From assembly GCA_003215415.1 (NCBI GenBank), contig QCKK01000001.1:1-64000 (forward strand): DNA of 64,000 nucleotides, read 5' to 3'. The translations under genes and the position numbers were made by a program. This stretch comes from Prochlorococcus sp. AG-409-N21. GTDB lineage: Bacteria > Cyanobacteriota > Cyanobacteriia > PCC-6307 > Cyanobiaceae. The notes below the pieces were generated by a model. It was not told the origin of the DNA, did no database searches, and saw nothing but the letters and a program-made list of their open reading frames with translations. Below are positions 1-64,000 of the stretch, piece by piece. Within the stretch, counting starts at the first letter, position 1. Each line of letters opens with the position of its first letter.

Positions 1-82
1 GCAAAACTATTAAAAGTTCATTCTCCTTTCAACTATCTCTTCTTCTGGTTAATGTCTAATTGAAATTAATCCATCTTTTTCG

Positions 83-1630
83 ATGGGGTCAAGCTGGAAA
101 CGTCTTGGTAAATACCTTTGGGAGACTCAGATCCTTGGGTCAGTTCAGAGCACTCTTTATTGGGATCAAAATACCTCTATGCCTTTTAGGGGAGCATCCT
201 GGCGAGGAGAACAATTAAGTCTTTTAGCTCGTCAACTCCATTCACGGCAGAGCAGTATTGAATATGGAAACTTGATTGAAGATGCGCGTGCAGAATTTGA
301 AAATCAACGACAAAAAGGAAATCTTGTTCCTGCTCAGGTAGAAGAGCATGGTCGCAATTTGTATTTGTTGGAGCAGGATTTTAGAAGACAGAAATCGCTT
401 GACTCAGAGCTTGTCTCGGATTTAGCTAGTGCCAAATCCGAGGGCTATTCCCTTTGGCAGCAAGCGAGAAAGAAGTCGGATTTTTCTATATTTGTTCCGG
501 CACTCCAAAAATTAATCCAACTGCGGCAAGAGGAAGCAAGACAACTTTCGGAACCTAGAAGTTGCTGGGAGACTCTTGCTCAACCCTTCGAACCTGACAT
601 AACACTTGTTCGGATCAAAGAATTATTTAACCCTTTACGAAAGCGTTTGCCCGAGCTTCTTTCTGAGGTAAGAGAATTAAATGAAAGAAGACCCCTTAAT
701 GGTTGGGATCTTTCTGAAAATGACCAACAAAATCTTTGCAACGAACTTTTGAATGAATGGGGTCGAGAAGATGGGATCACATCTATAGCGCGCTCGCCCC
801 ACCCATTTTCTACAACATTGGGCCCTTGTGATTTTCGCTTAACCACTCGTATCGTTAAAGGACAGCCCTTTTCGTGCTTTTTGGCTACTGCACATGAATG
901 GGGGCATTCCCTTTATGAACAGGGATTGCCATGTCAAAGTCATCATTGGTTTGGATGGCCTTTGGGTAAGGCGACATCTATGTCTGTCCATGAGAGCCAA
1001 TCTTTGTTTTGGGAAAATAGAGTTGCTAGAAGTATGGCTTTTTCAGAAAGATGGTGGAAAAGATTTGCCAATGTAGGGGCGCCTATTAATTGCAGTGAGG
1101 AATTGTGGAGGTTGATGAATCCATTAATTCCTGGCTTGACAAGGGTTGAAGCAGATGAATTGAGTTATGGCTTGCACATACTTATTAGGACTGATCTCGA
1201 AATAGCACTGTTGGAACAGGGGCTAGAAGTAGAAGCTTTACCTTCTGAATGGAATTTGAGATATAAGGAATTAATAGGAATCACTCCAGGTAATGATAAA
1301 GAGGGTTGCCTACAGGATGTTCATTGGAGTGAAGGCCTCTTTGGTTATTTCCCTTCCTATTTATTGGGGCATTTGATCAGTGCTCAATTAGCTGAGTCAA
1401 TGAATAAAGACTTTGAAGACCATTCAAATGCTTCTTCAACTATTGACGGATTAATAGAAAATGGGAAAGAGTCAACTCTTCTAGATTGGTTGAGAAATAA
1501 TGTTCATTGTCATGGAAGACAGTTGAATGCGGAACAACTAGTTCAAAAAGTTACCGAGAAGAGACTGTCTAGTGAGCCATTCCTTAAATACTTAGAGAAT
1601 AAGGTCAAGAATTTGATGGCTCTTCCGTAG
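83..1630 (+). CDS. M32 carboxypeptidase Taq-type metallopeptidase
   Basis: A cytoplasmic zinc carboxypeptidase that removes C-terminal residues from peptides; the family is named after the Thermus aquaticus enzyme. The 515 residues match the usual family length of about 500. The zinc motif HEWGH is at residues 271-275. Upstream is the M32 hallmark beginning HPFSTT and ending in TTR, and downstream is HESQSLFWEN, which holds the third zinc-ligand glutamate. No signal peptide is visible. The ATG at 83 is used because the N-terminus (LSSVQS-like and YWDQNTSMP) aligns with family members from there. The gene lies 26 bases upstream of ppa on the same strand and may be co-transcribed with it. Its in vivo substrates are unknown. 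Confidence 0.93.
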   Translation: MGSSWKRLGKYLWETQILGSVQSTLYWDQNTSMPFRGASWRGEQLSLLARQLHSRQSSIEYGNLIEDARAEFENQRQKGNLVPAQVEEHGRNLYLLEQDFRRQKSLDSELVSDLASAKSEGYSLWQQARKKSDFSIFVPALQKLIQLRQEEARQLSEPRSCWETLAQPFEPDITLVRIKELFNPLRKRLPELLSEVRELNERRPLNGWDLSENDQQNLCNELLNEWGREDGITSIARSPHPFSTTLGPCDFRLTTRIVKGQPFSCFLATAHEWGHSLYEQGLPCQSHHWFGWPLGKATSMSVHESQSLFWENRVARSMAFSERWWKRFANVGAPINCSEELWRLMNPLIPGLTRVEADELSYGLHILIRTDLEIALLEQGLEVEALPSEWNLRYKELIGITPGNDKEGCLQDVHWSEGLFGYFPSYLLGHLISAQLAESMNKDFEDHSNASSTIDGLIENGKESTLLDWLRNNVHCHGRQLNAEQLVQKVTEKRLSSEPFLKYLENKVKNLMALP

Positions 1631-1656
1631 GATGCCAGCGCCGGCTTAATTTTCAT

Positions 1657-2244
1657 ATGGCAAATCTCGAACAGGCTCCAAGCAGAAGCATGCCCAACTT
1701 GCTTCATGTTTTGCCGCCCTTTTCTGATGAATCAGAATTAAGGCTAAATGCCATTGTTGAGCTCAACTCTCAAACTATCAACAAATATGAGTTGATTACA
1801 GAAACTGGTCATTTAAAACTTGATCGAGTTGGATACTCTTCTCTTGCTTATCCATTTGCTTATGGATGCATACCTAGAACTTGGGATGAAGATGGGGATC
1901 CATTAGATATAGAGATCGTTGGTGTAACAGAGCCTTTAATACCTGGATCAATAGTTGAAGCTAGGATTATTGGTGTTATGACTTTTGATGATGGTGGAGA
2001 AGTAGATGACAAGGTTATTGCTGTTCTGGCCGATGACAAGCGAATGGATCACATAACTAGCTTTGAAGATTTAGGTGATCACTGGCAGATAGAAACCAAG
2101 TATTATTGGGAGCATTATAAGGATCTTAAAAAGCCAGGCACTTGTTCAGTTAATGCCTTCTTAGGTATTGATAAAGCAGTCGAAATTATAAAATCTTGTG
2201 AGGCTAGATATCTGTCTGAAATTGAGCCAAAATTGATTGGCTAA
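1657..2244 (+). CDS. ppa: Inorganic pyrophosphatase (family I)
   Basis: Soluble Mg-dependent enzyme that hydrolyses pyrophosphate to two phosphates and so pulls biosynthetic reactions forward. The family I signature DEDGDPLDI is near residues 75-83, with further acidic metal ligands in FDDGGEVDDK. Length 195 aa, with the C-terminal extension seen in marine cyanobacteria. The ATG at 1657 follows the M32 peptidase after 26 bases. The 3' end is unusual: a second open frame, -1 relative to ppa, runs from 2226 through the ppa stop into YjbQ-like sequence. The run AAAA at 2229-2232 inside the last ppa codons is a possible slip site; see the YjbQ entry. Confidence 0.95.
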   Translation: MANLEQAPSRSMPNLLHVLPPFSDESELRLNAIVELNSQTINKYELITETGHLKLDRVGYSSLAYPFAYGCIPRTWDEDGDPLDIEIVGVTEPLIPGSIVEARIIGVMTFDDGGEVDDKVIAVLADDKRMDHITSFEDLGDHWQIETKYYWEHYKDLKKPGTCSVNAFLGIDKAVEIIKSCEARYLSEIEPKLIG

Positions 2245-2330
2245 GTATTGGAATAGAGGTTGGCATAATTCAACTCACTCTTCTTCATACCAGTGCAAGC
2301 TTAACTATTAATGAAAATGCAGACCCAAGG

Positions 2331-2630
2331 GTGTTGAAAGATCTTAATGGATACATTCGCGCCTTAGTCCCAGAAGAAGGTTATCGATCAATATCCGGCA
2401 CAGGACAAATGAAAAATTATCTCCATTGTGAAGAAGGATCGGATGATATGCCTGCCCATATAAGGACATCACTTACCAGTACTACACTTGGCCTAAGCAT
2501 TCATTCAGGAAAACTCCTATTAGGAACCTGGCAAGCTATTTATCTTTGGGAACATCGAAGTACTGGTTCATTCCGCAAACTTGCTATTCACGCAATTGGT
2601 GACTTTGAGAATTCCAACAAAAATAGATAA
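2331..2630 (+). CDS. YjbQ/UPF0047 family protein, 5'-truncated or with a non-standard start
   Basis: Small beta-rich protein of the YjbQ (UPF0047) family, members of which have weak thiamine-phosphate synthase activity. The family pattern is clear: DDMPAHIRTSL and GTWQAIYLWEHR. From the first usable start (GTG 2331) the product is only 99 aa, against about 138 for the E. coli member. However, the open frame extends back to 2226 and the bases 2247-2330 encode strongly family-like sequence (LLHTSASLTINENADP). No ATG, GTG or TTG occurs in 2226-2330. Roughly the first 30 family residues are missing because ppa occupies that DNA. It is either a decaying gene, one started at ATT/ATA, or a product reached by -1 frameshift from ppa. 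Confidence 0.65.
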   Translation: MLKDLNGYIRALVPEEGYRSISGTGQMKNYLHCEEGSDDMPAHIRTSLTSTTLGLSIHSGKLLLGTWQAIYLWEHRSTGSFRKLAIHAIGDFENSNKNR

Positions 2631-2683
2631 TTAGACTTATTTTGATATTTATTTAAAATAAGTTTTTTTTAAATAAGCAAGCA

Positions 2684-2974
2684 ATGCCATCAACTACTCC
2701 CAAGCTGCTTAACAAAGAAGAAAGGATAGAATTATCCAAATCACTTCCAGATTGGGAAATAAATACAGATCGGATTTCTAAAACATTCTTTTTTGAGAAT
2801 TTCGTTCAAGCCTTTGGGTTTATGGCAAAGGTTGCTCTAATCGCAGAATCAATGAATCATCACCCAAATTGGTTCAATGCTTATTCTTCAGTAAAAATAG
2901 ACTTAACCTCTCATGACCTGGGAGGGTTAAGCATTAGAGACGTTGAGCTAGCAAAAGCAATTAATAAAATCTAG
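2684..2974 (+). CDS. phhB: Pterin-4a-carbinolamine dehydratase
   Basis: Dehydrates 4a-hydroxytetrahydropterin and so recycles pterin cofactors. Cyanobacterial copies often lack an obvious partner hydroxylase and may have another pterin role. The 96-residue length is typical. The active-site pattern is visible as MNHHPNW near residues 66-72, followed by the [14 protein letters not shown] segment that carries the third conserved histidine and the terminal helix. It begins at ATG 2684, after a 53-base AT-rich gap. It is probably an independent cytosolic gene; the His-rich CobW gene follows 90 bases downstream on the same strand. Confidence 0.93.
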
Positions 2975-3064
2975 AGAAAGTTACTAACTAATCATATCCT
3001 GTTATTATTGTCTATATTGAGTGAGCACATCTAGCTAAATCAAATTAAAAGCTCCAGATCATTT

Positions 3065-4156
3065 ATGCAAAAATCAAACAAACAAACAAAATCCCCATCA
3101 TCAGGGAGCAAAATCTTTGAACAATCATCAGCCATCCCAGTTACAATTTTAACTGGTTTCTTAGGGGCGGGAAAAACCACATTACTGAATCACATATTAA
3201 ATAATCAGCAAGGAATTAGAACAGCTGTATTGGTAAATGAGTTTGGAGAAATTGGAATAGACAATGAATTAATTATTAGCAGTGGAGAAGATATGGTGGA
3301 GCTAAGTAATGGTTGCATTTGTTGCTCAATAAATGGTGAATTAGTTAATGCAGTTGATAGATTATTAGAGAATTCGACCCAAATTGACTATCTGGTGGTA
3401 GAAACGACAGGCCTTGCAGATCCATTACCAGTAGCAATGACTTTTCTCGGTACCGAACTAAGAGACCAGACTCGTCTTGATTCAATAATTACATTAATTG
3501 ATGCAGACAACTTTGATGAAAGACTAATAGAAAGTCCACTTGCGAGATCACAGATTATGTATGGCGATATAATTCTCATTAACAAGTGTGATCTAGTAGA
3601 TGAGGGGAAAATATTAAATATCGAGTCAAATTTAAATAGTATCAAAAGAGAAGCAAGGGTTCTAAAATGTATAAATGGAGAGGTATCCTTACCTTTGATA
3701 ATGAGTGTAGGCCTCTTTGAAACTGACAAGGTAGTAAACAATAAAGAAATTAATAGCAAGAAAAATATTAAACATGAACATGAACATGAACATGAACATG
3801 TTCATGAACATGAACATGAACATGAACATGAACATGATAAGGATATTGGCATTGAAGGCTTTACTTCAATTTCCTTTAAATCTGATTCTCCATTCTCGTT
3901 AAGAAAGTTTCAGAATTTTCTTGACAATCAACTCTGTTCAGATGTATATCGAGCCAAAGGCATTCTTTGGTTTAATGAAAGCGAAAGGCGACATATTTTT
4001 CATCTAGCTGGAAAACGGTTCTCAATTGATGATAGTGACTGGCCTGGACAGCGAAAAAATCAATTGGTGTTAATTGGGCAAAATTTAGATCACTCACAAA
4101 TCATGCAGCAACTCGAGGCTTGCATAGAAGAAAATTCATCCATCACCCTTAATTAA
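3065..4156 (+). CDS. CobW/COG0523 metallochaperone GTPase with His-rich linker
   Basis: A G3E-family P-loop GTPase of the COG0523 type, which inserts or delivers metals (Zn or Co) to client proteins. Walker A GFLGAGKT is at residues 31-38, the metal-binding CICC at 84-87, and the G4 motif NKCD near 174. A histidine/glutamate block (alternating His-Glu, about residues 236-258) joins the GTPase to the C-terminal CobW domain, which starts around residue 270. Such His-rich linkers are typical of zinc-responsive members. The true metal cannot be read from sequence, and cobalamin synthesis is less likely because no cob genes are nearby. The start is ATG 3065. The linker is encoded by a hexanucleotide repeat listed separately. 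Confidence 0.9.
3773..3838 (+). repeat. Hexanucleotide CATGAA tandem repeat in CobW gene
   Basis: Eleven successive 6-base units of CATGAA, with one CATGTT variant (fifth unit, 3797-3802) and a terminal CATGAT, encode the alternating His-Glu metal-binding linker. Unit length is a multiple of three, so slippage would change linker length without breaking the frame. Confidence 0.93.
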
Positions 4157-4268
4157 AAGCAATTCTACCTACTGCACCTATTCCACCTTTGACCCTATTA
4201 ATTCCTTTCAAAATCTTTGATCTCGCTTCTATTAAAAGATAAATGGCTAGGTGCCCGAGCAATTTCAA
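4149..4268 (-). CDS. Possible 39-aa ORF
   Basis: A reverse-strand frame starting at TTG 4268 encodes a 39-residue basic peptide (begins [12 protein letters not shown], ends GRIAFN) and overlaps the last codons of the CobW gene. Its amino-acid composition looks more protein-like than its surroundings, but there is no clear Shine-Dalgarno and no recognised family. The 4157-4364 interval contains no better candidate. Confidence 0.2.
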
Positions 4269-4364
4269 TTGATTAATAAATATCCTGACTTTTTACAAAA
4301 TCCATCTTTTTATACATCTCTAAACTCAATTTATGTCTAAGGTGGCATTTGCTCTAAGAGGGCC

Positions 4365-4511
4365 ATGCTTCAACTATTGATCGCTATAACAGCAATTTGC
4401 CTTTTGATGCTTGCCCTGGCTTTATTAGAAGATTCTGACGATGACAACAGGGGGGGAGGACTCATGGAGCCAGCTCTCATTCCTATTCCTACCCGGGAGA
4501 AGGACAGCTGA
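4365..4511 (+). CDS. Small single-span membrane protein (48 aa) upstream of futB
   Basis: Starts at ATG 4365 behind a purine-rich AGAGGG. The first 21 residues are a hydrophobic helix (QLLIAITAICLLMLALALL), followed by an acidic DSDDD stretch and a short proline-rich tail. The TGA stop (4509-4511) overlaps the proposed CTG start of futB by two bases, which suggests translational coupling. No named family is recognised. An inner-membrane location is inferred from the helix. It could be an accessory peptide of the iron permease or simply a leader ORF. Confidence 0.6.
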   Translation: MLQLLIAITAICLLMLALALLEDSDDDNRGGGLMEPALIPIPTREKDS

Positions 4512-6115
4512 AACCAAATAATTCCACAAATATTCTTCGATTTAAGAAATCACGTTCATTAGGAGCCATCTCGAGAGAAAGAGATTTCCAACCCAGCAGA
4601 AAGATTTTAAGGATTAGTGCTGTTTTCCTTGCTCTAATAGCTATTTGGCCATTCCTTGGACTTCTTCAAGAAGGGCTAAGTGGATTAGTGCGTGGATCAT
4701 CAAGCTTAGGAATAGATGGAGTGAAGCAAATAAAGGGAACAATTTCACTTGTTCTCTTTACAGGGTTTGCAGGAGGTTGCATAGGAACTATTAACGGTTG
4801 GCTTCTTTCTAACTGCAGATTTCCAGGTAGAAAAATTTTAAGAATCGCTCAGCTTTTACCACTTGCATCACCTGCATACCTTCTTTCTGCAACTTTGATT
4901 GATTTAGGAAGCATTAATGCCATTCGCATTTATGGAATGGGATGGGCAGTATTTGTAATGTCAATTACTACTTACCCATACGTCTTCCTCCTTAGTACAG
5001 AAAGTTTCGCCATCTGCGGGAAGCGACAACTTGAAGCCTGTCGCAGTCTTGGTGTTGGTCCATGGAAAAGCTTTCAAAGAATCGCGCTGCCAATGGCTAT
5101 GCCAGCAATAGGGGCTGGGATTGCACTAATGAGCATGGAGGTTATTAATGAACTTGGAGCCGTTCAACTTCTAAATGTCCCAAGTATCTCCGCTGGAATA
5201 GTTGAAAATTGGCTCGCGAGTGGAGATCCTGCTGGAGCAATTGGCCTTGCTTTGATTGCACTATCAATAGTTTTCTCATTAGTTGCCTACGAAAAAAGCT
5301 TAAGAAGGCGAAGTAAGAGATGGACAGAAGGAGTGGCAGGCGGAGAAGCCCCTGAATGGCAATTAAAAGGATTACGTGCGTTCATAGCACAATGTTTTGG
5401 CTTAATTCCTCCTGTATTAGCAATAGGAATACCCGTTATCTGGGCAGGGTTAAATATTGATCAACTTCATCAACAAATTGATTTAGAGCTGTTACTACTT
5501 TCGGCAAGGAGCCTCGGACTAGCCCTAGCAGCTGCCTTTTTAGCAGTTCTAGCTGCTCTTCTTCTGACTATCGCCAAAAGATGGGATTCGAAAAAATGGT
5601 TACATAGTCTTACCTTCTTAGCAGGAATTGGATATGCAATCCCAGGAGCAGTATTAGCTCTAGCAATTCAATCTTTTGGTGGACCACCTTGGAATCTTGC
5701 TCCAGTCATCTTATTACTTTGGGGATACAGTATTAGATTCTTAGCAGTAGCAAAAGGTGGCCTAGATGCAGCATTTGAAAGGCTATCCCCAAGTCTTGAT
5801 GAAGCTGCAACTGGACTTGGTTGCAAATGGTTAGAGATCCTTCAAAAGATTCATCTACCACTACTAAAAGGTCCAATTGCAGTAGGTGCACTTCTTGTAT
5901 TTGTTGATACTTTAAAGGAACTTCCATTAACTTTTATACTCCGACCCTTTGATTTTGATACCCTTTCCGTCCGTATTTACCAATATGCAAGTGACGAAAG
6001 GATGGCCGAATCAATTCTACCAGCCTTAATAATACTTTCTTTAGGATTAATAGCTTCTATGGCATTAATACCAAGTCTTGATCATGGCGATAATATAAAT
6101 CAGTCAAAGAATTAA
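4508..6115 (+). CDS. futB: Fe(III) ABC transporter permease, FutB type
   Basis: Inner-membrane permease of a ferric iron importer, with the usual duplicated binding-protein-dependent permease domain. Both EAA-type loops that contact the ATPase are visible: LEACRSLGVGPWKSF in the first half and LDEAATGLGCKWLEI in the second. Many hydrophobic helices are present. The first conventional start is GTG 4688 (475 aa), but the frame is open back to 4445 and contains the expected first helix (ISAVFLALIAIWPF) upstream of 4688. The only plausible initiator there is CTG 4508, preceded by GGAG and AAGGA, giving about 535 aa, the normal family size. The binding protein FutA is at 38.2 kb. The ATPase is not in the window. 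Confidence 0.85.
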   Translation: MKPNNSTNILRFKKSRSLGAISRERDFQPSRKILRISAVFLALIAIWPFLGLLQEGLSGLVRGSSSLGIDGVKQIKGTISLVLFTGFAGGCIGTINGWLLSNCRFPGRKILRIAQLLPLASPAYLLSATLIDLGSINAIRIYGMGWAVFVMSITTYPYVFLLSTESFAICGKRQLEACRSLGVGPWKSFQRIALPMAMPAIGAGIALMSMEVINELGAVQLLNVPSISAGIVENWLASGDPAGAIGLALIALSIVFSLVAYEKSLRRRSKRWTEGVAGGEAPEWQLKGLRAFIAQCFGLIPPVLAIGIPVIWAGLNIDQLHQQIDLELLLLSARSLGLALAAAFLAVLAALLLTIAKRWDSKKWLHSLTFLAGIGYAIPGAVLALAIQSFGGPPWNLAPVILLLWGYSIRFLAVAKGGLDAAFERLSPSLDEAATGLGCKWLEILQKIHLPLLKGPIAVGALLVFVDTLKELPLTFILRPFDFDTLSVRIYQYASDERMAESILPALIILSLGLIASMALIPSLDHGDNINQSKN

Positions 6116-6160
6116 TAAATGCTCAGGTTTTGAGAATAGAAGAGAAAAGAGAATGTATTA

Positions 6161-6202
6161 AGACATAAAAAAAACCCCTTTAAAGGGGTTTTTTTTATGT
6201 CT
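6161..6202. terminator. Bidirectional intrinsic terminator (perfect 42-bp palindrome)
   Basis: A perfect inverted repeat of 21 + 21 bases with A8-CCCC-TTT as its core arm. Read from either strand it gives a GC-containing stem followed by a run of eight T. It sits between the convergent futB (stop 6115) and the DUF4278 gene (stop 6213) and can serve both. Confidence 0.9.
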
Positions 6203-6212
6203 CTTCCTAAAA

Positions 6213-6386
6213 CTATTTTAGGTAAGCAACACCACGATAAGTTAATGAAGATGTTGACTTGATTGAAGCATCTTTTCTTCTTTTAAGGTAATTGTGTCTG
6301 CGATAAGTCAACTCAACCATTTGCGTAGGCTCAGTTGCCTCATGTTGAGTGTACTGCTTGCCTCTGTAGATAAGAGTAGAAGTCAT
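6213..6386 (-). CDS. DUF4278 family small protein
   Basis: A 57-residue protein with the DUF4278 pattern, in which a short YRG(K/x)xY motif is repeated: LIYRGKQYTQ at the N-terminus, LTYRRHNY in the middle and LTYRGVAYLK at the C-terminus. The family is widespread in cyanobacteria and has no known function. ATG 6386 is two bases downstream of the stop of the 50-aa gene on the same strand, so the two likely form an operon. It ends just before the bidirectional terminator. Confidence 0.8.
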   Translation of the reverse strand: MTSTLIYRGKQYTQHEATEPTQMVELTYRRHNYLKRRKDASIKSTSSLTYRGVAYLK

Positions 6387-6388
6387 GA

Positions 6389-6541
6389 CTAAGAGTCCAA
6401 CAAGTTGTCCAGGTCCCCGTTCCTTGGCCTAGATCGAACTGCGCCTTGGGAAAACCAAGGTGAACGCTTGGTAGCGGTTGCTACAAACTTATTTTGACCC
6501 ATAGAGGCAAAGAATGGTCGTTCACCGTGATACAAAAACAT
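6389..6541 (-). CDS. Small conserved-looking basic protein (50 aa)
   Basis: ATG at 6541, stop at 6389-6391. The product begins MFLYHGERPFFASMG and ends NGDLDNLLDS, with a basic middle (TKRSPWFSQGAVRSRP). Codon use and the unbroken tandem arrangement with the DUF4278 gene (2-base gap) support it as a real gene. An internal ATG at residue 13 is an alternative start. I do not recognise a family. The DNA is noticeably less AT-rich than its flanks and contains short hairpins (around 6464-6480). Confidence 0.6.
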   Translation of the reverse strand: MFLYHGERPFFASMGQNKFVATATKRSPWFSQGAVRSRPRNGDLDNLLDS

Positions 6542-6618
6542 AATTTTTTTCAATTCTTCTAATTTTGGATCCTATATGGACCAAAAGATCTTGCGAAGAC
6601 TATGAAGCAATCAAATGG

Positions 6619-7614
6619 TTATGGTTTTGTATTTCTTTTAAAGAATCTTTTTTCAAATGATCGATTAATAGGTAAAAAAACGGGTGCCATAACATCTGAA
6701 ATTATTGCCACAACTCGATAGCAAAGCAAAACAGCCAACAAAGAAGCTTTGGGAATAAAAGGAAACTCGGTCAAGCGAATCAAAAAAATCGATTCAAATA
6801 CACCTACACCGCCAGGCGCTCCAGGCACAACAAGTCCCACTGTCCAAGCAAGAGCAAAGGCTGAGCACCATGAGCCAATAGGAATAGTTGAACCTAAAGA
6901 GAAAGCATTTAGACAGCACCAAAAGCCTCCAAAACGAAAGGCAAAAAAAAGCATCTCAACAAAAAGTGGAGTCCACGGATATTTGCTACTAACAGGATCT
7001 AAGAGACATGGTTTAGAAAGATTTATGTTGGGATCCGCTTTCTTAATCTGTTTAAATTTAATATTTTCAATCTTCCTTAATAACGGTTCTCGCAGTTTTG
7101 GAAGAAGCAGCAAACAAGGTATAAAGCAAATGAATGAGATGCCAGACTGCCATCCACCTAAAGAGACAAAAATCAATGCAGCAATTGACATCAAGATTGG
7201 CTCTAGGAAAACAGCAGTTAATGCATTTTTAGAGCCTAGGCTAATATTTAATTCCCGAATTCTCGCAACAAAATGCCAAATACCTCCGGGCAAATACTTA
7301 AATAAATTAGTTCTTAAATAAAGAGTGATATAAGAAGTTCTAATTGGTTTATTACCGAGCCAAAAAATTAGGGTTTGCCAGGCATAAGCATTTATCCACA
7401 TACTTAATATGCTAAATAAAATTCCTATAGCAAGCCATTTTAAAGCAAGTTGATTCAAGGATACTTGAACTAATTTATCTGAATTGTTAGTTATTGAAAG
7501 AAGAATAAATGTAAAGCTAACTAATGTTACCCACAAACGAATTCCACCTGGGAAAGAAACCCAAGGCTTAAATAAAGCAATCCGTTGAATTTTTCTTATA
7601 AAAAAATTCTTCAC
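6619..7614 (-). CDS. UPF0104 / lysylphosphatidylglycerol-synthase-TM family membrane protein
   Basis: A polytopic inner-membrane protein of COG0392 with about eight hydrophobic segments and the C-terminal block VVPGAPGGVGVFESIFL that is characteristic of the flippase-like domain of MprF. No aminoacyl-transferase domain is attached, so function is limited to a guess at lipid or polyprenyl transport. GTG 7614 overlaps the TGA of larC in a GTGA junction, with GAGGAG eight bases upstream. This is better supported than the further GTG at 7623. It is co-transcribed and probably translationally coupled with larC. Confidence 0.8.
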   Translation of the reverse strand: MKNFFIRKIQRIALFKPWVSFPGGIRLWVTLVSFTFILLSITNNSDKLVQVSLNQLALKWLAIGILFSILSMWINAYAWQTLIFWLGNKPIRTSYITLYLRTNLFKYLPGGIWHFVARIRELNISLGSKNALTAVFLEPILMSIAALIFVSLGGWQSGISFICFIPCLLLLPKLREPLLRKIENIKFKQIKKADPNINLSKPCLLDPVSSKYPWTPLFVEMLFFAFRFGGFWCCLNAFSLGSTIPIGSWCSAFALAWTVGLVVPGAPGGVGVFESIFLIRLTEFPFIPKASLLAVLLCYRVVAIISDVMAPVFLPINRSFEKRFFKRNTKP

Positions 7615-8843
7615 CAGTACCACTCCTCTTCTGGTACAAAAGTCTTTGAAGACAATATTACTTCTCCACGAACTTCTCCTAAAAAATTTCCTGTTTCAGA
7701 ACTAATTTTTACCAAATCATCATGTTCAGGTTTAAGTAATAATTTACCATCTGGCATTTGGACTTGTTTAAACCGAACCTTTCCATATGATGTTATACAA
7801 AATCCATTTCTTCTTTTCAGCACCCATCGTTGTTCTGAACGTTCCCTTACTCCTAATGTAGTTGAATTCAAGTACCATGCCAATCTAAGTCTTTCAGCCT
7901 TTTCAGGGCGTACCAAAGCAGAGATATTTACACCTTGCCTACCTTTTTTCATTATTACTTGACTAGTAGCCACATCAATTGCACCTTTAGCCCTCAAGCT
8001 AGTAACCAAAAAGGCAAGATCTTCAGCAGTTGCATCATCAATCCATGCTTCTTGAATAATTATTTCTTGAGGTTTAATCAATTCAGAAGAAGATGATATC
8101 TGATCGGATATTGGCGAATTAAGATCACAAATTCTTAATATGTTGGGACAATTCAAATCACGAGTTCCAATACCAATTCCAACAGATTGCACATCCCAAA
8201 ATGAGGGCTTTCCAAAAGTATTGGCCAGTACGGCCATTAATGCAATACCAGTAGGAGTAGTTAATTCTCCTTCCGAAATATCCTCTCCTCCAACTAAAGA
8301 AATTTGGTATTTCCTGGCTATCTCAAGCACTGCTGGAACAGGCAAAGGTAAAAGTCCGTGAGAAGTATTCACTCTCCCATGACCAGCAGGAGGAAAGTTA
8401 CAAATAATTCTTTCTGGAGATAAATGCTCAACCGCAGAACATACACCTACAATATCTACTAACGCATCTATAGCTCCAAGTTCGTGAAAATGAACCTCCT
8501 CAATGCTATGTCCATGAACTTTTGATTCTGCTTCTGCAAGAGTATTGAAGACTTCATAAACTCTTTTTTTTAGACTATATGACCAAGATGCCTGATTAAT
8601 CATTTCTTTTATATCTTTCCAACAACGAAAAGGAGAATCCAATTCAGTATTCTCAACAACAGCTCTTAATCCTCTAAGTCCATAGCTTTTAGTCTCTTTT
8701 ACTTTTATAGAATAAGATTGTCTTAATCCCATAGTCGATAAAGGAATATCAATAACTTCTTTAGGTACTCCCAAATCCAAAAAGGCCGCAAGGAGCATAT
8801 CTCCAGCCAATCCAGTCGGGCAATCGATAAACAAATTCTTCAT
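7611..8843 (-). CDS. larC: Nickel-pincer cofactor biosynthesis protein LarC (DUF111)
   Basis: A 410-aa member of the LarC/DUF111 family. In lactobacilli LarC inserts nickel into the pyridinium dithiocarboxylate nucleotide to give the pincer cofactor of lactate racemase and related enzymes. The family pattern is visible: N-terminal DCPTGLAGDMLLAAFLDLG, the HxHxxExGAxD-type stretch (VHFHELGAIDALVDIVG), and TTPTGIALMAVL. ATG 8843 gives the correct N-terminus. Partners LarB and LarE are not in the window, so the cofactor and client enzyme in this organism remain open. It overlaps the downstream UPF0104 gene. Confidence 0.88.
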   Translation of the reverse strand: MKNLFIDCPTGLAGDMLLAAFLDLGVPKEVIDIPLSTMGLRQSYSIKVKETKSYGLRGLRAVVENTELDSPFRCWKDIKEMINQASWSYSLKKRVYEVFNTLAEAESKVHGHSIEEVHFHELGAIDALVDIVGVCSAVEHLSPERIICNFPPAGHGRVNTSHGLLPLPVPAVLEIARKYQISLVGGEDISEGELTTPTGIALMAVLANTFGKPSFWDVQSVGIGIGTRDLNCPNILRICDLNSPISDQISSSSELIKPQEIIIQEAWIDDATAEDLAFLVTSLRAKGAIDVATSQVIMKKGRQGVNISALVRPEKAERLRLAWYLNSTTLGVRERSEQRWVLKRRNGFCITSYGKVRFKQVQMPDGKLLLKPEHDDLVKISSETGNFLGEVRGEVILSSKTFVPEEEWYW

Positions 8844-8962
8844 CGACTAAAAGAAGTTAAGAGTATGGAAAACTTAAAAAAAAATGGAATCAAATGGAAT
8901 GGAAATAAAAAAAGCTTCATTAATTTGTTTTATTTTTTATATATTTAAGATTAAGATTAATT

Positions 8963-9649
8963 CTAACCTGAAACGCGTTGTGATGTTGATTTCTTGCCAC
9001 CATGTTTTCTACCACCTCTAGTTGAAATCGGTCCAATAATTTCATGATCTTCTAAATGAAGCTCTTGTCCTCTTCTCCTCATTTTTAAACTCACAAAAGA
9101 ACGAAGATTCTGCAACGGTATTGATCCTTTAAGCTGAAGTTTAAAGGGTAGTGAGCGTGTTCTATCTGACCTTTGCTTTTGTCGGACTTTTACTACCAGA
9201 TCAGTGGTTTCAGGTCGAGTAAAAATCAACTCTCCTCTTATTGAAAAGTAATCATCACCTTCGGGGAGCTCATCCTTAATTACCTCGCTGATATTTTGTT
9301 GGAAATTAGAGTTTGGCTCTAAATTGATTGACTTTTCTAAAGTGCTGGGTTCCCAAATACCTACGATCTGCAGATGGAGCTTATCTACTTGGCGGCATCT
9401 TGGATAGACCACCCAAAGATGAGGTCTGTCCATGACCAAATGCCTTTTCATCAAAGTCATCACTCTTCCTAAAACCACTGCTTCTATCTCTTCTCCCCCC
9501 TCGTCTAGGAGAAAGCCACGCGTAAATTGATTAGAGTTTTGCGGTCTATAAATGCCTCTAACAATGCCGATTGCACGGTATTGCATTGGCTCTGTAACCG
9601 CTGGAATAGGGTGATCACGCATCGGGGGAAAAAGCGTTAACTTGCCCAT
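8963..9649 (-). CDS. Conserved cyanobacterial hypothetical protein
   Basis: About 228 residues from ATG 9649; an earlier TTG at 9655 adds two residues. The first half looks like a small beta-barrel (RAIGIVRGIYRPQ, RGFLLDEGGEEIEAVVLGRV). It is followed by a charged linker and a basic C-terminal region rich in Arg/Lys (KMRRRGQELH, RGGRKHGGKKS), suggesting nucleic-acid or RNP contact. No membrane segment is present. I do not recognise a named family, though the layout resembles proteins shared by Prochlorococcus and Synechococcus. It is divergent from the TPR gene at 9712. Confidence 0.75.
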   Translation of the reverse strand: MGKLTLFPPMRDHPIPAVTEPMQYRAIGIVRGIYRPQNSNQFTRGFLLDEGGEEIEAVVLGRVMTLMKRHLVMDRPHLWVVYPRCRQVDKLHLQIVGIWEPSTLEKSINLEPNSNFQQNISEVIKDELPEGDDYFSIRGELIFTRPETTDLVVKVRQKQRSDRTRSLPFKLQLKGSIPLQNLRSFVSLKMRRRGQELHLEDHEIIGPISTRGGRKHGGKKSTSQRVSG

Positions 9650-9711
9650 AGACAAATCTAGCCAACATTAGGAAACAACATCAAACTAAAGAATGAATTT
9701 TTCAGGTTCTA

Positions 9712-10500
9712 GTGGCTCCTAAATCCAAGAAAATTCTCTACCCAAGCAGGCTTTTAGTAGTTCTATCAGGAATTGCTGGTATTGGTTGGCTATGGTGGGT
9801 ATCTGTAAACATATTCTCACCAATACCAGGCCATGAAGTTAATTTAAAGATATTAGGCAAAGAAACCAAATCACTTCTTAAAAGGAAAAACAAGTTTAAG
9901 CTAGATAAAATATCAACATACAAATATATAGAAAATCTATTACTACTAGGACTGGAGGAAGATGCAATTAATGAACTGAAAGAATTAAGCTATAAACAAC
10001 CCAGAAACATAACCTGGAGAACAACACTTGCAAGTTTATATCATGATAATAACCTTGATTCAAATTCCTTCAATCAAATTAATTACGCCATTTCATACGC
10101 ACCCAATAATCTAGATTTGATAAAACTAAATGCAGTTATAAAGATAGGGAATGGTGAAAAGAATTCAATTGTAAACTTACTAAAAAGGAAAATAAAAAAC
10201 ACTCAAGATACAAAGCTTAAGCTAGAGATGTCCCTCCTATTAGCAGATATTTACAGAGAAGTCGGCAACGATTCCTCTGCTATAGATCTTTATAAATCCA
10301 TGAGGGAATTCTCAAGTAATGACATAAGACCTATTTTGGCTCTTGCACTCATAAAAAAAGATAGAAAAGAAATAAATGAAGCCCTAAAGTACCTAAGGGA
10401 AGCAAGAAAGTTGTTAAACAAGCAGAATAAATCAACAGTAATTATAGATAATGTATCAAGTTTATGGATGCTTAATGATAGTAGAAAAAAAGGTTACTAG
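9712..10500 (+). CDS. Membrane-anchored TPR-type protein
   Basis: GTG 9712 with AGG six bases upstream. Residues about 10-35 form an N-terminal membrane anchor (LLVVLSGIAGIGWLWWVS). The rest is helical with degenerate TPR-like repeats (EDAINELKELSYKQPRN, SAIDLYKSMREFSSNDIR, NEALKYLREARKLL). It probably presents a peptide-binding scaffold to the periplasm. No catalytic motif is visible. It stands alone between two reverse-strand genes. Confidence 0.7.
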   Translation: MAPKSKKILYPSRLLVVLSGIAGIGWLWWVSVNIFSPIPGHEVNLKILGKETKSLLKRKNKFKLDKISTYKYIENLLLLGLEEDAINELKELSYKQPRNITWRTTLASLYHDNNLDSNSFNQINYAISYAPNNLDLIKLNAVIKIGNGEKNSIVNLLKRKIKNTQDTKLKLEMSLLLADIYREVGNDSSAIDLYKSMREFSSNDIRPILALALIKKDRKEINEALKYLREARKLLNKQNKSTVIIDNVSSLWMLNDSRKKGY

Positions 10501-10525
10501 CTATTGGGAAAAGGGTCTTAATTCA

Positions 10526-10849
10526 TTACTCTTCGATTATAAAATCTTTCTCTAAAGCTTTTAATGCGTCATCTACTGCATCCGAAGGGCTAGTGGCGTT
10601 ATCCAACGCAGTTGCACGCCTTAACCTATTTATAAGATCCATAGGGTTAGTGGCATCTAGGATTGAATCATTTTCAAAATTATTTGGTGATGTGTTGTAA
10701 AGCTCCTTCTCTTGAGGGAGCTCATATGAGCCAAGTTCCTCTGCCTTTGAAAAATCAACAAGTAAAGCAAGAGCGCTCAAGATTGAGAGTACAAGCAAAT
10801 AGCTGGTTTTTCTCAACGTATAAAGAGCTGTAGAAAATCTCGAGCTCAT
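10526..10849 (-). CDS. Hypothetical exported or membrane-anchored protein (107 aa)
   Basis: One hydrophobic segment (about residues 17-33, SYLLVLSILSALALLVDF) follows a basic N-terminus and looks like a signal anchor. The mature part is acidic (NPMDLINRLRRATALDN, then DAVDDALKALEKDF). Start ATG 10849; divergent from xthA with a 46-base intergenic space. No family recognised. Confidence 0.65.
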   Translation of the reverse strand: MSSRFSTALYTLRKTSYLLVLSILSALALLVDFSKAEELGSYELPQEKELYNTSPNNFENDSILDATNPMDLINRLRRATALDNATSPSDAVDDALKALEKDFIIEE

Positions 10850-10895
10850 CTATCTCTTTTACCACTTAAAGGAGTTCAATAGTAAAGCTTTTTTC

Positions 10896-11738
10896 ATGGA
10901 AAATAAAATTTTGCGTATAGCCACTTGGAATGTCAACTCCATTCGTACTCGATTGAAACAGGTTTTCGAATTCCTAGAAGAAAGCAAACCTGATCTTTTG
11001 TGTCTTCAAGAAACCAAAGTTGATGACCCCCTTTTCCCAAAAGAGGCATTTGAAGAAAAAGGCTATCAAGCAAATTTTTATGGGCAAAAGGCTTATAATG
11101 GCGTGGCTCTAATTAGTCAAGATGAGCTAGAGGATGTCCGCTTTGGATTTGCAGGAGAGCTAAAAGAAGATTCGAAAGCAGGCGAATTAAATGAACAAAA
11201 ACGAGTTATTAGTGCACTTATTCAAGGCATAAGAGTAGTAAATGTATATGTACCCAATGGATCAAGTCTTGATTCGGAAAAATATTCTTATAAACTTAAA
11301 TGGTTAGAATGCCTTGAAAAATATTTGCAAAAGCAAAGCATAAGAGATGAGCCTCTATGCCTTTTAGGCGACTTTAATATTGCACTTGAATCAAAAGATA
11401 TTCACAATCCAGAAAGACTTTCAGGTGGAATAATGGCTAGCGAACCAGAAAGAAACCTGTTAAAGAAAGCCTTAGGAGAAAGACTTGAAGATATATTCAG
11501 AGTATTTGAAGCCGACTCAAATCATTGGAGTTGGTGGGACTATAGGAGTGGTGCATGGGACCGAGATAGGGGTTGGAGGATAGACCATATTTATTTATGC
11601 AAAGAACTCTCTTCTCAAACAAAAAGTTGCTTCATCAAAAAAGAACTTAGAGGGAACATTCAACCCAGTGATCATGCACCAGTAATAGTTGATATAGAAT
11701 GGCCACCATATGAAAATGAAGAAGAGAGTTATTACTAA
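10896..11738 (+). CDS. xthA: Exodeoxyribonuclease III / AP endonuclease
   Basis: Class II AP endonuclease and 3'-5' exonuclease of base-excision repair. The endonuclease/exonuclease/phosphatase fold motifs are all present in order: RIATWNVNSIRTR, LCLQETK with the catalytic Glu, LLGDFNIA, the GWRIDHIYL segment and SDHAPVIVDIEW at the C-terminus. It is 280 aa long, slightly above the E. coli enzyme (268). The start ATG 10896 places the first motif at residue 6. It acts in the cytoplasm on DNA; no operon partner is obvious. Confidence 0.95.
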   Translation: MENKILRIATWNVNSIRTRLKQVFEFLEESKPDLLCLQETKVDDPLFPKEAFEEKGYQANFYGQKAYNGVALISQDELEDVRFGFAGELKEDSKAGELNEQKRVISALIQGIRVVNVYVPNGSSLDSEKYSYKLKWLECLEKYLQKQSIRDEPLCLLGDFNIALESKDIHNPERLSGGIMASEPERNLLKKALGERLEDIFRVFEADSNHWSWWDYRSGAWDRDRGWRIDHIYLCKELSSQTKSCFIKKELRGNIQPSDHAPVIVDIEWPPYENEEESYY

Positions 11739-11775
11739 TTAAATATAATTCTAAAATTAAGATTTAAAATCTTCT

Positions 11776-13248
11776 TTAAAATATTTGTAGATCAATATCA
11801 TTTTTTCGTTTTAATTCCTGAAAATTTTTCTTAACTCTTGAAGATTCTCCACAAGTAGTCGGGGTTGGGAAAATTTTACCTGGATTAGCCAAACCTTTTG
11901 GGTCAAAGGATGACCTAATTAATCGCATTGTTTCTAGATCTGCTTGATTAAACATCCAATCAAGATAACATCTCTTGTCAGCACCAACTCCATGTTCTCC
12001 AGTAATACTTCCTCCAGCATTTATACATTCCCTAAGTATTTCAGCGCCTAATTCCTTGACTCTCTCTTCAACATTTTGCACATTGGATTCATAAAGGATT
12101 AAAGGGTGCAGATTACCATCTCCAGCATGAAAAACATTTGCAACAGGCAATTGATATTTTTTACTCAATTTTGAAATCGCAGAAAGGACTTTGGGAAGAG
12201 TGCTCCTGGGGACTACACCATCTTGAACATAATATTTTGTTGATATCTGTCCAACTGCGGCAAAAGCTGACTTACGTCCTTTCCAAAGTCTCGCCCTATC
12301 CTGCTCATTATCTGCCCTCCTTATAGTTCGAGCACCAACATCAATGCATATTCCACCTGCTCGTTCTGCTCCTGCTTCAACTTCTGCTAATTGACCATCT
12401 AATTCAATCAAAAGAATTGCTTCTGCATCACTTGGATATTCATCAATTCCAAACAAATCGTTTACAGCATTAATCATAAAATTATCCATTATCTCCATGC
12501 CAGAGGGTAGAATCCCTTCAGAAGTAATTTGACGAACCGCTTCACCTGCTGACTCCATACTCAAGAAATCTGCCAACAAAACCGTTACATGCTCAGGAGC
12601 ACGTAATAAACGAAGTGTTATGGATGTTGCGATTCCTAGTGTGCCTTCACTACCTATAAATGCCCCCCTTAAATCCAACTCAGGCAATTCTGCTATACCT
12701 CCTCCAAAATTTGTCACTTTCCCATTTGGGAGAACAACTTCTAGACCTAAAACATGATTGCTTGTAACTCCATATTTTAAGCAATGAACACCACCAGAGT
12801 TTTCAGCAATATTGCCTCCAATGCTGCACACAACCTGACTGGAAGGATCAGGTGCGTAATAAAAGCCTTCACCAGATACAGCGCGCGTAACCCAACTATT
12901 TATTACCCCAGGCTGGACTGTGATTGTCTGATTTGGTAGATCCACTGACAAAATCCGACGCATTCGGCTTGTTACAACAAGCAACGCTTCATCTTCAACG
13001 AGTGCTCCCCCTGAAAGGCCTGTTCCGCTTCCTCTTGCGACGAAAGGAATTCCATGTATATCGCAATACGAAAGGATTTGAGACACCTCGGAAGTTGACT
13101 CAGGAATCACCGCAAGGGGTGGACAATTGCGATCTATTGTCAAGCCGTCACAGTCGTAAACGAGCAACTCCTGACGTTTGGAAACGATAGATTTCTTTGG
13201 AAGAAAACTACCGAGATCCCTTGCTATTGCTGGCCAACTGAAGGTCAA
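11776..13248 (-). CDS. glcD: Glycolate oxidase subunit GlcD, FAD-linked
   Basis: FAD-binding PCMH-type oxidoreductase that oxidises glycolate (photorespiratory) or D-lactate. The FAD-binding loop is visible in VARGSGTGLSGGAL, followed by PGVINSWVTRAV and GGNIAENSGGVHCLKYGVT. The C-terminal flavoenzyme cap carries FHAGDGNLHPL and SITGEHGVGADK. The 490-aa length fits. The companion GlcE/GlcF subunits are not adjacent here, so substrate choice between glycolate and D-lactate is inferred from the family. It is divergent from hemL, separated by about 100 bases. Confidence 0.92.
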   Translation of the reverse strand: MTFSWPAIARDLGSFLPKKSIVSKRQELLVYDCDGLTIDRNCPPLAVIPESTSEVSQILSYCDIHGIPFVARGSGTGLSGGALVEDEALLVVTSRMRRILSVDLPNQTITVQPGVINSWVTRAVSGEGFYYAPDPSSQVVCSIGGNIAENSGGVHCLKYGVTSNHVLGLEVVLPNGKVTNFGGGIAELPELDLRGAFIGSEGTLGIATSITLRLLRAPEHVTVLLADFLSMESAGEAVRQITSEGILPSGMEIMDNFMINAVNDLFGIDEYPSDAEAILLIELDGQLAEVEAGAERAGGICIDVGARTIRRADNEQDRARLWKGRKSAFAAVGQISTKYYVQDGVVPRSTLPKVLSAISKLSKKYQLPVANVFHAGDGNLHPLILYESNVQNVEERVKELGAEILRECINAGGSITGEHGVGADKRCYLDWMFNQADLETMRLIRSSFDPKGLANPGKIFPTPTTCGESSRVKKNFQELKRKNDIDLQIF

Positions 13249-13350
13249 GATCTCGAAGGAATTGATTTATAAAATAACCAAAAATCACTTTTGGGAGAAA
13301 ACCAGAAAGAAAAATCGAGACTTATCTCAGCTTTTAGGCCAGGATAGCGA

Positions 13351-14682
13351 ATGGTTTATACAAGCCCATTGGCATCGGTCCCCGTGACAAACGCCTTCAA
13401 CACAACTCGATCACAGGCAATTTTCAACGCCGCTCAATCCTTAATGCCAGGTGGAGTGAGCTCACCTGTTCGTGCATTTCGCTCAGTTGGTGGACAACCG
13501 ATCGTCTTTGATCGAGTAAAAGGTCCCTATGCATGGGATGTAGATGGCAATCGTTTTATTGATTACGTAGGAAGCTGGGGTCCTGCAATTTGTGGTCACG
13601 CTCATCCAGAAGTAACAGCAGCTCTTCAAGAGACCCTGGAAAAAGGCACAAGTTTTGGTGCCCCATGCGAACTGGAGAACCAGCTAGCTGAAATGGTTAT
13701 TGAAGCCGTTCCCAGTGTTGAAATGGTTCGCTTTGTAAATAGTGGTACAGAAGCCTGTATGGCAGTTCTGCGTCTAATGAGGGCTTTTACAGGAAGGGAC
13801 AAAGTTATCAAATTTGAAGGGTGCTATCACGGCCATGCAGATATGTTTTTGGTCAAGGCTGGTTCAGGCGTAGCAACACTGGGATTACCAGATTCTCCAG
13901 GAGTGCCTAGATCGACCACCTCAAATACACTTACGGCTCCTTACAACGACCTAGAAGCGGTAAAAGATTTATTTGCTGAAAATCAAGATGCGATTTCAGG
14001 AGTAATACTTGAACCTGTTGTTGGCAATGCAGGGTTTATCACACCAGAACCAGGATTTCTTGAGGGCTTAAGAGAGCTAACTAAAGAGAATGGAGCATTA
14101 CTGGTTTTCGATGAAGTAATGACAGGTTTCAGAATTAGTTATGGAGGGGCTCAAGCTCGTTTTGGCGTAACCCCAGACCTAACGACAATGGGGAAAGTAA
14201 TTGGAGGGGGACTCCCGGTAGGAGCATATGGAGGAAGAGCAGAAATCATGGCAATGGTTGCCCCAGCTGGTCCCATGTATCAAGCAGGAACCCTTAGTGG
14301 AAATCCATTAGCAATGACAGCTGGAATTAAAACACTTGAACTTTTAAAGCAAGAAGGTACTTATGAGCGCCTTGAAGCCTCAACACAAAGATTAATTCTA
14401 GGAATTATTGAAGCAGCACAAGGAGCTGGAATACCAATAACAGGCAACAGCATTAGCGCTATGTTCGGTTTTTACTTATGTGAGGGGCCAGTAAGAAATT
14501 TTGAAGAGGCAAAATCAACAGATACAGAAATCTTCGGTAAGTTACATCGAGCGATGCTAGAAAGAGGGGTTTACTTGGCCCCAAGTGCATTTGAGGCTGG
14601 ATTTACATCACTGGCCCATTCTGAAGATGATATAGACGTAACACTTCAGGCTTTTAAGGAAAGCTTTGCAAGTATTAAATAG
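13351..14682 (+). CDS. hemL: Glutamate-1-semialdehyde 2,1-aminomutase
   Basis: PLP enzyme that converts glutamate-1-semialdehyde to 5-aminolevulinate, the entry to chlorophyll, haem and bilins. The conserved N-terminus [12 protein letters not shown], the substrate-site [13 protein letters not shown], the PLP phosphate region ([12 protein letters not shown]), FDEVMTGFR and the Schiff-base lysine in [14 protein letters not shown] are all seen. ATG 13351 has AGGA seven bases upstream; an in-frame GTG at 13384 is a plausible shorter start that matches some relatives. Length 443 aa against the usual 430. Confidence 0.95.
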
Positions 14683-14707
14683 TATTAATTATTATACTAT
14701 TTAAAAT

Positions 14708-15211
14708 ATGAACATAATTAATCAACTCAAAAAATGGAAAAATACTTCAAATACTTCAATTGTCAAAGCAGAGTTTAATCAAGTAAATAACATCGAAGAA
14801 AATATGCTTAGAGATAAATTAATTCGAATAGAAATAGAAATCAAGGAAACCAATATGAACATATTTGCTGCTCATGGAGTAAGTATAAGATCATACCTCG
14901 AACAACCTTATGGAATAATTGGCCAGTTTAGGAGAAAACTACACATAACTAATTCTCAGAAATCAGCAAATTGGCATACTAAATACTTGGCCAACCTGAT
15001 AAAAGAGAGAAAATATACCAAAGAAAGAATAGATAAGTTAACAGGAAAATACTGGAGCAATAAAGTCAAGGAATTTTCCACTTATTTGATCCTAGGAATT
15101 TGTGTTGCAGGAATTTTCGCAATTGGTGCAATGACATTTATATCACTTATTCCATTATGGATAGCAATAGTAATATTCTATTACTTTAATAGTAAAAATA
15201 TAAAAGTTTAG
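14708..15211 (+). CDS. Hypothetical protein with C-terminal membrane hairpin
   Basis: 167 aa. The first 115 residues are charged and helical (likely a coiled coil, DKLIRIEIEIKETNMN). Two adjacent hydrophobic segments follow at about 117-160 (YLILGICVAGIFAIGAM, FISLIPLWIAIVIFYYF). No recognised domain. It starts 26 bases after hemL and may share its transcript, but the much lower GC content suggests a different origin. Confidence 0.6.
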   Translation: MNIINQLKKWKNTSNTSIVKAEFNQVNNIEENMLRDKLIRIEIEIKETNMNIFAAHGVSIRSYLEQPYGIIGQFRRKLHITNSQKSANWHTKYLANLIKERKYTKERIDKLTGKYWSNKVKEFSTYLILGICVAGIFAIGAMTFISLIPLWIAIVIFYYFNSKNIKV

Positions 15212-15244
15212 AGGATCTAACAAGGAAAAGATAAACAGATGTAT

Positions 15245-16048
15245 TTATTTTCTTCCACCTACTATTACTGGAGGTATGCCATTAGAAGTACCAGGCAAAG
15301 AAGGAACAACTTGTGTTTTGCCATTCCATTTATCAAGGAACAACTTGAAAAGAACCTTGTTATCAAGACTTTTATTTAAAGTCTCATACCTTAGGGCTTC
15401 TTGCTCAGCTATTTTAACTTCGGTCTGAGCACGAAGAAGCTGTTGCTCGGCTATCTGCTTTTGTTCTATTGCTGCTCGATATTCTTCAGCAATTTCTAGT
15501 CCAGTTAAATCAAGTCCACGAACATCAACATAATCAAACTTATCAAGTTCTTCTGCTACTGTACGTTGAACTATTTCAGAAATATCACTCCATTTACTGG
15601 CTATTGTAACTAGTTCATACTGAGAAAAAACAGACTTTAAAGCCTTTAACAAAGATGGTTGAATAATTCGCGGATATACCTCTCTATCACTGTAGGCAAT
15701 AGTGCTATATACACGTCCTGCTTCTGTTGGACGAACCGCATACTTGATAGTTGCTGTAGCTTCAATAACTTGCAAGTCCTTGGTTAGAGTTGCAAACTTC
15801 TCTGGTCTTACTTGCGTACGTACATCAAAAGGATATACAGATTGAACAAAGGGGATTTTTAGATTTAAACCAGGCCGCCTAGAGGGTCCACTCACTTTTC
15901 CGAGAGTAGTAACGACTGCGACCTGACCAGCAGGCACAATAAATAAGGATTGGGTTATAAAGACAAAACCGGTAAGAGAAAGGGCAACAAGAAAGGTCGC
16001 AGAATTGCCAGTACCGTTAGGGGTGACATTTCTAAGAGGATTAGTCAT
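15245..16048 (-). CDS. SPFH/prohibitin family membrane protein
   Basis: Band-7 protein, 267 aa, with one N-terminal membrane segment (about residues 20-38) and a prohibitin domain (VPAGQVAVVTTLGKVSG, DVRTQVRPEKFATLTKDLQ). A helical region follows (EEYRAAIEQKQIAEQQLLRAQTEVKIAEQEALRYE, residues about 185-220) that typically mediates oligomerisation. Such proteins form rings in the thylakoid or plasma membrane and protect membrane complexes or bind FtsH-type proteases. The ATG at 16048 places the anchor correctly. No FtsH gene is adjacent. Confidence 0.88.
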   Translation of the reverse strand: MTNPLRNVTPNGTGNSATFLVALSLTGFVFITQSLFIVPAGQVAVVTTLGKVSGPSRRPGLNLKIPFVQSVYPFDVRTQVRPEKFATLTKDLQVIEATATIKYAVRPTEAGRVYSTIAYSDREVYPRIIQPSLLKALKSVFSQYELVTIASKWSDISEIVQRTVAEELDKFDYVDVRGLDLTGLEIAEEYRAAIEQKQIAEQQLLRAQTEVKIAEQEALRYETLNKSLDNKVLFKLFLDKWNGKTQVVPSLPGTSNGIPPVIVGGRK

Positions 16049-16117
16049 AAAGCAGGAGTATTAATAAGATTATATAAAAATAGTTATTAACATGCGTAAT
16101 CAAATATAAACAAAATA

Positions 16118-16318
16118 CTAAGCGTTATCAACCAAGGCCTTAGTCTTGGAGAGCACTGATAAATAAAGTTCTTCATCAATTGACCTGATATCATATTCTG
16201 TAGGGAAAGAACCATGAATGTGCTCGTGAACAATTGACCAGCAAGATCTTTCTAGATCATTGTTAGACCTATATAGGTCAAATGCCTTCTTGGCTAGAAT
16301 ATGAATTAAAGCAGTCAG
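16118..16318 (-). CDS. Small hypothetical protein (66 aa) with probable CTG start
   Basis: An open frame from 16318 to the TAG at 16118-16120 encodes an ordinary-looking soluble protein (ALIHILAKKAFDLYRSNND, then FPTEYDIRSIDEELYLSVL). The frame contains no ATG, GTG or TTG until its last dozen codons. The first candidate is CTG 16318, preceded at a spacing of six by AGGTGA, a good Shine-Dalgarno. The amino-acid pattern (aromatic, acidic, no repeats) resembles small conserved proteins of marine cyanobacteria, but no family name is recognised. Confidence 0.5.
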   Translation of the reverse strand: MTALIHILAKKAFDLYRSNNDLERSCWSIVHEHIHGSFPTEYDIRSIDEELYLSVLSKTKALVDNA

Positions 16319-16350
16319 TTCAGGTCACCTAAATAACGTTTGTAGATAAT

Positions 16351-16845
16351 TTATCTATAATTTTGATACTGCAAAGGGGATTCAATCTCGTCTTCATGAT
16401 CCTTTAAAAGAGAAATAACCTGCTGCAAATCATCCTTGCTTTTACTAGTAACTCGCAAACTTTCCCCTTGAATTGAAACATTAACCTTCTTTATATTATC
16501 TCGAATAAGCTTACTTATTGATTTAGCCAATTCCTGATTTAAGCCCTTTCGGAATAGCACTACCTGGCGAAGCCTATTGCCCGACGAACTCTGTGGATCC
16601 TGGAAATCAAAAATCTTAAGGGATAGATTTCGTTTGCTAGATTTTTGTCTAATGATATCTTGAATAGAATTTAAAGTAATGTCGCTAGAAGTTAGGATAA
16701 TAAGCTCGGCTTCATCAAGCTTCAATTCGCTATTGGAATCTTTTAGGTCATATCGCTGTGATAACTCTCTGCGTACCTGATCTATTACATTAACAAGTTC
16801 CTGGCGATCATATTCGGAAACCACGTCAAAGGAATAGCTTGGCAT
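16351..16845 (-). CDS. YajQ family nucleotide-binding protein
   Basis: Member of the YajQ/UPF0234 family, small two-domain proteins that bind cyclic di-GMP or RNA in other bacteria. The family N-terminus PSYSFDVVSEYDRQELVNVIDQ and the RYDLKDS segment near residue 35 identify it. KKVNVSIQGESLRVTSKSKDDLQQVI forms the C-terminal alpha-beta unit. The ATG at 16845 gives the canonical MPSYSFD start (164 aa); the longer frame to 16896 adds unrelated residues. It is a cytosolic protein. Confidence 0.93.
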   Translation of the reverse strand: MPSYSFDVVSEYDRQELVNVIDQVRRELSQRYDLKDSNSELKLDEAELIILTSSDITLNSIQDIIRQKSSKRNLSLKIFDFQDPQSSSGNRLRQVVLFRKGLNQELAKSISKLIRDNIKKVNVSIQGESLRVTSKSKDDLQQVISLLKDHEDEIESPLQYQNYR

Positions 16846-17000
16846 ATTTAAATTTAAAAATATACCAGTTCTAGCAAACAAAATACAAGGTGACAACCAG
16901 AAACAAATCTACGTAAATTGGGGATAGCAATGAAAGATCGAGGAAAGCGAAATAAACATGATAGTAATAAGTTATAATAGAAAAAGAAGGCAAATCTATT

Positions 17001-17438
17001 TTGAAAAATCCAAAACCAGTTGAATTTAATGATTTTTACAATGCACTTAAAGAAGTAAAAAGAGGAAAAGAACAATCTATGAACAGACTAAAAGAAATCT
17101 TATTGGTTTATACACAGCGAAAGGATAGCGAGAGTCTATTTGAAGACATAGGCAGGTTGTTTTGCAATGAAGTAATCGATGGATTAATAAGTTACTATGG
17201 TATAAACGAACTTGAGTATATATTAAATTCAGAAAAGTCTATAAAGGACTATCTGATAAAAAGAAACGGTAGTAGCATCATTGAATTCCTAAAACAGAAG
17301 TTAGAGGGGTATTATAATAAAGAAGAATTTAAAAAAGATTTGGAAGAAAAATGGAAAGTTGATCAGACTGAAATTCTAGAAAACATACCAGGACTTATAG
17401 AATATATTATTGATGGAATAATAGAAATAATCAATTAA
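17001..17438 (+). CDS. Hypothetical protein (145 aa)
   Basis: Starts at TTG 17001 with AAGAAGG nine to ten bases upstream. It is a helical, highly charged, soluble protein with no signal or membrane segment (FEDIGRLFCNEVIDGLISYYGINELEYIL; C-terminus EYIIDGIIEIIN). No family recognised. Its last four bases overlap the end of the convergent sulfotransferase-like gene. Low GC and lack of similarity suggest an accessory gene at the left edge of the 17-29 kb island. Confidence 0.6.
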   Translation: MKNPKPVEFNDFYNALKEVKRGKEQSMNRLKEILLVYTQRKDSESLFEDIGRLFCNEVIDGLISYYGINELEYILNSEKSIKDYLIKRNGSSIIEFLKQKLEGYYNKEEFKKDLEEKWKVDQTEILENIPGLIEYIIDGIIEIIN

Positions 17439-18313
17439 TTAGATTTATTATAGATCTGAAATTCACATGGAAATAGCCTGCTATATGTAGCAGAAAAAGA
17501 GTGTAGATTGGATGTTTGAAAAGGGTTCTTTAATTGACTTTTGTTTTCACTTAATTTTAACAGCCTAGTGACAAAGGTAACTCCAAAATGAGAAGTAAGT
17601 TGGTCGACTGCTATAGAAGAATAAACTTGAGAATCATAAAGGAATAGTCTGTTATCTGATAAAAGTGAAGAAAGATCAAGAGTAAAAGGTATATTACGCT
17701 TAAGCTTGGATAAGATTTGCTCCCTGTGAGGATAGAACAACTGTAATGTATGACTCCATGCAGGAGTTAGGCCTTTCTCAAAGAGTATAGCTCGTAAAAA
17801 GTTACTTAGGTTTTCTTGTTCATCCTTGGCTTCGAGAACAAAACCAATCTGGGGAGAAGAAGGATACCTGCTATTACAAACTTGTGAAATAATATGATGA
17901 AAACGGCCTAATTTGCTAAACTTTGGGAGGCGATCTAAAGGTGAATAATTAGAGTCTGAGCATTCACTTTGTATAAATTGATTAATCCGAGTTTTATAAT
18001 AATGCATCCATGATCGCATAAGTTGGACTGGATGTCTCGTAGGCATCAAAATCCTAGTATCAGAATAAAGTATTGAGATAATCTTTAAATACTTTATTTT
18101 AGCTTCTTGGGTAAGTGGTTCAGGTATATGGAAAGAATGTCCAAAAACAAGCCAATTCGTATCAGGACTTAAAATCAACTTACATGCTTGACTATTTTTG
18201 TTGACATTAATAGAGCTTGTAGGAATATATGCTATTGAAGATTCTTTTAAAGCCCTTGAGATACTTGTGCCACCGCATTTTGGTGTATGCAAATAGAATA
18301 GTCTTGATTTCAA
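17435..18313 (-). CDS. Sulfotransferase-like protein (HTPKCGGTS type)
   Basis: 292 aa with the P-loop-like 5'-phosphosulfate motif HTPKCGGTS at residues 9-17 and a 3'-phosphate motif PTRHPVQLMRSWMHY at 91-105. This places it in the PAPS-dependent sulfotransferase superfamily (Sulfotransfer_2-like). The C-terminal part has WSHTLQLFYPHREQI. The same layout and the segments CGGTS, NWLVFG, PVQLMRSW and WSHTLQLF recur in the gene at 46.8 kb, so the two are paralogues. The acceptor is unknown. It lies 61 bases downstream of the DUF6165 gene on the same strand, and likely belongs to that operon. Confidence 0.75.
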   Translation of the reverse strand: MKSRLFYLHTPKCGGTSISRALKESSIAYIPTSSINVNKNSQACKLILSPDTNWLVFGHSFHIPEPLTQEAKIKYLKIISILYSDTRILMPTRHPVQLMRSWMHYYKTRINQFIQSECSDSNYSPLDRLPKFSKLGRFHHIISQVCNSRYPSSPQIGFVLEAKDEQENLSNFLRAILFEKGLTPAWSHTLQLFYPHREQILSKLKRNIPFTLDLSSLLSDNRLFLYDSQVYSSIAVDQLTSHFGVTFVTRLLKLSENKSQLKNPFQTSNLHSFSATYSRLFPCEFQIYNKSN

Positions 18314-18374
18314 ATAGTAAATAAGATTTACTTAATGATAGCATGGTTTCTTCAATTAAGGGATTGGATCAATA

Positions 18375-18785
18375 TTATTCTGGTTGAGTTAAAGATGGAT
18401 AAGATTTCTCTTCAACAATAGCTGAAGAGTTATTAATATTAATCTCATGTTTAAGGTTTGCTCTCTTGTCATTAGTTTTATAAACAGAGCGTGCTAGATG
18501 AATAAACCTAGCGCCAAAGTCTGATCTAGATTCTAAGAGTCTAAGTTCATCCTCAATAAGCCAAAGAGAATGGTTGATATCATATAACTGTATAAATGTT
18601 TCATGAGATATATGTAAGTTGCTTTCATCTAGAATATTTAAAAGTTCTTTAAGTTCCTGAGAAACATTCTGAAGAGGCTTGCCTACCATATATTTTGATT
18701 TAATTTGTAGGATAGTAATCTTATCAACCAATTCTCCTATAGAAGACGGTATATAGAGCTGACCTCGAAGCTGATAAGGTAACAT
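18375..18785 (-). CDS. DUF6165 family protein
   Basis: 136 aa matching the DUF6165 pattern: SIGELVDKITILQIKSKY, HSLWLIEDELRLLESRSDFG, FIHLARSVYKTNDKRANLK and a C-terminal EEKSY. The function is unknown. The family is usually found beside TPR and glycosyltransferase genes of surface-glycan or protein-modification loci, as here. Its ATG at 18785 overlaps the stop of the upstream TPR-glycosyltransferase by one base (TAATG), so translation is coupled. Confidence 0.8.
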   Translation of the reverse strand: MLPYQLRGQLYIPSSIGELVDKITILQIKSKYMVGKPLQNVSQELKELLNILDESNLHISHETFIQLYDINHSLWLIEDELRLLESRSDFGARFIHLARSVYKTNDKRANLKHEININNSSAIVEEKSYPSLTQPE

Positions 18786-20464
18786 TAGTTTAAAGGAAGA
18801 GAAAAGCGAACAGCTACGGCCTTAGATAATCTTTCAAAAACGTCATCCCATTTCCCAGGAATCGATTGACGAAAGAGTTTAATAGTAGGGTACCAAAAAG
18901 TGTCGTTGTGTACCAATCCCCATCTCCAATCAGGTACATATTTAAGTAAAAGGTAGGTTTCCTTACCCAAGGCTCCGGCCAAATGTGCTACAGAAGTATC
19001 AACAGTTATAACCAGATCGCAATTAGATATAATCGCTGCTGTATCTAGAAAGCTCCAAGAAGAGTTAATAATTGACTGAGAAGAAACAAAAAGATGCTTA
19101 AAATTGCATGAATCGAATTGTTCGGAGCCGAAACCTTTCTGTAAGGAAATTAGCTTGAGATCCTTAATTTGAGATAGGAATCGAAAAGATGAAAGAGGTA
19201 TTGATCTGGAAGAAATTGCATTTTTGTCAAATTTAGGATCCGCTTGCCAATTAATTCCAATAATAGGTCTAGATTCTACTCTTAATATCCGTTTCCATTT
19301 AGAAATAGAATCATTAGGAGGCTTTAAATAGGGTTGAGAAAGAAGGGGCCTTTCAGGAGTAACATCTAAAAGTCTAGGAAGAGACATTAATGGTATCCAT
19401 GGCAAATCAAGATAATTTAAAACTTCATCAGGTGATAGAGGTTGAGAAACGATCCCCGAAGAAATAATAAGAGAGTGAAGTTTAGATTGAATTGATAACT
19501 TGAAAGGAATTCCTTTTTTGCGTAGAATAATACAATAACGTACAAAATGTATAGTATCGCCTAAACCTTGTTCACTGAGTATTAGAACAGCTTTATTATT
19601 TGAAAGAGTATGAGAATTATAGTTATCGGCAATAGGAGAAGAATGGAGCAAGCTATAATTAGAAGTGGCTTTAAAGCGAGATTCAAATCCAACAAGACCT
19701 TGAGGGTATAAACCTAGTAGCAAATAAGCAATAGATTGATTAAAGATGCAATCATGATTTAAGGGGTTTAGTTTAAGAGACTTTTTATAATGTACTAAAG
19801 AAAGTTCTATCTGACCAGACAATCGAAGTGAATTTGCTAAATTATAGTGAGAGTCAAAGTTAACAGGTTGAATTGATATTGACTTCATAAAGATAGAAAT
19901 GGCTTCACTATAGTTACCGGTTTTAGTGTAAACGAGAGCTAGGTTATTTAACGAATCAATAGATTTTGGGGATAAGGAAAGAGATTTTTCATAATGGTAT
20001 ATTGATAAATCATAAATATCTAGCTGGGAGAATGTATTGGCCAAATTATAGTGATAGATAAATATCGAGGAATCCAGACTAATAGATTTCAAGTAACAAT
20101 AAATAGCTTGTACAAATTTGTTTTGGAGTTTAAAGGAATTAGCCAGATTATAATAAGATCTAGAATAATTTGGATTAAGTTGAATAGACTCCTTGTAAAG
20201 GTTAATTGCATAAGGTAGTGAACCTAATTGCTTATAGCAAATACCCAAATTATTTTTAACAATATAAGAATCAGGATGAAGCCTATCTGCAATTTCAAGA
20301 CTCTCAATGGCCTGAGAATATAGCTTAAACTTATAGTTGATAGAAAATAAGTTCAATAAATCATCAAAACTTATGTTATTCTGCTTAAGAAGATCTATAT
20401 ATAATTTCTTTGCATCATGAAACCTTCCTTGTTTTAAGAGGCCAAGAGCTTTTTGAGAAGTCAT
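18785..20464 (-). CDS. TPR protein with C-terminal glycosyltransferase-like domain (A)
   Basis: 559 aa. Residues about 1-270 are tandem 34-residue TPR units (e.g. AINLYKESIQLNPNYSRSYYNLANS). Residues about 290-555 form a GT-B-like domain of the type fused to TPRs in many marine bacteria. It opens with SEQGLGDTIHFVRY near 296, and later has VDTSVAHLAGALGKETYLLL and RWGLVHNDTFWYPTIKLFR, related to the nucleotide-sugar end of GT9/GT41 enzymes. It likely glycosylates a protein or glycan partner recruited by the TPRs. Start ATG 20464. It is paralogous to the gene at 20909-22414. Confidence 0.82.
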   Translation of the reverse strand: MTSQKALGLLKQGRFHDAKKLYIDLLKQNNISFDDLLNLFSINYKFKLYSQAIESLEIADRLHPDSYIVKNNLGICYKQLGSLPYAINLYKESIQLNPNYSRSYYNLANSFKLQNKFVQAIYCYLKSISLDSSIFIYHYNLANTFSQLDIYDLSIYHYEKSLSLSPKSIDSLNNLALVYTKTGNYSEAISIFMKSISIQPVNFDSHYNLANSLRLSGQIELSLVHYKKSLKLNPLNHDCIFNQSIAYLLLGLYPQGLVGFESRFKATSNYSLLHSSPIADNYNSHTLSNNKAVLILSEQGLGDTIHFVRYCIILRKKGIPFKLSIQSKLHSLIISSGIVSQPLSPDEVLNYLDLPWIPLMSLPRLLDVTPERPLLSQPYLKPPNDSISKWKRILRVESRPIIGINWQADPKFDKNAISSRSIPLSSFRFLSQIKDLKLISLQKGFGSEQFDSCNFKHLFVSSQSIINSSWSFLDTAAIISNCDLVITVDTSVAHLAGALGKETYLLLKYVPDWRWGLVHNDTFWYPTIKLFRQSIPGKWDDVFERLSKAVAVRFSLPLN

Positions 20465-20908
20465 AAACAGATCCTAAAAAAATATTTACTAATGTCAAGG
20501 AAAGCTAGGGGAATATAAAGGGGATCAAGACGTGAAAATAACTAGAGGGTATTATGGAAACTAACAGATAGAAAGAAATTGGTTAAATATGATATTGAAG
20601 TAAGAGATGAAAAAATAGAAGGTGTTAATTTAATGTATTATGCGGTAGTTATCGAAAGTTGATGAAATAGAAAAGCACATAGTTAATGCAAATCTTCAAG
20701 AGATATTATCAAAATCAAGAAAGTATGGCAATTAGGGACAAAGAATAAACAGTATTAATAGCAAGAATGAAAAATGCTTGTAGTATGGAAGAGGATACTG
20801 TATCAAAACAAATCAAAGATGTTCAACTCCTTCTGCCTTTTACTATTGGTTATAGCGGCTTACTCTAATCTATTTCTTGCAATAAAGAAATCTAGATAAA
20901 CGGTATAA
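20465..20908. other. Intergenic gap, no gene seen
   Basis: 444 AT-rich bases between two TPR-glycosyltransferase paralogues. Only short open frames occur on either strand (longest about 33 codons, from ATG 20767). No tRNA, terminator with a T-run or recognisable gene remnant was found. The promoter of the 18785-20464 gene must lie here. Confidence 0.6.
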
Positions 20909-22414
20909 TTATCCATATCTTGATTTTATCGCTAGGGATATTTCACGAATTACTGAACTCCATCCCCCTAATCTTTTCTTTCTAAATATTTTAATAGATG
21001 GATACCAGAATGTGTTCGAATTCTCTAATCCCCAACGCCAATCTGGTACATAATTTAGAAGAAGCCAAGTTTCCTTCCCAAGTGCTCCTGATAAATGCGC
21101 TACAGCGGTATCAGTAGTTATAACAATGTCGCAACATTGTATGATGGCAGCGTTCTCAAGAAAGTCCCATTCACTGGAAATGACTTCCTGGCATGAAACA
21201 AATCTGTCAGCAAATGAGCATTCTGTAATCTGATCTGAGCCATAGCCTTTCTGAAGTGATAATAGAGTTAAAGTACAACTTTCAATAAAAGGTTTTAATT
21301 CCTGCAAAAGAATAGATCTACCAATTAGGTTACGCCTTTTAGATTCAGGACTACCCTGCCAGTTAACTCCAATTAAAGGCCTAGTCTCTTCAGAGATGAT
21401 ATTCGACCATTTATTTACTAAGGATTTAGGAACCTTAACGTAAGGTGAGGTTACTAAAGGGTTTTGAGGAGTAACATTTAATAAGTAAGGCAAAGATAAC
21501 AGTGGAAGCCAAGATCCTAATTTAATGTTTTCAGCTTCTTTTGACGATATAGGATTGGGATGAATACCAGAAGCCTTGATAAGAGAATGTAATTTGGTTT
21601 GAGCACTAAATAAGATATTAGTTTTACGGGATAAAAGATAAGGAATATACCGCATAAATTGGATAGTATCCCCTAGACCTTGTTCAGAAACGACTAAAAC
21701 ATCATGATCAGTATTGATAAGATCCTTAGATAACAAAGGCAAGCTTGGGGAAGCATGTACAATTGAATTAGATTTACGAAGTTGCAGCCTGGATTGATAA
21801 TATTTAAAGCCGTTAATATAATCTCCCTGTAAAAGCAAAGATTCCGAAAGATTCCTATGTGCAATAATATATCCGGGGGAAGTCTCTAGGGCCTTATAAT
21901 AATACCGAATAGATTTTTTAATGTCTCCTAGTTCCTTGAATAAGTTACCAAGGTTATTAAGAGTTTTAGGATGAGTTGGATTGATATTAAGGGCCATATT
22001 ATAATATTTAAGTGAGTTCGGATATTGATTTAATTCATGGTAAGAAATAGCTATATTATTGATAGGATCAATATAAGCAGGGTCTAATTTAATTGCCCTA
22101 ATAAAAGACTTCCGAGCTTCCTTATAGTCTCCCGAGGCTAGTAAAGCTAAGCCTAGATTATTGAAAGCTATAGGTGATTTATTATCAATAGAAACAGACT
22201 TTTTAAAATGGACAATTGACTTAGTGATATTATTACCATGGTAGTATATTATGCCTAAATTTAATTCAATTTGGAAATGAGAAATAGAGTGCCTTAGAAG
22301 TATAAGATATAGATCTTTAGCCTTTACAAATTGACCATTATCAAACATTAAGTTTGCTTCTTTAAAGAGTGAATTGAGTTTTTGTTTACCAAGTCGTATA
22401 CTATTGTTAGACAT
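20909..22414 (-). CDS. TPR protein with C-terminal glycosyltransferase-like domain (B)
   Basis: 501 aa, the same architecture as the neighbouring 559-aa gene but with fewer repeats: TPRs to about residue 205 (e.g. SLKYYNMALNINPTHPKTLNNLGNL), then the glycosyltransferase-like domain from about 230. Matching blocks include SEQGLGDTIQFMRY near 243, TPQNPLVTSPYVKVP, GVNWQGSP, TDTAVAHLSGALGKETWLLL and RWGLENSNTFWYPSIKIFR. It probably arose by duplication of the neighbour. ATG 22414 follows the TPR-sulfotransferase gene by 49 bases on the same strand. Confidence 0.82.
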   Translation of the reverse strand: MSNNSIRLGKQKLNSLFKEANLMFDNGQFVKAKDLYLILLRHSISHFQIELNLGIIYYHGNNITKSIVHFKKSVSIDNKSPIAFNNLGLALLASGDYKEARKSFIRAIKLDPAYIDPINNIAISYHELNQYPNSLKYYNMALNINPTHPKTLNNLGNLFKELGDIKKSIRYYYKALETSPGYIIAHRNLSESLLLQGDYINGFKYYQSRLQLRKSNSIVHASPSLPLLSKDLINTDHDVLVVSEQGLGDTIQFMRYIPYLLSRKTNILFSAQTKLHSLIKASGIHPNPISSKEAENIKLGSWLPLLSLPYLLNVTPQNPLVTSPYVKVPKSLVNKWSNIISEETRPLIGVNWQGSPESKRRNLIGRSILLQELKPFIESCTLTLLSLQKGYGSDQITECSFADRFVSCQEVISSEWDFLENAAIIQCCDIVITTDTAVAHLSGALGKETWLLLNYVPDWRWGLENSNTFWYPSIKIFRKKRLGGWSSVIREISLAIKSRYG

Positions 22415-22463
22415 CTATTGTATATTAATGAGTGTTATTACTAAGAAAAAGGTCATAAGGTTA

Positions 22464-24191
22464 TTAAGTATCATAATTAAAGAAAGAAATCCATTCTTCT
22501 AAATAAACCATTGAATTGCAAAAGTGCTTTTTATAATTAACCCACTTAAGTATTGAATCCTTATATATGCTTTGGGTAACCTGGGATGAAGAGGGGGTCG
22601 ATATAAAACCACGTGCCTTGGCAGTTAAAGTAAAATTAGATATATTTTGGTCCATCGGAAGGCCTAAAAAGTCAATAATATCTCTAGAATATGAATAGTA
22701 GTCAGATATAAGAGATTCATATCTGACCATACGATAATCAAAAGAAAGATTCCTTTGATAATCAACCCATCCTTTCATAACATTGTTATAAAATATAGAT
22801 GAAGATTCTAAAGATACAAAATTGGACATAGCGTCATTGGGTTGAAAAACCTGCTGCATACAGGACAGGACAGTATCGCATGGATGCCTATAAGAAAACA
22901 ATATCTTTGCAGTAGGAAATAGAATATTAATAAGTGGAATAGAAATTGTGCTTAAAGGTAACTTATCAATTATAAGATTATTTGAATTAGGAGAATTTAC
23001 AGAAACCAAATTAAGGTATTCGGCTCTAAGGTAATCAATTTGACTATGTGTGAGTTCAAATAATTGTGATAAATCTATTTTAAAGGAATCTCGAATAATA
23101 GATTCGAGATGTAGTAACATTGGCTTCTCTTCAATAACATCAATATTAGTATGACTTCTCAAGATAGTATCTAGAAGAGTTGTACCTGACCTAGGGAAAC
23201 CTAGTAGGAAGGCAATATTATAATTCGTACTATCAGATGACTTGTTGGTAGTTTTAGTAGTAGATTTATTAATTAAAGCATTCTTGTATTCCTGTATTTT
23301 GTCTAACCACCTTGAAGGGTTAGTTTGACTGTAGAGAGGATTTTGCTGGCTTTTAGTAAAATAGTAAAATGCTTTATCATAATTGGCCAATTTGTCCTCA
23401 ATAAAACCCCTGTAACTCCAGTATTGAATTACTATATTAGATGGTTGAGAATTCAACCATTTATCCGATATCAATAAGATTGTCTGCTTTGCCTGGTGAT
23501 ATAGTTTTTGTCTAAAGTATAGCCTTGCCTTGTATAAATTAATTTCATTGATAATAACATTATTATTCTCGTGCATAGTCAAAGATTCTGCTAGTGCCTC
23601 AAGATTATTAGATTTTTCATATATTTCAAAAAGAGTATGATAACCAGCCGCAAGCTCAGGGTCTAACTTTATACTATTTAGAATAATAGGTTCAGCTTGA
23701 TCTAAATTTCCTAAATAAAAAAGTACCTGGGCCAAGCAAAGATGTGATAAAGGTAATTCAGGGTGAGATTTAATAAACTGTCTTGCTATATTTTCAGCCT
23801 CATCTAACTTGCCTAAAAGGCTTAGAATAGATATAATCTTTACATATATGATGGATAATGATGGCTTTAAAACTAGTGCTTTCCTAATATAAAATTCTGC
23901 TTCAGTTAACTTACCTTTATCCATAAGAAAGTTCGATAGATTAATATAAATAAATTCCGCTTTTGGATATAAGCCAATGCCATATTTATATAAAGAGAGG
24001 GCTTTGTCCTCTTCACCTAATTGTTGATATATAATCGCAAGATTGGAAATAACACCTGGATCTGAATAGCCTTTACTTAAAGCCTTACTATAATACCTTT
24101 CAGCTAGGAGTAGATCACCATCAACTTGATATTGATATCCCTTAGAAATTAAATTTTTAGAATTTAAATTTGTTTTTTTTGACATAGCCAA
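22464..24191 (-). CDS. TPR protein with C-terminal sulfotransferase domain
   Basis: 575 aa. Residues about 10-285 are TPR repeats (e.g. ALSLYKYGIGLYPKAEFIYINLSNF). A PAPS-dependent sulfotransferase domain begins near residue 328 with GFPRSGTTLLDTILRSH (5'-phosphosulfate loop), then IEEKPML, DKLPLSTISIPLINILFPTAKILFSYRHPCD (3'-phosphate motif) and a C-terminal RYESLI. It is of the Sulfotransfer_3 kind rather than the HTPKCGGTS kind of the two stand-alone genes. First gene of the reverse-strand cluster. Together with the downstream GT genes it suggests sulfation and glycosylation of a common acceptor. Confidence 0.85.
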   Translation of the reverse strand: MAMSKKTNLNSKNLISKGYQYQVDGDLLLAERYYSKALSKGYSDPGVISNLAIIYQQLGEEDKALSLYKYGIGLYPKAEFIYINLSNFLMDKGKLTEAEFYIRKALVLKPSLSIIYVKIISILSLLGKLDEAENIARQFIKSHPELPLSHLCLAQVLFYLGNLDQAEPIILNSIKLDPELAAGYHTLFEIYEKSNNLEALAESLTMHENNNVIINEINLYKARLYFRQKLYHQAKQTILLISDKWLNSQPSNIVIQYWSYRGFIEDKLANYDKAFYYFTKSQQNPLYSQTNPSRWLDKIQEYKNALINKSTTKTTNKSSDSTNYNIAFLLGFPRSGTTLLDTILRSHTNIDVIEEKPMLLHLESIIRDSFKIDLSQLFELTHSQIDYLRAEYLNLVSVNSPNSNNLIIDKLPLSTISIPLINILFPTAKILFSYRHPCDTVLSCMQQVFQPNDAMSNFVSLESSSIFYNNVMKGWVDYQRNLSFDYRMVRYESLISDYYSYSRDIIDFLGLPMDQNISNFTLTAKARGFISTPSSSQVTQSIYKDSILKWVNYKKHFCNSMVYLEEWISFFNYDT

Positions 24192-24417
24192 GACCTCTAC
24201 TCAATTTACAATGCGAAGATAAGGGTTGCTATTTTTATAATTATAATGCATAATAAGAGTTACAAAGAAAATTGGGTCGATTTTATTATAATAGATGTTT
24301 CCCAAACTATTTTTTTCACTAATCAACATTGATATTGTATGAATTTAAACTCTAACATCGAGATAGATTAAGACGCTATAGTCTGATCGAAAGTAATTTA
24401 TCCTAAATTCAGGGAAA

Positions 24418-25161
24418 ATGAAGGAGAGAGTAGGCAGAAATTCATATTATCCTTTCTATTCTGTTGGTCTAGAGCTATACAAACAAGGTGCCTACATAGC
24501 TTCGATAGAAAATTTTAAAAACAGTATTAAGCAACATAAAAACTGGAAAGCTTACCAAGTAGTTGGATGGTCACTATATATGACTAATTTAATCGAAGAA
24601 TCAATCCTTGCTTTTACCCAATCGCTTGCCATTAAAACCAACTGGAATAGCTATCAGGGACTTGGATTGGCCTTAATGAAATCAAGAAGATATCCAGAGG
24701 CAATAAAAGCATTAGAAAAATCGGTTTCAATAAAATCAGAGTGGAAGTCATTTAATTCATTAGCATGGTGCTATGGATATTTAAATCATTACGAAAATGC
24801 AATTACCGAATTTAAGAATTCAATAAGGATAAAAGAAGATTGGAATTCATATTATGGACTAGCATCAGCACATTTTCATTTAGAAGAATTTTATAAAGCT
24901 GCGAATGCTTACAAAAAATCTATTAGCTTAAAAAGAAGCTGGAAGTCCTACCATGGACTTGGTTTAACATTAAGCAAGCTAGAGAAATACGAAGACGCTA
25001 TTATTGCTTTTCAAAATGCAAACTCAGATAAAGAGTTCTGGGATTCACACAGAGGGATAGGAGAAGCTCTTTTAAAATTAGATAGATTTTCAGAATCAAT
25101 CCATTCCTTCACAAATGCTTGGAATATGCATAAGCAGATAAAACTTATAGATTCAATATAA
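24418..25161 (+). CDS. Tryptophan-type TPR repeat protein, possibly the 5' part of a split gene
   Basis: 247 aa of near-perfect 34-residue repeats with a distinctive pattern: SIxxKxxWxSYxGLGxAL, then xxYxEAIxxF. At least six units are visible from residue about 40, and Trp occupies the same place each time, unlike the usual TPR consensus. The TAA stop (25159-25161) is followed in the same frame by 34 sense codons running into the SGNH gene at 25264, so the two may once have been one TPR-SGNH gene. Start ATG 24418, divergent from the reverse-strand TPR operon. Confidence 0.75.
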   Translation: MKERVGRNSYYPFYSVGLELYKQGAYIASIENFKNSIKQHKNWKAYQVVGWSLYMTNLIEESILAFTQSLAIKTNWNSYQGLGLALMKSRRYPEAIKALEKSVSIKSEWKSFNSLAWCYGYLNHYENAITEFKNSIRIKEDWNSYYGLASAHFHLEEFYKAANAYKKSISLKRSWKSYHGLGLTLSKLEKYEDAIIAFQNANSDKEFWDSHRGIGEALLKLDRFSESIHSFTNAWNMHKQIKLIDSI

Positions 25162-25263
25162 TTTTGCATTGCAAAAGCTTCTGTTTCAGACAATAAATTC
25201 CTAAAATATCTTTCTAGTTATTCGAAGTTAGTAAAGCATGAATCGGAATTAAAAGATAAAGAT

Positions 25264-26559
25264 ATGCGAATAGGATTAAACTTAAATCACATCAAAGAAT
25301 TTCTTCTGAATGGATATATTAATCCTTTAGTTATAGATTGCTATGCAATGGAAGTTTATAGATATTCAGAGCAATCTTATTTCCAATATGAAGATGAAGA
25401 TGAAGATACTAATCTTCCCTTAGACAAGAAGAATATTACTGAAAAAGATAAGAGAGTCAAGCTTATAGGTAAATCTTATAATATTATCTCCTTCGGAGAT
25501 TCTCATGGAGTTATCTTTAGCAACCTAGATTATATAAAACACTATCCATTGAAAGCTGGCACTGCTTATAATATCAACAATCCTAATTCAACATCAGGTT
25601 CTAACAAAGAGATTCTAAACAAATTGAAGGATTATGAGCCATCACAAACAAGCCTAATTATTACTCTTGGAGAAGTAGACTTAAGAAGACATATACATAA
25701 ACAAGCAAGGGTACAAAATAAGCTTCCGGAGATCGTGACGATAGATGCGATTAATAATTATATGGATTTCATTGATAGCATATCATCTTTAGGCTATAGC
25801 ATACTTGTAAACACTCCTCATACGGGTGGAGGGGATAAAGTATCGTCAATTCCAGAGATTGAGAGAAATGATACATGTGAATATATGAATATAATCTTAA
25901 AACAGAAGTGCAATAAACGTCGGTTGAGGTGTGACGGATTGTTTGATGTAGTGGTCAATAGACTCACACGGAAAAATATATTAAAATACTATCGAGATCC
26001 ATCACATTTACATTTACCAAATACTAGTATTGGAGAATATCTACAATCAAATTTATTAGGTAGGTTATTTAGATCAAATTACTCATATGATCAAAGTTCA
26101 GAAAACAACGCAAATCTAGATTCGATATGTAGAGTTCTGGTCAGCGACATTCCAGGTTGGAATAGCTTTAATTTATTTCAAACCAATGTTATTTATAAAA
26201 ATGCTATGTTGATCTCAGATAACAGAATGAAAATTGCATTAATCGAGTTACCTTTCCCTATATTAATCCAGAAATTAATAACGGAGATTGAAGTAAGTCT
26301 AGGTTTACCCATTGTAAATGCTCATGCAATATACCAAAGTTGCGATCCTTCAGTAAAAATCAATCAGGAAAACGTATTAAAGGGAATTGCTCATATGACA
26401 AGAATTAAAAATAGCCAGAAGGTAAAAATAGAGCATGACTTCTCACAATATAAGTTTAGTAATATGCATTGCCGTTATATATTAATAACAGTCTCTAAAG
26501 GACTAAACTCAAAGTTAACTAAGTTTGATATTACTAGGATGCGATATATGAATTTATGA
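25264..26559 (+). CDS. SGNH/GDSL hydrolase-like protein
   Basis: 431 aa. An SGNH-hydrolase-like region spans about residues 70-260: IISFGDSHG at 74-82 (nucleophile Ser80), GEVDLRRH at 136-143, and a C-terminal DPSHLHLP near 244-251 giving the Asp-His pair. Such domains deacylate or acylate carbohydrate and surface polymers. Residues 290-431 form a separate unrecognised domain that ends TRMRYMNL. The first ATG is 25264, without a clear Shine-Dalgarno. The frame is open upstream to the TAA of the TPR gene, so the true protein may be longer or fused. The carbamoyltransferase gene follows after 128 bases. Confidence 0.7.
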   Translation: MRIGLNLNHIKEFLLNGYINPLVIDCYAMEVYRYSEQSYFQYEDEDEDTNLPLDKKNITEKDKRVKLIGKSYNIISFGDSHGVIFSNLDYIKHYPLKAGTAYNINNPNSTSGSNKEILNKLKDYEPSQTSLIITLGEVDLRRHIHKQARVQNKLPEIVTIDAINNYMDFIDSISSLGYSILVNTPHTGGGDKVSSIPEIERNDTCEYMNIILKQKCNKRRLRCDGLFDVVVNRLTRKNILKYYRDPSHLHLPNTSIGEYLQSNLLGRLFRSNYSYDQSSENNANLDSICRVLVSDIPGWNSFNLFQTNVIYKNAMLISDNRMKIALIELPFPILIQKLITEIEVSLGLPIVNAHAIYQSCDPSVKINQENVLKGIAHMTRIKNSQKVKIEHDFSQYKFSNMHCRYILITVSKGLNSKLTKFDITRMRYMNL

Positions 26560-26687
26560 ATTCACCTTTACTACAAATATATTTAATACTTTAAAGGAAA
26601 GGATGATAGGCAATTAACATAAGATAGTAGTGATTACTTTAAATCAATCCGAAAATGCTAATATAGTTTAAGCTCATCAAACAGAAA

Positions 26688-28592
26688 TTGACAGTTATAG
26701 GAATTTCTTGCGGGCATGATGCAAATGCATGTCTCATTGTCCGAGATAAATTTGTTTACTATTCGAATGCAGAAAGAAATGATCGATTCAAAGGTTCTTC
26801 TAGTTATATAGAAGCAATAAAAGCGGTTATTCGTTCTTCTGGAATCGTTACTAGTCAAATTGATACTATTATGATAACTAATACTCAAGCATGCGCATTG
26901 CCAATTGAAAATGAAAAACTCTTTATGGTTAAGGAATGGATAAAAGCTCCAGTTTTATTTAGATCTGACAACTCTCATGTCTACAAATGCAACTCAACGA
27001 GTCCTAAATACTTTTCTTATCAGAATTCATCTAATTGGTTCCCAACACCAATGTCTAATCACTGTAAGACTTACGATGAATTAGAAGCCCTTGCAAATTC
27101 ATCAAAACAAGCACATCCTAGGGATTTCATATTTAAAGGAAATTTTAAATTTGAAGGCTTGGATATAAGTGGATATTTTGTGGAGCATCACTTTGCTCAC
27201 GCAATAAGTGGTCTTGTAAGAAATAAAGATTGTCAACTAATAATTAGCTTGGATGGGTCAGGACATTCTCCTGAGTTAATAGCAAAGTTTCCTTACATCG
27301 CGGGGATAAGTATATTAAATCCTTCAAATAAAATAATTATTGGTCCTCCGCCATTATTTATGGGAGGAATATTATATAGTTGGGCTTCAAAATATTGTAA
27401 TTTGAGCGAAGGGAAGTTTATGGGTCTGGCTTCCTATTTTAATATCAATCAATCATTTACTAATTCAAAGCAATGGATAGATCTCCTTACGAGGCTAGAA
27501 ACACTTTTTGATAGTTCTTGTAAGAGTGTATATAATATAAAAATTGAAACTATAACAAAACAGATGAACTTTATACTATCTGATCTAACAAAATACTTTG
27601 AGGGTAAATTAGTATTAGACTATAGTCAGATTACAAAAAGAGATGTCTATAAAATCAATTTGCCAGAAAGATGGAAAATACTAATTGCTGGAGTTGTACA
27701 AGAAGTTTTTTCCCGTTTATATATTAAGAGCATCAAAAATCAGATAAGCTTCTTTAAAAGAAAAGGTCTATCAGCAAGAAGAGTTCTAATAACAGGAGGT
27801 TGTGTTCTAAATTGCCCTTCAAACAGGATTTTATGTGAAACTTTTCCTGAAATAGATTTTAGTTTTGATAATGCTTGTAATGATGAAGGGTTATCAATAG
27901 GTGCGGCATATGTCCTGAAGTTTATGAAAGGATATGACTCTAATAATAATCTTACTTCTCTTATAAATACGCCCTTTCTAGGAGATCATCCTTCACATGT
28001 AAAAGAAGCATTAATAATAGCAAAATCTGATGAACAACTTAGTTATAAGTATAGCTCAAATCTCAAAGATGATTCGGTTATTATTGGCAATCAATTATTA
28101 GAAGGTAAAGCTATAGTTTTGGCTAATGGCAGGTATGAATCTGGCCCTAGAGCACTTGGCAATCGATCTCTTATCGCTCTTGCAGAACTAGAAAAAACAC
28201 ATTGGATGCTTAATAAGATTAAAAGGCGCGAATACTGGAGACCAATAGCGCCTGTGATTAGAGAAAAAGACTTCGATGATTTTTTTATTGGGCCTAAAAA
28301 TAGCAATATGCTTATGACCAATTCAGTTAAATTTCCAGAAAAATTGCCTGGCACAACTCACGTCGATGGTTCTGCGCGAGTCCAAGTATTACATGATAAG
28401 TCTCATTTATTATGGTATCTGCTTGAATACCTGGAAGAAATGGGTCATTGTCCAGTATTAGCCAATACATCCCTCAATCAATCTGAAGAGCCTCTAATAA
28501 ACTCTGCTCCAAGAATCGTATCACTAATGCTGGACGAACCTGATATAGCCTGTGCTTATATAGATGGCTGGATAATAAAAAAGGTTGATTAA
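26688..28592 (+). CDS. Carbamoyltransferase, NodU/CmcH family
   Basis: 634 aa, transfers the carbamoyl group of carbamoyl phosphate to a hydroxyl via an adenylate, on sugars or antibiotics. The N-terminal Kae1-like domain has GISCGHDANACL and the metal-binding VEHHFAHAISG; SLDGSGHS is the adenylate region. The C-terminal domain carries ITGGCVLNCPSNRIL, GRYESGPRALGNRSL, EYWRPIAPVI and ANTSLNQSEEPLINS. The first in-frame initiator is TTG 26688, giving the right N-terminus. No Shine-Dalgarno is visible. Acceptor unknown; in this island a glycan is the best guess. Confidence 0.9.
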   Translation: MTVIGISCGHDANACLIVRDKFVYYSNAERNDRFKGSSSYIEAIKAVIRSSGIVTSQIDTIMITNTQACALPIENEKLFMVKEWIKAPVLFRSDNSHVYKCNSTSPKYFSYQNSSNWFPTPMSNHCKTYDELEALANSSKQAHPRDFIFKGNFKFEGLDISGYFVEHHFAHAISGLVRNKDCQLIISLDGSGHSPELIAKFPYIAGISILNPSNKIIIGPPPLFMGGILYSWASKYCNLSEGKFMGLASYFNINQSFTNSKQWIDLLTRLETLFDSSCKSVYNIKIETITKQMNFILSDLTKYFEGKLVLDYSQITKRDVYKINLPERWKILIAGVVQEVFSRLYIKSIKNQISFFKRKGLSARRVLITGGCVLNCPSNRILCETFPEIDFSFDNACNDEGLSIGAAYVLKFMKGYDSNNNLTSLINTPFLGDHPSHVKEALIIAKSDEQLSYKYSSNLKDDSVIIGNQLLEGKAIVLANGRYESGPRALGNRSLIALAELEKTHWMLNKIKRREYWRPIAPVIREKDFDDFFIGPKNSNMLMTNSVKFPEKLPGTTHVDGSARVQVLHDKSHLLWYLLEYLEEMGHCPVLANTSLNQSEEPLINSAPRIVSLMLDEPDIACAYIDGWIIKKVD

Positions 28593-28783
28593 TTCGAATT
28601 ATAAATCAATAGTATAAGTACTGTATTAAAGGTATCCTAATAAGATTATTGTACAGATATGTTCTAGAGCTAGTATGTTTTTTATACTGTAAGTGTTACC
28701 GGTCAGGATTTACTAAAAATCAATCAATTCAGAAACTATTTATAGGAGGGTAATATATACTGTTTCTACAAAGATTAAGTTTG

Positions 28784-29437
28784 TTATTTTATGTATTTAC
28801 TATTAATAGTTACCTTTTTCTTGGTCATTCCTGCAATTGTAGCAAGCGCAAACATACCAAGCAATGCGCCTCCCAGCATTAATCCTGCACCTTGACTGAC
28901 TCCAGCTCCTACAGCAACAATTATTGAATCACTAATTAGAAGACTTACAATTAAAGCTGGAGTAAATAGACGCCATCGCGTTCCTCCTATTCCAATTGCA
29001 TAGCTAAGGAAATCAAAAAGTCCCGTCATCAATAGTCCAGTCATTAAGAAGAAATTTCCCTCTAATTGATTGTGGTTAAAGCCTTCAATCCTCTTCATGG
29101 CTTTTACTCCAACCAAGCGTCTAACAGGTTCACGCCCGTAGTTTCTTGCTATAAAAAATGCTACTTGACAAAATATAAGGTCAGCCAAAACAATGGTGAC
29201 ATATCCTGTTTTAAACCCCAAGAGAGAACCGGCTAATAGTGAATATGCTGAACTTGGCAAAGCAGGCAGGATAATGCTTATACCTCTAAGTAGCATTATT
29301 CCCAAAGGGGCCCAGATCCCCATACTTTCAACTGTTTGACGAAGAGGCTCTATCCCATACATCTGTATGAAATACACTAAGAGGACAAATGCTCCAACAA
29401 AAAATGAAATCTGAAGAAACTTCCGTAATTTATTCAT
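28784..29437 (-). CDS. TVP38/TMEM64 (SNARE-associated) family membrane protein
   Basis: 217 aa with about five hydrophobic segments. It has the DedA/TVP38 core: GIWAPLGIMLLRGISIILPALPSS (re-entrant loop), SAYSLLAGSLLGFKTGYVTIVLAD, and GTRWRLFTPALIVSLLISDS. Relatives act in lipid or undecaprenyl-phosphate movement in the inner membrane. The ATG at 29437 precedes a basic N-terminus and the first helix. It is monocistronic by the look of its surroundings. Confidence 0.85.
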   Translation of the reverse strand: MNKLRKFLQISFFVGAFVLLVYFIQMYGIEPLRQTVESMGIWAPLGIMLLRGISIILPALPSSAYSLLAGSLLGFKTGYVTIVLADLIFCQVAFFIARNYGREPVRRLVGVKAMKRIEGFNHNQLEGNFFLMTGLLMTGLFDFLSYAIGIGGTRWRLFTPALIVSLLISDSIIVAVGAGVSQGAGLMLGGALLGMFALATIAGMTKKKVTINSKYIK

Positions 29438-29616
29438 AAGGAAAAGCTAAGTCGATTGGATGGTACACAAATTGAAAGCCGATATCTCAAGAAAAGTCAT
29501 CAAACTGAATAGATAATAAAGGGTAATAGGTCCTTGAAGAGATTAGAAGGACTGACTCGATTAGTTTTTAAGGGCTAAACCTTCCTGTGCGAGAGAAAAC
29601 TTCTATATTAATAACC

Positions 29617-29796
29617 TTAATTGTTCTTTGAAAACAAGCGAAACATCCAATATCCAACTATTGCGATTACGACCCAAGGTATGAGTACTCTAATAAACCA
29701 AATGATAAGTAGTAAAAACAGTGCAGAAAGAACTAGTGTCCTAGTTAATGCTTTGGCATCTTCTGTCATTAGTTTCCAGCGAGGCAATAAAGACAT
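29617..29796 (-). CDS. Small membrane protein (59 aa)
   Basis: ATG 29796 to TAA 29617-29619. Begins MSLLPRWKLMTEDAK, then two nearly contiguous hydrophobic stretches (TLVLSALFLLLIIWFI, LIPWVVIAIVGYWMF) and a short basic tail RLFSKNN. The opposite-strand frame across this DNA is less protein-like. No family is recognised. It lies 180 bases upstream of the TVP38 gene on the same strand and may share a transcript. Confidence 0.65.
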   Translation of the reverse strand: MSLLPRWKLMTEDAKALTRTLVLSALFLLLIIWFIRVLIPWVVIAIVGYWMFRLFSKNN

Positions 29797-30296
29797 GGGT
29801 TAGGGATTACGCTATTAATTTTTAGCAGATTATCATCAAAGGGATAGGAATCTCTAGATAATAATATTGAATATCCTTTTCAAATAATATTTCAATAATT
29901 CTTTTTTCTTGGCCCATAGAAATTCGTATATTCAAAAGTTAGCCTATTAATTCCACTCGTTTATTCGCGATAATTATTTTAACAGAAGTTATAGTTTAAA
30001 TCATTTCATAAACGGATCGTCTGATCCTAGTAAGCAAATAACAAGGTTTTCTTGAAGCACCCCAAGGATATTTACTGTTTTTTTCAATGGGCTTTTACTT
30101 CACAACAAAACATATGCTTAGGCTATTTCCTTCCAGCTCACACAGAATGTCCGATTTATGAGCGAAAGACTCGTTTATACCTTATGTGCTATGTGTATGG
30201 TATCCCAAGTTTCTAGGATCGGTTAGAAGAACTGGCAGGTTCAATTGTATGATTAGTTGTCTGTATCAAAACTTCCTCACTCGGAACTAAGGTCAT
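29797..30296. other. 500-base gap upstream of rpmG
   Basis: No convincing gene. Two adjacent 22-24-codon ORFs on the + strand (from ATG 30087 and ATG 30158) are too short to call. The rpmG promoter must be here. The segment 30005-30060 (CGGATCGTCTGATCC) has small inverted repeats but no terminator. Confidence 0.5.
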
Positions 30297-30494
30297 ATGG
30301 CTAAAAAAGGTACCAGAATAGTCGTGACCTTAGAGTGCACTGAGTGCCGTTCAGTCCCTGACTCAGAAAAGCGCTCCCCTGGAGTATCAAGGTACACCAC
30401 TGAAAAGAACAGAAGAAACACAACAGAAAGGTTAGAACTCAAAAAATTCTCACCACAGCTCAACAGGATGACTATCCACAAGGAAATTAAATAG
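30297..30494 (+). CDS. rpmG: 50S ribosomal protein L33
   Basis: 65 aa, basic, with the L33 pattern: [18 protein letters not shown], then [21 protein letters not shown]. Only one CxxC pair (ECTEC) is left, so the second zinc-binding pair is absent, as in some cyanobacterial copies. ATG 30297 follows a weak purine run (AACTAAGG). In cyanobacteria and plastids rpmG is normally followed directly by rpsR (S18). Here nothing resembling S18 follows for 300 bases. Confidence 0.95.
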
Positions 30495-30548
30495 CCAGTT
30501 GAGAGTGAAGACTGTGCTTAATACCAACATTTTTGTCTGATTACAGCC

Positions 30549-30674
30549 CTATATAGCTAAATCAGGAGCAAGTCCACTATCAATATTAAAAGTTGCGCCT
30601 GTAACTACATGGTGGATAGCCCATTTTTTATTTGAATTCGCGTCTGACAATCGCAAAATAATGGTATGTACGTA
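30549..30674 (-). pseudogene. Possible short-chain dehydrogenase C-terminal remnant
   Basis: A reverse-strand open stretch of 41 codons with no start ends in HVVTGATFNIDSGLAPDLAI, which resembles the C-terminal VTGxxxxxDGGL strand-and-loop of short-chain dehydrogenases. It is preceded by LRLSDANSN, reminiscent of the LASDxAS segment. No other part of an SDR is visible upstream, where a stop (30675-30677) and a cluster of palindromes occur. The call rests on a short match and could be chance. Confidence 0.25.
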
Positions 30675-30706
30675 CTAGGCAGGCTGCTGCCTAGATCCAG
30701 TACTGG
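30667..30706. repeat. Cluster of three palindromes
   Basis: Three adjacent inverted repeats: GTACGTAC (30667-30674), CTAGGCAG / CTGCCTAG with a GCTG loop (30675-30694), and CCAGTACTGG (30697-30706). None is followed by a T-run, so it is not a simple terminator. Confidence 0.8.
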
Positions 30707-30807
30707 CCAAGAATGAGCCTGCATTTATTAGTGTTGTAAGCGATAGGACAAAACCCAGAAAGATCTGCCTAAATTAAGAGAATCCTTTATTAAGTCTTTA
30801 GTAAGTG

Positions 30808-31584
30808 ATGAATGAACTCCGCCAGAGAATCTATGAACAGATAATTAACAAAACTCCAGGTGGCAGAACTTCTTTATTCAATAAAATATGTGGTGTTACT
30901 ATTTTTATTTCGATATTTTTTGCAGTAATAGTTACTGAGAATTCAATAGATTATCAATTTGGAGATCAAATAGACCTATTAGACTGGATAATTGGAGGTT
31001 TATTTTGTATAGAATATATCTGTCGCTTATGGGTAGCACCTCTTGAAGACAAATATGGCGTGGGATTGAAAGGGGTTTTGCGTTACATGATTTCGCCAAT
31101 GGCAATTATAGATGTCATTGCAATCATCCCTTCATTTTTTGGTGTACGCGCTGAATTAAAGATTTTAAGAATCATCCGTCTACTTCGAATATTGAAGATT
31201 GGAAGAAGTGAGAAATTCAAACAAAGTATATTTCACTTCAATTATGCCCTTCGATCAAAGAGTCAAGAACTACAAATTTCAACTTTTTATACGATATTGC
31301 TCTTACTAATTAGTAGCACATTTATGTATCTTGCCGAGTCATCTATTCAACCAGAGTTATTAGGGTCAATTCCGAGATGTCTATGGTGGTCAATTACAAC
31401 TGTATGTGCTGTTGGATATGGCGATTCAGTTCCAATTACAGCAATTGGTAAAATAATTGCATCAGTAACTTCTCTTTTGGGTATTGCTGCAATAGCGATA
31501 CCTACAGGAATACTTGCTTCAGGTTTTAGTGAGTCACTAAGTGTTCAAGAAAAGGTCCTTAGAGTAGAAAAATTAGAAAAGTAA
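30808..31584 (+). CDS. Voltage-gated-type potassium channel (VIC superfamily)
   Basis: 258 aa from ATG 30808; an adjacent GTG at 30805 is the alternative. Six membrane segments: S1 at about 25-45, S2 near IIGGLFCIEYICRLWVA, S3 near AIIDVIAIIPSFF, an S4 with regularly spaced arginines (RIIRLLRILKIGR), then the S5-pore-S6 unit. The selectivity filter is TTVCAVGYGDSVP. This is the full voltage-sensor plus pore architecture of a Kv-like bacterial channel in the plasma membrane. No cytoplasmic RCK or cNMP domain is present. Confidence 0.9.
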   Translation: MNELRQRIYEQIINKTPGGRTSLFNKICGVTIFISIFFAVIVTENSIDYQFGDQIDLLDWIIGGLFCIEYICRLWVAPLEDKYGVGLKGVLRYMISPMAIIDVIAIIPSFFGVRAELKILRIIRLLRILKIGRSEKFKQSIFHFNYALRSKSQELQISTFYTILLLLISSTFMYLAESSIQPELLGSIPRCLWWSITTVCAVGYGDSVPITAIGKIIASVTSLLGIAAIAIPTGILASGFSESLSVQEKVLRVEKLEK

Positions 31585-31797
31585 TTAAAACCAAGGTCGA
31601 AGAGAAAAAAGCATATGCAGATAAGGTTCTTTCTTTCCCTGGCATTTTCCCTCGCAGAAAAATGGGACCTAATGCTCCATCCAGGAACTAACTGAAAGTA
31701 AACTCTTCATAAATTCACGAAATTGCAATAAGAGGTAGATGTTCTAGCATTTCCTGGAACTTGAAAGAACGGAGAGGGTATCTCTCTGGACTTCGTA

Positions 31798-31947
31798 ATG
31801 GTATATAAAGTATTGGATAAGTTACTCAAAATCGTTGGCGCAAATAAGCCACAACATACTCCAGCAAACTTTTTAGACGGGATTGACTGCATAGACAATT
31901 CATTAGGAAGAAAAGCCAGGATTACTCCCGCTTCCTACATTAATTAA
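31798..31947 (+). CDS. Possible 49-aa ORF
   Basis: ATG 31798 to TAA 31947 encodes MVYKVLDKLLKIVGANKP and ends GRKARITPASYIN. The composition is protein-like, but there is no Shine-Dalgarno and no recognised family. It is the only sensible candidate in the 31585-31976 gap. Confidence 0.3.
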   Translation: MVYKVLDKLLKIVGANKPQHTPANFLDGIDCIDNSLGRKARITPASYIN

Positions 31948-31976
31948 TGTCTCTTAAATACATACCTAAATAAAGT

Positions 31977-32432
31977 CTATTTACCCTTATAAATAGACTC
32001 AAGAATAATTCGAATAACTAATAATAGAACTATTGCTGCAAAAGCAGAATAAAGAAAGATCTCTTGCGGCAAAAATGCACTTTTATGCATGACATTATGC
32101 AGCCAATCTAAAATAAAACCAAGAATAGATCCTAATAAAGTTCCTTGCAATATTGAATAAACAAAAGGAACTCCAACAGGAATCAAACTATTTTTATTTA
32201 TGTCTGCATCAAATAATAATATTTGAAAAATACTCTTCAAGTTTTTCAAAGCATTTGACTTGTTTGATGCCCACCATCTTGCGAGTCCGAATAATCCTCC
32301 AATAGTTGCAAGGTATTGAGGCGCCTCCATGGCATTCATCTGTGCAGTATTGCGAATTAGCAATAGAACCAAAAAGCCGCCTACTGCTAGTCCAATATTA
32401 ATCTTGTCCTCTTGATTCAATTTAAAGCCCAT
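31977..32432 (-). CDS. Hypothetical membrane protein (151 aa)
   Basis: Three or four hydrophobic segments (IGLAVGGFLVLLLI at about 12-25, QYLATIGGLFGLARWW at 39-54, VPFVYSILQGTLLGSILGFILDWL at 87-110, IFLYSAFAAIVLLLVIRIILES at 125-146). No recognised domain. ATG 32432, monocistronic. An inner-membrane protein is inferred only from the helices. Confidence 0.65.
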   Translation of the reverse strand: MGFKLNQEDKINIGLAVGGFLVLLLIRNTAQMNAMEAPQYLATIGGLFGLARWWASNKSNALKNLKSIFQILLFDADINKNSLIPVGVPFVYSILQGTLLGSILGFILDWLHNVMHKSAFLPQEIFLYSAFAAIVLLLVIRIILESIYKGK

Positions 32433-32572
32433 TTTGATTAAAGATTAAAGTTTAATTTTTAATTTTTATCTTAGGGGCAAACGATTGATAGATGTTATAA
32501 ATATGATAATTGAGATAATATGTTAATAAAATTCTTAGATTTATGAGTTAGCGAGTTTTAAACTTGAATTTT

Positions 32573-32671
32573 CTAGGTGGTATTAATTCTATAAAGTCCG
32601 TCACAATCCGTTCCCCTGTATAGAGTCTCATTCTGTTCTAATGCTCGAATATCACTTTCAGAGAGTGACAT
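32573..32671 (-). CDS. Possible small cysteine-containing ORF (32 aa; frame open to 32746)
   Basis: From ATG 32671 the peptide begins MSLSESDIRALEQNE and ends GTDCDGLYRINTT. The same frame is open upstream to 32746, adding a Cys-containing stretch (PCLIQFNPEPCHLYPN), with a TTG available. Pattern and even codon use suggest a real short gene in an otherwise empty 520-base gap, but no family is recognised. Confidence 0.3.
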   Translation of the reverse strand: MSLSESDIRALEQNETLYRGTDCDGLYRINTT

Positions 32672-32956
32672 TTTCCTAATGCACAACTCCCGATTTGGAT
32701 ATAAATGACAGGGTTCAGGGTTGAACTGGATTAAGCAAGGTAATCCTTATAAACGACTGCAAGTATTGGGTTCTTGTACATGGTTGAGAGGGAGTTTTAG
32801 AAACCTCTCCACTTCTTTTCTGAGTTGGAATCAATGGAAAGCCATGATAGCAGCAGATTTATTACTTTTCTTGGTCAAGGTACTTGTCCTAATTTAAAAG
32901 GAGATTTATATATTAGAAATAATTAGAACTTCTCTAAAGATACAAAGCGTAGATAC

Positions 32957-33622
32957 TTATTTATTTGGTTCTGGTGGGACTATTGGGTCAATTGAGAAGG
33001 GCAGATTAAAACTTGATTCTGACGAATTAAACTTATTTTTATATTCCTCTTGAAACTTGGAATCATGTACTTTAATTTCTTCAATGGATCTTAATGTTCC
33101 CATCCGCAAACCAGAAACTATAGGCAACTCTTGCAACATTTTAGCGACAGGGCGATCATTCACAAAGTTAAAAGAATGGATCATCTTTTCCCCAAATTGG
33201 TCGTATCCGACAATTGTGAAATAGAAATCTGATGATTTTCCTAAGGAAGATCCACTAATTCCTCCACTAGCTCCACCCGCAATAATTCCTGGACCACAAA
33301 GAACAACAGTCCAACAAGTTGCTATCCCCCCAATAACTGCCCCACCTATCCCTCCAGCTCCAGCCCCAGCAGCAGCAGCAGACTTATTAAGCTTAGGACC
33401 CCCTCCTTGAAACCATTGGACAATTCTATGAGCCGGCATAAAACCCTCTGGCGTGGTAATCCCTTTTGCCTCTAAAGCAATAGAACATGGAACTTCATCA
33501 CAAAGGGCTTTATAAACACCTGCTATAGATTTTTTTTCGAGGAACGTTAAAAAGAAGATTCCAAAAAGAAGAATAGATGATTTTTTAAACATTCTACTTA
33601 CAGAATCATTTTCTAATTTCAT
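32957..33622 (-). CDS. Hypothetical secreted Gly-rich protein (221 aa)
   Basis: N-terminal signal sequence (ILLFGIFFLTFLEKKSIA, about residues 16-33). The central part is a glycine-zipper-like hydrophobic stretch (AAAGAGAGGIGGAVIGGIATC, about 81-101) followed by CGPGIIAGGASGGISGSSLG, which may insert into the outer membrane. A polar C-terminal domain follows, ending in prolines. ATG 33622; the upstream gene on the same strand ends 14 bases before it, so the pair is probably an operon. Function unknown. Confidence 0.65.
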   Translation of the reverse strand: MKLENDSVSRMFKKSSILLFGIFFLTFLEKKSIAGVYKALCDEVPCSIALEAKGITTPEGFMPAHRIVQWFQGGGPKLNKSAAAAGAGAGGIGGAVIGGIATCWTVVLCGPGIIAGGASGGISGSSLGKSSDFYFTIVGYDQFGEKMIHSFNFVNDRPVAKMLQELPIVSGLRMGTLRSIEEIKVHDSKFQEEYKNKFNSSESSFNLPFSIDPIVPPEPNK

Positions 33623-33636
33623 AATTAAAAGCTGAG

Positions 33637-34158
33637 TTAAAACGTTTCAGAATTACACATGGCTAATGCAAGATCAATGACTCCTGCAAAATCCACTGCA
33701 ACTTTATGGTTTTTAAATCTAACTAACAGGTTGTTTTTCCTTGGACTATTTGGCTTAGGTACTGAGAACAAAAAGTCATGATCTATTCCCCTTTCTTTCT
33801 TAGTTATCCGCTCAAGATTCGCTTCTGTAAAACCAACTCTTTTATAAGGAGAGGCTGGATTTGATCTATATCCAATTCTTGATTTTTCATGGCATAAGTC
33901 TAATTCTTTAGCTCCATCTATAGAAATTGAATTTATATGCAGATTGTCTATAAAAACAGAGCATCCATCAAATCCACCACCTGATGCACAAAGAGCTTCA
34001 TACTTTCCATAATCCTTAACCCTAGGTTCAAAAAGTTTCGAGGATAAAGCTGTCTGGGGACCTGATAAAAAAAATAACGCCAGAGTTAATGGTACAGATA
34101 GCCTAGATGCTGATACCCAATTAAGCAGATAACTCATCCTACAAAAAAATATCAGCAA
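33637..34158 (-). CDS. Hypothetical exported protein (173 aa)
   Basis: A hydrophobic N-terminal segment (SVPLTLALFFLSGPQTALS, about 21-39) looks like a signal peptide. The mature part contains two Cys pairs (ALCASGGGFDGCSVF and LDLCHEKS) and ends in AMCNSETF. No recognised family. It is the first gene of a reverse-strand pair with the Gly-rich gene and is divergent from the CsgG-like candidate at 34223, sharing a short promoter region. Confidence 0.6.
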   Translation of the reverse strand: MLIFFCRMSYLLNWVSASRLSVPLTLALFFLSGPQTALSSKLFEPRVKDYGKYEALCASGGGFDGCSVFIDNLHINSISIDGAKELDLCHEKSRIGYRSNPASPYKRVGFTEANLERITKKERGIDHDFLFSVPKPNSPRKNNLLVRFKNHKVAVDFAGVIDLALAMCNSETF

Positions 34159-34222
34159 GTTAGCCTAGCTATAATAGATGATATAGTTTGGTTTAATGAT
34201 AATTCTTCTTTTGCTGCCATAA

Positions 34223-34993
34223 ATGAAAAAGATACTAGCCACTGGTTTTTCAGCATTAATTGCACTTACCTCAATACCCGCCATTGCAGAAGAGAGTCAA
34301 GACAAAGTAAAAAATGTTACCTTCACTACCAAAGATGCAGTGGTTTTAATGCCTTGCATGGACAAAACCGGCACTTCTGCACAAGTTCAGGGTGCAGGAG
34401 CCATGCAAATGAGCACAAAGAATGAATTTTGCACTGAAATACTGAATCAACTCATTAGAGATGGAGGTGCAAAGACTGTCTCTTGGTTTAAAGTCAATAA
34501 GAAGCTTCAACAAGTTGTAAATAGTTCATGGCTTAATCCTTTCGGTCTTGGTGCAGATAAAAAGTCACGAATGGATCTAACAAGTGATATTTACATACCA
34601 GAACTAATTACTGCATCAAAAGCGTTGCGTGCAAAATATATAGTTCGTCCAATTGTGTTAAATAAAGATTCCGTGACTAATACATCAAATAAAGGGCCTG
34701 GTGCAGCAGCAATGATCCCATATGTTGGAATTTTTGCTGGTCGCTCCAAAACACAGACAACTAAATCATCTAATGTTACGGTAAAATTTGATATTATTAG
34801 CGTGCCTGAGCAAGATATTGTGGCTACAAGAACATTTAGTGGAGATGTTAATACAAGCAAAAAGCAGAGCGGATATAGTTTCGAAATGAGTAATCAATCT
34901 TTTAATGCAGGCGGAATGGATGCAGGCACTCGTGCTGCTATGACAGATGCACTTTATAAAGGAGTTGAGTATCTGGCTGATCGCATCAATTAG
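34223..34993 (+). CDS. Exported protein, possibly CsgG-like
   Basis: 256 aa with a clear signal peptide (MKKILATGFSALIALTSIPAIA, cleavage near AIA-EE). The mature domain alternates strands and helices. The layout (MPCMDKTG early, a helix EILNQLIRDGG, a strand AKYIVRPIVLNKD, a central AMIPYVGIFAGR, then SNVTVKFDIISVPEQDIVATRTFSGDV and a final helix) is reminiscent of CsgG/TolB-like outer-membrane secretion or lipoprotein factors. No lipobox cysteine is seen, so that comparison is tentative. Confidence 0.65.
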   Translation: MKKILATGFSALIALTSIPAIAEESQDKVKNVTFTTKDAVVLMPCMDKTGTSAQVQGAGAMQMSTKNEFCTEILNQLIRDGGAKTVSWFKVNKKLQQVVNSSWLNPFGLGADKKSRMDLTSDIYIPELITASKALRAKYIVRPIVLNKDSVTNTSNKGPGAAAMIPYVGIFAGRSKTQTTKSSNVTVKFDIISVPEQDIVATRTFSGDVNTSKKQSGYSFEMSNQSFNAGGMDAGTRAAMTDALYKGVEYLADRIN

Positions 34994-35396
34994 CCATTGG
35001 TCCAACTTCCTCTAGAAAGAATTTAAATGGTTGAACATACTGACTATCATTAAATGCCACTGCCATTTGCTCATTATCACCATCAATATTTTTATAAGAT
35101 ATACCAAAAACATGTCTATGCTTAACCCAGGTAAATATGAATCCCTTTAATTTGCTTTGATTTGTATAACCCCATTTACCTATTTTATGCAATTTAACAA
35201 TATTTGTTCTACCTGAATTAAACTTAATAACCATAGCTCTTTTATGAATTGCGATATTGCACATCTGCTCTGTTTTTAATCCAACGACACAAGTTAAATT
35301 ATTAAACTCCTCGGCAGCATAAGAAGAACGATTGTCTAAAGCAAAAAACGAAGCGAAGGCAACAGCACATAGGCTTGAAAGGTATAATTTATTCAT
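34986..35396 (-). CDS. Hypothetical exported protein (136 aa)
   Basis: Signal peptide LYLSSLCAVAFASFFALDNRSSYA at about residues 3-27. The mature part has two Cys (NLTCVVGLKTEQMCNIAI) and a beta-rich remainder. It is convergent with the CsgG-like gene, overlapping its last 8 bases. Function unknown. Confidence 0.6.
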   Translation of the reverse strand: MNKLYLSSLCAVAFASFFALDNRSSYAAEEFNNLTCVVGLKTEQMCNIAIHKRAMVIKFNSGRTNIVKLHKIGKWGYTNQSKLKGFIFTWVKHRHVFGISYKNIDGDNEQMAVAFNDSQYVQPFKFFLEEVGPMAN

Positions 35397-35697
35397 TAAA
35401 TAAACGAGATTATTACAATATATTCTATCATAGAATTTAAATAAGGAATTTTTAGTTATTAAATCTAAGGCTAAGGAATTAGGGATTTATATATTGTTTG
35501 TGTTGCTTACAGAGGAGTTTGGAGAAGAGAAATATTTGTTTTTCTAGTGTTCTTACGATAGAAATTTATATCAATGTTATGTATTATTTAGTCTTCTACA
35601 GGAAAAAAGCCTTAACTCGACAGCAAAAAGTCGAATCTAGTTGATTTTTTAGAGCGCCATGAACCCCCCTGAAATACCTAGAGACAAAAGTAAGAAG

Positions 35698-35782
35698 CGG
35701 AGAGGGTGGGATTCGAACCCACGGACAGTTGCCTGTCAAACGATTTCGAGTCGTTCGCTTTCGACCACTCAGCCACCTCTCC
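35698..35782 (-). tRNA. tRNA-Ser (anticodon CGA)
   Basis: Reverse-strand 85-nt class II tRNA. The acceptor GGAGAGG pairs with CCTCTCC plus discriminator G. The anticodon stem AACGA/TCGTT closes loop CTCGAAA, so the anticodon is CGA and reads UCG. A long variable arm (GGCAACTGTCC-like) and the T-arm GGTTCGAATCC are clear. The CCA is not encoded. Confidence 0.97.
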
Positions 35783-35914
35783 AAGTAGGTAAAGTAATTG
35801 TAGTTACATATTGATCTAAAAGGAATATTCGATATTTGAAACGTGAATCAATAATATTAAGATTGAGATTAGATGTAAATGAAGCCTTAATTTCATCTAC
35901 AAAAGTCTGGGCAA

Positions 35915-36096
35915 ATGTTATTGGAATCTAAAGTGGCAAACATTATCAGCAAATTCCGGAAACAAGTCAGATCGACTGGGCATTAAAAGAGGCAAGCCGA
36001 AAATCCCCTCGCCCACCGATAAGCAGGAAATCGAAACCTTCAATCAACCAGAACAGTAAGAAAGTATGTGACAAGAGAAAAATAGAAGGGGGTTGA
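35915..36096 (+). pseudogene. Possible frameshifted small gene
   Basis: ATG 35915 encodes MLLESKVANIISKFRKQVR before a stop at 35984-35986. An overlapping frame then continues as DWALKEASRKSPRPPISRKS and runs to a TGA at 36094-36096. Joined, they would give a short basic protein of about 60 aa with one continuous pattern (K-FR-QV then DWAL-EA). A single-base frameshift near 35965-35980 would explain it. No family name; the call is tentative. Confidence 0.3.
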
Positions 36097-36138
36097 ATCA
36101 CTATTCTTTTAAAGATAATTATTAAGTTCATAATAGAA

Positions 36139-38025
36139 CTAAATACTGTAAAAATTAACTCCGATAATGATCCTGTCTTTTTTACCATTATAGAAGACAG
36201 AGTGCTTCCTAGCTGCAGGAAAGATGACGATCAAACCGTTATCAGGTAATATGTTTTGATCGGGATTCTCCAGCTTTAAAATACCAGGATCATCACAATT
36301 TTGATCTCCTATGGATAAATAATATACAAGTGAGAACTTCCTATTAACAAGATCTAGTCCGTTAATCTGATCTAACTTGGTCAAATGGTGGTGGCTAACC
36401 AATCCACCTCCCGAACGAAATATGGTAAAAAAAGAATCACAAATGAATATATCTGATTTTACATGGGCACTTGCAATCTTAATTAGATCTTTCTTCGTCC
36501 TTTGTATAATAGGATAATCACTGTCAAATAAATTATAGTCTGAACCATGGGCATTCCCAAAAGTTGGTACTTGATATATTCCTTGATCTCTTGATTTAAT
36601 ATTATATAAGCAATCAATAAGATCATTATCTACTGTCCATTGAAGGGTAAATGGAAGGTTAGCTAGGGAATGTTTGTGGAGGTTTCTATTGATTTGACTT
36701 GCTGATGACTCTTTACTCTTATGATTTTGCTCGCGCTTAATGATATTCAGTAGTATTTGAGTATTACTATCAGTTCTCTCTTTAGGAATAAGCGAATTAG
36801 CTTTTAATATGCTATCTAAAGCCAATTCATTATCTCCCATAATGTAGAGGCAAATACTTAGATTTAAATGAGCTTTTGCTAAGTCAGGCTGAAGTTCAAT
36901 AGCTTTACGTTGGGATAATTCTGCTTCCTTAAATTTACCTGATTCTATCAAGATAATTCCTAGATTCGAATGAGCCTCTGCAAAATCAGGTTTTATCTCG
37001 ATGGCTTTGCGTTGTGATAATTCGGCTTCTTTTAAGTTACCGAAATCCTTCAATATGTTTGCCAAATTGTGATAAGCTTCTGCAAAATTAGGTTGAAGTT
37101 GAATAGCTTTCCGTTGAAATAGTTCTGCTTCTCTTGATTTGCCCAGACCTCTCAATAAGAGTCCGAGATTTGCATAAGCATCAGCAAAATTAGGTTGGAG
37201 TTCAATAGCTTTACGTTGTGATAATTCTGCTTCTTTTAATTTGCCAAGATCTCTCAATATATTTCCAAGATTGTAATATGATTTAGGTTCGTTAGGTGAC
37301 AGATCAATAGCTTTTCTCAGTGATATTTCCGCTTCGTTTAATTTGCCAAGATCTTTCAATATATTAGCTAAATTAGAATGGGCTTTAGCGTAATTAGGTT
37401 GTAGCTTAATAGCTTTTCTATGTGATATTTCCGCTTCCTTTAATTTGCCAAGATCTCTCAAAGTATTTCCCAAGTTGTAATGGGCCTTCGCGTAATTAGG
37501 TTGTAGATTTATAGCTTTTCTATGTGATATTTCTGCTTCCTCTAATTTACCAAGATCTCTCAGAATATTTCCCAAGTTGCTATGGGCTTGAACAAAGTTA
37601 GGTTTAAGTTGAATAGCTTTTCGCTGTGATAACTCTGCTTCGGTTAATTTACCAAGATCCTTCAATATATTTCCCAAATTATTGTGGGCCTCAGCGAAAT
37701 TGGGTTTAAGCTCAATAGCTTTTCGCTGTAATAATTCAGCTTTTTTAAGTTTGCCAAGATTTTTTAGAATAATCGCATAGTTAGAAAAAACTCTGTGATC
37801 TCTATAGCCCTGATATATAAAATATTCATAATATTTCATCGCTTCTAAAATATTACCCTGTAGATGAAGCCTTATTGATTGATTAATTATTTGTTTCTTA
37901 GAAGGTTTAGAGGAATCATTAATCTTAACAGTAATATCTTGATTAATTTTTACTGTAGGCAAATCAAATTCTAATGATTCAGGTTCATCTGGCATGCATT
38001 GTTTATCAGCCCCTGACTCTTGCAT
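36139..38025 (-). CDS. TPR protein fused to 2OG-Fe(II) oxygenase-like domain
   Basis: 628 aa. Residues about 45-425 are about eleven near-identical TPR units (consensus AELSQRKAIELxPNFAEAHxNLGNILKDLGKLKE). A C-terminal domain from about 480 to 628 has the HxH-type iron site LVSHHHLTKLD near 540, VNRKFSLVYYLSIGD, IVIFPAARKHSVF with the distal His near 608, and an Arg (KKDRIIIGVNF) for 2-oxoglutarate. It is probably a hydroxylase whose substrate is held by the TPRs. The C-terminus resembles the stand-alone gene at 56536. ATG 38025. Confidence 0.82.
   Translation of the reverse strand: MQESGADKQCMPDEPESLEFDLPTVKINQDITVKINDSSKPSKKQIINQSIRLHLQGNILEAMKYYEYFIYQGYRDHRVFSNYAIILKNLGKLKKAELLQRKAIELKPNFAEAHNNLGNILKDLGKLTEAELSQRKAIQLKPNFVQAHSNLGNILRDLGKLEEAEISHRKAINLQPNYAKAHYNLGNTLRDLGKLKEAEISHRKAIKLQPNYAKAHSNLANILKDLGKLNEAEISLRKAIDLSPNEPKSYYNLGNILRDLGKLKEAELSQRKAIELQPNFADAYANLGLLLRGLGKSREAELFQRKAIQLQPNFAEAYHNLANILKDFGNLKEAELSQRKAIEIKPDFAEAHSNLGIILIESGKFKEAELSQRKAIELQPDLAKAHLNLSICLYIMGDNELALDSILKANSLIPKERTDSNTQILLNIIKREQNHKSKESSASQINRNLHKHSLANLPFTLQWTVDNDLIDCLYNIKSRDQGIYQVPTFGNAHGSDYNLFDSDYPIIQRTKKDLIKIASAHVKSDIFICDSFFTIFRSGGGLVSHHHLTKLDQINGLDLVNRKFSLVYYLSIGDQNCDDPGILKLENPDQNILPDNGLIVIFPAARKHSVFYNGKKDRIIIGVNFYSI
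36850..37790 (-). repeat. 102-bp tandem repeat array encoding the TPR units
   Basis: Successive copies of a 102-bp unit (34 codons) recur with only scattered changes, e.g. AGCTTTTCGTTGTGATAA-like and TTGCCAAGATC-like blocks on the + strand. The high DNA identity points to recent unit duplication or homogenisation. Confidence 0.8.
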
Positions 38026-38247
38026 CTCACCTTTAAATAGGTTTTTAGATAAAGACTATACATTTTATATAATTTTTTCAAAAATGAGGGAAAAGGATAC
38101 AGAGCATGATCTTATGACTAGCATAACCTATTCCAATGCAATGGATATGAGGGGTTCTGAGAAACGATAATTTAAATCAAACCACCCTGAGAGGAGATAT
38201 AGGAAGAATAACATTGCACTTTATGGCACTAAACACAAATTCCTTTT

Positions 38248-39276
38248 CTATTGCCATCCAGCCTCAGCCATAAATCTGATCGACTTTGCGTTAAAAAATC
38301 CAAGTTGACTAACTGTTACTTTATCAGGGCGAACATCTCCAAAATTTCTAACTTCTTTAGAACGATTAAAGCCATTTAATGGATGTTCAAAAGTAGGTCC
38401 TGCTAATCCTTTACTTCCGTGAGGAGATACAAGGTATTCCAATAATTGAATTGCTTCTTGTTTATTTCTTGCGTACTTGGCTATACCTCCAGCACTTACA
38501 TTTACATGTGCTGGGTTTGGTGTAATTACCTTAACTTTTTGGGCTAGTTCCTTATCTCTTTGGCCATTTAAACCAGCTAACATTCTTGCAACATAATAGT
38601 GATTAACAAGGCCAATCCCGCAAATACCTTGAGCCACTGCCCTAGTTAATGCAATATCGCCTGGGAAATACGGTTCTGAAACATTTTTGATCATTCCTTT
38701 AAGCCATTTCTTTGTACCTTTCTCACCTTTCAAAACAATTTGGTCTGCAACCAATGATTGATTATATGGGCTATTTCTTTTACGTAAGCATACTTTTCCT
38801 TTAAGTGTTGGTTTGGCTAGATCTGAATAAGATTTAATTTCATTTACATTAACTAATTTTGGATTTGCAACCATAATCCTGACTCGTCTTGTGAGGGCAT
38901 ACCAACGACCCTTTGGATCTCTATATTTTTCAGGAACTTCCTTATCTAACTTGGGGGATCTATAGCTTTGTAAAAGACCAGACTTGGCGGCATTATGTAT
39001 CCTTGCTGCATCGACTAAAAGAATAATATCTGCCTTTGAATTTCTTCCCTCTCTTTTAAGCTTTTCAATTATTGACATGTCAGTTGTTTCAATTAACTTT
39101 GGAACAATTCCGGTTTCTTCATAAAATCTTTTTAGAATAATCCTGTCGGTATTGTAATGACGCCCAGAGTAAACTCTAACCTCTCCTGCAAATACTCTAC
39201 CAAAAGAAATCCCTGTCAATGGAGTTAGCAAGGTTGTTACAATCAGTGGAATCCCAAGTTTCCTGACTAATTTCAT
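38248..39276 (-). CDS. futA: Fe(III) ABC transporter substrate-binding protein FutA/IdiA
   Basis: 342 aa from ATG 39276 (a longer frame to 39471 adds unrelated residues). A signal peptide spans about 1-28, ending in FAGEVRVYSGRHYN. The periplasmic iron-binding fold is recognisable by YSGRHYNTDR (first Tyr/His ligands), RVRIMVANPKLVN, RNSPYNQSLVADQ and the C-terminal FNRSKEVRNFGDV. It delivers ferric iron to FutB. Divergent from piuC with a 154-base intergenic region that probably holds iron-responsive promoters. The permease gene is 33 kb away in this window. Confidence 0.93.
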   Translation of the reverse strand: MKLVRKLGIPLIVTTLLTPLTGISFGRVFAGEVRVYSGRHYNTDRIILKRFYEETGIVPKLIETTDMSIIEKLKREGRNSKADIILLVDAARIHNAAKSGLLQSYRSPKLDKEVPEKYRDPKGRWYALTRRVRIMVANPKLVNVNEIKSYSDLAKPTLKGKVCLRKRNSPYNQSLVADQIVLKGEKGTKKWLKGMIKNVSEPYFPGDIALTRAVAQGICGIGLVNHYYVARMLAGLNGQRDKELAQKVKVITPNPAHVNVSAGGIAKYARNKQEAIQLLEYLVSPHGSKGLAGPTFEHPLNGFNRSKEVRNFGDVRPDKVTVSQLGFFNAKSIRFMAEAGWQ

Positions 39277-39430
39277 TTCAAACTGGTAACTGAACAATAT
39301 CAATCTCACTTTATCCAGTACAAAGCATTCCATCATGCTAGTGTTTATTTTATACTGTCTAAAGTAACAATATTTACACAAGCAAGTCTTTGCTGATTTT
39401 GAATCATAATGAACTTGCTTAACAATACAA

Positions 39431-40096
39431 ATGGAATATTTGATTCTCCCTCTCCTTTCCGAAGTAACCACAAGAAAAATAGTTGACCTGCTACTAAGCG
39501 ATGAAGAAGCTTGGCAAGATGGAAAAATAACCGCAGGCTCATATGCTTCGCAAATAAAAAATAATCTTCAACTAGACAGAGACTCAGATATAGCAATCGA
39601 GGTTGGAAATCAGATACAAGAATCTTTAAAAAACAATCAATTAATCAAAAGCTTCTCATTACCTCATAAATATCATGGCCTAATGTTTACAAAAACAGGT
39701 AGTGGTCAAGGCTATGGAATGCACCTAGACAATCCTTATATGAGCAGTGGAAGGAGTGATTTATCCTTTACGGTCTTCCTTAACGACAAAAATTCTTACG
39801 AAGGTGGAGAACTTTGCATCCAAAATATGCAAGATGAAGAGAAAATCAAATTGCAATCAGGAGATATAATTATTTATCCAAGTACAAGCCTTCACGCAGT
39901 AGAGGAGGTCACCAAAGGAGAAAGAATTGTTTGCGTAGGCTGGATTCAAAGCTATATAAAAAGCAATGAAGATAGAAATAATCTTTTCTATATTGATGCA
40001 GGTGCAAAAAAATTACTCGCAGAACATGGCAAATCACCCGAATTAGATTTAATTTTCCAGGGATATAGTAACCTTCTTAGAAGGCTTGGAGACTGA
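39431..40096 (+). CDS. piuC: PKHD-type 2OG-Fe(II) hydroxylase PiuC
   Basis: 221 aa, Fe(II)/2-oxoglutarate-dependent hydroxylase of the PiuC/YbiX type, associated with siderophore or iron uptake and regulated by iron in other bacteria. The iron triad is H98-x-D100 (YGMHLDNP) and H155 (SLHAVEEV), with Arg165 (ERIVCVGW) for 2-oxoglutarate; SFTVFLN forms the core strand. The C-terminal LLRRLGD also fits the family. ATG 39431, divergent from futA, which supports a joint role in iron limitation. Confidence 0.93.
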   Translation: MEYLILPLLSEVTTRKIVDLLLSDEEAWQDGKITAGSYASQIKNNLQLDRDSDIAIEVGNQIQESLKNNQLIKSFSLPHKYHGLMFTKTGSGQGYGMHLDNPYMSSGRSDLSFTVFLNDKNSYEGGELCIQNMQDEEKIKLQSGDIIIYPSTSLHAVEEVTKGERIVCVGWIQSYIKSNEDRNNLFYIDAGAKKLLAEHGKSPELDLIFQGYSNLLRRLGD

Positions 40097-40192
40097 TTGG
40101 ATCATTTAATACAAAGGAGCGTATCATTTAAAAATACTATTTTGACTTAATCAGCCAAAATACACAGAATAATCAACTGAACTCACTTCAAA

Positions 40193-40438
40193 ATGAGTAA
40201 TAAATCTCCTGTTGCAATCTTTATGGTTGCAAGTGCATTACTCGCAGGAACTACATTGGATGCAAGACCTGGTTTTTCTGGCGAGAAGCATCGTCCATCA
40301 GGTGGCTTAAAAGAATGGTCAGCAGATCAACCTATTGATGCCAAAAGCAAACTAGATAAAGCAGCTAAAAAATCTGCAAAGAAAGCAAAAGAAGAGAATG
40401 TCTGCATTCCTATAGGAGAAGGAGAAAACTGCTGGTAA
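40193..40438 (+). CDS. Hypothetical secreted basic protein (81 aa)
   Basis: Signal-like N-terminus (SPVAIFMVASALLAGTTLDA), then a Lys-rich middle (SKLDKAAKKSAKKAKEE) and a C-terminal pair of Cys (VCIPIGEGENCW). Function unknown. It is followed by its own terminator and lies 96 bases downstream of piuC. ATG 40193. Confidence 0.6.
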   Translation: MSNKSPVAIFMVASALLAGTTLDARPGFSGEKHRPSGGLKEWSADQPIDAKSKLDKAAKKSAKKAKEENVCIPIGEGENCW

Positions 40439-40472
40439 AAAATATATAAAAATAAATAATTCTAGGAACACA

Positions 40473-40508
40473 AAAATCCATTACTTAATAATGCAGTAAT
40501 GGATTTTT
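40473..40508 (+). terminator. Intrinsic terminator of the 81-aa gene
   Basis: Stem AAAATCCATTAC / GTAATGGATTTT (12 bp) with an 11-base loop, followed by TTT. It lies 35 bases after the stop at 40438. Confidence 0.8.
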
Positions 40509-40532
40509 TTAATAGATAATAAAAACAAGTAC

Positions 40533-40567
40533 AAAAAAAACGCCCACATAAGTGGGCGTTTTTTTTT
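40533..40567. terminator. Intrinsic terminator of the porin gene
   Basis: GC-rich stem CGCCCAC / GTGGGCG (40541-40547 and 40552-40558) flanked by eight A and nine or so T, so it works from both strands. It lies 26 bases beyond the porin stop on the reverse strand. Confidence 0.85.
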
Positions 40568-40592
40568 CTAAAAATGATAGTTGCCTATCAAA

Positions 40593-42083
40593 TCAGAATC
40601 TGAATGTGGTGTTAACAATAGCACCTGTTACATCATCTTTAGAGCCATCCTTTGGATCGCTCAGGCCAAATACGGCAGGTGTGACTGAAACATTGTCAGA
40701 CACTTTGAATGTGTAATAGGCCTCCCAAATGAAGTTGTCATCTCCACCGTCATCAGCTCCGCCAACAATGTCAGAAGCGTACTGACGTTGCGCAATAGCA
40801 AGACCTGCTGAGTTTCCATCAACAAAAGCATCCTTCCAAGAAAGTCCGATCATCCAGCCAGCTGTTTTCTCAGTAGAGCCTGTCTTACCATCATCATCCA
40901 CAGTGGCTACGTCATAACCAACTGAGATTGAAGGAATAGCACCTGTAGTTTCAGGCTGCCAGTAACCTCTTAGGCCAACTGCGTCAGTATCACCAGTGCG
41001 GTTCTTTCCGGCTGTTGTACCGAATCCAGCTGAAGGCTGAGAGTTACCAGTTTTGTGGGAATAAGCAGCTGAAACCTGCCAACTAGGACTGCCATACTCA
41101 ACCTTGGTCAAGAACATTCCCTTGGAACCATCGGTGAGAATGCCGCCTGTAGTTGGATCAGCACTTTCACCAGTACTGCTGGAAGCAGTGTAGTTAGTTG
41201 ATACAGCAAACCTTGGCTGACTACGGTCTTCAACTGACTGAGTCCAAGCAGCACCAAAACCCTGACCAGTAGAGGCTCCATAAACGGATCCGTTACCACC
41301 AAGCTTGAGCTCTTTCAAGATTGGCTTATAAACAGAAGGTGCACTGGCCAACATGTAATAGTTCTCGATTTTTGCACCGAGCCACATTCTGATGTTGTCA
41401 CCAACTGGGAACTGATACCAAAGTTTGTCGACTTTTAGGGTGTCGTCATTGCTGTTGGCATGGTTCACATAAACACCACTGGAATTCTTCAGGTTGCTAG
41501 GACCAAAGTTTCCTGTCTTGATGCGGGTGTAGAGAAGATCTCTTCCAGTAAAACTAGAGTTGAGATTGAGCTGATAGGTGTAATTAAAGGAAACTGCATC
41601 CTTTGTAGAGGAAGAATCTTCATCCGTACCACCTACTGTGAAAATTGCCTTTCCGTTCAACTTGGTAGTTGAAGAGAATTGACCAGCTTCAAATTCACCA
41701 ACCTTAGCTTCAAGACCATCTACACGGCCTTTAAGCACAGCCAGTTCAGGACCAAATTCATTCATCAAACGACGAACATCATCAGTGGCTTCACTGATGT
41801 TCTCGAGGCAAGCGTTTAACAAAGAAGCTGCTTCGAAACGAGTCATGGCTTTGTCGCCACTTGGAGAAGCAACGCACCCATGACGCTCAACTAAAGATGA
41901 AAGAGCTTGATATGCCCAATCAGTTGGCTGAACATCAGAAAACTGGGAAGCGCTTGTTACTTGCTTGCTTGAAGCAGAGTAATCAGATACTGCATCTATG
42001 TTTAGATCAGCAGCTGTTGCAGCCATTGGAGCCAAAAGGCCCAAGGCAGCAGGAGCTACCAGCAATTGCTGGAAAAGTTTCAT
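40593..42083 (-). CDS. Som/OprB-type outer-membrane porin with SLH domain
   Basis: 496 aa from ATG 42083, the start of MKLFQQLLVAPAALG; a longer frame to 42095 begins GTG and adds four residues. A signal peptide spans about 1-27. A surface-layer-homology domain lies around 45-95 (FSDVQPTDWAYQALSSLVERHGC, MTRFEAASLLNACLE), then a coiled-coil linker (LAVLKGRVDGLEAKVGEFEAG). The rest is an OprB-like 16-strand barrel ending in aromatic F (NTTFRF). It is the abundant nutrient-uptake porin of marine cyanobacteria. Composition is GC-richer than its neighbours, as for highly expressed genes. Confidence 0.93.
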   Translation of the reverse strand: MKLFQQLLVAPAALGLLAPMAATAADLNIDAVSDYSASSKQVTSASQFSDVQPTDWAYQALSSLVERHGCVASPSGDKAMTRFEAASLLNACLENISEATDDVRRLMNEFGPELAVLKGRVDGLEAKVGEFEAGQFSSTTKLNGKAIFTVGGTDEDSSSTKDAVSFNYTYQLNLNSSFTGRDLLYTRIKTGNFGPSNLKNSSGVYVNHANSNDDTLKVDKLWYQFPVGDNIRMWLGAKIENYYMLASAPSVYKPILKELKLGGNGSVYGASTGQGFGAAWTQSVEDRSQPRFAVSTNYTASSSTGESADPTTGGILTDGSKGMFLTKVEYGSPSWQVSAAYSHKTGNSQPSAGFGTTAGKNRTGDTDAVGLRGYWQPETTGAIPSISVGYDVATVDDDGKTGSTEKTAGWMIGLSWKDAFVDGNSAGLAIAQRQYASDIVGGADDGGDDNFIWEAYYTFKVSDNVSVTPAVFGLSDPKDGSKDDVTGAIVNTTFRF

Positions 42084-42088
42084 TGAAT

Positions 42089-42097
42089 TCCTCACAC
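42089..42097 (-). promoter_or_regulatory. Yfr1-type sRNA target site overlapping the porin Shine-Dalgarno
   Basis: On the mRNA strand the leader reads GUGUGAGGA six bases before the ATG. This is complementary to UCCUCACAC, the conserved single-stranded core of the cyanobacterial sRNA Yfr1, and it contains the ribosome-binding AGGA. In Prochlorococcus MED4, Yfr1 represses porin (som) mRNAs through this pairing. The yfr1 gene itself is not in this window. Confidence 0.75.
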
Positions 42098-42119
42098 AAA
42101 AAAGCCCTTATAAGGGCTT
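42098..42119 (-). terminator. Hairpin with T-run in the porin leader (attenuator or upstream terminator)
   Basis: A perfect 18-base palindrome AAGCCCTTATAAGGGCTT at 42102-42119, followed on the reverse strand by six T, immediately upstream of the Yfr1 site. It could end the glyQ transcript or act as an attenuator of the porin. A TTGCTT-N18-TATCAT promoter-like pair lies just upstream, which would put the start at or just before the hairpin. Which role is real cannot be read from sequence. Confidence 0.6.
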
Positions 42120-42316
42120 GTTAATGATATTAAAAATTTTTGAATGAAAGCAAGGTAAGAGCCACTAATCAGAAGATGTATATCAATTAGTAGAGCTAGA
42201 TGTATCAGATAAGACAATTGAGGGTACTTCTCTATACCTTCTTAACTTTGGCATAGTACTAGGTGAAAGTTGCAAACCAAAAAACCTACTAATAAGGACT
42301 TTAAGTCAAAGGATTG

Positions 42317-43210
42317 TTAATTGATAGATGTTGATCTAGATAACAACGGAAATCCCATTTCTTCTCGTTCGACAACCCAAGCTTCTGCTACTTGGCGTGC
42401 AAGATTTCTTATCCTTGCAATAGTTGCTGTCCTCTCAGTAACAGAAATGACTCCTCGGGCTTCCAATAGATTAAAAGTGTGGCTGCACTTCAATACGAAA
42501 TCTAGTGCTGGAGAAGGAAGTTTTTTTTCAATTAAATTTGTTGCTTCTTGCTCATATATAGAAAAGAGTTTTTTATGTATCTCTGGATCAGAATCTTCAA
42601 AATTAAATTGGCATTGGTTCTTTTCGAATGGAAGCCAAATATCACCATAACTAATGTTTTTGTTCCACATAAGCTCCCAAATACTTTCTACATTCTGTAA
42701 ATACATAGCAATTCGTTCCAGGCCATATGTAATCTCTATTGATACTGGTCGACAATCTAACCCTCCACACTGTTGAAAATAAGTAAACTGAGTAACTTCC
42801 ATACCATCTAACCAAACCTCCCAGCCAACTCCCCAGGCACCCAAAGTAGGGGATTCCCAATTGTCTTCTACAAACCGAATATCATGATCAGAAGAAGGAA
42901 TGCCCAATGACTGAAGAGAATCTAAATATGTTTCCTGAATAGAATCAGGAGAAGGCTTTATCAAAACCTGATATTGGAAATAATGCTGAGCTCGATTTGG
43001 ATTCTCCCCATACCTACCATCATTGGGCCTTCTGCATGGCTCAGGGTATGCAACTGACCAAGGCTCTGGACCTAAGGCTCTCAAGACAGTATGAGGATTC
43101 ATTGTCCCTGCGCCTTTCTCTGTGTCATACGGTTGCAAGAGCAAGCATCCCTGATCAGACCAAAATTTATTAAGGGTTGAAATAATGTCCTGGAAGTTCA
43201 CTATTCCCAT
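42317..43210 (-). CDS. glyQ: Glycyl-tRNA synthetase alpha subunit
   Basis: 297-aa class II synthetase alpha chain. It charges tRNA-Gly together with GlyS, which is not in the window. The family N-terminus [36 protein letters not shown], the ATP-site [22 protein letters not shown] and the motif [24 protein letters not shown] are all present. The C-terminal helices ([20 protein letters not shown]) fit. ATG 43210; an in-frame GTG three codons later is a possible shorter start. Confidence 0.95.
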
Positions 43211-43358
43211 CCCAATTGAGCTTTGCTTCCCAAAGTATTGGGAAATCCAGGCAAAAGGTTATTAATCAAGACACATTCCATCATGGTTTTCTTATGAAGA
43301 GCCTAACCGAGTGGGAGAAGTTAGGAAGATTCTCGCCTGAACGAAGGAATGAATTAAA

Positions 43359-44003
43359 TTATTTATCTTGTTTAAAGCTTATATTACCTGCTACTGAAAT
43401 CCTTGGATCACTGGAACAATGAAAAGGGTAAACACAATGTCTTAATGCTGCTGGAAAAAAAAGCATAGTTCCTTCAAGTGATGGAGATAACTTATAGGCA
43501 TAATTTCTAATTTTTCCTAGAGAATCGATGTACTCAAATTCAAAGTTACCAGCTTTTTTATCATTGTCGTTCATATCAACAAACTGAGGGAGACGAGCTT
43601 GATTCTCCCAGTCATAAGGAATCTTAAGCCAAATAGTAAAAGAATAAAGGCTACGGTGGTCATGATATGGATTAAATTCATTTTGATATTGATAATTAAC
43701 CCAAAGTCTATTCAATGTTAATTGTGGGTTACTACTTGAAATTACATTGTATTTTTCGGGATCTTTTCCATAATTATGTTTACGAAAATAAGTAATCAAT
43801 GGTTCGCAGACTTGTTTATAGAAATAGTCCCTATCGTCTTCAAGTACATAACTGATAGAGATATTTCCTGCCAAGCTAGATTTATGATTTATCTTTGAAA
43901 GGTTACTTTTATCTATTAACATCCAAAGGTAGTCGACAATAGCCCTATCTAACCTGACCTCCAAGAAACCAGTTGTTGGAGGTTGAATCTTCTTTACTTC
44001 CAT
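43359..44003 (-). CDS. 2OG-Fe(II) oxygenase-like protein (HxH type)
   Basis: 214 aa. The double-stranded beta-helix core has PYHDHRSLYSFTIWLKIPYD with H114 and H116 at the iron site. The distal His189 lies in MLFFPAALRHCVYPF, and Arg201 (DPRISVAGNI) could bind 2-oxoglutarate. This family is frequent in cyanophages and marine cyanobacteria and is annotated only as putative 2OG-Fe(II) oxygenase. It was probably acquired by transfer. Start ATG 44003, 149 bases from glyQ on the same strand. Confidence 0.78.
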   Translation of the reverse strand: MEVKKIQPPTTGFLEVRLDRAIVDYLWMLIDKSNLSKINHKSSLAGNISISYVLEDDRDYFYKQVCEPLITYFRKHNYGKDPEKYNVISSSNPQLTLNRLWVNYQYQNEFNPYHDHRSLYSFTIWLKIPYDWENQARLPQFVDMNDNDKKAGNFEFEYIDSLGKIRNYAYKLSPSLEGTMLFFPAALRHCVYPFHCSSDPRISVAGNISFKQDK

Positions 44004-44770
44004 TATATAGAAAAAGGGTCAAAGTAAAATGATAGTTTTAGCCAATAGCTCTTTAATTAGGTTTAGGCTTAGGTTTAAAGAACTGAATTTACATTAAATA
44101 AAAGCTATTGATTCAATGTACTTTACAGGTTGAAAGCTTGAAAGGTGCATTTTATATAGAAATAATTAAAGTTCCATTTAGAGTCTAATTTTAAAATTGA
44201 AAGTATATGATGCTCATTCAAATAAGCTATCAATCTCTAAGTTGAATCAAGTCAAGTAAAAACAAATTATCTAATTAAGAAATAAAACGTAGGTGAAATA
44301 ATTTAATAAATGGATCGAGATAGTAAAAGCTAAAATTCGTAGTGAATAAATTATAATAATTTCCAAATTACATAAATCCGGATCTTCTTATTTCCAAATT
44401 CATCCTTTGCTATCTTCGGCACAGGGTTGGGTTTCCTTCCGAACTAATATAAATAATATAGCTTAAAAGTTATGTTTTGGTTAGGTTCACCCCTCTCAAA
44501 CCCTTTCCCCTACTGAGTTATATAATTATGTCCTGAAAGTACATATTTGCTTCTCCGCTAGTGATGGGAAGGGTTTTAGGGATTGGAATCTAATGATGCC
44601 TCGCCGACTAATCAATACGAATTCTTTTAAAAAGAATTCAGAGATCGCAACAATGGTTTAAAAGGGAGAAGTCATTAGAAGAACTAAAGGACAATAGTCT
44701 GATTAAGAGCTTGCCTTAATAGAATTAAAAAGGAAGCAAAATCAGAGCGAACTTGTCAGTGATTTTTCAG
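44004..44770. other. 767-base AT-rich gap
   Basis: No credible ORF on either strand. It holds a 21-base perfect palindrome (44619-44639) and an imperfect long-range inverted repeat (about 44497-44510 with 44569-44580) around a 55-base loop, which could be part of an ncRNA. Promoters of the reverse-strand gene at 43359 must lie at its left end. Confidence 0.5.
44619..44639. repeat. 21-base perfect palindrome
   Basis: GAATTCTTTT, one central A, then AAAAGAATTC. It is the only such element in the 44004-44770 gap and is not followed by a T-run. Confidence 0.85.
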
Positions 44771-45505
44771 TCAGAAGGAAAATAATTCAAATATCTTACT
44801 TAAGAAAGAAAGCCTTTGTTTTAGAGTTGTAGTACCAAATATTTTCTGTTGGTTTAGCAAAATTGACTGTGCTTCAACTCCTAAAGCAGAGGTAATAAAT
44901 GCTCCATCCTCATCAATCCATCTACAAACCATCTGGTCATCAGTTTCAACGTGAAATTGTAGTCCATAAGCTAAAGATCCAATCCTAAATAACTGCTCTT
45001 TACAGCGAAGGCTACTTGCAATTAATTCTGCAGATGGAGGCAATAAAATCCTATCTCCATGCCAATGCAATACATTAAAAGGTGATTCAAATAACGAACT
45101 AATTGATTCATTCTTTGCTTGATTATTAGAGTAAATTGGTTCCCATCCAACTTCTGGTAAAGGCCTAAGGGAAGATTCATCAAGAAGGGGCTCAACTGTT
45201 CCGCCATCAGCACATGCCAAAAGTTGAGCCCCCAAGCAAACACCAATGATTGGGATTTGCCTATTCAAAGCATCCTTTATTAAAAGTAATTCTCGAGGCA
45301 TCCAAAAATGATTTGGATCATTTATATCTCCAATGCCCATAGATCCACCTAATACCAAAAGCAAATCTCTTTTATCTAGCAAGGGAAGTGGGTCTCCTTG
45401 ATCCAATCGACAAATGATCAAACTCATACCTCGCTCCAAGGCAATATTGGCAAACAAGCCAGGTCCTTCCCTTTCTAAATGCTGGAGTACTACCAAGCGA
45501 GTCAA
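44771..45505 (-). CDS. Class I glutamine amidotransferase-like protein
   Basis: 244 aa, GATase1 domain of the GMP-synthase-like kind. The catalytic Cys is in PIIGVCLGAQLLA near residue 92. LLVLGGSMGIGDINDPNHFW precedes it and HWHGDRILLPP plus YGLQFHVETD carry the His/Glu part. No synthetase domain is fused, so it may serve as a stand-alone amidotransferase or hydrolase. TTG/ATG near 45505 begins MTRLVVLQHLE. It is monocistronic. Confidence 0.85.
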   Translation of the reverse strand: MTRLVVLQHLEREGPGLFANIALERGMSLIICRLDQGDPLPLLDKRDLLLVLGGSMGIGDINDPNHFWMPRELLLIKDALNRQIPIIGVCLGAQLLACADGGTVEPLLDESSLRPLPEVGWEPIYSNNQAKNESISSLFESPFNVLHWHGDRILLPPSAELIASSLRCKEQLFRIGSLAYGLQFHVETDDQMVCRWIDEDGAFITSALGVEAQSILLNQQKIFGTTTLKQRLSFLSKIFELFSF

Positions 45506-45787
45506 TTAGACACTCTCCATGAATTAAGCAATATTAAAACAAGAAAGATGCTTGAGGGATATTAAAATCCTACATAATAGTAAGATGATAAAATAAATCC
45601 TTATATGAAGTTAGGTAGAGGGATGTATATAATGCTGTAGTAATAAAATATAGATGACAGAGAAGAATCATAATCTTGTTTAATAACGTAAAGAGGCAAA
45701 CTAAGAAAAGATTTCGGGTTATGATTTAACGGTGTATTAAACTTAAAAGTCTAAGTAGCATATTCAAAAAAAAATCGGGTTCTCAAA

Positions 45788-46393
45788 ATGAATCTTCAAC
45801 ACATAGATATTGGCTTTCCAATTACTGTCGTAGATAATTTCTACGACTCAGGCGAACTTGAATTGATATGGGAGGAACTGCAATTTCTTTTGGACAATAA
45901 CAAGCTAAGGAATCCAAAAGAAATGGGATCTGCGTTTAAGTCAGGGAAAATCCTAGCCAACCGACCAAGCGTATTTCTGCATAAATGTTTTAAAAAAGTT
46001 TCGGAGTCTAAAATACTGACAATCAACAAAAAGGTATTTCGATACTTTGATCAGATATTTAAAAAGCATAGCTCATGGTTCTTTAGTAATGTACAAATCA
46101 ATATATCCAAGACACTCATTTCGTACTATGAAGATTCAAACTATTATCATGCACATAGAGATAGATTTGCAATTACATGCCTTACCTGGTTCTACAAAGA
46201 GCCTAAATCATTTGAAGGGGGAGAGTTAAGTCTACATACTAGTAAAGGCAAAAAAACAATTAAATTATTAAATAATCGACTCGTGGCATTTCCAAGTTGT
46301 ATTGTTCATGAGGTTTCAATGATTAAGATGAAAGAAGGTACTGAAGGAAAGCATATGGGTAGGTTTTGTATGTCTCAATTCTTGTCTCAGTAA
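45788..46393 (+). CDS. 2OG-Fe(II) oxygenase, prolyl-4-hydroxylase-like
   Basis: 201 aa with the P4H-type jelly roll. YYHAHRDRFAITCLTWFY gives the HxD-like iron site (H123 and D125, with H121 near). SFEGGELSLHTSKG is the typical EGGEL strand, VAFPSCIVHEVSMIKM holds the distal His174, and GRFCMSQFLS (Arg192) the 2-oxoglutarate site. It could hydroxylate proline or another residue of a secreted or modified protein. A short downstream ORF follows immediately. Confidence 0.8.
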   Translation: MNLQHIDIGFPITVVDNFYDSGELELIWEELQFLLDNNKLRNPKEMGSAFKSGKILANRPSVFLHKCFKKVSESKILTINKKVFRYFDQIFKKHSSWFFSNVQINISKTLISYYEDSNYYHAHRDRFAITCLTWFYKEPKSFEGGELSLHTSKGKKTIKLLNNRLVAFPSCIVHEVSMIKMKEGTEGKHMGRFCMSQFLSQ

Positions 46394-46395
46394 GC

Positions 46396-46515
46396 ATGAA
46401 AGAACAACAAAAAATGAAAGAAATATACAAAACAATTGTATTACTTATCAAGTCATTTAATTTAAAAGGCGACACAATTATAAAGACTCCAAGATCTCAA
46501 ATCCAATCAGATTAG
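46396..46515 (+). CDS. Possible 39-aa ORF downstream of the P4H-like gene
   Basis: ATG 46396 is two bases after the preceding stop. It encodes a lysine-rich peptide (MKEQQKMKEIYKTIVLLIK). It could be translated by re-initiation, but there is no other evidence. Confidence 0.2.
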   Translation: MKEQQKMKEIYKTIVLLIKSFNLKGDTIIKTPRSQIQSD

Positions 46516-46797
46516 ATACAGGGATACACCTGCTATATATAAAAGGACTAATTTACAAGAAGTAAACAATATAGACGCCAACCTATAGATCCTTCAGATG
46601 ACTAAGTATGCCAAGTAAATAGAAAAATTTAGACAAATCTATTGCAAGGAATTGTATAGATAGCATAGTTAATCTGGTATTACAAATATATAAAAGAAAG
46701 TACATCGAGATAATTAAGTTGGCCAGAAGTGCTAAATCATTAAATTGAAACCAAAAATTATGGATTCTAAATGTATGTGCTATTAAGATGATAAAGT

Positions 46798-47718
46798 ATG
46801 AGTAATATGAACATAAACGGAAAAGGCTACTCTATGCCAAGACAGATATTCTTTATGCATACCCCAAAATGTGGAGGTACAAGTGTAGAGAAGGCATTGA
46901 TAGATTCAAATATTGATTTTATTAGTACAAGAGATATAGATTTAAATCTGAACAATGGGAACTTTAGAAAAATAATAGAAAGTGAGACAGATGACTGGTT
47001 AGTCTTTGGTCAGACATCAGACATAAGGAATGGGAACGACGAAGATTCAACTAGACTTAGGGAACTATTGATCAATAGATTGCATAACTCCTCTTCGCAA
47101 ATAATTTTGCCCGCTAGAGAACCAGTACAGTTAATAAGATCATGGTTGCATGACAATAAAACCCGAGCCAACAAATACATACTTAATAAAAGTGCTAGCA
47201 AAACAATTGCTATTGAACAAAAGCTCAAACCAATTGAAAAGTTGAAAGTAAAGGAATACATAAAAACATTATGCAAAATATGTGACTGCAGCTCTATACC
47301 AAAAGAAGGGTTTAAATTAGATCCCATTCAAGAAGAAGAAAATCTTATCAAATATATGAAAGTTATTATGGGGTATGAATATAAAATACCTGCCTGGAGC
47401 CATACACTACAGCTATTTTATAATCGTAGGTTTGATATTATTAAAATGATAAAATCTGATAGATTACTTCGTCTAAAAATAGACAAAGATGTCAATTCTG
47501 GAAGAATATTTATATATGATTCTGAACACTATTCTGCAAGCTGTAAAGAGAAGCTAAATATACTGCTTTCAAAAGAGTTTACTGAGTTTCTGATATCCAC
47601 AAGAGCTAATATAAGCAGTGATAAAGTAAGGATCGAGACAAAAATGCTAGCAAGGTTTGAGGAGTACTACAAAAAGAAATTCATGTGTGAGTATGATATA
47701 TATAAACATGCTATATAA
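46798..47718 (+). CDS. Sulfotransferase-like protein (paralogue of 17.4 kb gene)
   Basis: 306 aa. HTPKCGGTS at residues 21-29 (5'-phosphosulfate loop), DWLVFGQ near 66-72, PAREPVQLIRSWLHDNKTR at 105-123 (3'-phosphate site) and WSHTLQLFYNRR around 199-210 match the 17435-18313 protein block for block. Both probably sulfate the same class of acceptor or represent a spread gene family. Start ATG 46798; an internal ATG at residue 13 is the alternative. No adjacent partner gene. About 400 gene-poor bases lie upstream. Confidence 0.75.
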   Translation: MSNMNINGKGYSMPRQIFFMHTPKCGGTSVEKALIDSNIDFISTRDIDLNLNNGNFRKIIESETDDWLVFGQTSDIRNGNDEDSTRLRELLINRLHNSSSQIILPAREPVQLIRSWLHDNKTRANKYILNKSASKTIAIEQKLKPIEKLKVKEYIKTLCKICDCSSIPKEGFKLDPIQEEENLIKYMKVIMGYEYKIPAWSHTLQLFYNRRFDIIKMIKSDRLLRLKIDKDVNSGRIFIYDSEHYSASCKEKLNILLSKEFTEFLISTRANISSDKVRIETKMLARFEEYYKKKFMCEYDIYKHAI

Positions 47719-47862
47719 ACATACAATGCTGACTAGAACATGATGTAATCAATTCCAATGCTTATATAGTCTATTAGCAATTAGAATACATATAGATGCT
47801 ATTAAATGTATATTTTATAAAGAATAAGAGATATAATACAAATGTTAATTCATTATAGATAA

Positions 47863-48108
47863 ATGGAAATCAAAGAACTGCTAGAAGAATCACTAGAATT
47901 GGAATCAATAGGGCAAACGTCACAATTCATATGGTTTGCTACTCATATTGGAATTGCGGCTCTAAGCAAAAATATAGAGAATGAAAAGAGTAGTGAACTA
48001 ATTAAAAAGGCTATAAATGAAGGCAAAGAATTGAATTTGGATTTAATCAGAGAGGAAGTGGAAGTGCATCTCTTAAAGAAAGGTTTATCAATAGTTTTCT
48101 ATTCCTAA
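47863..48108 (+). CDS. Hypothetical protein (81 aa)
   Basis: Helical soluble protein (MEIKELLEESLELESIG, then KSSELIKKAINEGKELN). No membrane segment or signal. No recognised family. ATG 47863. Confidence 0.55.
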   Translation: MEIKELLEESLELESIGQTSQFIWFATHIGIAALSKNIENEKSSELIKKAINEGKELNLDLIREEVEVHLLKKGLSIVFYS

Positions 48109-48167
48109 CATTGATTTCACAAAATTCCGTAAAAAAAGATATTTACAATAGTTATATTCAATCAATT

Positions 48168-48503
48168 TTATTTACATGTATTGCCAATTTCCTTCCATTT
48201 TTGAAGTCCAACCTTCAAGTTAGTAATGCTACTTGAATCATTGTTAATTTTAAAAGCCTTAATTAAAGCATTGGTAGCAATTATGCCATATTCACTTGCT
48301 TCTTGTTGAGCTACGCAGGCACTTATTTCATCACCCGATTCGAGTGCTTTTTCTGCCCTCACCAAATATTCACTAGCAAGCTCTCTATTCTGGTTCCATA
48401 TGCTCATGTAAGAGTCGAAAGTGGTTGCATCTTCTGAATAAGCTGGAGCTAAATTAAGAGCAAAAGAACAAAGCACTATGAATAAAATATATACTGAGTT
48501 CAT
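48168..48503 (-). CDS. Hypothetical exported helical protein (111 aa)
   Basis: Signal peptide at about 1-23 (YILFIVLCSFALNLAPAYS). The mature part is helical and polar with two Cys (EISACVAQQEASEYG and IGNTCK). Length and pattern fit small periplasmic proteins. Family not recognised. Confidence 0.6.
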   Translation of the reverse strand: MNSVYILFIVLCSFALNLAPAYSEDATTFDSYMSIWNQNRELASEYLVRAEKALESGDEISACVAQQEASEYGIIATNALIKAFKINNDSSSITNLKVGLQKWKEIGNTCK

Positions 48504-48607
48504 ATTATTGTAAGTTTGATATGGCTATTATAAATAAATTCGACCAATGGAAGTAGGAAAACACTTTACTCTTATCAAAATTTACAAGATGAATATGCAA
48601 AGTCAGG

Positions 48608-48715
48608 TCAAAATAGGCCCGGTATAATTTGACCTGTTAAAGAATAAGAGCCTAAAGCGGCAATAATACCAAGCATAGCTAGGCGTCCATTTTGCAATTC
48701 TGCTAATTCGTTCAT
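48608..48715 (-). CDS. High-light-inducible protein, short (35 aa)
   Basis: ATG 48715 to TGA 48608-48610. A one-helix thylakoid protein with the chlorophyll-binding motif ELQNGRLAMLGII and the C-terminal TGQIIPGLF typical of Hli proteins. It is the third and shortest of three tandem copies on the reverse strand. Hlips bind chlorophyll and carotenoid, protect the photosystems and dissipate energy. Confidence 0.9.
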   Translation of the reverse strand: MNELAELQNGRLAMLGIIAALGSYSLTGQIIPGLF

Positions 48716-48738
48716 TGGTAGGGGAGAATAAATTAAAT

Positions 48739-48858
48739 TTAAAAAAGGCCAGGAATTACTGAACCGAAGAAACTGTAATTAATCACTGATGCAAAAAGGC
48801 CAATCATTGCCAATCGCCCGTTAACTAATTCCGCATTAATCCAATAATCAGATTTCAT
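48739..48858 (-). CDS. High-light-inducible protein (39 aa)
   Basis: ATG 48858 (MKSDYWINAELVNGRLAMIGLF) to TAA 48739-48741. The helix contains ELVNGRLAMIG and ends in FFGSVIPGLF. The start codon overlaps the stop of the preceding hli gene by one base (TAATG), so the two are translationally coupled. The longer frame to 48933 is not used. Confidence 0.9.
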   Translation of the reverse strand: MKSDYWINAELVNGRLAMIGLFASVINYSFFGSVIPGLF

Positions 48859-49061
48859 TAAAAAACTCCTGGGAGGATCTGACCAGTAGTTACGTAGGAA
48901 CCTAACAAGGCAACAAAGCCAATCATTGCCCATCTGCCATTGATTTTTTCTGCTTCCTTGGAATAGCCAGAGTAGTCATCGACAACCTGAATACGTGCTT
49001 CATTAGCGAACATATTTTGTCGGCCACCGTCTTCGGTGATTACTGATTGGGAAGATGTCAT
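48858..49061 (-). CDS. High-light-inducible protein, first of three (67 aa)
   Basis: 67 residues. A soluble N-terminus of about 35 aa is followed by EKINGRWAMIGFVALLGSY (residues 38-56), the ExxNGRxAM chlorophyll-binding helix, and TGQILPGVF. It is the lead gene of the three-gene hli operon. The promoter should lie in the 49062-49341 interval. Confidence 0.93.
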   Translation of the reverse strand: MTSSQSVITEDGGRQNMFANEARIQVVDDYSGYSKEAEKINGRWAMIGFVALLGSYVTTGQILPGVF

Positions 49062-49164
49062 TTGAATTGGGTTAAATACCCTATTAAAGGCTTCTAGATG
49101 GGTGTCGAACCGGGCAATCCGATTCGTTAAGAACTATAACATAGAGTGTGTAGAAGTGTAAAGC

Positions 49165-49230
49165 ATGTTGTGGGCGGAGCCCTTCGGGGAAGTTATTGCG
49201 AAATTGCAATCAAAGGCCAAGGCTGAATAG
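49165..49230 (+). CDS. Possible 21-aa ORF in a GC-rich patch
   Basis: ATG 49165 encodes a short peptide (MLWAEPFGEVIAKLQ, ending KAKAE). The local DNA is clearly GC-richer than its flanks and contains a CCC-TTCG-GGG tetraloop hairpin (49180-49189). A small peptide gene or an ncRNA element are both possible; no Shine-Dalgarno is evident. Confidence 0.3.
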   Translation: MLWAEPFGEVIAKLQSKAKAE

Positions 49231-49341
49231 AAGGCCAAAACAAAGAAAACCCATAAGGTAAAATATAAATTCAAAAAAGAGTTATTGTTGATTAAATATA
49301 GTCTGCCAAAGGAATGTTACAGATGAAAGGGAAGAAAAGAA

Positions 49342-50376
49342 ATGACTAATGATAATCTAGAGAAAGACAACACTAATTGGAATTCTCTAATTTCTGATTT
49401 TGAAAGATTAGGAGGTGTAGCAAATAATATCTATCAAAAATTTGGTAATAATGGAAGGGGAATATTTAGAGTAAACAATGAAAGGAAGGCAAATATATTT
49501 ACTCCTGCATCATTGCTTATACCTATTAATCAAATTAAGTACATCAATGGGGAGGTAACAATATCTTCAAATTCTAATTATGGGAGAAGAATTCAGAACT
49601 TCTTCAATTATTATCAGAAATATTTCTCTTGGGGAGGAGGAGGGAAGGAGGAAAGTGAAGAGCTAGAAGCTTGTCTTAAAATCCTTAGCTATGAGGTAAA
49701 AAAGTTAATCAATCAATATTATTTAGAGGATATTTATAGCAGACAAAAAGGAGACTGGGAAGAAATTGTCTTTAAAGGATTCATAAATGCTAGAAGGGTT
49801 AAATTTAAGAAAAATTCTGTAATTGCTCCAATCTGGGAATTAGTTAACCACAATAATAGTTCAAACGAATATGTGACCTGTAAAGATGGTTTAGGGACGC
49901 CTGAATATAAAGCAGGAGATGGTGAACTTACTTTTTATTATGGAGATTCGAGTCCTATAAAGAGGTTCTTAAATTATGGGTTTGTGACAGCAGACAAAAT
50001 CATATTCTCATTACCTTTTAAATTGCCAATAAATAGCTCCGAAACAATCTTAGAGTGCAAAGGTAAATATTTAAACCCTTCGAGAAAACTACAGCCAAAG
50101 GTAAATAAGGATACTATTATTATCGATGGGATGCCTCTTATAGATCAAAACTATAAACCATTACCGATTGGCTATCTAAATCAAATAATGAGGTTAACAG
50201 GTCTTGATAATGATAGCGATGTCGAAGACATTCATAAATCAATACTTACTATAAACAATGCTATGAGGCAAAATCTTTTAGATCTCCTAATTCCTACCTT
50301 TAGTGATAAAGCAAATCTTCTAGCAAAAGCCATTGAATATGAATTGGAACTAATTAATTCTGAAAATATAGAATAG
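49342..50376 (+). CDS. SET-domain methyltransferase-like protein
   Basis: 344 aa with an order of motifs typical of SET-domain lysine methyltransferases of the Rubisco-LSMT-like group. GRGIFRV at 39-45 is the SET-N strand, IAPIWELVNHN at 161-171 gives the AdoMet-binding NH, and GDGELTFYYGDSSPIKRFLNYGF at 192-214 provides the E..xxYG and N..L..YGF pocket. A helical C-terminal part follows. It may methylate a lysine in a host protein; target unknown. SET proteins are unusual in these small genomes, so horizontal transfer is likely. ATG 49342. Confidence 0.7.
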   Translation: MTNDNLEKDNTNWNSLISDFERLGGVANNIYQKFGNNGRGIFRVNNERKANIFTPASLLIPINQIKYINGEVTISSNSNYGRRIQNFFNYYQKYFSWGGGGKEESEELEACLKILSYEVKKLINQYYLEDIYSRQKGDWEEIVFKGFINARRVKFKKNSVIAPIWELVNHNNSSNEYVTCKDGLGTPEYKAGDGELTFYYGDSSPIKRFLNYGFVTADKIIFSLPFKLPINSSETILECKGKYLNPSRKLQPKVNKDTIIIDGMPLIDQNYKPLPIGYLNQIMRLTGLDNDSDVEDIHKSILTINNAMRQNLLDLLIPTFSDKANLLAKAIEYELELINSENIE

Positions 50377-50395
50377 ATAAATATCGCATTTTATA

Positions 50396-51274
50396 CTATT
50401 TTTGATTATTAACTCTCTCAAGTTTTCTAGAAGCTAAAATAGACCATGGCTCTAATTCTAAAGCATGTTTAAAACAATCTCTAGCTTTTTTTATTCGTCC
50501 TTCATCAACTAATAAAGTACCTAAGAATAAATAAGCATCAAAGTAGTTACGGTTTATTTCTATAGCTTTTTGGGAAAAATAAATAGCATCTCTCAATTTG
50601 GCTTCTTTTCTTAAAATATTTGCCTTCAACAAATAGATTTGATCTGAATGAGGTTTAATTCTTATAGCTTTTTCTATGAAGTGAAGAGCTTGGTCATTAT
50701 CTCCACTAACGCACAAAGCATTTGCTAATTTTATATAGATATGAAAATTATCAGGGATAAGTAAAATAGCCTGCTTTAAATTCAATATGGCTTTCTCTAT
50801 TTCACCCAACTCAATATAAGTACTAGACAAGTTTAAGTAGGCAGGATAAAATTTGGGCTTCATTTTAATAACCTTATTGTAATTTAAGATAGCCATTTTA
50901 TGATGCCCTAATTCATTAAGTGCATTACCTAGGTTTAAGTAAACAGGGAAGAATTTACTATTTAACTTTATAGACTGTTCGTAAGATTCTACAGCTTCAG
51001 TAATTCTTTTAATTCCTTGAAAAGCAACTCCTAGCATGTACCACGATTCTGAGAAATGCCTAAATTTTGAAATTGACTTTTCAAAAGCTTTTATTGAGTC
51101 TTTGATCCGACCCAATTGAAGCAATGTCTTACCTAAATAAAAATATCCATAATAACTTGCATTAGGTTGATTTAAAGCAGTATTAATTAACCCGTTTGCC
51201 TTGATATAGTTTCCAGTATTAAAAGCAATAATTCCGTAATTTAAATAGTCATTTAAATTATTCTTGTTAAACAT
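50396..51274 (-). CDS. TPR repeat protein (292 aa)
   Basis: About eight 34-residue TPR units cover the whole length (IKDSIKAFEKSISKFRHFSES, EAVESYEQSIKLNSKFFPVYLNLGNAL, KAILNLKQAILLIPDNFHIYIKLANAL). No catalytic domain, signal or membrane segment. It is convergent with the SET-domain gene (19 bases apart). It likely acts as a protein-interaction scaffold; a link to the SET protein is only positional. Confidence 0.8.
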   Translation of the reverse strand: MFNKNNLNDYLNYGIIAFNTGNYIKANGLINTALNQPNASYYGYFYLGKTLLQLGRIKDSIKAFEKSISKFRHFSESWYMLGVAFQGIKRITEAVESYEQSIKLNSKFFPVYLNLGNALNELGHHKMAILNYNKVIKMKPKFYPAYLNLSSTYIELGEIEKAILNLKQAILLIPDNFHIYIKLANALCVSGDNDQALHFIEKAIRIKPHSDQIYLLKANILRKEAKLRDAIYFSQKAIEINRNYFDAYLFLGTLLVDEGRIKKARDCFKHALELEPWSILASRKLERVNNQK

Positions 51275-51910
51275 GGAAAGGTTTGCAATGAGAACTTAGA
51301 TTAAATGTGTTTCATCAAGGAGTCTCTAATTATATCCCAAAAACCTCCTGGCAAGACACCTATTTGTACGCCAATCATATTGGCGACATCATAATTATAC
51401 CTTCCTTATTAAAAATAGAGTTTTGCCCCAAAGAAATAGCATGAATTATTCTAATGTGTTATATCTATTTAAACGAAAGGTCAAATCAATTTACTAGATT
51501 CGTTTAATTTAAATATTCAAAAACCCAGCTGTTGTATCTTTATAGTTTATTACTCGTCTTTCCTGTTGACTTAATTTTGATTAGATATTTAATGCTTTTA
51601 AATTAATTGATTTTTCCAATTAAAACACCTCCAACCAAAGATGTCGAAGGTGCTTTAATTGTGTGATCGATGCGTACCTCACCGATTCCCCATAGAAAAC
51701 TAACTGAAGTTCAGAAATTTTGGTGTATTTAATGTCTTATATTCAAAGATAAGTGAGTCAATCTTTAGGTCATTTGGTAGCTTATAATTAGAAAAATAGA
51801 GACACTTCTTTGTATTAAAAATCACATTAACTTTTCAATTAATTCCAAACTTATTAAAAATCGAACATTTTGATTCAAGATTTATAGGTAATCCAATTCA
51901 CTCTAAATCA
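51275..51910. other. 636-base gap with three hairpins
   Basis: No convincing ORF. Inverted repeats: CGCCAAT / ATTGGCG (51369-51385), TTAAACGAA / TTCGTTTAA around 51470-51508, and an almost perfect 13-bp stem at 51618-51660 (AATTAAAACACCT with AGGTGCTTTAATT). The last is terminator-like for the reverse strand. A structured RNA is possible. Confidence 0.5.
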
Positions 51911-52117
51911 ATGTTTTTAACCTCATTAACAACAGGTGCTCCATCTGCTATAACGGATCTTTCCGCACCAATATTTGGGATTCTTGGAGTAATAGGCTTT
52001 GCAATCTTTGCAGTTGGTGGTAAAAGTGACAGTGATGGTCAGGGTACAAATTCCTCTCCATATCTAAAAAGCTCGAAATTATCTTCAAAAGCAAAGCCTG
52101 AAAGCCAGGAGGGATGA
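51911..52117 (+). CDS. Small membrane protein (68 aa)
   Basis: One hydrophobic helix at about residues 19-38 (APIFGILGVIGFAIFAVGG) followed by a polar Ser/Lys tail (GTNSSPYLKSSKLSSKAK). No known family. Its 3' end runs into the shared terminator with pcb. ATG 51911. Confidence 0.6.
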   Translation: MFLTSLTTGAPSAITDLSAPIFGILGVIGFAIFAVGGKSDSDGQGTNSSPYLKSSKLSSKAKPESQEG

Positions 52118-52149
52118 TCATTATCAGTATTTTGTTTTCAATCTAAACT

Positions 52150-52196
52150 AAACTACCCCCCCTAGAGAATAATTTCTCTAGGGGGGGTAGTTTTTT
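52150..52196. terminator. Strong bidirectional terminator between the 68-aa gene and pcb
   Basis: A 20-bp perfect stem (arms 52150-52169 and 52174-52193; CTACCCCCCCTAGAGAA pairs with TTCTCTAGGGGGGGTAG) with a four-base loop and a T-run on both sides. It serves the forward 68-aa gene and the reverse pcb gene. Confidence 0.93.
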
Positions 52197-52229
52197 AAGA
52201 TCTAATTAATCATTAACTAGATCTATTAG

Positions 52230-53285
52230 TTAATTACCTGAGGTAATTTTAGCTGTTTCCATGTTGTCAAAGGCACTCTGCACTCTTCTAAAATCAAAAC
52301 CCATTCCTCTTAAAGCATGCCACAAGTGACCTTGTAGGAAGAAAAAGCCCAAAAAGAAATGAGCATTAGAAAGCCAAGCGCGAGAAGTATGAACTTCTGC
52401 AGGCAAATTAGAGGCAGTATCTGTGAAATATGGGAAGAATTCGAAATTGATCTTCAAAACTTCACCATAGAACTCAGTTGGATAAACAGTTGTGTTTGTT
52501 GAACACCAAAATGCCGCAACAAAGGCCATATAACCAACTCCTGCTAAGGAATAGGAAAGTACTGACTCTGCAGAAAGCAAGCCTTTACCTTTGAATTGGG
52601 TGTATTCACCAAATTGTTTGGTAGCGATGTGAAATGCCCCACCACTTATAAGAAGGAAAGCCAAGATTCCGTGCCCTCCCATTACATCCTCCAAGCTGCT
52701 TATTGATAAAAAGTCAGCCTGGTGGTTCCATACCTGTGCGGCACTGAGATTAGGCTCAACAGTTCTAACAACTCCCTGGGCACTATCCCAAATTCCATGA
52801 TATTTAGCCCATTCAACAAATTGAATGGCACCAAGTCCTAGAAAAATCAAATGGTGTCCAAGAATTGAAGTCAAGCGATCTGGATCATCCCATTCAAAAT
52901 CAAACTTTTTAGGTCGACCGGTTGCATCACCAAGGTCACCTTCAAATTTTAATGAATGTAGAAGTCCTCCAGCTCCCAAAACCCCAGAGAAAATAAGATG
53001 AAGAACAGCTATTACTGTGCATGAATAAACGTCAGTAATAATGCCTCCTTCAATTCCCCCAATTCCAAGGCCTGCTAAATGAGGCAAACAGATCAAATTC
53101 TGTGTGCCCATTGGCAAGGAGGGATCATAACGAGCTAATTCAAAGAGGGTGAATGAACCAGCCCAGAACATCATCAAGCCTGCATGAGCTGCATGAGCTG
53201 CAATGAATTTTCCTGAACGGTTTGTCACCCCAGAATTTCCCGCATACCAGTCATAGGTAACGTTTGGATTTCCGTAGGTCTGCAC
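52230..53285 (-). CDS. pcb: Pcb chlorophyll a/b-binding antenna protein
   Basis: 351 aa, six-helix antenna of the IsiA/CP43 family, the main light-harvesting protein of Prochlorococcus. QTYGNPNVTYDWYAGNSG, HAAHAGLMMFWAGSFTLFELARYD and the Leu/His-rich helices (LIFLGLGAIQFVEWAKYHG) match PcbA-type proteins; conserved His ligate chlorophyll. GTG 53285 gives the usual N-terminus; a TTG at 53309 adds eight residues. The flavodoxin gene lies near on the other side, so an iron-stress-type copy is plausible but not proved. Confidence 0.95.
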   Translation of the reverse strand: MQTYGNPNVTYDWYAGNSGVTNRSGKFIAAHAAHAGLMMFWAGSFTLFELARYDPSLPMGTQNLICLPHLAGLGIGGIEGGIITDVYSCTVIAVLHLIFSGVLGAGGLLHSLKFEGDLGDATGRPKKFDFEWDDPDRLTSILGHHLIFLGLGAIQFVEWAKYHGIWDSAQGVVRTVEPNLSAAQVWNHQADFLSISSLEDVMGGHGILAFLLISGGAFHIATKQFGEYTQFKGKGLLSAESVLSYSLAGVGYMAFVAAFWCSTNTTVYPTEFYGEVLKINFEFFPYFTDTASNLPAEVHTSRAWLSNAHFFLGFFFLQGHLWHALRGMGFDFRRVQSAFDNMETAKITSGN

Positions 53286-53540
53286 GAGGTAGACAGATAT
53301 ATAGGACAATATGAACCTATTAATGAATCGACGGAAGTTTTACCCTCTATTCATATCGCTTATTGTGCATGTTCTTTATGAAAATCACTTCAAGATCATA
53401 GATCACATAATTATGTAACTTGGCTCAGATATTCAAAGGAAAGCAAGGAATCAGGTTTATATGAATCATTTAAATGTACGAAATTTAACACGAGGTTTTC
53501 ATTACATATATATTGATAAAAAATTACCTCTAAATAGTTA

Positions 53541-53553
53541 ATAATGTCATTAT
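53541..53553. promoter_or_regulatory. Possible Fur-type inverted repeat
   Basis: ATAATG-T-CATTAT is a perfect 6-1-6 inverted repeat, and the adjoining TCATTATC matches one half of the Fur-box consensus. It lies between pcb and the small + gene near flavodoxin. The spacing differs from the classical 19-bp box, so Fur binding is only a possibility. Confidence 0.35.
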
Positions 53554-53575
53554 CCAATTCTTTTTATTCAATTCA

Positions 53576-53719
53576 ATGAGCCAATACCAAATCGACCTGT
53601 ATCTGATAACAGCTGTCCACTTTCTAATTGGTATCCCCTTACTTATTAGTGTGGCTAGAGCTAGAAGTATGGCTAAAAAAGGTCTAGCCCCACCACCTGC
53701 CGGTCTTACAAGGTGGTAA
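53576..53719 (+). CDS. Small membrane protein (47 aa)
   Basis: ATG 53576 to TAA 53719. A single hydrophobic segment (ITAVHFLIGIPLLISVARA) follows a polar N-terminus MSQYQIDLYL, then a basic Pro-rich tail (MAKKGLAPPPAGLTRW). It sits between pcb and the flavodoxin gene on the flavodoxin strand. No family name. Confidence 0.55.
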   Translation: MSQYQIDLYLITAVHFLIGIPLLISVARARSMAKKGLAPPPAGLTRW

Positions 53720-53902
53720 CCAAATACCAATCATCCGTTACAAGATGGATTTTCATCAAACAAAATAGATTCAAAATATAATGAAATAGTCTTCTCAGCT
53801 TTATAGTGCTTTTCATGGTATCAAATAAGCAATGAATATGTAAAAAGAGAACTTCAAAATATTCGTTTTTCGTATTAGGAAGATAAGGCTATATTAATTA
53901 CA

Positions 53903-54424
53903 ATGACTGTAGGAATTTATTTCGCAACAACAACTGGAAAGACTGAGGACATAGCCGAAAGGCTACATGGTCTACTAGGCAATGCAAATTCACCAAAAGA
54001 TCTTGCTGATCTCAATGACCTAAAAGAATTCGAGAACCTAGAAGGTATTATTTGTGGAATCCCAACTTGGAATACTGGTGCTGACTACGACAGGTCAGGT
54101 ACCGCATGGGATGAAATGCTTGAGGAGATAGGCAAAATGAATCTCTCAGGTAAAAAAGTCGCAATCTTCGGACTAGGTGACTCCTCAACATATACAGAAA
54201 ACTTTTGTGATGCCATGGAAGAACTGCATGCCTTCTTTAAAAAAGCTGGTGCAACATTAGTTGGGTATGTCAACAAAGACAATTACACTTTTGAGGAATC
54301 TAAAAGTGTTGTGGGCGATCGTTTCTGTGGTCTTCCACTTGATGAAGATAGTGAATCTGACCTCACTGATGATCGTCTAAGAAGCTGGGCCACAGATTTA
54401 AAAAGTCAAATGCCAGGTTTATAG
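53903..54424 (+). CDS. isiB: Flavodoxin (IsiB-type)
   Basis: 173 aa, FMN electron carrier that replaces ferredoxin when iron is scarce. The phosphate-binding loop YFATTTGKTEDIAE is at residues 6-19. The 50s-loop GIPTWNTGADYDRSGTAWDEML (Trp stacking on FMN), GLGDSSTYTENFCDAM (90s) and GDRFCGLPLDEDSE at the C-terminus complete the long-chain flavodoxin pattern. Together with pcb it recalls the isiAB layout. ATG 53903. Confidence 0.95.
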   Translation: MTVGIYFATTTGKTEDIAERLHGLLGNANSPKDLADLNDLKEFENLEGIICGIPTWNTGADYDRSGTAWDEMLEEIGKMNLSGKKVAIFGLGDSSTYTENFCDAMEELHAFFKKAGATLVGYVNKDNYTFEESKSVVGDRFCGLPLDEDSESDLTDDRLRSWATDLKSQMPGL

Positions 54425-54820
54425 AATTTAGTGTTTACAGGCTATTTAAAGCGTTAAAAGTCAAAAGATAAGTTGATTAATGAGTAGGAATAGAAGAATA
54501 TTAATACATTAGTTATTTTGTCTGGAATCAAAATAAAATCAAAGAGCTAATTGTGCAATAAGGAAATAAGCTGTGGTAACTTTTGATATTAAAAAGCTGA
54601 TCAAAATTATCTACAAAGAATCTGATTTTGGACTATAAAAGATTTAGAACCTGAAGTAAACGTCAATGGAAATTCAGCGAATTATAAGGCCTAACACAAG
54701 CATGGGGAAGATTGAGAAGCATAGACCAATGCTTCTTGAAGGAACACTGGCAAAAAGGCTGAAAAGCAAAAGATCTTCTCAACCATTAAGGAAATAAAAA
54801 GTGCAATTACAAAAACTAGT
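54425..54820. other. Gap with one short ORF
   Basis: AT-rich, no terminator recognised. The only ORF with a good composition runs from ATG 54666 to TAA 54797 (43 aa, basic: MEIQRIIRPNTSMGKIEK, ending SSQPLRK), with no family. Confidence 0.35.
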
Positions 54821-55162
54821 TTATTTAAGAAGCAACCAGGTAGCTAAAGGAACTATCGCAGCAATAGAAATCAAGCCAACCACATAGAACTTGGCCTTAC
54901 TTGTTTCAGTATCGCCATTCCTCATTACGTTGAAATTTGGGTCTGTAACAGGCGCCTCAAGAGTTGAAGCACGATCTGAGGCTACATTAATTACATCGTT
55001 TAAACGAACGGAACGCTCTAAAGGAGTCTCCATTTTCATATCGGTCTCTAAAGCAAATGCTGGTGGCATAAGAGGCAAACTTTTTAAAGGTATCAAAAGA
55101 GCTAAGGGAAACAAAAGCCCTAACAAAGCTGCGAGCAATTTAGGGGGGGAGAAATACTTCAT
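54821..55162 (-). CDS. Hypothetical exported/membrane protein (113 aa)
   Basis: A signal-like N-terminal helix (LLAALLGLLFPLALLIPL) and a second hydrophobic helix at the C-terminus (FYVVGLISIAAIVPLATWLLL) flank a polar acidic middle (METPLERSVRLNDV). Small bitopic membrane proteins of this layout occur near antenna genes, but no family is recognised. ATG 55162. Confidence 0.6.
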   Translation of the reverse strand: MKYFSPPKLLAALLGLLFPLALLIPLKSLPLMPPAFALETDMKMETPLERSVRLNDVINVASDRASTLEAPVTDPNFNVMRNGDTETSKAKFYVVGLISIAAIVPLATWLLLK

Positions 55163-55184
55163 AAGAACCTATTACCTAAATCAA

Positions 55185-55310
55185 ATGCTATCGCTTTTGA
55201 AATCAAGTGACGACAAAGACCTTAAAAAAATCTGGTCTAATTACTTTGAGCAAGATAGGCAGGCCAGCATCCCAAACTTATTTCAAAGGAGATACAGAAA
55301 TAATAGGTAA
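55185..55310 (+). CDS. Possible 41-aa ORF
   Basis: ATG 55185 to TAG 55310 encodes a basic helical peptide (MLSLLKSSDDKDLKKIWSN, ending LFQRRYRNNR). The frame is open upstream into the antisense of the 113-aa gene, so only the ATG makes this short version. No family. Confidence 0.3.
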   Translation: MLSLLKSSDDKDLKKIWSNYFEQDRQASIPNLFQRRYRNNR

Positions 55311-55428
55311 TTATTCTAGATATTGCTCCTGAGATCTGTATCGACAGTCAGAGATGTATATATTGGGGTCAATTAAGTTGACGAATGAATCCTATATGTT
55401 GTTATTAGTAAAAGAAAGTAAAATCAAA

Positions 55429-55578
55429 ATGGCTCCAAAGTCTAAAGCACTTGATGACTTTATAGATCATTGTCTAATAGATGAAGATTCAATATGCAGC
55501 TATGAAGAATCCAGCCTTGATGCTATTTTACATAATCTAATCTTATCAAAATCAGAAGACGAACCCATTGCCAGATAG
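55429..55578 (+). CDS. Small hypothetical protein (49 aa)
   Basis: ATG 55429 starts MAPKSKALDDFIDHCL and continues acidic (LIDEDSICSYEESSLDA). The longer frame from 55354 (74 aa) is the alternative. Soluble, no membrane segment; unknown function. Confidence 0.5.
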   Translation: MAPKSKALDDFIDHCLIDEDSICSYEESSLDAILHNLILSKSEDEPIAR

Positions 55579-55646
55579 GCAATGCTAGTGAACAAACTTA
55601 TTATGTTATATTGTATTTGTAAATTTTAACTTTAGAATTTTTCTAC

Positions 55647-55835
55647 TCAAATTGTTTTAACGGATCTGATAACAGATTTATCTATATCAACTGGTATTTC
55701 CAGGTTATATTGACTAAGTAATTCTTTTAGTAGTTTCTTGTTTCTCTCTAAGCGGTAACTCCTCCTGAATAAGAATACAGACAAGAAAATACCCGTTAAA
55801 GAGAGAGTAAAAAGCGTCAAATAAAATGACATCAA
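55647..55835 (-). CDS. Small membrane protein (62 aa)
   Basis: One helix at about residues 4-22 (FYLTLFTLSLTGIFLSVFL), then a basic segment FRRSYRLERNKKLLKELLSQ and a short tail. No known family. ATG 55835. Confidence 0.5.
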   Translation of the reverse strand: MMSFYLTLFTLSLTGIFLSVFLFRRSYRLERNKKLLKELLSQYNLEIPVDIDKSVIRSVKTI

Positions 55836-55948
55836 GATTTTTGATTGTTTTCTAGATATTGTCTAGCCATAAAAAAATTGCTAGTACATTGAAATAATTT
55901 GATGTATTTAAAAGGTATCTTCCTCAGAAGGTTTAAAAGATATTGACC

Positions 55949-56449
55949 TTAGTCTTTAACATTTCTTCTGATTGGGCTAGATATTGCCTTGCGAAATTTA
56001 TATATATAATATCCACTATGCTCATAAGAGTGACTTCGCTTGCCTTTAATATCAATTAAAAAAGGATTTAAAAAAATAGATAGAAAAATCCTTGCAAATC
56101 TGAAAATATTTCTCTTAGAAGCCAATTCTTTAGGTCTTGATCTTTTTAAATATTCTAGTATTTCAGTATCAAGAATTTCTTTTCTCTTGAGTTGTAAAAA
56201 TATCCTTTGCCTTTCCTCCTCATTCACAGTATCCAAAAGAACGCTAAATCCTTTCATGGAGCCTTGATCACCTTTGATTAATTCCCTCAGGATACTTTGA
56301 TACAAGTTTTCCCACTTATAAGGCTCTTTCACAAAAAGTGCTGAAGCAGGACTCTTTTGATTCGCCTTCAAAATTCTCTTTTTATTTTCAAGTTCATCTT
56401 GAGAGGATTGCCAGTATGTAAATAAAGGCGATGTTTCAGCTATAGACAT
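55949..56449 (-). CDS. Hypothetical protein (166 aa)
   Basis: Helical soluble part (KWENLYQSILRELIKGDQG, KGFSVLLDTVNEEERQRIF), then a hydrophobic segment (RFARIFLSIFLNPFLI, about 119-134) and a basic C-terminal tail that is rich in Arg/Lys. No domain recognised. ATG 56449. It sits 86 bases downstream of the 2OG oxygenase gene on the same strand and may share its transcript. Confidence 0.6.
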   Translation of the reverse strand: MSIAETSPLFTYWQSSQDELENKKRILKANQKSPASALFVKEPYKWENLYQSILRELIKGDQGSMKGFSVLLDTVNEEERQRIFLQLKRKEILDTEILEYLKRSRPKELASKRNIFRFARIFLSIFLNPFLIDIKGKRSHSYEHSGYYIYKFRKAISSPIRRNVKD

Positions 56450-56535
56450 ATTTAATTAATTTATTATTGTTAACTAATTTATCATAGAGCAATTTATTAG
56501 AAGTATTCTTAAAATCAATACAAATCTTTTTAAGC

Positions 56536-57141
56536 CTAAAGAACACTCATGTTAAATGCAACGACTATCCTATCTTCAGTACCTTTATATAAAGCTTGAT
56601 AATGACTTAGGTATGAAGGGAATAATACCAACAAACCCTCTTCTGGTTGTATACCATAAGCTTTTTGATTAGACAGATAAGCAGTCCCTCTATCTTTATA
56701 AGTAAAAGAAGCAGCCGCGGGATTTAAAAATACTGTTTTGCCTGTAGTTAAATCTCCGGTCTGGACATAATAAATTCCACACCAACTACAGCCAGGATGG
56801 CTATGGCAATCATGTGAACTATTTTCCTTCCCAATATGGAACCAACTCTCATTGTAATTAATAATGTATTCGACCTTCTCATTCTGCAATCCATTTAATG
56901 TCTTAGTAAGGCAAGTATTAAAGAATTTAGTTGTTTCTTTTATAATAGGATCGTTTCTTTTAAATAGATCAAAATTAGACTCCTTAAGATTATGCTTCAA
57001 ACTAGGGGCAACATTTGAATCTATGCCGTTAACCTGAATAGACAATATGTAATCCTTAAGCAAGGGTGCTAAATCCTTATTGGAATAAAAAGCTATTGGT
57101 GACTGGAAAAGTCCTCTTACAACATTTTTCTTAACCATCAA
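56536..57141 (-). CDS. 2OG-Fe(II) oxygenase-like protein (HxH type)
   Basis: 201 aa, of the TIGR02466-like phage/marine family. ESWFHIGKENSSHDCHSHPGCSWCGIYYV contains the H113-x-H115 iron site. LVLFPSYLSHYQALY holds the distal His180, and EDRIVVAFNMSV the Arg191 that would bind 2-oxoglutarate. The C-terminal end resembles the oxygenase domain of the TPR fusion at 36139-38025. Two in-frame ATG (57141 and 57138) are possible. Substrate unknown. Confidence 0.8.
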   Translation of the reverse strand: MMVKKNVVRGLFQSPIAFYSNKDLAPLLKDYILSIQVNGIDSNVAPSLKHNLKESNFDLFKRNDPIIKETTKFFNTCLTKTLNGLQNEKVEYIINYNESWFHIGKENSSHDCHSHPGCSWCGIYYVQTGDLTTGKTVFLNPAAASFTYKDRGTAYLSNQKAYGIQPEEGLLVLFPSYLSHYQALYKGTEDRIVVAFNMSVL

Positions 57142-57269
57142 TCAACAAAAATGCAAGCCTTTTTCATTTAAGCATATATAAAGAATACGCTAAATCAGCT
57201 TTAATATTTAGATTATATAAATATTAAAACTCTATTTTAATATGATACAAAAGATGTTCTACTAAAGTA

Positions 57270-57617
57270 TTATTTGAGTTCTAAGCATCGCTTTAAATGA
57301 GCGATAGTATTTTGCCTTCTTGAATCCATTCCACAAATATCCATTAATCCAAGCCAATAACTCCCATCAGTTTTTAAAACCAATACTGTTTTTGCTGAGC
57401 CTTGATCATGCGAATCAGCAAGAGACATATAAAGCATTTCAGCCACTGCTTCTCCCTTTGGGTGTCCTTTAAGCCTTGTCAATAAAGAATCGAGTTGAGA
57501 AATCGAGACGAAAGTTGGCTTGTTTGAATCTGTGACCAGAATCAAGCCATCAAGCCAATGCACTTCATAAAGCAATTCCTCTATGCAAGAAAGAATTGAG
57601 GGAATGGGGAAGGCCAC
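57270..57617 (-). CDS. Conserved cyanobacterial hypothetical (115 aa)
   Basis: 115 aa, soluble alpha-beta protein (SILSCIEELLYEVHWLDGLILV, AKTVLVLKTDGSYWLGLMDI, ending HLKRCLELK). GTG 57617. I do not recognise a name; the even composition and position beside menG/hisF suggest a core gene. Confidence 0.65.
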   Translation of the reverse strand: MAFPIPSILSCIEELLYEVHWLDGLILVTDSNKPTFVSISQLDSLLTRLKGHPKGEAVAEMLYMSLADSHDQGSAKTVLVLKTDGSYWLGLMDICGMDSRRQNTIAHLKRCLELK

Positions 57618-57690
57618 AAGAGCAAACCTCCTTTATATTTTCTTTATAGTTCATCTATTCGCTTTTTTGCAAGCATCGATTAACGCAGCT

Positions 57691-58392
57691 TTATGCCTTA
57701 AGCAGCAAGAGTCCCATTTGACTGGCTGCAATAGGTCTGTGTGAAGCACTAGAAAAGCCTGCTCGAAGTGCCAATTGCTCTTGTTGAAAGCCAAAAGGAA
57801 ATTGTTTAAGGCTTTCCTCTAGATAGGAATAATGCGGTCTCAATTGAAACTGTGCCGCCAAGGGCACTACCAAGTTTCTCAAATAAAACATCTGGAATTT
57901 CTTAGCCAAAGAGCCTTCTTCTAAACGATTGAAATCCAATACACCTGCCAACGAGCCTGGTTTTAAAATTCGACGTAGTTCAACTAAGCCTTCAAAAGGA
58001 TCAGATAAATTTCTTAATCCATAAGCCATCACTGCACCATCAAAATAATTTGATGGAAACTCTGTTTGAAGAACATCTGCCTTAATCCAATCAATTTGAA
58101 GAGATTGTTTTTTTTTAGATCGCTTTCTAGCAATATCAAGTGGCTCTGAAGCTGAATCAATTCCAAAAACTCTTCCTTTAGGACCAACCAAACGTGATAA
58201 AGAAATTGTCAAATCTCCTGTTCCGCAGCAAAGATCAACCCAAAACTCTTGATCACCAGGGCTAACCATCTCGAGTAATTTTTTTTTCCACAAACGATGT
58301 AGTCCAAGGCTAAGCAAATCATTTAAAAGGTCATACTTAGGTGCTACTTCATCGAAAAGTTGCTCTACAGATTCAGAATCGCCAGGCTTCAC
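57691..58392 (-). CDS. menG: Demethylphylloquinone methyltransferase (UbiE/MenG)
   Basis: SAM-dependent C-methyltransferase; in cyanobacteria it methylates the phylloquinone precursor (last step to the PsaA/B quinone). VDLCCGTGDLT is the SAM-binding motif I, FDGAVMAYGLRNL motif II, and EELRRILKPGSL motif III. GTG 58392 gives the normal N-terminus MKPGDSESVEQLFDEVAPKYD, with GAGGG eight bases upstream; a TTG 15 bases earlier would overlap hisF. The gene is four bases after the hisF stop, so an operon is likely. Confidence 0.93.
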   Translation of the reverse strand: MKPGDSESVEQLFDEVAPKYDLLNDLLSLGLHRLWKKKLLEMVSPGDQEFWVDLCCGTGDLTISLSRLVGPKGRVFGIDSASEPLDIARKRSKKKQSLQIDWIKADVLQTEFPSNYFDGAVMAYGLRNLSDPFEGLVELRRILKPGSLAGVLDFNRLEEGSLAKKFQMFYLRNLVVPLAAQFQLRPHYSYLEESLKQFPFGFQQEQLALRAGFSSASHRPIAASQMGLLLLKA

Positions 58393-58396
58393 AAGA

Positions 58397-59170
58397 TCAA
58401 CCCTCAAGAGGTCTTATTTGCAAACCTTTTTTTATTAAGAACAATTTAATTTCCTCCACAGACAAATCTCTGTCATGAAGCAAAGAAGCAAGTAAAGCAG
58501 CAGATGCGGAACCTTTTGTAAAAGCGTCATAGATATCTTCCATGCATCCAGCTCCACCAGAAGCAATAACAGGAACAGGCACTTGATTCGCAACTGTATT
58601 TGTTAGTTCTAGGTCATAGCCAGCCTGCGTTCCATCTCCATCCATGGACGTTAGGAGGATTTCTCCCGCACCTAGTTCGGCCACTTGCTTTGCCCAAGAC
58701 AAGACATCCAAACCAGTGTTTTCCCTGCCTCCCTTTACGTAAACATCCCATCCAAAATCTCCATCAAGTCGTCGGCGTGCGTCAATTGCAACGACAATGC
58801 ACTGAGATCCAAATCGCTTTGCCCCAAGTTCTACTAAATCAGGAATTTTGACCGCGGCAGAATTAAGGCTGATTTTGTCTGCTCCAGCCCTTAATAAATC
58901 TGTAATGCCGTCAAGAGACGAAATCCCTCCTCCAACGGTAAAGGGAATAGTTACCTCTTCTGCCGTCCTACGAACAATGTCAATAAGTGTTTCTCTGCCT
59001 TCATGACTAGCAGCTATGTCAAGAAATACCAACTCATCGGCTCCAGCCAAGCTATAACGACAGGCCAACTCCACAGGGTCACCAGCATCACGAAGCCCAA
59101 CAAAATTCACACCTTTCACTACCCGCCCATTGGCTACATCAAGGCATGGAATCAAGCGAAGAGCGACCAT
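58397..59170 (-). CDS. hisF: Imidazole glycerol phosphate synthase cyclase subunit
   Basis: 257-aa TIM barrel that forms the imidazole ring in histidine synthesis with His[22 protein letters not shown] (Asp11-type catalytic residue), [11 protein letters not shown]-like [15 protein letters not shown] (second catalytic Asp), and VIASGGAG near the phosphate site are all seen. ATG 59170. It precedes menG. hisH is not adjacent. Confidence 0.95.
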
Positions 59171-59231
59171 TAGGAATTCAACGAAGAGAGGCGACTGTTA
59201 ATGTTGCGCCACCTACTAAGCCTTGCAGGTC

Positions 59232-59456
59232 ATGAACCAAGGTGCCACTTCCCTCAGGATCGGATCAAAAGTTAGAGTTGATTTAAGTACTCTTCGTGAC
59301 CGAATACCAACGAATCTCGTGAAAAAACTGGAAGAAAATCCTCGAGGTACCCTCATTGATTACAAAATGACTGATGGTCAAGGAGTTGGGGTTGTTCTAG
59401 AGCTAAATGATGGCTCAAAAAGCTGGTTTTTCGAAGATGAAATCGCCCGTGCTTGA
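59232..59456 (+). CDS. DUF2862 family protein
   Basis: 74 aa from ATG 59232; a TTG at 59223 would add three residues. It matches the DUF2862 pattern: LRIGSKVRVDLSTLRDRI, then GTLIDYKMTDGQGVGVVLELNDG and KSWFFEDEIARA at the end. A small SH3-like beta barrel widespread in cyanobacteria with no known role. It is 12 bases upstream of chlG and divergent from hisF. Confidence 0.85.
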   Translation: MNQGATSLRIGSKVRVDLSTLRDRIPTNLVKKLEENPRGTLIDYKMTDGQGVGVVLELNDGSKSWFFEDEIARA

Positions 59457-59467
59457 GGCCTTTTTAA

Positions 59468-60421
59468 GTGAGCGACGCTAGGCAATTATTAGGAATAAAA
59501 GGTGGCTCTGGTACTACCAGTATCTGGAAGCTCCGTCTCCAGTTAATGAAACCTATTACTTGGATTCCTCTTCTATGGGGAGTTATCTGTGGTGCTGCAG
59601 CGAGTGGAAATTATCACTGGCGTCTCCCAGATGTAATTGCAGCAATTGCTTGCATGGCTATGAGTGGCCCACTGCTAGCTGGATATACACAAACCATAAA
59701 TGATTACTACGACAGAGAAATTGATGCTATTAACGAACCTAATAGACCCATACCTTCTGGAGCAATTTCCCTAACTCAGGTGAAACTGCAAATATGGGTT
59801 TTACTATTACTAGGCCTGAGTGTTGCATATGGGCTAGATCAATGGGCAAATCATGCAAAACCAGTTGTATTTTTATTAGCACTAGGTGGTTCTTTTGTAA
59901 GTTTTATATATTCAGCCCCTCCTTTAAAACTCAAACAGAATGGATGGCTCGGCAACTATGCACTTGGAGCAAGTTATATAGCCTTACCTTGGTGGGCTGG
60001 CCAAGCACTATTTGGGGAATTAACTTGGATAACCGCTATCCTTACTCTGGCATATAGTCTTGCAGGACTTGGTATAGCAATAATCAATGACTTTAAAAGT
60101 GTTGAAGGAGATAGAGAATTAGGCTTGCAATCTTTACCAGTAGTATTTGGTATCAAGAAAGCTAGTTGGATTAGTGCTGGAATGATAGTAATTTTTCAAT
60201 TGGCGATGGTATTTGTCTTGATTGCAATTGGACAACATTTTGCCTCTGTTGTACTTGTATTACTTGTTATCCCACAAATCACCTTTCAAGATATTTGGTT
60301 GTTAAGAGATCCATTGGAATTTGATGTGAAATATCAAGCGAGTGCACAACCATTTCTCATATTGGGCATGTTGGTTACTGCACTTGCAATTGGACACAGT
60401 CCCCTTACGCAGGGTTTGTGA
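59468..60421 (+). CDS. chlG: Chlorophyll a synthase ChlG
   Basis: 317-aa integral thylakoid prenyltransferase that attaches phytyl or geranylgeranyl to chlorophyllide. The first Asp-rich motif NDYYDREIDAINEPNRPIPSG is near residues 77-97, and the second (NDFKSVEGDRELGLQSLPV) near 200. About eight membrane segments. GTG 59468 has GAGG eight bases upstream. Its TGA overlaps the GTG of the following PBP gene, so the pair is coupled. Confidence 0.95.
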   Translation: MSDARQLLGIKGGSGTTSIWKLRLQLMKPITWIPLLWGVICGAAASGNYHWRLPDVIAAIACMAMSGPLLAGYTQTINDYYDREIDAINEPNRPIPSGAISLTQVKLQIWVLLLLGLSVAYGLDQWANHAKPVVFLLALGGSFVSFIYSAPPLKLKQNGWLGNYALGASYIALPWWAGQALFGELTWITAILTLAYSLAGLGIAIINDFKSVEGDRELGLQSLPVVFGIKKASWISAGMIVIFQLAMVFVLIAIGQHFASVVLVLLVIPQITFQDIWLLRDPLEFDVKYQASAQPFLILGMLVTALAIGHSPLTQGL

Positions 60422-62310
60422 ATTCAGACAGGAAAAACCACTTTATTGGACTTTTAATTACTTCATTATCTATAGGAATTAGTGCGGCCTTTATAGAAAA
60501 TTCAATCAATAATTTTGTAGATTCTCTTTTGCCAGATGCCAAAGGAATATCCAATTTCAATCGTGCTGGCACGATAACAATTCTCTCTACGAATGGAAAG
60601 ATAATTCAAAAGCTTGGTCCAGCGACAAGAGAAAAGGTGCAACAGAGCCAAATGCCAGATCTTCTTGAAAAAGCTTTTGTAGCTGCAGAAGATCGACGTT
60701 TTTACACTCACAAAGGTGTGGATTTTTGGGGCATATGTAGAGCCCTTATAACAAATATCAAGACTGGTTTCGTAAAAGAAGGTGCAAGCACAATTACGCA
60801 ACAACTAGCGAGAACAATTTTCCTTAGCCAAGATCGTACATTGACTAGAAAATTAAAAGAGGCACTTCTTGCCTACAAACTGGAACGTCAACTAAGCAAA
60901 GAAGAAATTCTGGAACAATATCTAAACAATGTTTATTTAGGATCTGGCGCATATGGAGTAGCAGATGCTGCATGGGTCTATTTTTCTAAAAATCCTAATC
61001 AACTTTCATTAGAAGAAGCAGCCCTTATAGCCGGGTTAGCTCCAGCCCCTTCGATCTATTCTCCTTTGGTTAATCCAGAAAAGGCTATCAAAAGAAGATC
61101 AATAGTTTTAAGAAAAATGAAGGCTACAGGCTTCTTATCTAATGAAGAAGTTGCAAAGGCTAGCTCTAGCAAGCTGAAATTAAACCCTGCAAGACCTAAA
61201 TATTTAGATAGTAGTGCGCCATTCTTTACAAGTTGGGTATCAAAGCAACTACCAAAATTATTAACAAAAGAGCAGCTTGAGATAGGAGGGCTAAAAATTC
61301 GAACAAGTCTAAATCTTGATTGGCAAAAAAAAGCACAAGAAATTATTAGAACAAAAAGTCCTGAAGGATCTCAAGGTTCAATAGTATCAATACAACCACA
61401 AAATGGACTAGTTAGAGTAATGGTAGGTGGCAAAGATTTTGATTCTACTCAATTCAATCGAGCGACCCAAGCACTTCGTTCACCAGGCTCTACATTTAAA
61501 CTATTTCCATATTTAGCAGCAATTGATAATGGAGTAAGTCCTGAAGACAAATTTATAGATAAGCCAAATTGCTGGGGAGGTTATTGCCCTAAAAACTTTG
61601 GGAAAAGATATCTTGGCGAAGTATCATTAAGCTATGCTCTACAACAATCTCTTAACACAATTGCAGTGCAATTATTAGACAAAGTTGGCTTTGAAGAAGT
61701 AATCAAAATTGCGAATCAATTAGGGATAGGAAACGAAAGAATCTTGGGAAAATATTATCCATTAGCCATAGGAGCCTATGAGCAAACTGTACTGGACATG
61801 TCTGCTGCATATGCAGCTATTGCAAACAGAGGTATTTTTCATGCCCCAACTCCTTTCGAGGAGATAAGAGGTCCAAACAATGTTGTTTTATGGAGCCATA
61901 AGAAAGATAGGAACAAAGGAATTCAAGCAGTGAAGAAAGAAACTGCTGATGCGGTAAACCTAATGCTCCAAAAAGTGGTAAGCGATGGAACAGGTATTGA
62001 TGCCAGGCTTAAAGACAGGACTGTTGCAGGGAAAACGGGTACTTCAGAAGGCTCTAGAGATTTATGGTTCATCGGGTCAATCCCTCAATTAACTACTGGG
62101 ATTTGGTTTGGTCACGATGATAATAAAAGTTTTCGTAGTAGCAGTAGTAAAGCTGCATCAGCATGGAAAATTTTCATGGAGAAGATTTCAGAAGATCTTC
62201 TTCTATTAGAGTTTCCTAATATAGAAGTTAATCATTCAAGAATTGAAAAAAATAGAAATAATCTCAATAATATCTTTACAGAAAGTCCTCTCTTTAAAGA
62301 AATAGAATAA
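60418..62310 (+). CDS. Bifunctional penicillin-binding protein 1A
   Basis: 630 aa. Peptidoglycan glycosyltransferase (GT51) and transpeptidase in one. A membrane anchor sits at about 10-30. AAEDRRFYTHKGVDFWGI and EGASTITQQLARTIFL are the GT51 motifs. In the transpeptidase domain SPGSTFKLFP gives the SxxK serine, QSLNTIAV the SxN, and AGKTGTSEGSRDLWF the KTG. It is on the small side for PBP1A. GTG 60418 overlaps chlG in a GTGA junction. Confidence 0.93.
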   Translation: MNSDRKNHFIGLLITSLSIGISAAFIENSINNFVDSLLPDAKGISNFNRAGTITILSTNGKIIQKLGPATREKVQQSQMPDLLEKAFVAAEDRRFYTHKGVDFWGICRALITNIKTGFVKEGASTITQQLARTIFLSQDRTLTRKLKEALLAYKLERQLSKEEILEQYLNNVYLGSGAYGVADAAWVYFSKNPNQLSLEEAALIAGLAPAPSIYSPLVNPEKAIKRRSIVLRKMKATGFLSNEEVAKASSSKLKLNPARPKYLDSSAPFFTSWVSKQLPKLLTKEQLEIGGLKIRTSLNLDWQKKAQEIIRTKSPEGSQGSIVSIQPQNGLVRVMVGGKDFDSTQFNRATQALRSPGSTFKLFPYLAAIDNGVSPEDKFIDKPNCWGGYCPKNFGKRYLGEVSLSYALQQSLNTIAVQLLDKVGFEEVIKIANQLGIGNERILGKYYPLAIGAYEQTVLDMSAAYAAIANRGIFHAPTPFEEIRGPNNVVLWSHKKDRNKGIQAVKKETADAVNLMLQKVVSDGTGIDARLKDRTVAGKTGTSEGSRDLWFIGSIPQLTTGIWFGHDDNKSFRSSSSKAASAWKIFMEKISEDLLLLEFPNIEVNHSRIEKNRNNLNNIFTESPLFKEIE

Positions 62311-62349
62311 TTAAATCAGAAATTTATCTATGAAGCTTTAAGAAAACTA

Positions 62350-63678
62350 CTACTTTCTACAATAATTCAGTATTGCTGCATAGAAACCATCTCCTGAATG
62401 ATTTATTCCTGGTAATTTTTGCTCCTCAAAAACTAAATCTAGTTCAGAATTATTTTCTAATAGCTTGTGAATCTGTATAGAATTTTCAGTTGGTTCAATA
62501 GTACAGGTAGAATACAAAATACGTCCACCAACTTTCAAAAGTGGCAATAAAGACTTCAGCAAACTTGCTTGCAAATCCACTAATTCAGATATTTGAATTG
62601 GAGTAATTCTCCATCTTGCATCTGCATGACGCGAAAGTGTACCCAAGCCAGAGCAAGGAGCATCCAATAAAATACAATCAAAATAGCCACACCAATTCGG
62701 TTTAATACTTAATAAGCAAGTTGAATCAGCAACAAGAGTTTTAATGCAGCTTGTGCCCAATCTACAAGCATTATCCTCTAACAAACGCAACCTATCTTCT
62801 GATCGATCTACGGCCCAAACCTCACCTTGATTTTCAATTAATTCTGCAATATGAGTAGTTTTACCACCAGGTGCAGCACAAGCATCCAAAATTATTTCTC
62901 CTGGTTGAGGGTCTAAAAGGGTTGTTATCCATTGGGCTGCTCTATCCTGCACGGACCAATATCCAAGGCCAAAGTTTGGCCAATTAGTCAAATCACCAAT
63001 CGAATCAGTAACTTCCAATCCCCAAGGAGCTCCATCAATGTATTTGACATTGAAGCCAGACATTTTGAAATTATTAAAAACTACTTTTCTACTAGTTCTA
63101 AGAGTATTAATACGTATATCTAAACTTGGCACTCTGTTAAATGCCATCGCTATTGATTTTGCTCTATCAACCCCATGCCATTTAATCAATTTTCCTGCTA
63201 TCCAACTTGGTAATGATTCCTCTTTTGCCAACTTCTCAGTCTCATCTGAAGGGAGAGGGAAAGATTCACCTGCTTTTTTAGCCCTTAGAGCAGATCTAAG
63301 TAAACCGTTTACAACTGGAGTCAAGTTTCGGAGTTTTGAAGCTTTAATTAATTCAACAGAAGTATTAACAGCAGCATTTGGAGGTATCTTATCCATGCAA
63401 AAAATCTGATATAAGCCCAACTGCAACAACAATTTCAACAAAGGCGGTTGTTTAGAAAGAGGAATCTTGCCAAGAAAATCTATCCAACAATCAAGCCAAT
63501 AACTTCTACGAATAACTCCACAAGAAATTTCCACAACTAAACCTTTATCAAGACTGCTCAAAGAATATTTCTTAAAGGCTCTAGCAAGTGCCTTGTCAAC
63601 ATATGCTCCAGCAGAAACAGCCTGTAAGACTTCCCAGACAATCAATCTAGTTAAAACACCTTTTTTATATATATTCAC
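62350..63678 (-). CDS. rsmB: 16S rRNA (cytosine-967-C5)-methyltransferase RsmB
   Basis: 442 aa with an N-terminal NusB-like RNA-binding domain (SLDKGLVVEISCGVIRRSYWLDCWID) and a C-terminal RNA methyltransferase. LDACAAPGGKTTHIAEL is the SAM loop, LDAPCSGLGTLSRHADARW holds the first catalytic Cys and YSTCTIEPTENS the second. It modifies C967 of 16S rRNA. Start ATG 63678; monocistronic and convergent with the PBP gene. Confidence 0.93.
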   Translation of the reverse strand: MNIYKKGVLTRLIVWEVLQAVSAGAYVDKALARAFKKYSLSSLDKGLVVEISCGVIRRSYWLDCWIDFLGKIPLSKQPPLLKLLLQLGLYQIFCMDKIPPNAAVNTSVELIKASKLRNLTPVVNGLLRSALRAKKAGESFPLPSDETEKLAKEESLPSWIAGKLIKWHGVDRAKSIAMAFNRVPSLDIRINTLRTSRKVVFNNFKMSGFNVKYIDGAPWGLEVTDSIGDLTNWPNFGLGYWSVQDRAAQWITTLLDPQPGEIILDACAAPGGKTTHIAELIENQGEVWAVDRSEDRLRLLEDNACRLGTSCIKTLVADSTCLLSIKPNWCGYFDCILLDAPCSGLGTLSRHADARWRITPIQISELVDLQASLLKSLLPLLKVGGRILYSTCTIEPTENSIQIHKLLENNSELDLVFEEQKLPGINHSGDGFYAAILNYCRK

Positions 63679-63825
63679 TGGTTCTTGATCTCAAGAAAGA
63701 GGGAAAGGCAGCCAAAAGGCAAAAGTGTTAGACTGAAAGAAATCAGGACCAGATTTAATTAAATTCATTATAAGGTGGTTAGCAAAAATAAAAACTGAAG
63801 GAAATTAAAAAATAATAATACTCAT

Positions 63826-63850
63826 CATCCTGCTACTTAGTAGTAGGATG
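63826..63850. repeat. Short hairpin near the window end
   Basis: CATCCTGCTAC / GTAGTAGGATG (one mismatch) with a three-base loop. On the reverse strand it is followed some bases later by a T-rich stretch (ATTATTATTTTTTAA), so a terminator for a gene beyond the window is possible. Confidence 0.5.
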
Positions 63851-64000
63851 AAAGCCAGTCTATAATCAGGGCAATCATTGGCAAGTAGTTTAAATCATAT
63901 CCCGTAAATCAGCAAATTATTATTGAAAAACAATTCGGCTGACTACTTTTTTTCAAGGTATGTTTCTATGATAAATACCAGGTCGAGAAATTAATTCTTG

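Follow-up and report, generated by a model that had tools for sequence, protein, structure and literature searches.

Flexible genomic islands of the replacement type, which carry genes for exposed structures, have been described (PMC4033161), the islands of picocyanobacteria are rich in glycosyltransferases (PMC2441476), and in Prochlorococcus rearrangements have been reported close to islands (PMC6102989). At the level of single enzymes, the cytoplasmic O-glycosyltransferase FlmG of Caulobacter binds flagellins through an N-terminal TPR domain and carries a C-terminal GT-B domain (PMC7591256).

We analysed a gene island of Prochlorococcus sp. AG-409-N21, located in a window of 64,000 nt (the whole stretch of DNA under study), from one assembly of a genome that is 65% complete. 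Like the described replacement islands (PMC4033161, PMC2441476), it has conserved borders and, across relatives, differing content of surface-glycan type in the same slot; it differs from them in that much of the cargo consists of TPR-tethered modifying enzymes together with a DUF6165 module. A replacement-type surface-glycan island is an already known kind of locus, and the association of DUF6165 with TPR-glycosyltransferases is its new content.

Gene content of the island

An ORF check confirmed that every gene named in the original prediction is present within 11 kb: the sulfotransferase-like gene, DUF6165, two TPR-glycosyltransferases, the TPR-sulfotransferase, TPR-SGNH and the carbamoyltransferase. 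The features of the island and its flanks are:

15245–16896, reverse: left flank after glcD-hemL, prohibitin-type gene (15245–16048) and YajQ-type gene (16351–16896)
17001–17438, forward: u145, 145 aa, function unknown, left edge of the island
17435–18313, reverse: ST1, sulfotransferase-like by motif only
18375–18785, reverse: DUF6165 protein (Pfam, E=4e-13)
18785–20464, reverse: GTa, TPR and GT9-like glycosyltransferase (Pfam TPRs; model of the glycosyltransferase domain)
20909–22414, reverse: GTb, TPR and GT9-like glycosyltransferase (Pfam TPRs)
22464–24191, reverse: TPRST, TPR and Sulfotransfer_3 (Pfam, E=3e-23)
24418–26559, forward: TPR-SGNH gene with one in-frame stop (TPR part 24418–25161, SGNH part 25264–26559)
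26688–28592, forward: carbamoyltransferase of NodU/TobZ type (Pfam N and C domains)
28784–29437, reverse: VTT/DedA-type membrane protein (Pfam VTT_dom)
30805–31584, forward: ion-channel gene KCh in the right flank, colinear with futA in relative loci L107, L202 and L208
38248–43210: right boundary with futA-like binding protein, 2OG oxygenase, OprB porin and glyQ (Pfam)

The reverse-strand genes from 18375 to 24191 had been taken as one operon. Tight junctions agree with this, but GTb and GTa are spaced by 445 nt, and we therefore read the strand as TPRST-GTb and GTa-DUF6165-ST1, not clearly as a single operon. Scanning the island for promoters and terminators was uninformative, with fewer sites than in shuffled sequence. 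Its GC content is 0.323 vs 0.365 in the remaining window, with no significant difference in GC3 (p=0.08). Since no long DNA repeats were found within the island, recombination at the DNA level between its TPR genes was rejected.

The supposed TPR-SGNH pair turned out to be one gene, a single reading frame (24418–26559) cut by an in-frame TAA at 25159–25161, to which an assembly error could contribute. With the stop read as X, the product is 41% identical across 658 aa to an intact relative, and the relatives inspected whole are single ORFs. The SGNH ORF alone (25264–26559) matched no Pfam family and, when scanned against the genome contigs, found no relatives. Within the TPR-SGNH family the blocks G-[DE]-SH, GE-x-D-x-R and D-x-x-HL are mostly conserved, and five of nine members have sub-threshold matches to Lipase_GDSL_2 (21.2 vs 32.9 bits for member 1).

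The carbamoyltransferase matches both Carbam_trans domains (N, 43.8 bits, cut-off 24; C, 131.7 bits, cut-off 27) and, in the PDB, TobZ, GdmN and other carbamoyltransferases (E 1e-22 to 4e-25). It shares the N and C domains and the PDB matches with NodU/TobZ enzymes and differs from NodU in missing the equivalog cut-off (95 vs 1000 bits). Homologues lie near TPR-glycosyltransferases in L100 and L124.

The two sulfotransferase candidates are unequally supported. TPRST reaches 83.6 bits for Sulfotransfer_3 (gathering score 27) and contains the PAPS loop GFPRSGTT; its close subfamily (at least 41% identity) occurs in 12 other genomes of 300 sampled, and members adjoin a TPR-glycosyltransferase in L091, L298 and L304. 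ST1 shows a PAPS-loop-like HTPKCGGTS and a RHPVQLMRSW motif, but no family or structure match was found in Pfam, NCBIfam or PDB sequences, so that sulfotransferase-like is a reading of motifs. A paralogue of ST1 lies in the window at 46798–47718.

A hypervariable slot with an exchanged left border

The island occupies a hypervariable chromosomal slot between clpP-ilvC-cobD-sugar phosphotransferase on the left and futA-OprB-glyQ on the right. Among relatives its cargo varies, comprising O-antigen ligase/polymerase family genes, GT2 glycosyltransferases, TPR-glycosyltransferases, DUF6165, TPR-SGNH and carbamoyltransferase.

The left border is exchanged in this genome, so that YajQ now adjoins cargo. 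The hemL-PHB order is kept in the 20 fetched relatives, and in 16 of the 18 that were readable in an empty-site comparison, a different, colinear backbone (F2, F3 and further genes) comes next after YajQ, with no island. We rejected a simple insertion after YajQ, because in the genome itself F2-F3-F4 lie on another contig, directly after clpP-ilvC-cobD-Bac_transf, which indicates that the borders were exchanged. An assembly error could contribute here as well, though one relative, L241, independently shares the order YajQ-u145-ST1-TPR-glycosyltransferase. There it continues with SIS_2 (GmhA-type), epimerase, GHMP kinase, nucleotidyltransferase, GDP-mannose dehydratase and DegT, placing a heptose/nucleotide-sugar cluster beside homologues of two island genes. 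A query with a heptose-type GHMP kinase found no match in the 65%-complete genome of AG-409-N21.

Locus L107 shows the cobD-linked arrangement, running from cobD-Bac_transf-u145 through TPR-SGNH to KCh-futA and colinear with the window from u145 onward; its slot also holds RmlD, two GT2 genes and an O-antigen ligase/polymerase family gene. Homologues of u145 (35–36% identity over the full length) were found only at this same edge, after YajQ in L241 and after the cobD-linked sugar transferase in L107. The right-border genes flank TPR-glycosyltransferase, DUF6165 or TPR-SGNH cargo in L086, L100, L102, L107, L129 and L134, with glyQ only in L136. In total, futA or glyQ is present in 7 of 55 loci, which were fetched mostly irrespective of position and for which we estimate a chance number below 1; three relatives reveal the left border, and L107 alone reveals both.

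KCh was considered as the anchor of a hotspot and rejected. Long arrays of TPR enzymes adjoin it in genus g79 and TPR arrays do so in several others, but in many relatives no such array lies within 15 kb of it. We take futA-glyQ and cobD-Bac_transf as the better borders. Since the slot borders were not seen beside the g79 arrays, the slot is not the sole home of such genes. For the VTT/DedA-type gene, the homologue in L209 is close to KCh, that in L086 adjoins a homologue of ST1, and that in L088 lies near a glycosyltransferase-DUF6165 pair.

The TPR-glycosyltransferase and DUF6165 module

GTa and GTb, 42% identical across the aligned region, both have strong TPR matches in Pfam. For Glyco_transf_9 they score 21.7 and 18.6 bits, below the cut-off of 22 bits, and we therefore file them as GT9-like, not as GT9 members. 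An AlphaFold (AF2) model of the glycosyltransferase domain (pLDDT 93) supports a GT-B fold of GT9 type: in a Foldseek search of the PDB all nine matches with E≤0.001 were of this type (WaaC, WaaF, 3tov, TibC), with TM-scores of only 0.39–0.53 and identities of 10–14%. WaaC/WaaF and TibC (PMC4358343) are thus the best structural matches of the domain, from which GTa and GTb differ by these low values and by their N-terminal TPRs. Phage copies of the TPR-glycosyltransferase were distant matches only, in six records.

The DUF6165 protein (PF19662) scores 49.7 bits against a gathering score of 27, and the start of its gene overlaps the stop of GTa. DUF6165 lies adjacent 3′ to, or is fused with, a TPR-GT9-like glycosyltransferase in 33 of 43 entries, among them Planctomycetes, SAR116, Dependentiae and one deltaproteobacterium. 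TPR-glycosyltransferase and DUF6165 form a small module that recurs in distant bacteria, either as adjacent genes or fused into a single protein, as in L120 and L147, and the fusion suggests a dedicated subunit. The AF2 model of DUF6165 is a four-helix bundle (pLDDT 83.9); its fold had no match in the PDB at E≤0.001, its profile none among PDB sequences, and the searched literature contained no paper on it.

Proposed function and alternatives

We propose, with a probability of about 0.72, that this island represents one variant of a hypervariable locus for surface decoration, of the replacement type and with cytoplasmic, TPR-docked cargo enzymes. As the island contains no polymerase, flippase or exporter gene, we infer the end product from relatives. 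The surface-decorating role suggested earlier gains positional support from the slot of L107 and from L241, which hold polysaccharide and nucleotide-sugar genes; the joint, conserved gene set that went with it does not hold across 300 genomes. Decoration of the surface is likely, on a protein or a glycan acceptor.

The cargo enzymes would work within the cytoplasm, on precursors of what becomes exposed at the cell surface. The TPR-glycosyltransferases would transfer a sugar, with DUF6165 as a four-helix partner subunit; the sulfotransferase and carbamoyltransferase may cap this sugar, and TPR-SGNH, interrupted here, would edit acyl groups. The precedent of FlmG suggests that docking of each enzyme to its acceptor is the task of the TPR domains. 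GTa and GTb are likened to it by architecture, an N-terminal TPR domain followed by a C-terminal GT-B-type domain within 500–600 aa. To our knowledge, flagella are absent from this lineage, unlike in Caulobacter. Selection would favour a surface that differs towards phage and grazers.

A possible though less probable alternative is a cytoplasmic protein-modification system, in which the TPRs select a secreted or giant surface protein that is O-glycosylated and sulfated before export, and not a polysaccharide. The FlmG-like architecture (PMC7591256), the autotransporter heptosyltransferase TibC among the structural matches (PMC4358343), the DUF6165 fusions, and a TPR-enzyme array adjoining an RTX/cadherin/DUF4214 protein in L097 would fit. 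However, the neighbours of the slot in relatives are polysaccharide genes, WaaC and WaaF, whose acceptors are glycolipids, match the model at least as well as TibC does, and neither the island nor its immediate surroundings contain a gene for a giant surface protein.

That the island is a decaying set of horizontally acquired genes without present function appears improbable. The nonsense codon in TPR-SGNH and the low GC content would agree with decay, but all remaining ORFs are intact, and the PAPS-loop, GT9 and carbamoyltransferase motifs and the overlapping glycosyltransferase-DUF6165 junction are preserved.

Still less probable, and largely refuted, is the strongest form of the original prediction, a fixed, co-inherited pathway of low-light Prochlorococcus with all eight genes working on one product. 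The genes do share a span of 11 kb, and several of their junctions are tight, yet the full set was found in no other genome among 300 sampled from the family. DUF6165 occurs in 76 of these, TPR-SGNH in 18 and the ST1 family in three (its own and two others, with two copies in G060 and one in G019), without significant co-occurrence (SGNH vs DUF6165, p=0.58; sulfotransferase subfamily vs DUF6165, p=0.08); moreover, the TPR-SGNH gene is interrupted. Conservation is confined to the slot and to small modules (TPR-glycosyltransferase with DUF6165, TPR-sulfotransferase beside TPR-glycosyltransferase, TPR-SGNH) and does not extend to one joint pathway.

We give very little credence to a role of the island in photosystem II assembly or heterotrophy, as part of the TPR expansion of low-light Prochlorococcus deduced from Pfam counts (PMC11357015), in which TPR Pfams are enriched and Synechocystis TPR proteins acting in photosystem II assembly are cited, since many of the TPR-bearing genes examined are fused to glycosyltransferase, sulfotransferase, methyltransferase, 2OG oxygenase or SGNH domains and surface-glycan genes lie in the slot.

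The TPR-tethered enzymes of these cyanobacteria (glycosyltransferase, sulfotransferase, methyltransferase, 2OG oxygenase and SGNH) might constitute a combinatorial code of cytoplasmic modification, with interchangeable TPR domains choosing the acceptor and with DUF6165, which occurs far beyond cyanobacteria, as an obligatory subunit of the glycosyltransferase branch; we regard this as speculative and rather doubtful.

DUF6165 gains a specific candidate partner, the TPR-GT9-like glycosyltransferase. The unexplained richness of low-light Prochlorococcus in TPR genes, ascribed to photosystem II assembly before (PMC11357015), receives a proposed role, and with a slot of surface variation placed between named core genes, strain variation and phage sensitivity become directly comparable.

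Gene content of the island

All open reading frames named in the original prediction were recovered at their positions:

17435-18313, reverse strand: sulfotransferase-like gene ST1
18375-18785, reverse strand: DUF6165 gene
18785-20464, reverse strand: TPR-glycosyltransferase GTa
20909-22414, reverse strand: TPR-glycosyltransferase GTb
22464-24191, reverse strand: TPR-sulfotransferase TPRST
24418-26559, forward strand: TPR-SGNH gene
26688-28592, forward strand: carbamoyltransferase gene

DUF6165, the TPR repeats, Sulfotransfer_3 and both carbamoyltransferase domains matched Pfam above the cut-offs. The glycosyltransferase matches of GTa and GTb were sub-threshold (21.7 and 18.6 versus 22 bits), and this assignment was therefore tested by structure. 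The glycosyltransferase domain of GTa, modelled from a 36-sequence alignment (mean pLDDT 93), had nine PDB matches with E ≤ 0.001, all of them GT9-type enzymes (Veillonella GT9, WaaC, WaaF and TibC). ST1 is sulfotransferase-like by motif only; neither a family nor a structure match was obtained for it.

The TPR-SGNH genes, originally taken for a pair, are instead one gene, a single frame whose sole stop is a TAA at 25159-25161. With this stop read as X, the product aligns across it with an intact relative (41% identity, 658 residues), and the remaining homologues inspected at full length are single ORFs joining TPR and SGNH. The TAA reflects a recent nonsense mutation or else an error of assembly or amplification. 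Taken alone, the SGNH part yielded no family match; GDSH, GE-x-D and D-x-x-HL-type blocks are mostly conserved among nine relatives, five of which gave a weak Lipase_GDSL_2 match.

The proposed reverse-strand operon holds as tight spacing within two groups, TPRST and GTb (about 50 nt apart) and GTa, DUF6165 and ST1 (overlapping or about 60 nt apart), but not clearly as one operon, given the 445 nt between GTb and GTa. A promoter scan found no more sites than in shuffles.

DUF6165 beside TPR-glycosyltransferases

DUF6165 lies directly 3′ of a TPR-GT gene (TPR plus GT9-like glycosyltransferase) on the same strand in 27 of 43 entries, often overlapping its stop, and six more carry it as a C-terminal fusion to the TPR-GT. 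The resulting fraction is biased by the choice of many loci for their TPR-GT and by a few places fetched twice. A search starting from DUF6165, read against the TPR-GT search, gave the same pairing pattern. Among the ten exceptions in the 43 entries, two (L273 and L060, a single place retrieved in duplicate) adjoin the close TPR-ST subfamily (TPRST relatives) instead. Fusions include family genomes (L120, L119), a Synechococcus MAG (L130) and Planctomycetes (L147, L170), and the two genes stand side by side in, among others, SAR116 (L161), a deltaproteobacterium (L172) and Dependentiae (L189). In a second recurring association, a TPR-ST adjoins a TPR-GT (L091, L298, L304), with the order TPRST-GT-unknown-DUF6165 in L091. 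A gene of about 195 aa separates TPR-GT and DUF6165 in two genomes (L091 11413-12003, L096 5405-5986); a neighbour of similar size (L096 8815-9411) is a 2OG oxygenase.

The predicted DUF6165 structure is a four-helix bundle without a significant PDB match, and no paper naming DUF6165 was found in the literature searched. Its association with TPR-GT9-like enzymes is new and genuinely useful.

Distribution of the gene set

In the 300-genome samples of the family, 76 genomes carried DUF6165, 18 a member of the TPR-SGNH family, 12 besides ours one of the close TPR-ST subfamily and three, ours included, one of the ST1 family. TPR-GT relatives are common, with good matches across many genera and frequently multiple copies per genome. 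Co-occurrence with DUF6165 was absent for SGNH (p = 0.58) and weak for the TPR-ST subfamily (p = 0.08), which was found in none of the other SGNH-bearing genomes. Conservation of the cluster, proposed earlier as a check, was not observed among the 300 family genomes: the parts do not co-occur as a set, and the exact combination was therefore seen only in this genome.

TPR proteins that carry a sulfotransferase or methyltransferase domain form long arrays in genus g79, with about ten TPR-enzyme genes running consecutively in L094 (G108:C1:1398001-1418000), 2OG oxygenases among the array genes (L096) and an RTX/cadherin/DUF4214 protein at the end of the L097 array (G318:C12). The L094 and L097 arrays are head-to-tail and comprise sulfotransferase, methyltransferases and GT. 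In genome G183, an intact copy of the ion-channel gene KCh (30805-31584, forward strand, in the window) lies inside a TPR array, and a second copy is degenerate with five internal stops (G183:C1:1400610-1401056). A second patch of the island's kind occupies 45788-51274 of the window, with a 2OG oxygenase (45788-46393), an ST1 paralogue of about 35% (46798-47718) and a TPR protein (50396-51274).

TPRs are enriched by Pfam count in low-light Prochlorococcus, for which a role in photosystem II assembly was proposed (PMC11357015). The partners of the TPR domains here point to transfer and modification chemistry instead.

Borders of the slot and its cargo

The left flank, hemL-PHB-YajQ (PHB, a prohibitin-type gene), is conserved, and 16 of 18 relatives lack the island and have a common series of backbone genes (F2, F3, F4 and onward) after YajQ. 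In our genome the F2-F3-F4 block is found on a different contig, immediately after clpP-ilvC-cobD and Bac_transf, which encodes a sugar phosphotransferase of a kind that initiates surface polysaccharides. In genome G011 (L107), cobD-Bac_transf is followed by a homologue of u145, the gene at the island's left edge (17001-17438, forward strand, in the window). This locus is colinear with the window from u145 to futA and its cargo, ahead of KCh and futA, consists of RmlD, a GT47-like gene, two GT2s, TPR-SGNH and an O-antigen ligase/polymerase family gene. These arrangements are most simply explained by an exchange of the Bac_transf/u145 and YajQ/F2 junctions in our genome. At 13451-14900 of our genome's L262 (G000:C4), the cobD-linked sugar phosphotransferase directly abuts the ordinary backbone gene F2, a junction reciprocal to the exchanged island border. 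The new junction is common to genome G060 (L241), as YajQ-u145-ST1 (47%)-TPR-GT (42%), followed by a nucleotide-sugar/heptose-type cluster (SIS_2 isomerase, epimerase, GHMP kinase, nucleotidyltransferase, GDP-mannose dehydratase, DegT aminotransferase). Bac_transf also lies near TPR-GT and DUF6165 in L115 and L121.

The right border, futA-2OG oxygenase-OprB-glyQ (38248-43210), recurs in seven of 55 loci (L086, L100, L102, L107, L129, L134 and, glyQ only, L136), nearly all picked for TPR-GT, SGNH or carbamoyltransferase content independent of position; by our own estimate, fewer than one would be expected by chance (loci up to about 20 kb, genomes roughly 1.7 Mb). In L100 a carbamoyltransferase homologue, a TPR-GT and DUF6165 come immediately before the border genes. 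Across several genera, the slot thus uses one common toolbox, with a different selection each time. The interval from KCh to futA, empty in some relatives, encodes a further TPR-tethered enzyme in the window (36139-38025, reverse strand), a TPR protein whose C-terminal part weakly matches 2OG-Fe(II) oxygenases.

Caulobacter FlmG shows that, in the cytoplasm, a GT-B domain at the C-terminus can have its protein acceptor chosen by a TPR domain at the N-terminus (PMC7591256), and GT9-fold enzymes are able to heptosylate secreted proteins, as TibC does (PMC4358343). The island's TPR-GTs share with FlmG the TPR plus GT architecture. The polysaccharide genes that neighbour the slot in relatives lead us to slightly favour a glycan or lipid-linked acceptor over a protein one. 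Sulfate and carbamoyl groups would be added as terminal decorations, and DUF6165 may be needed for activity. Among 14 control genomes, DUF6165 occurred in one, that of Caulobacter vibrioides, the organism of FlmG.

We conclude that the gene set is real and its cargo unusual, and that the locus is a replacement-type surface island of an ordinary kind.
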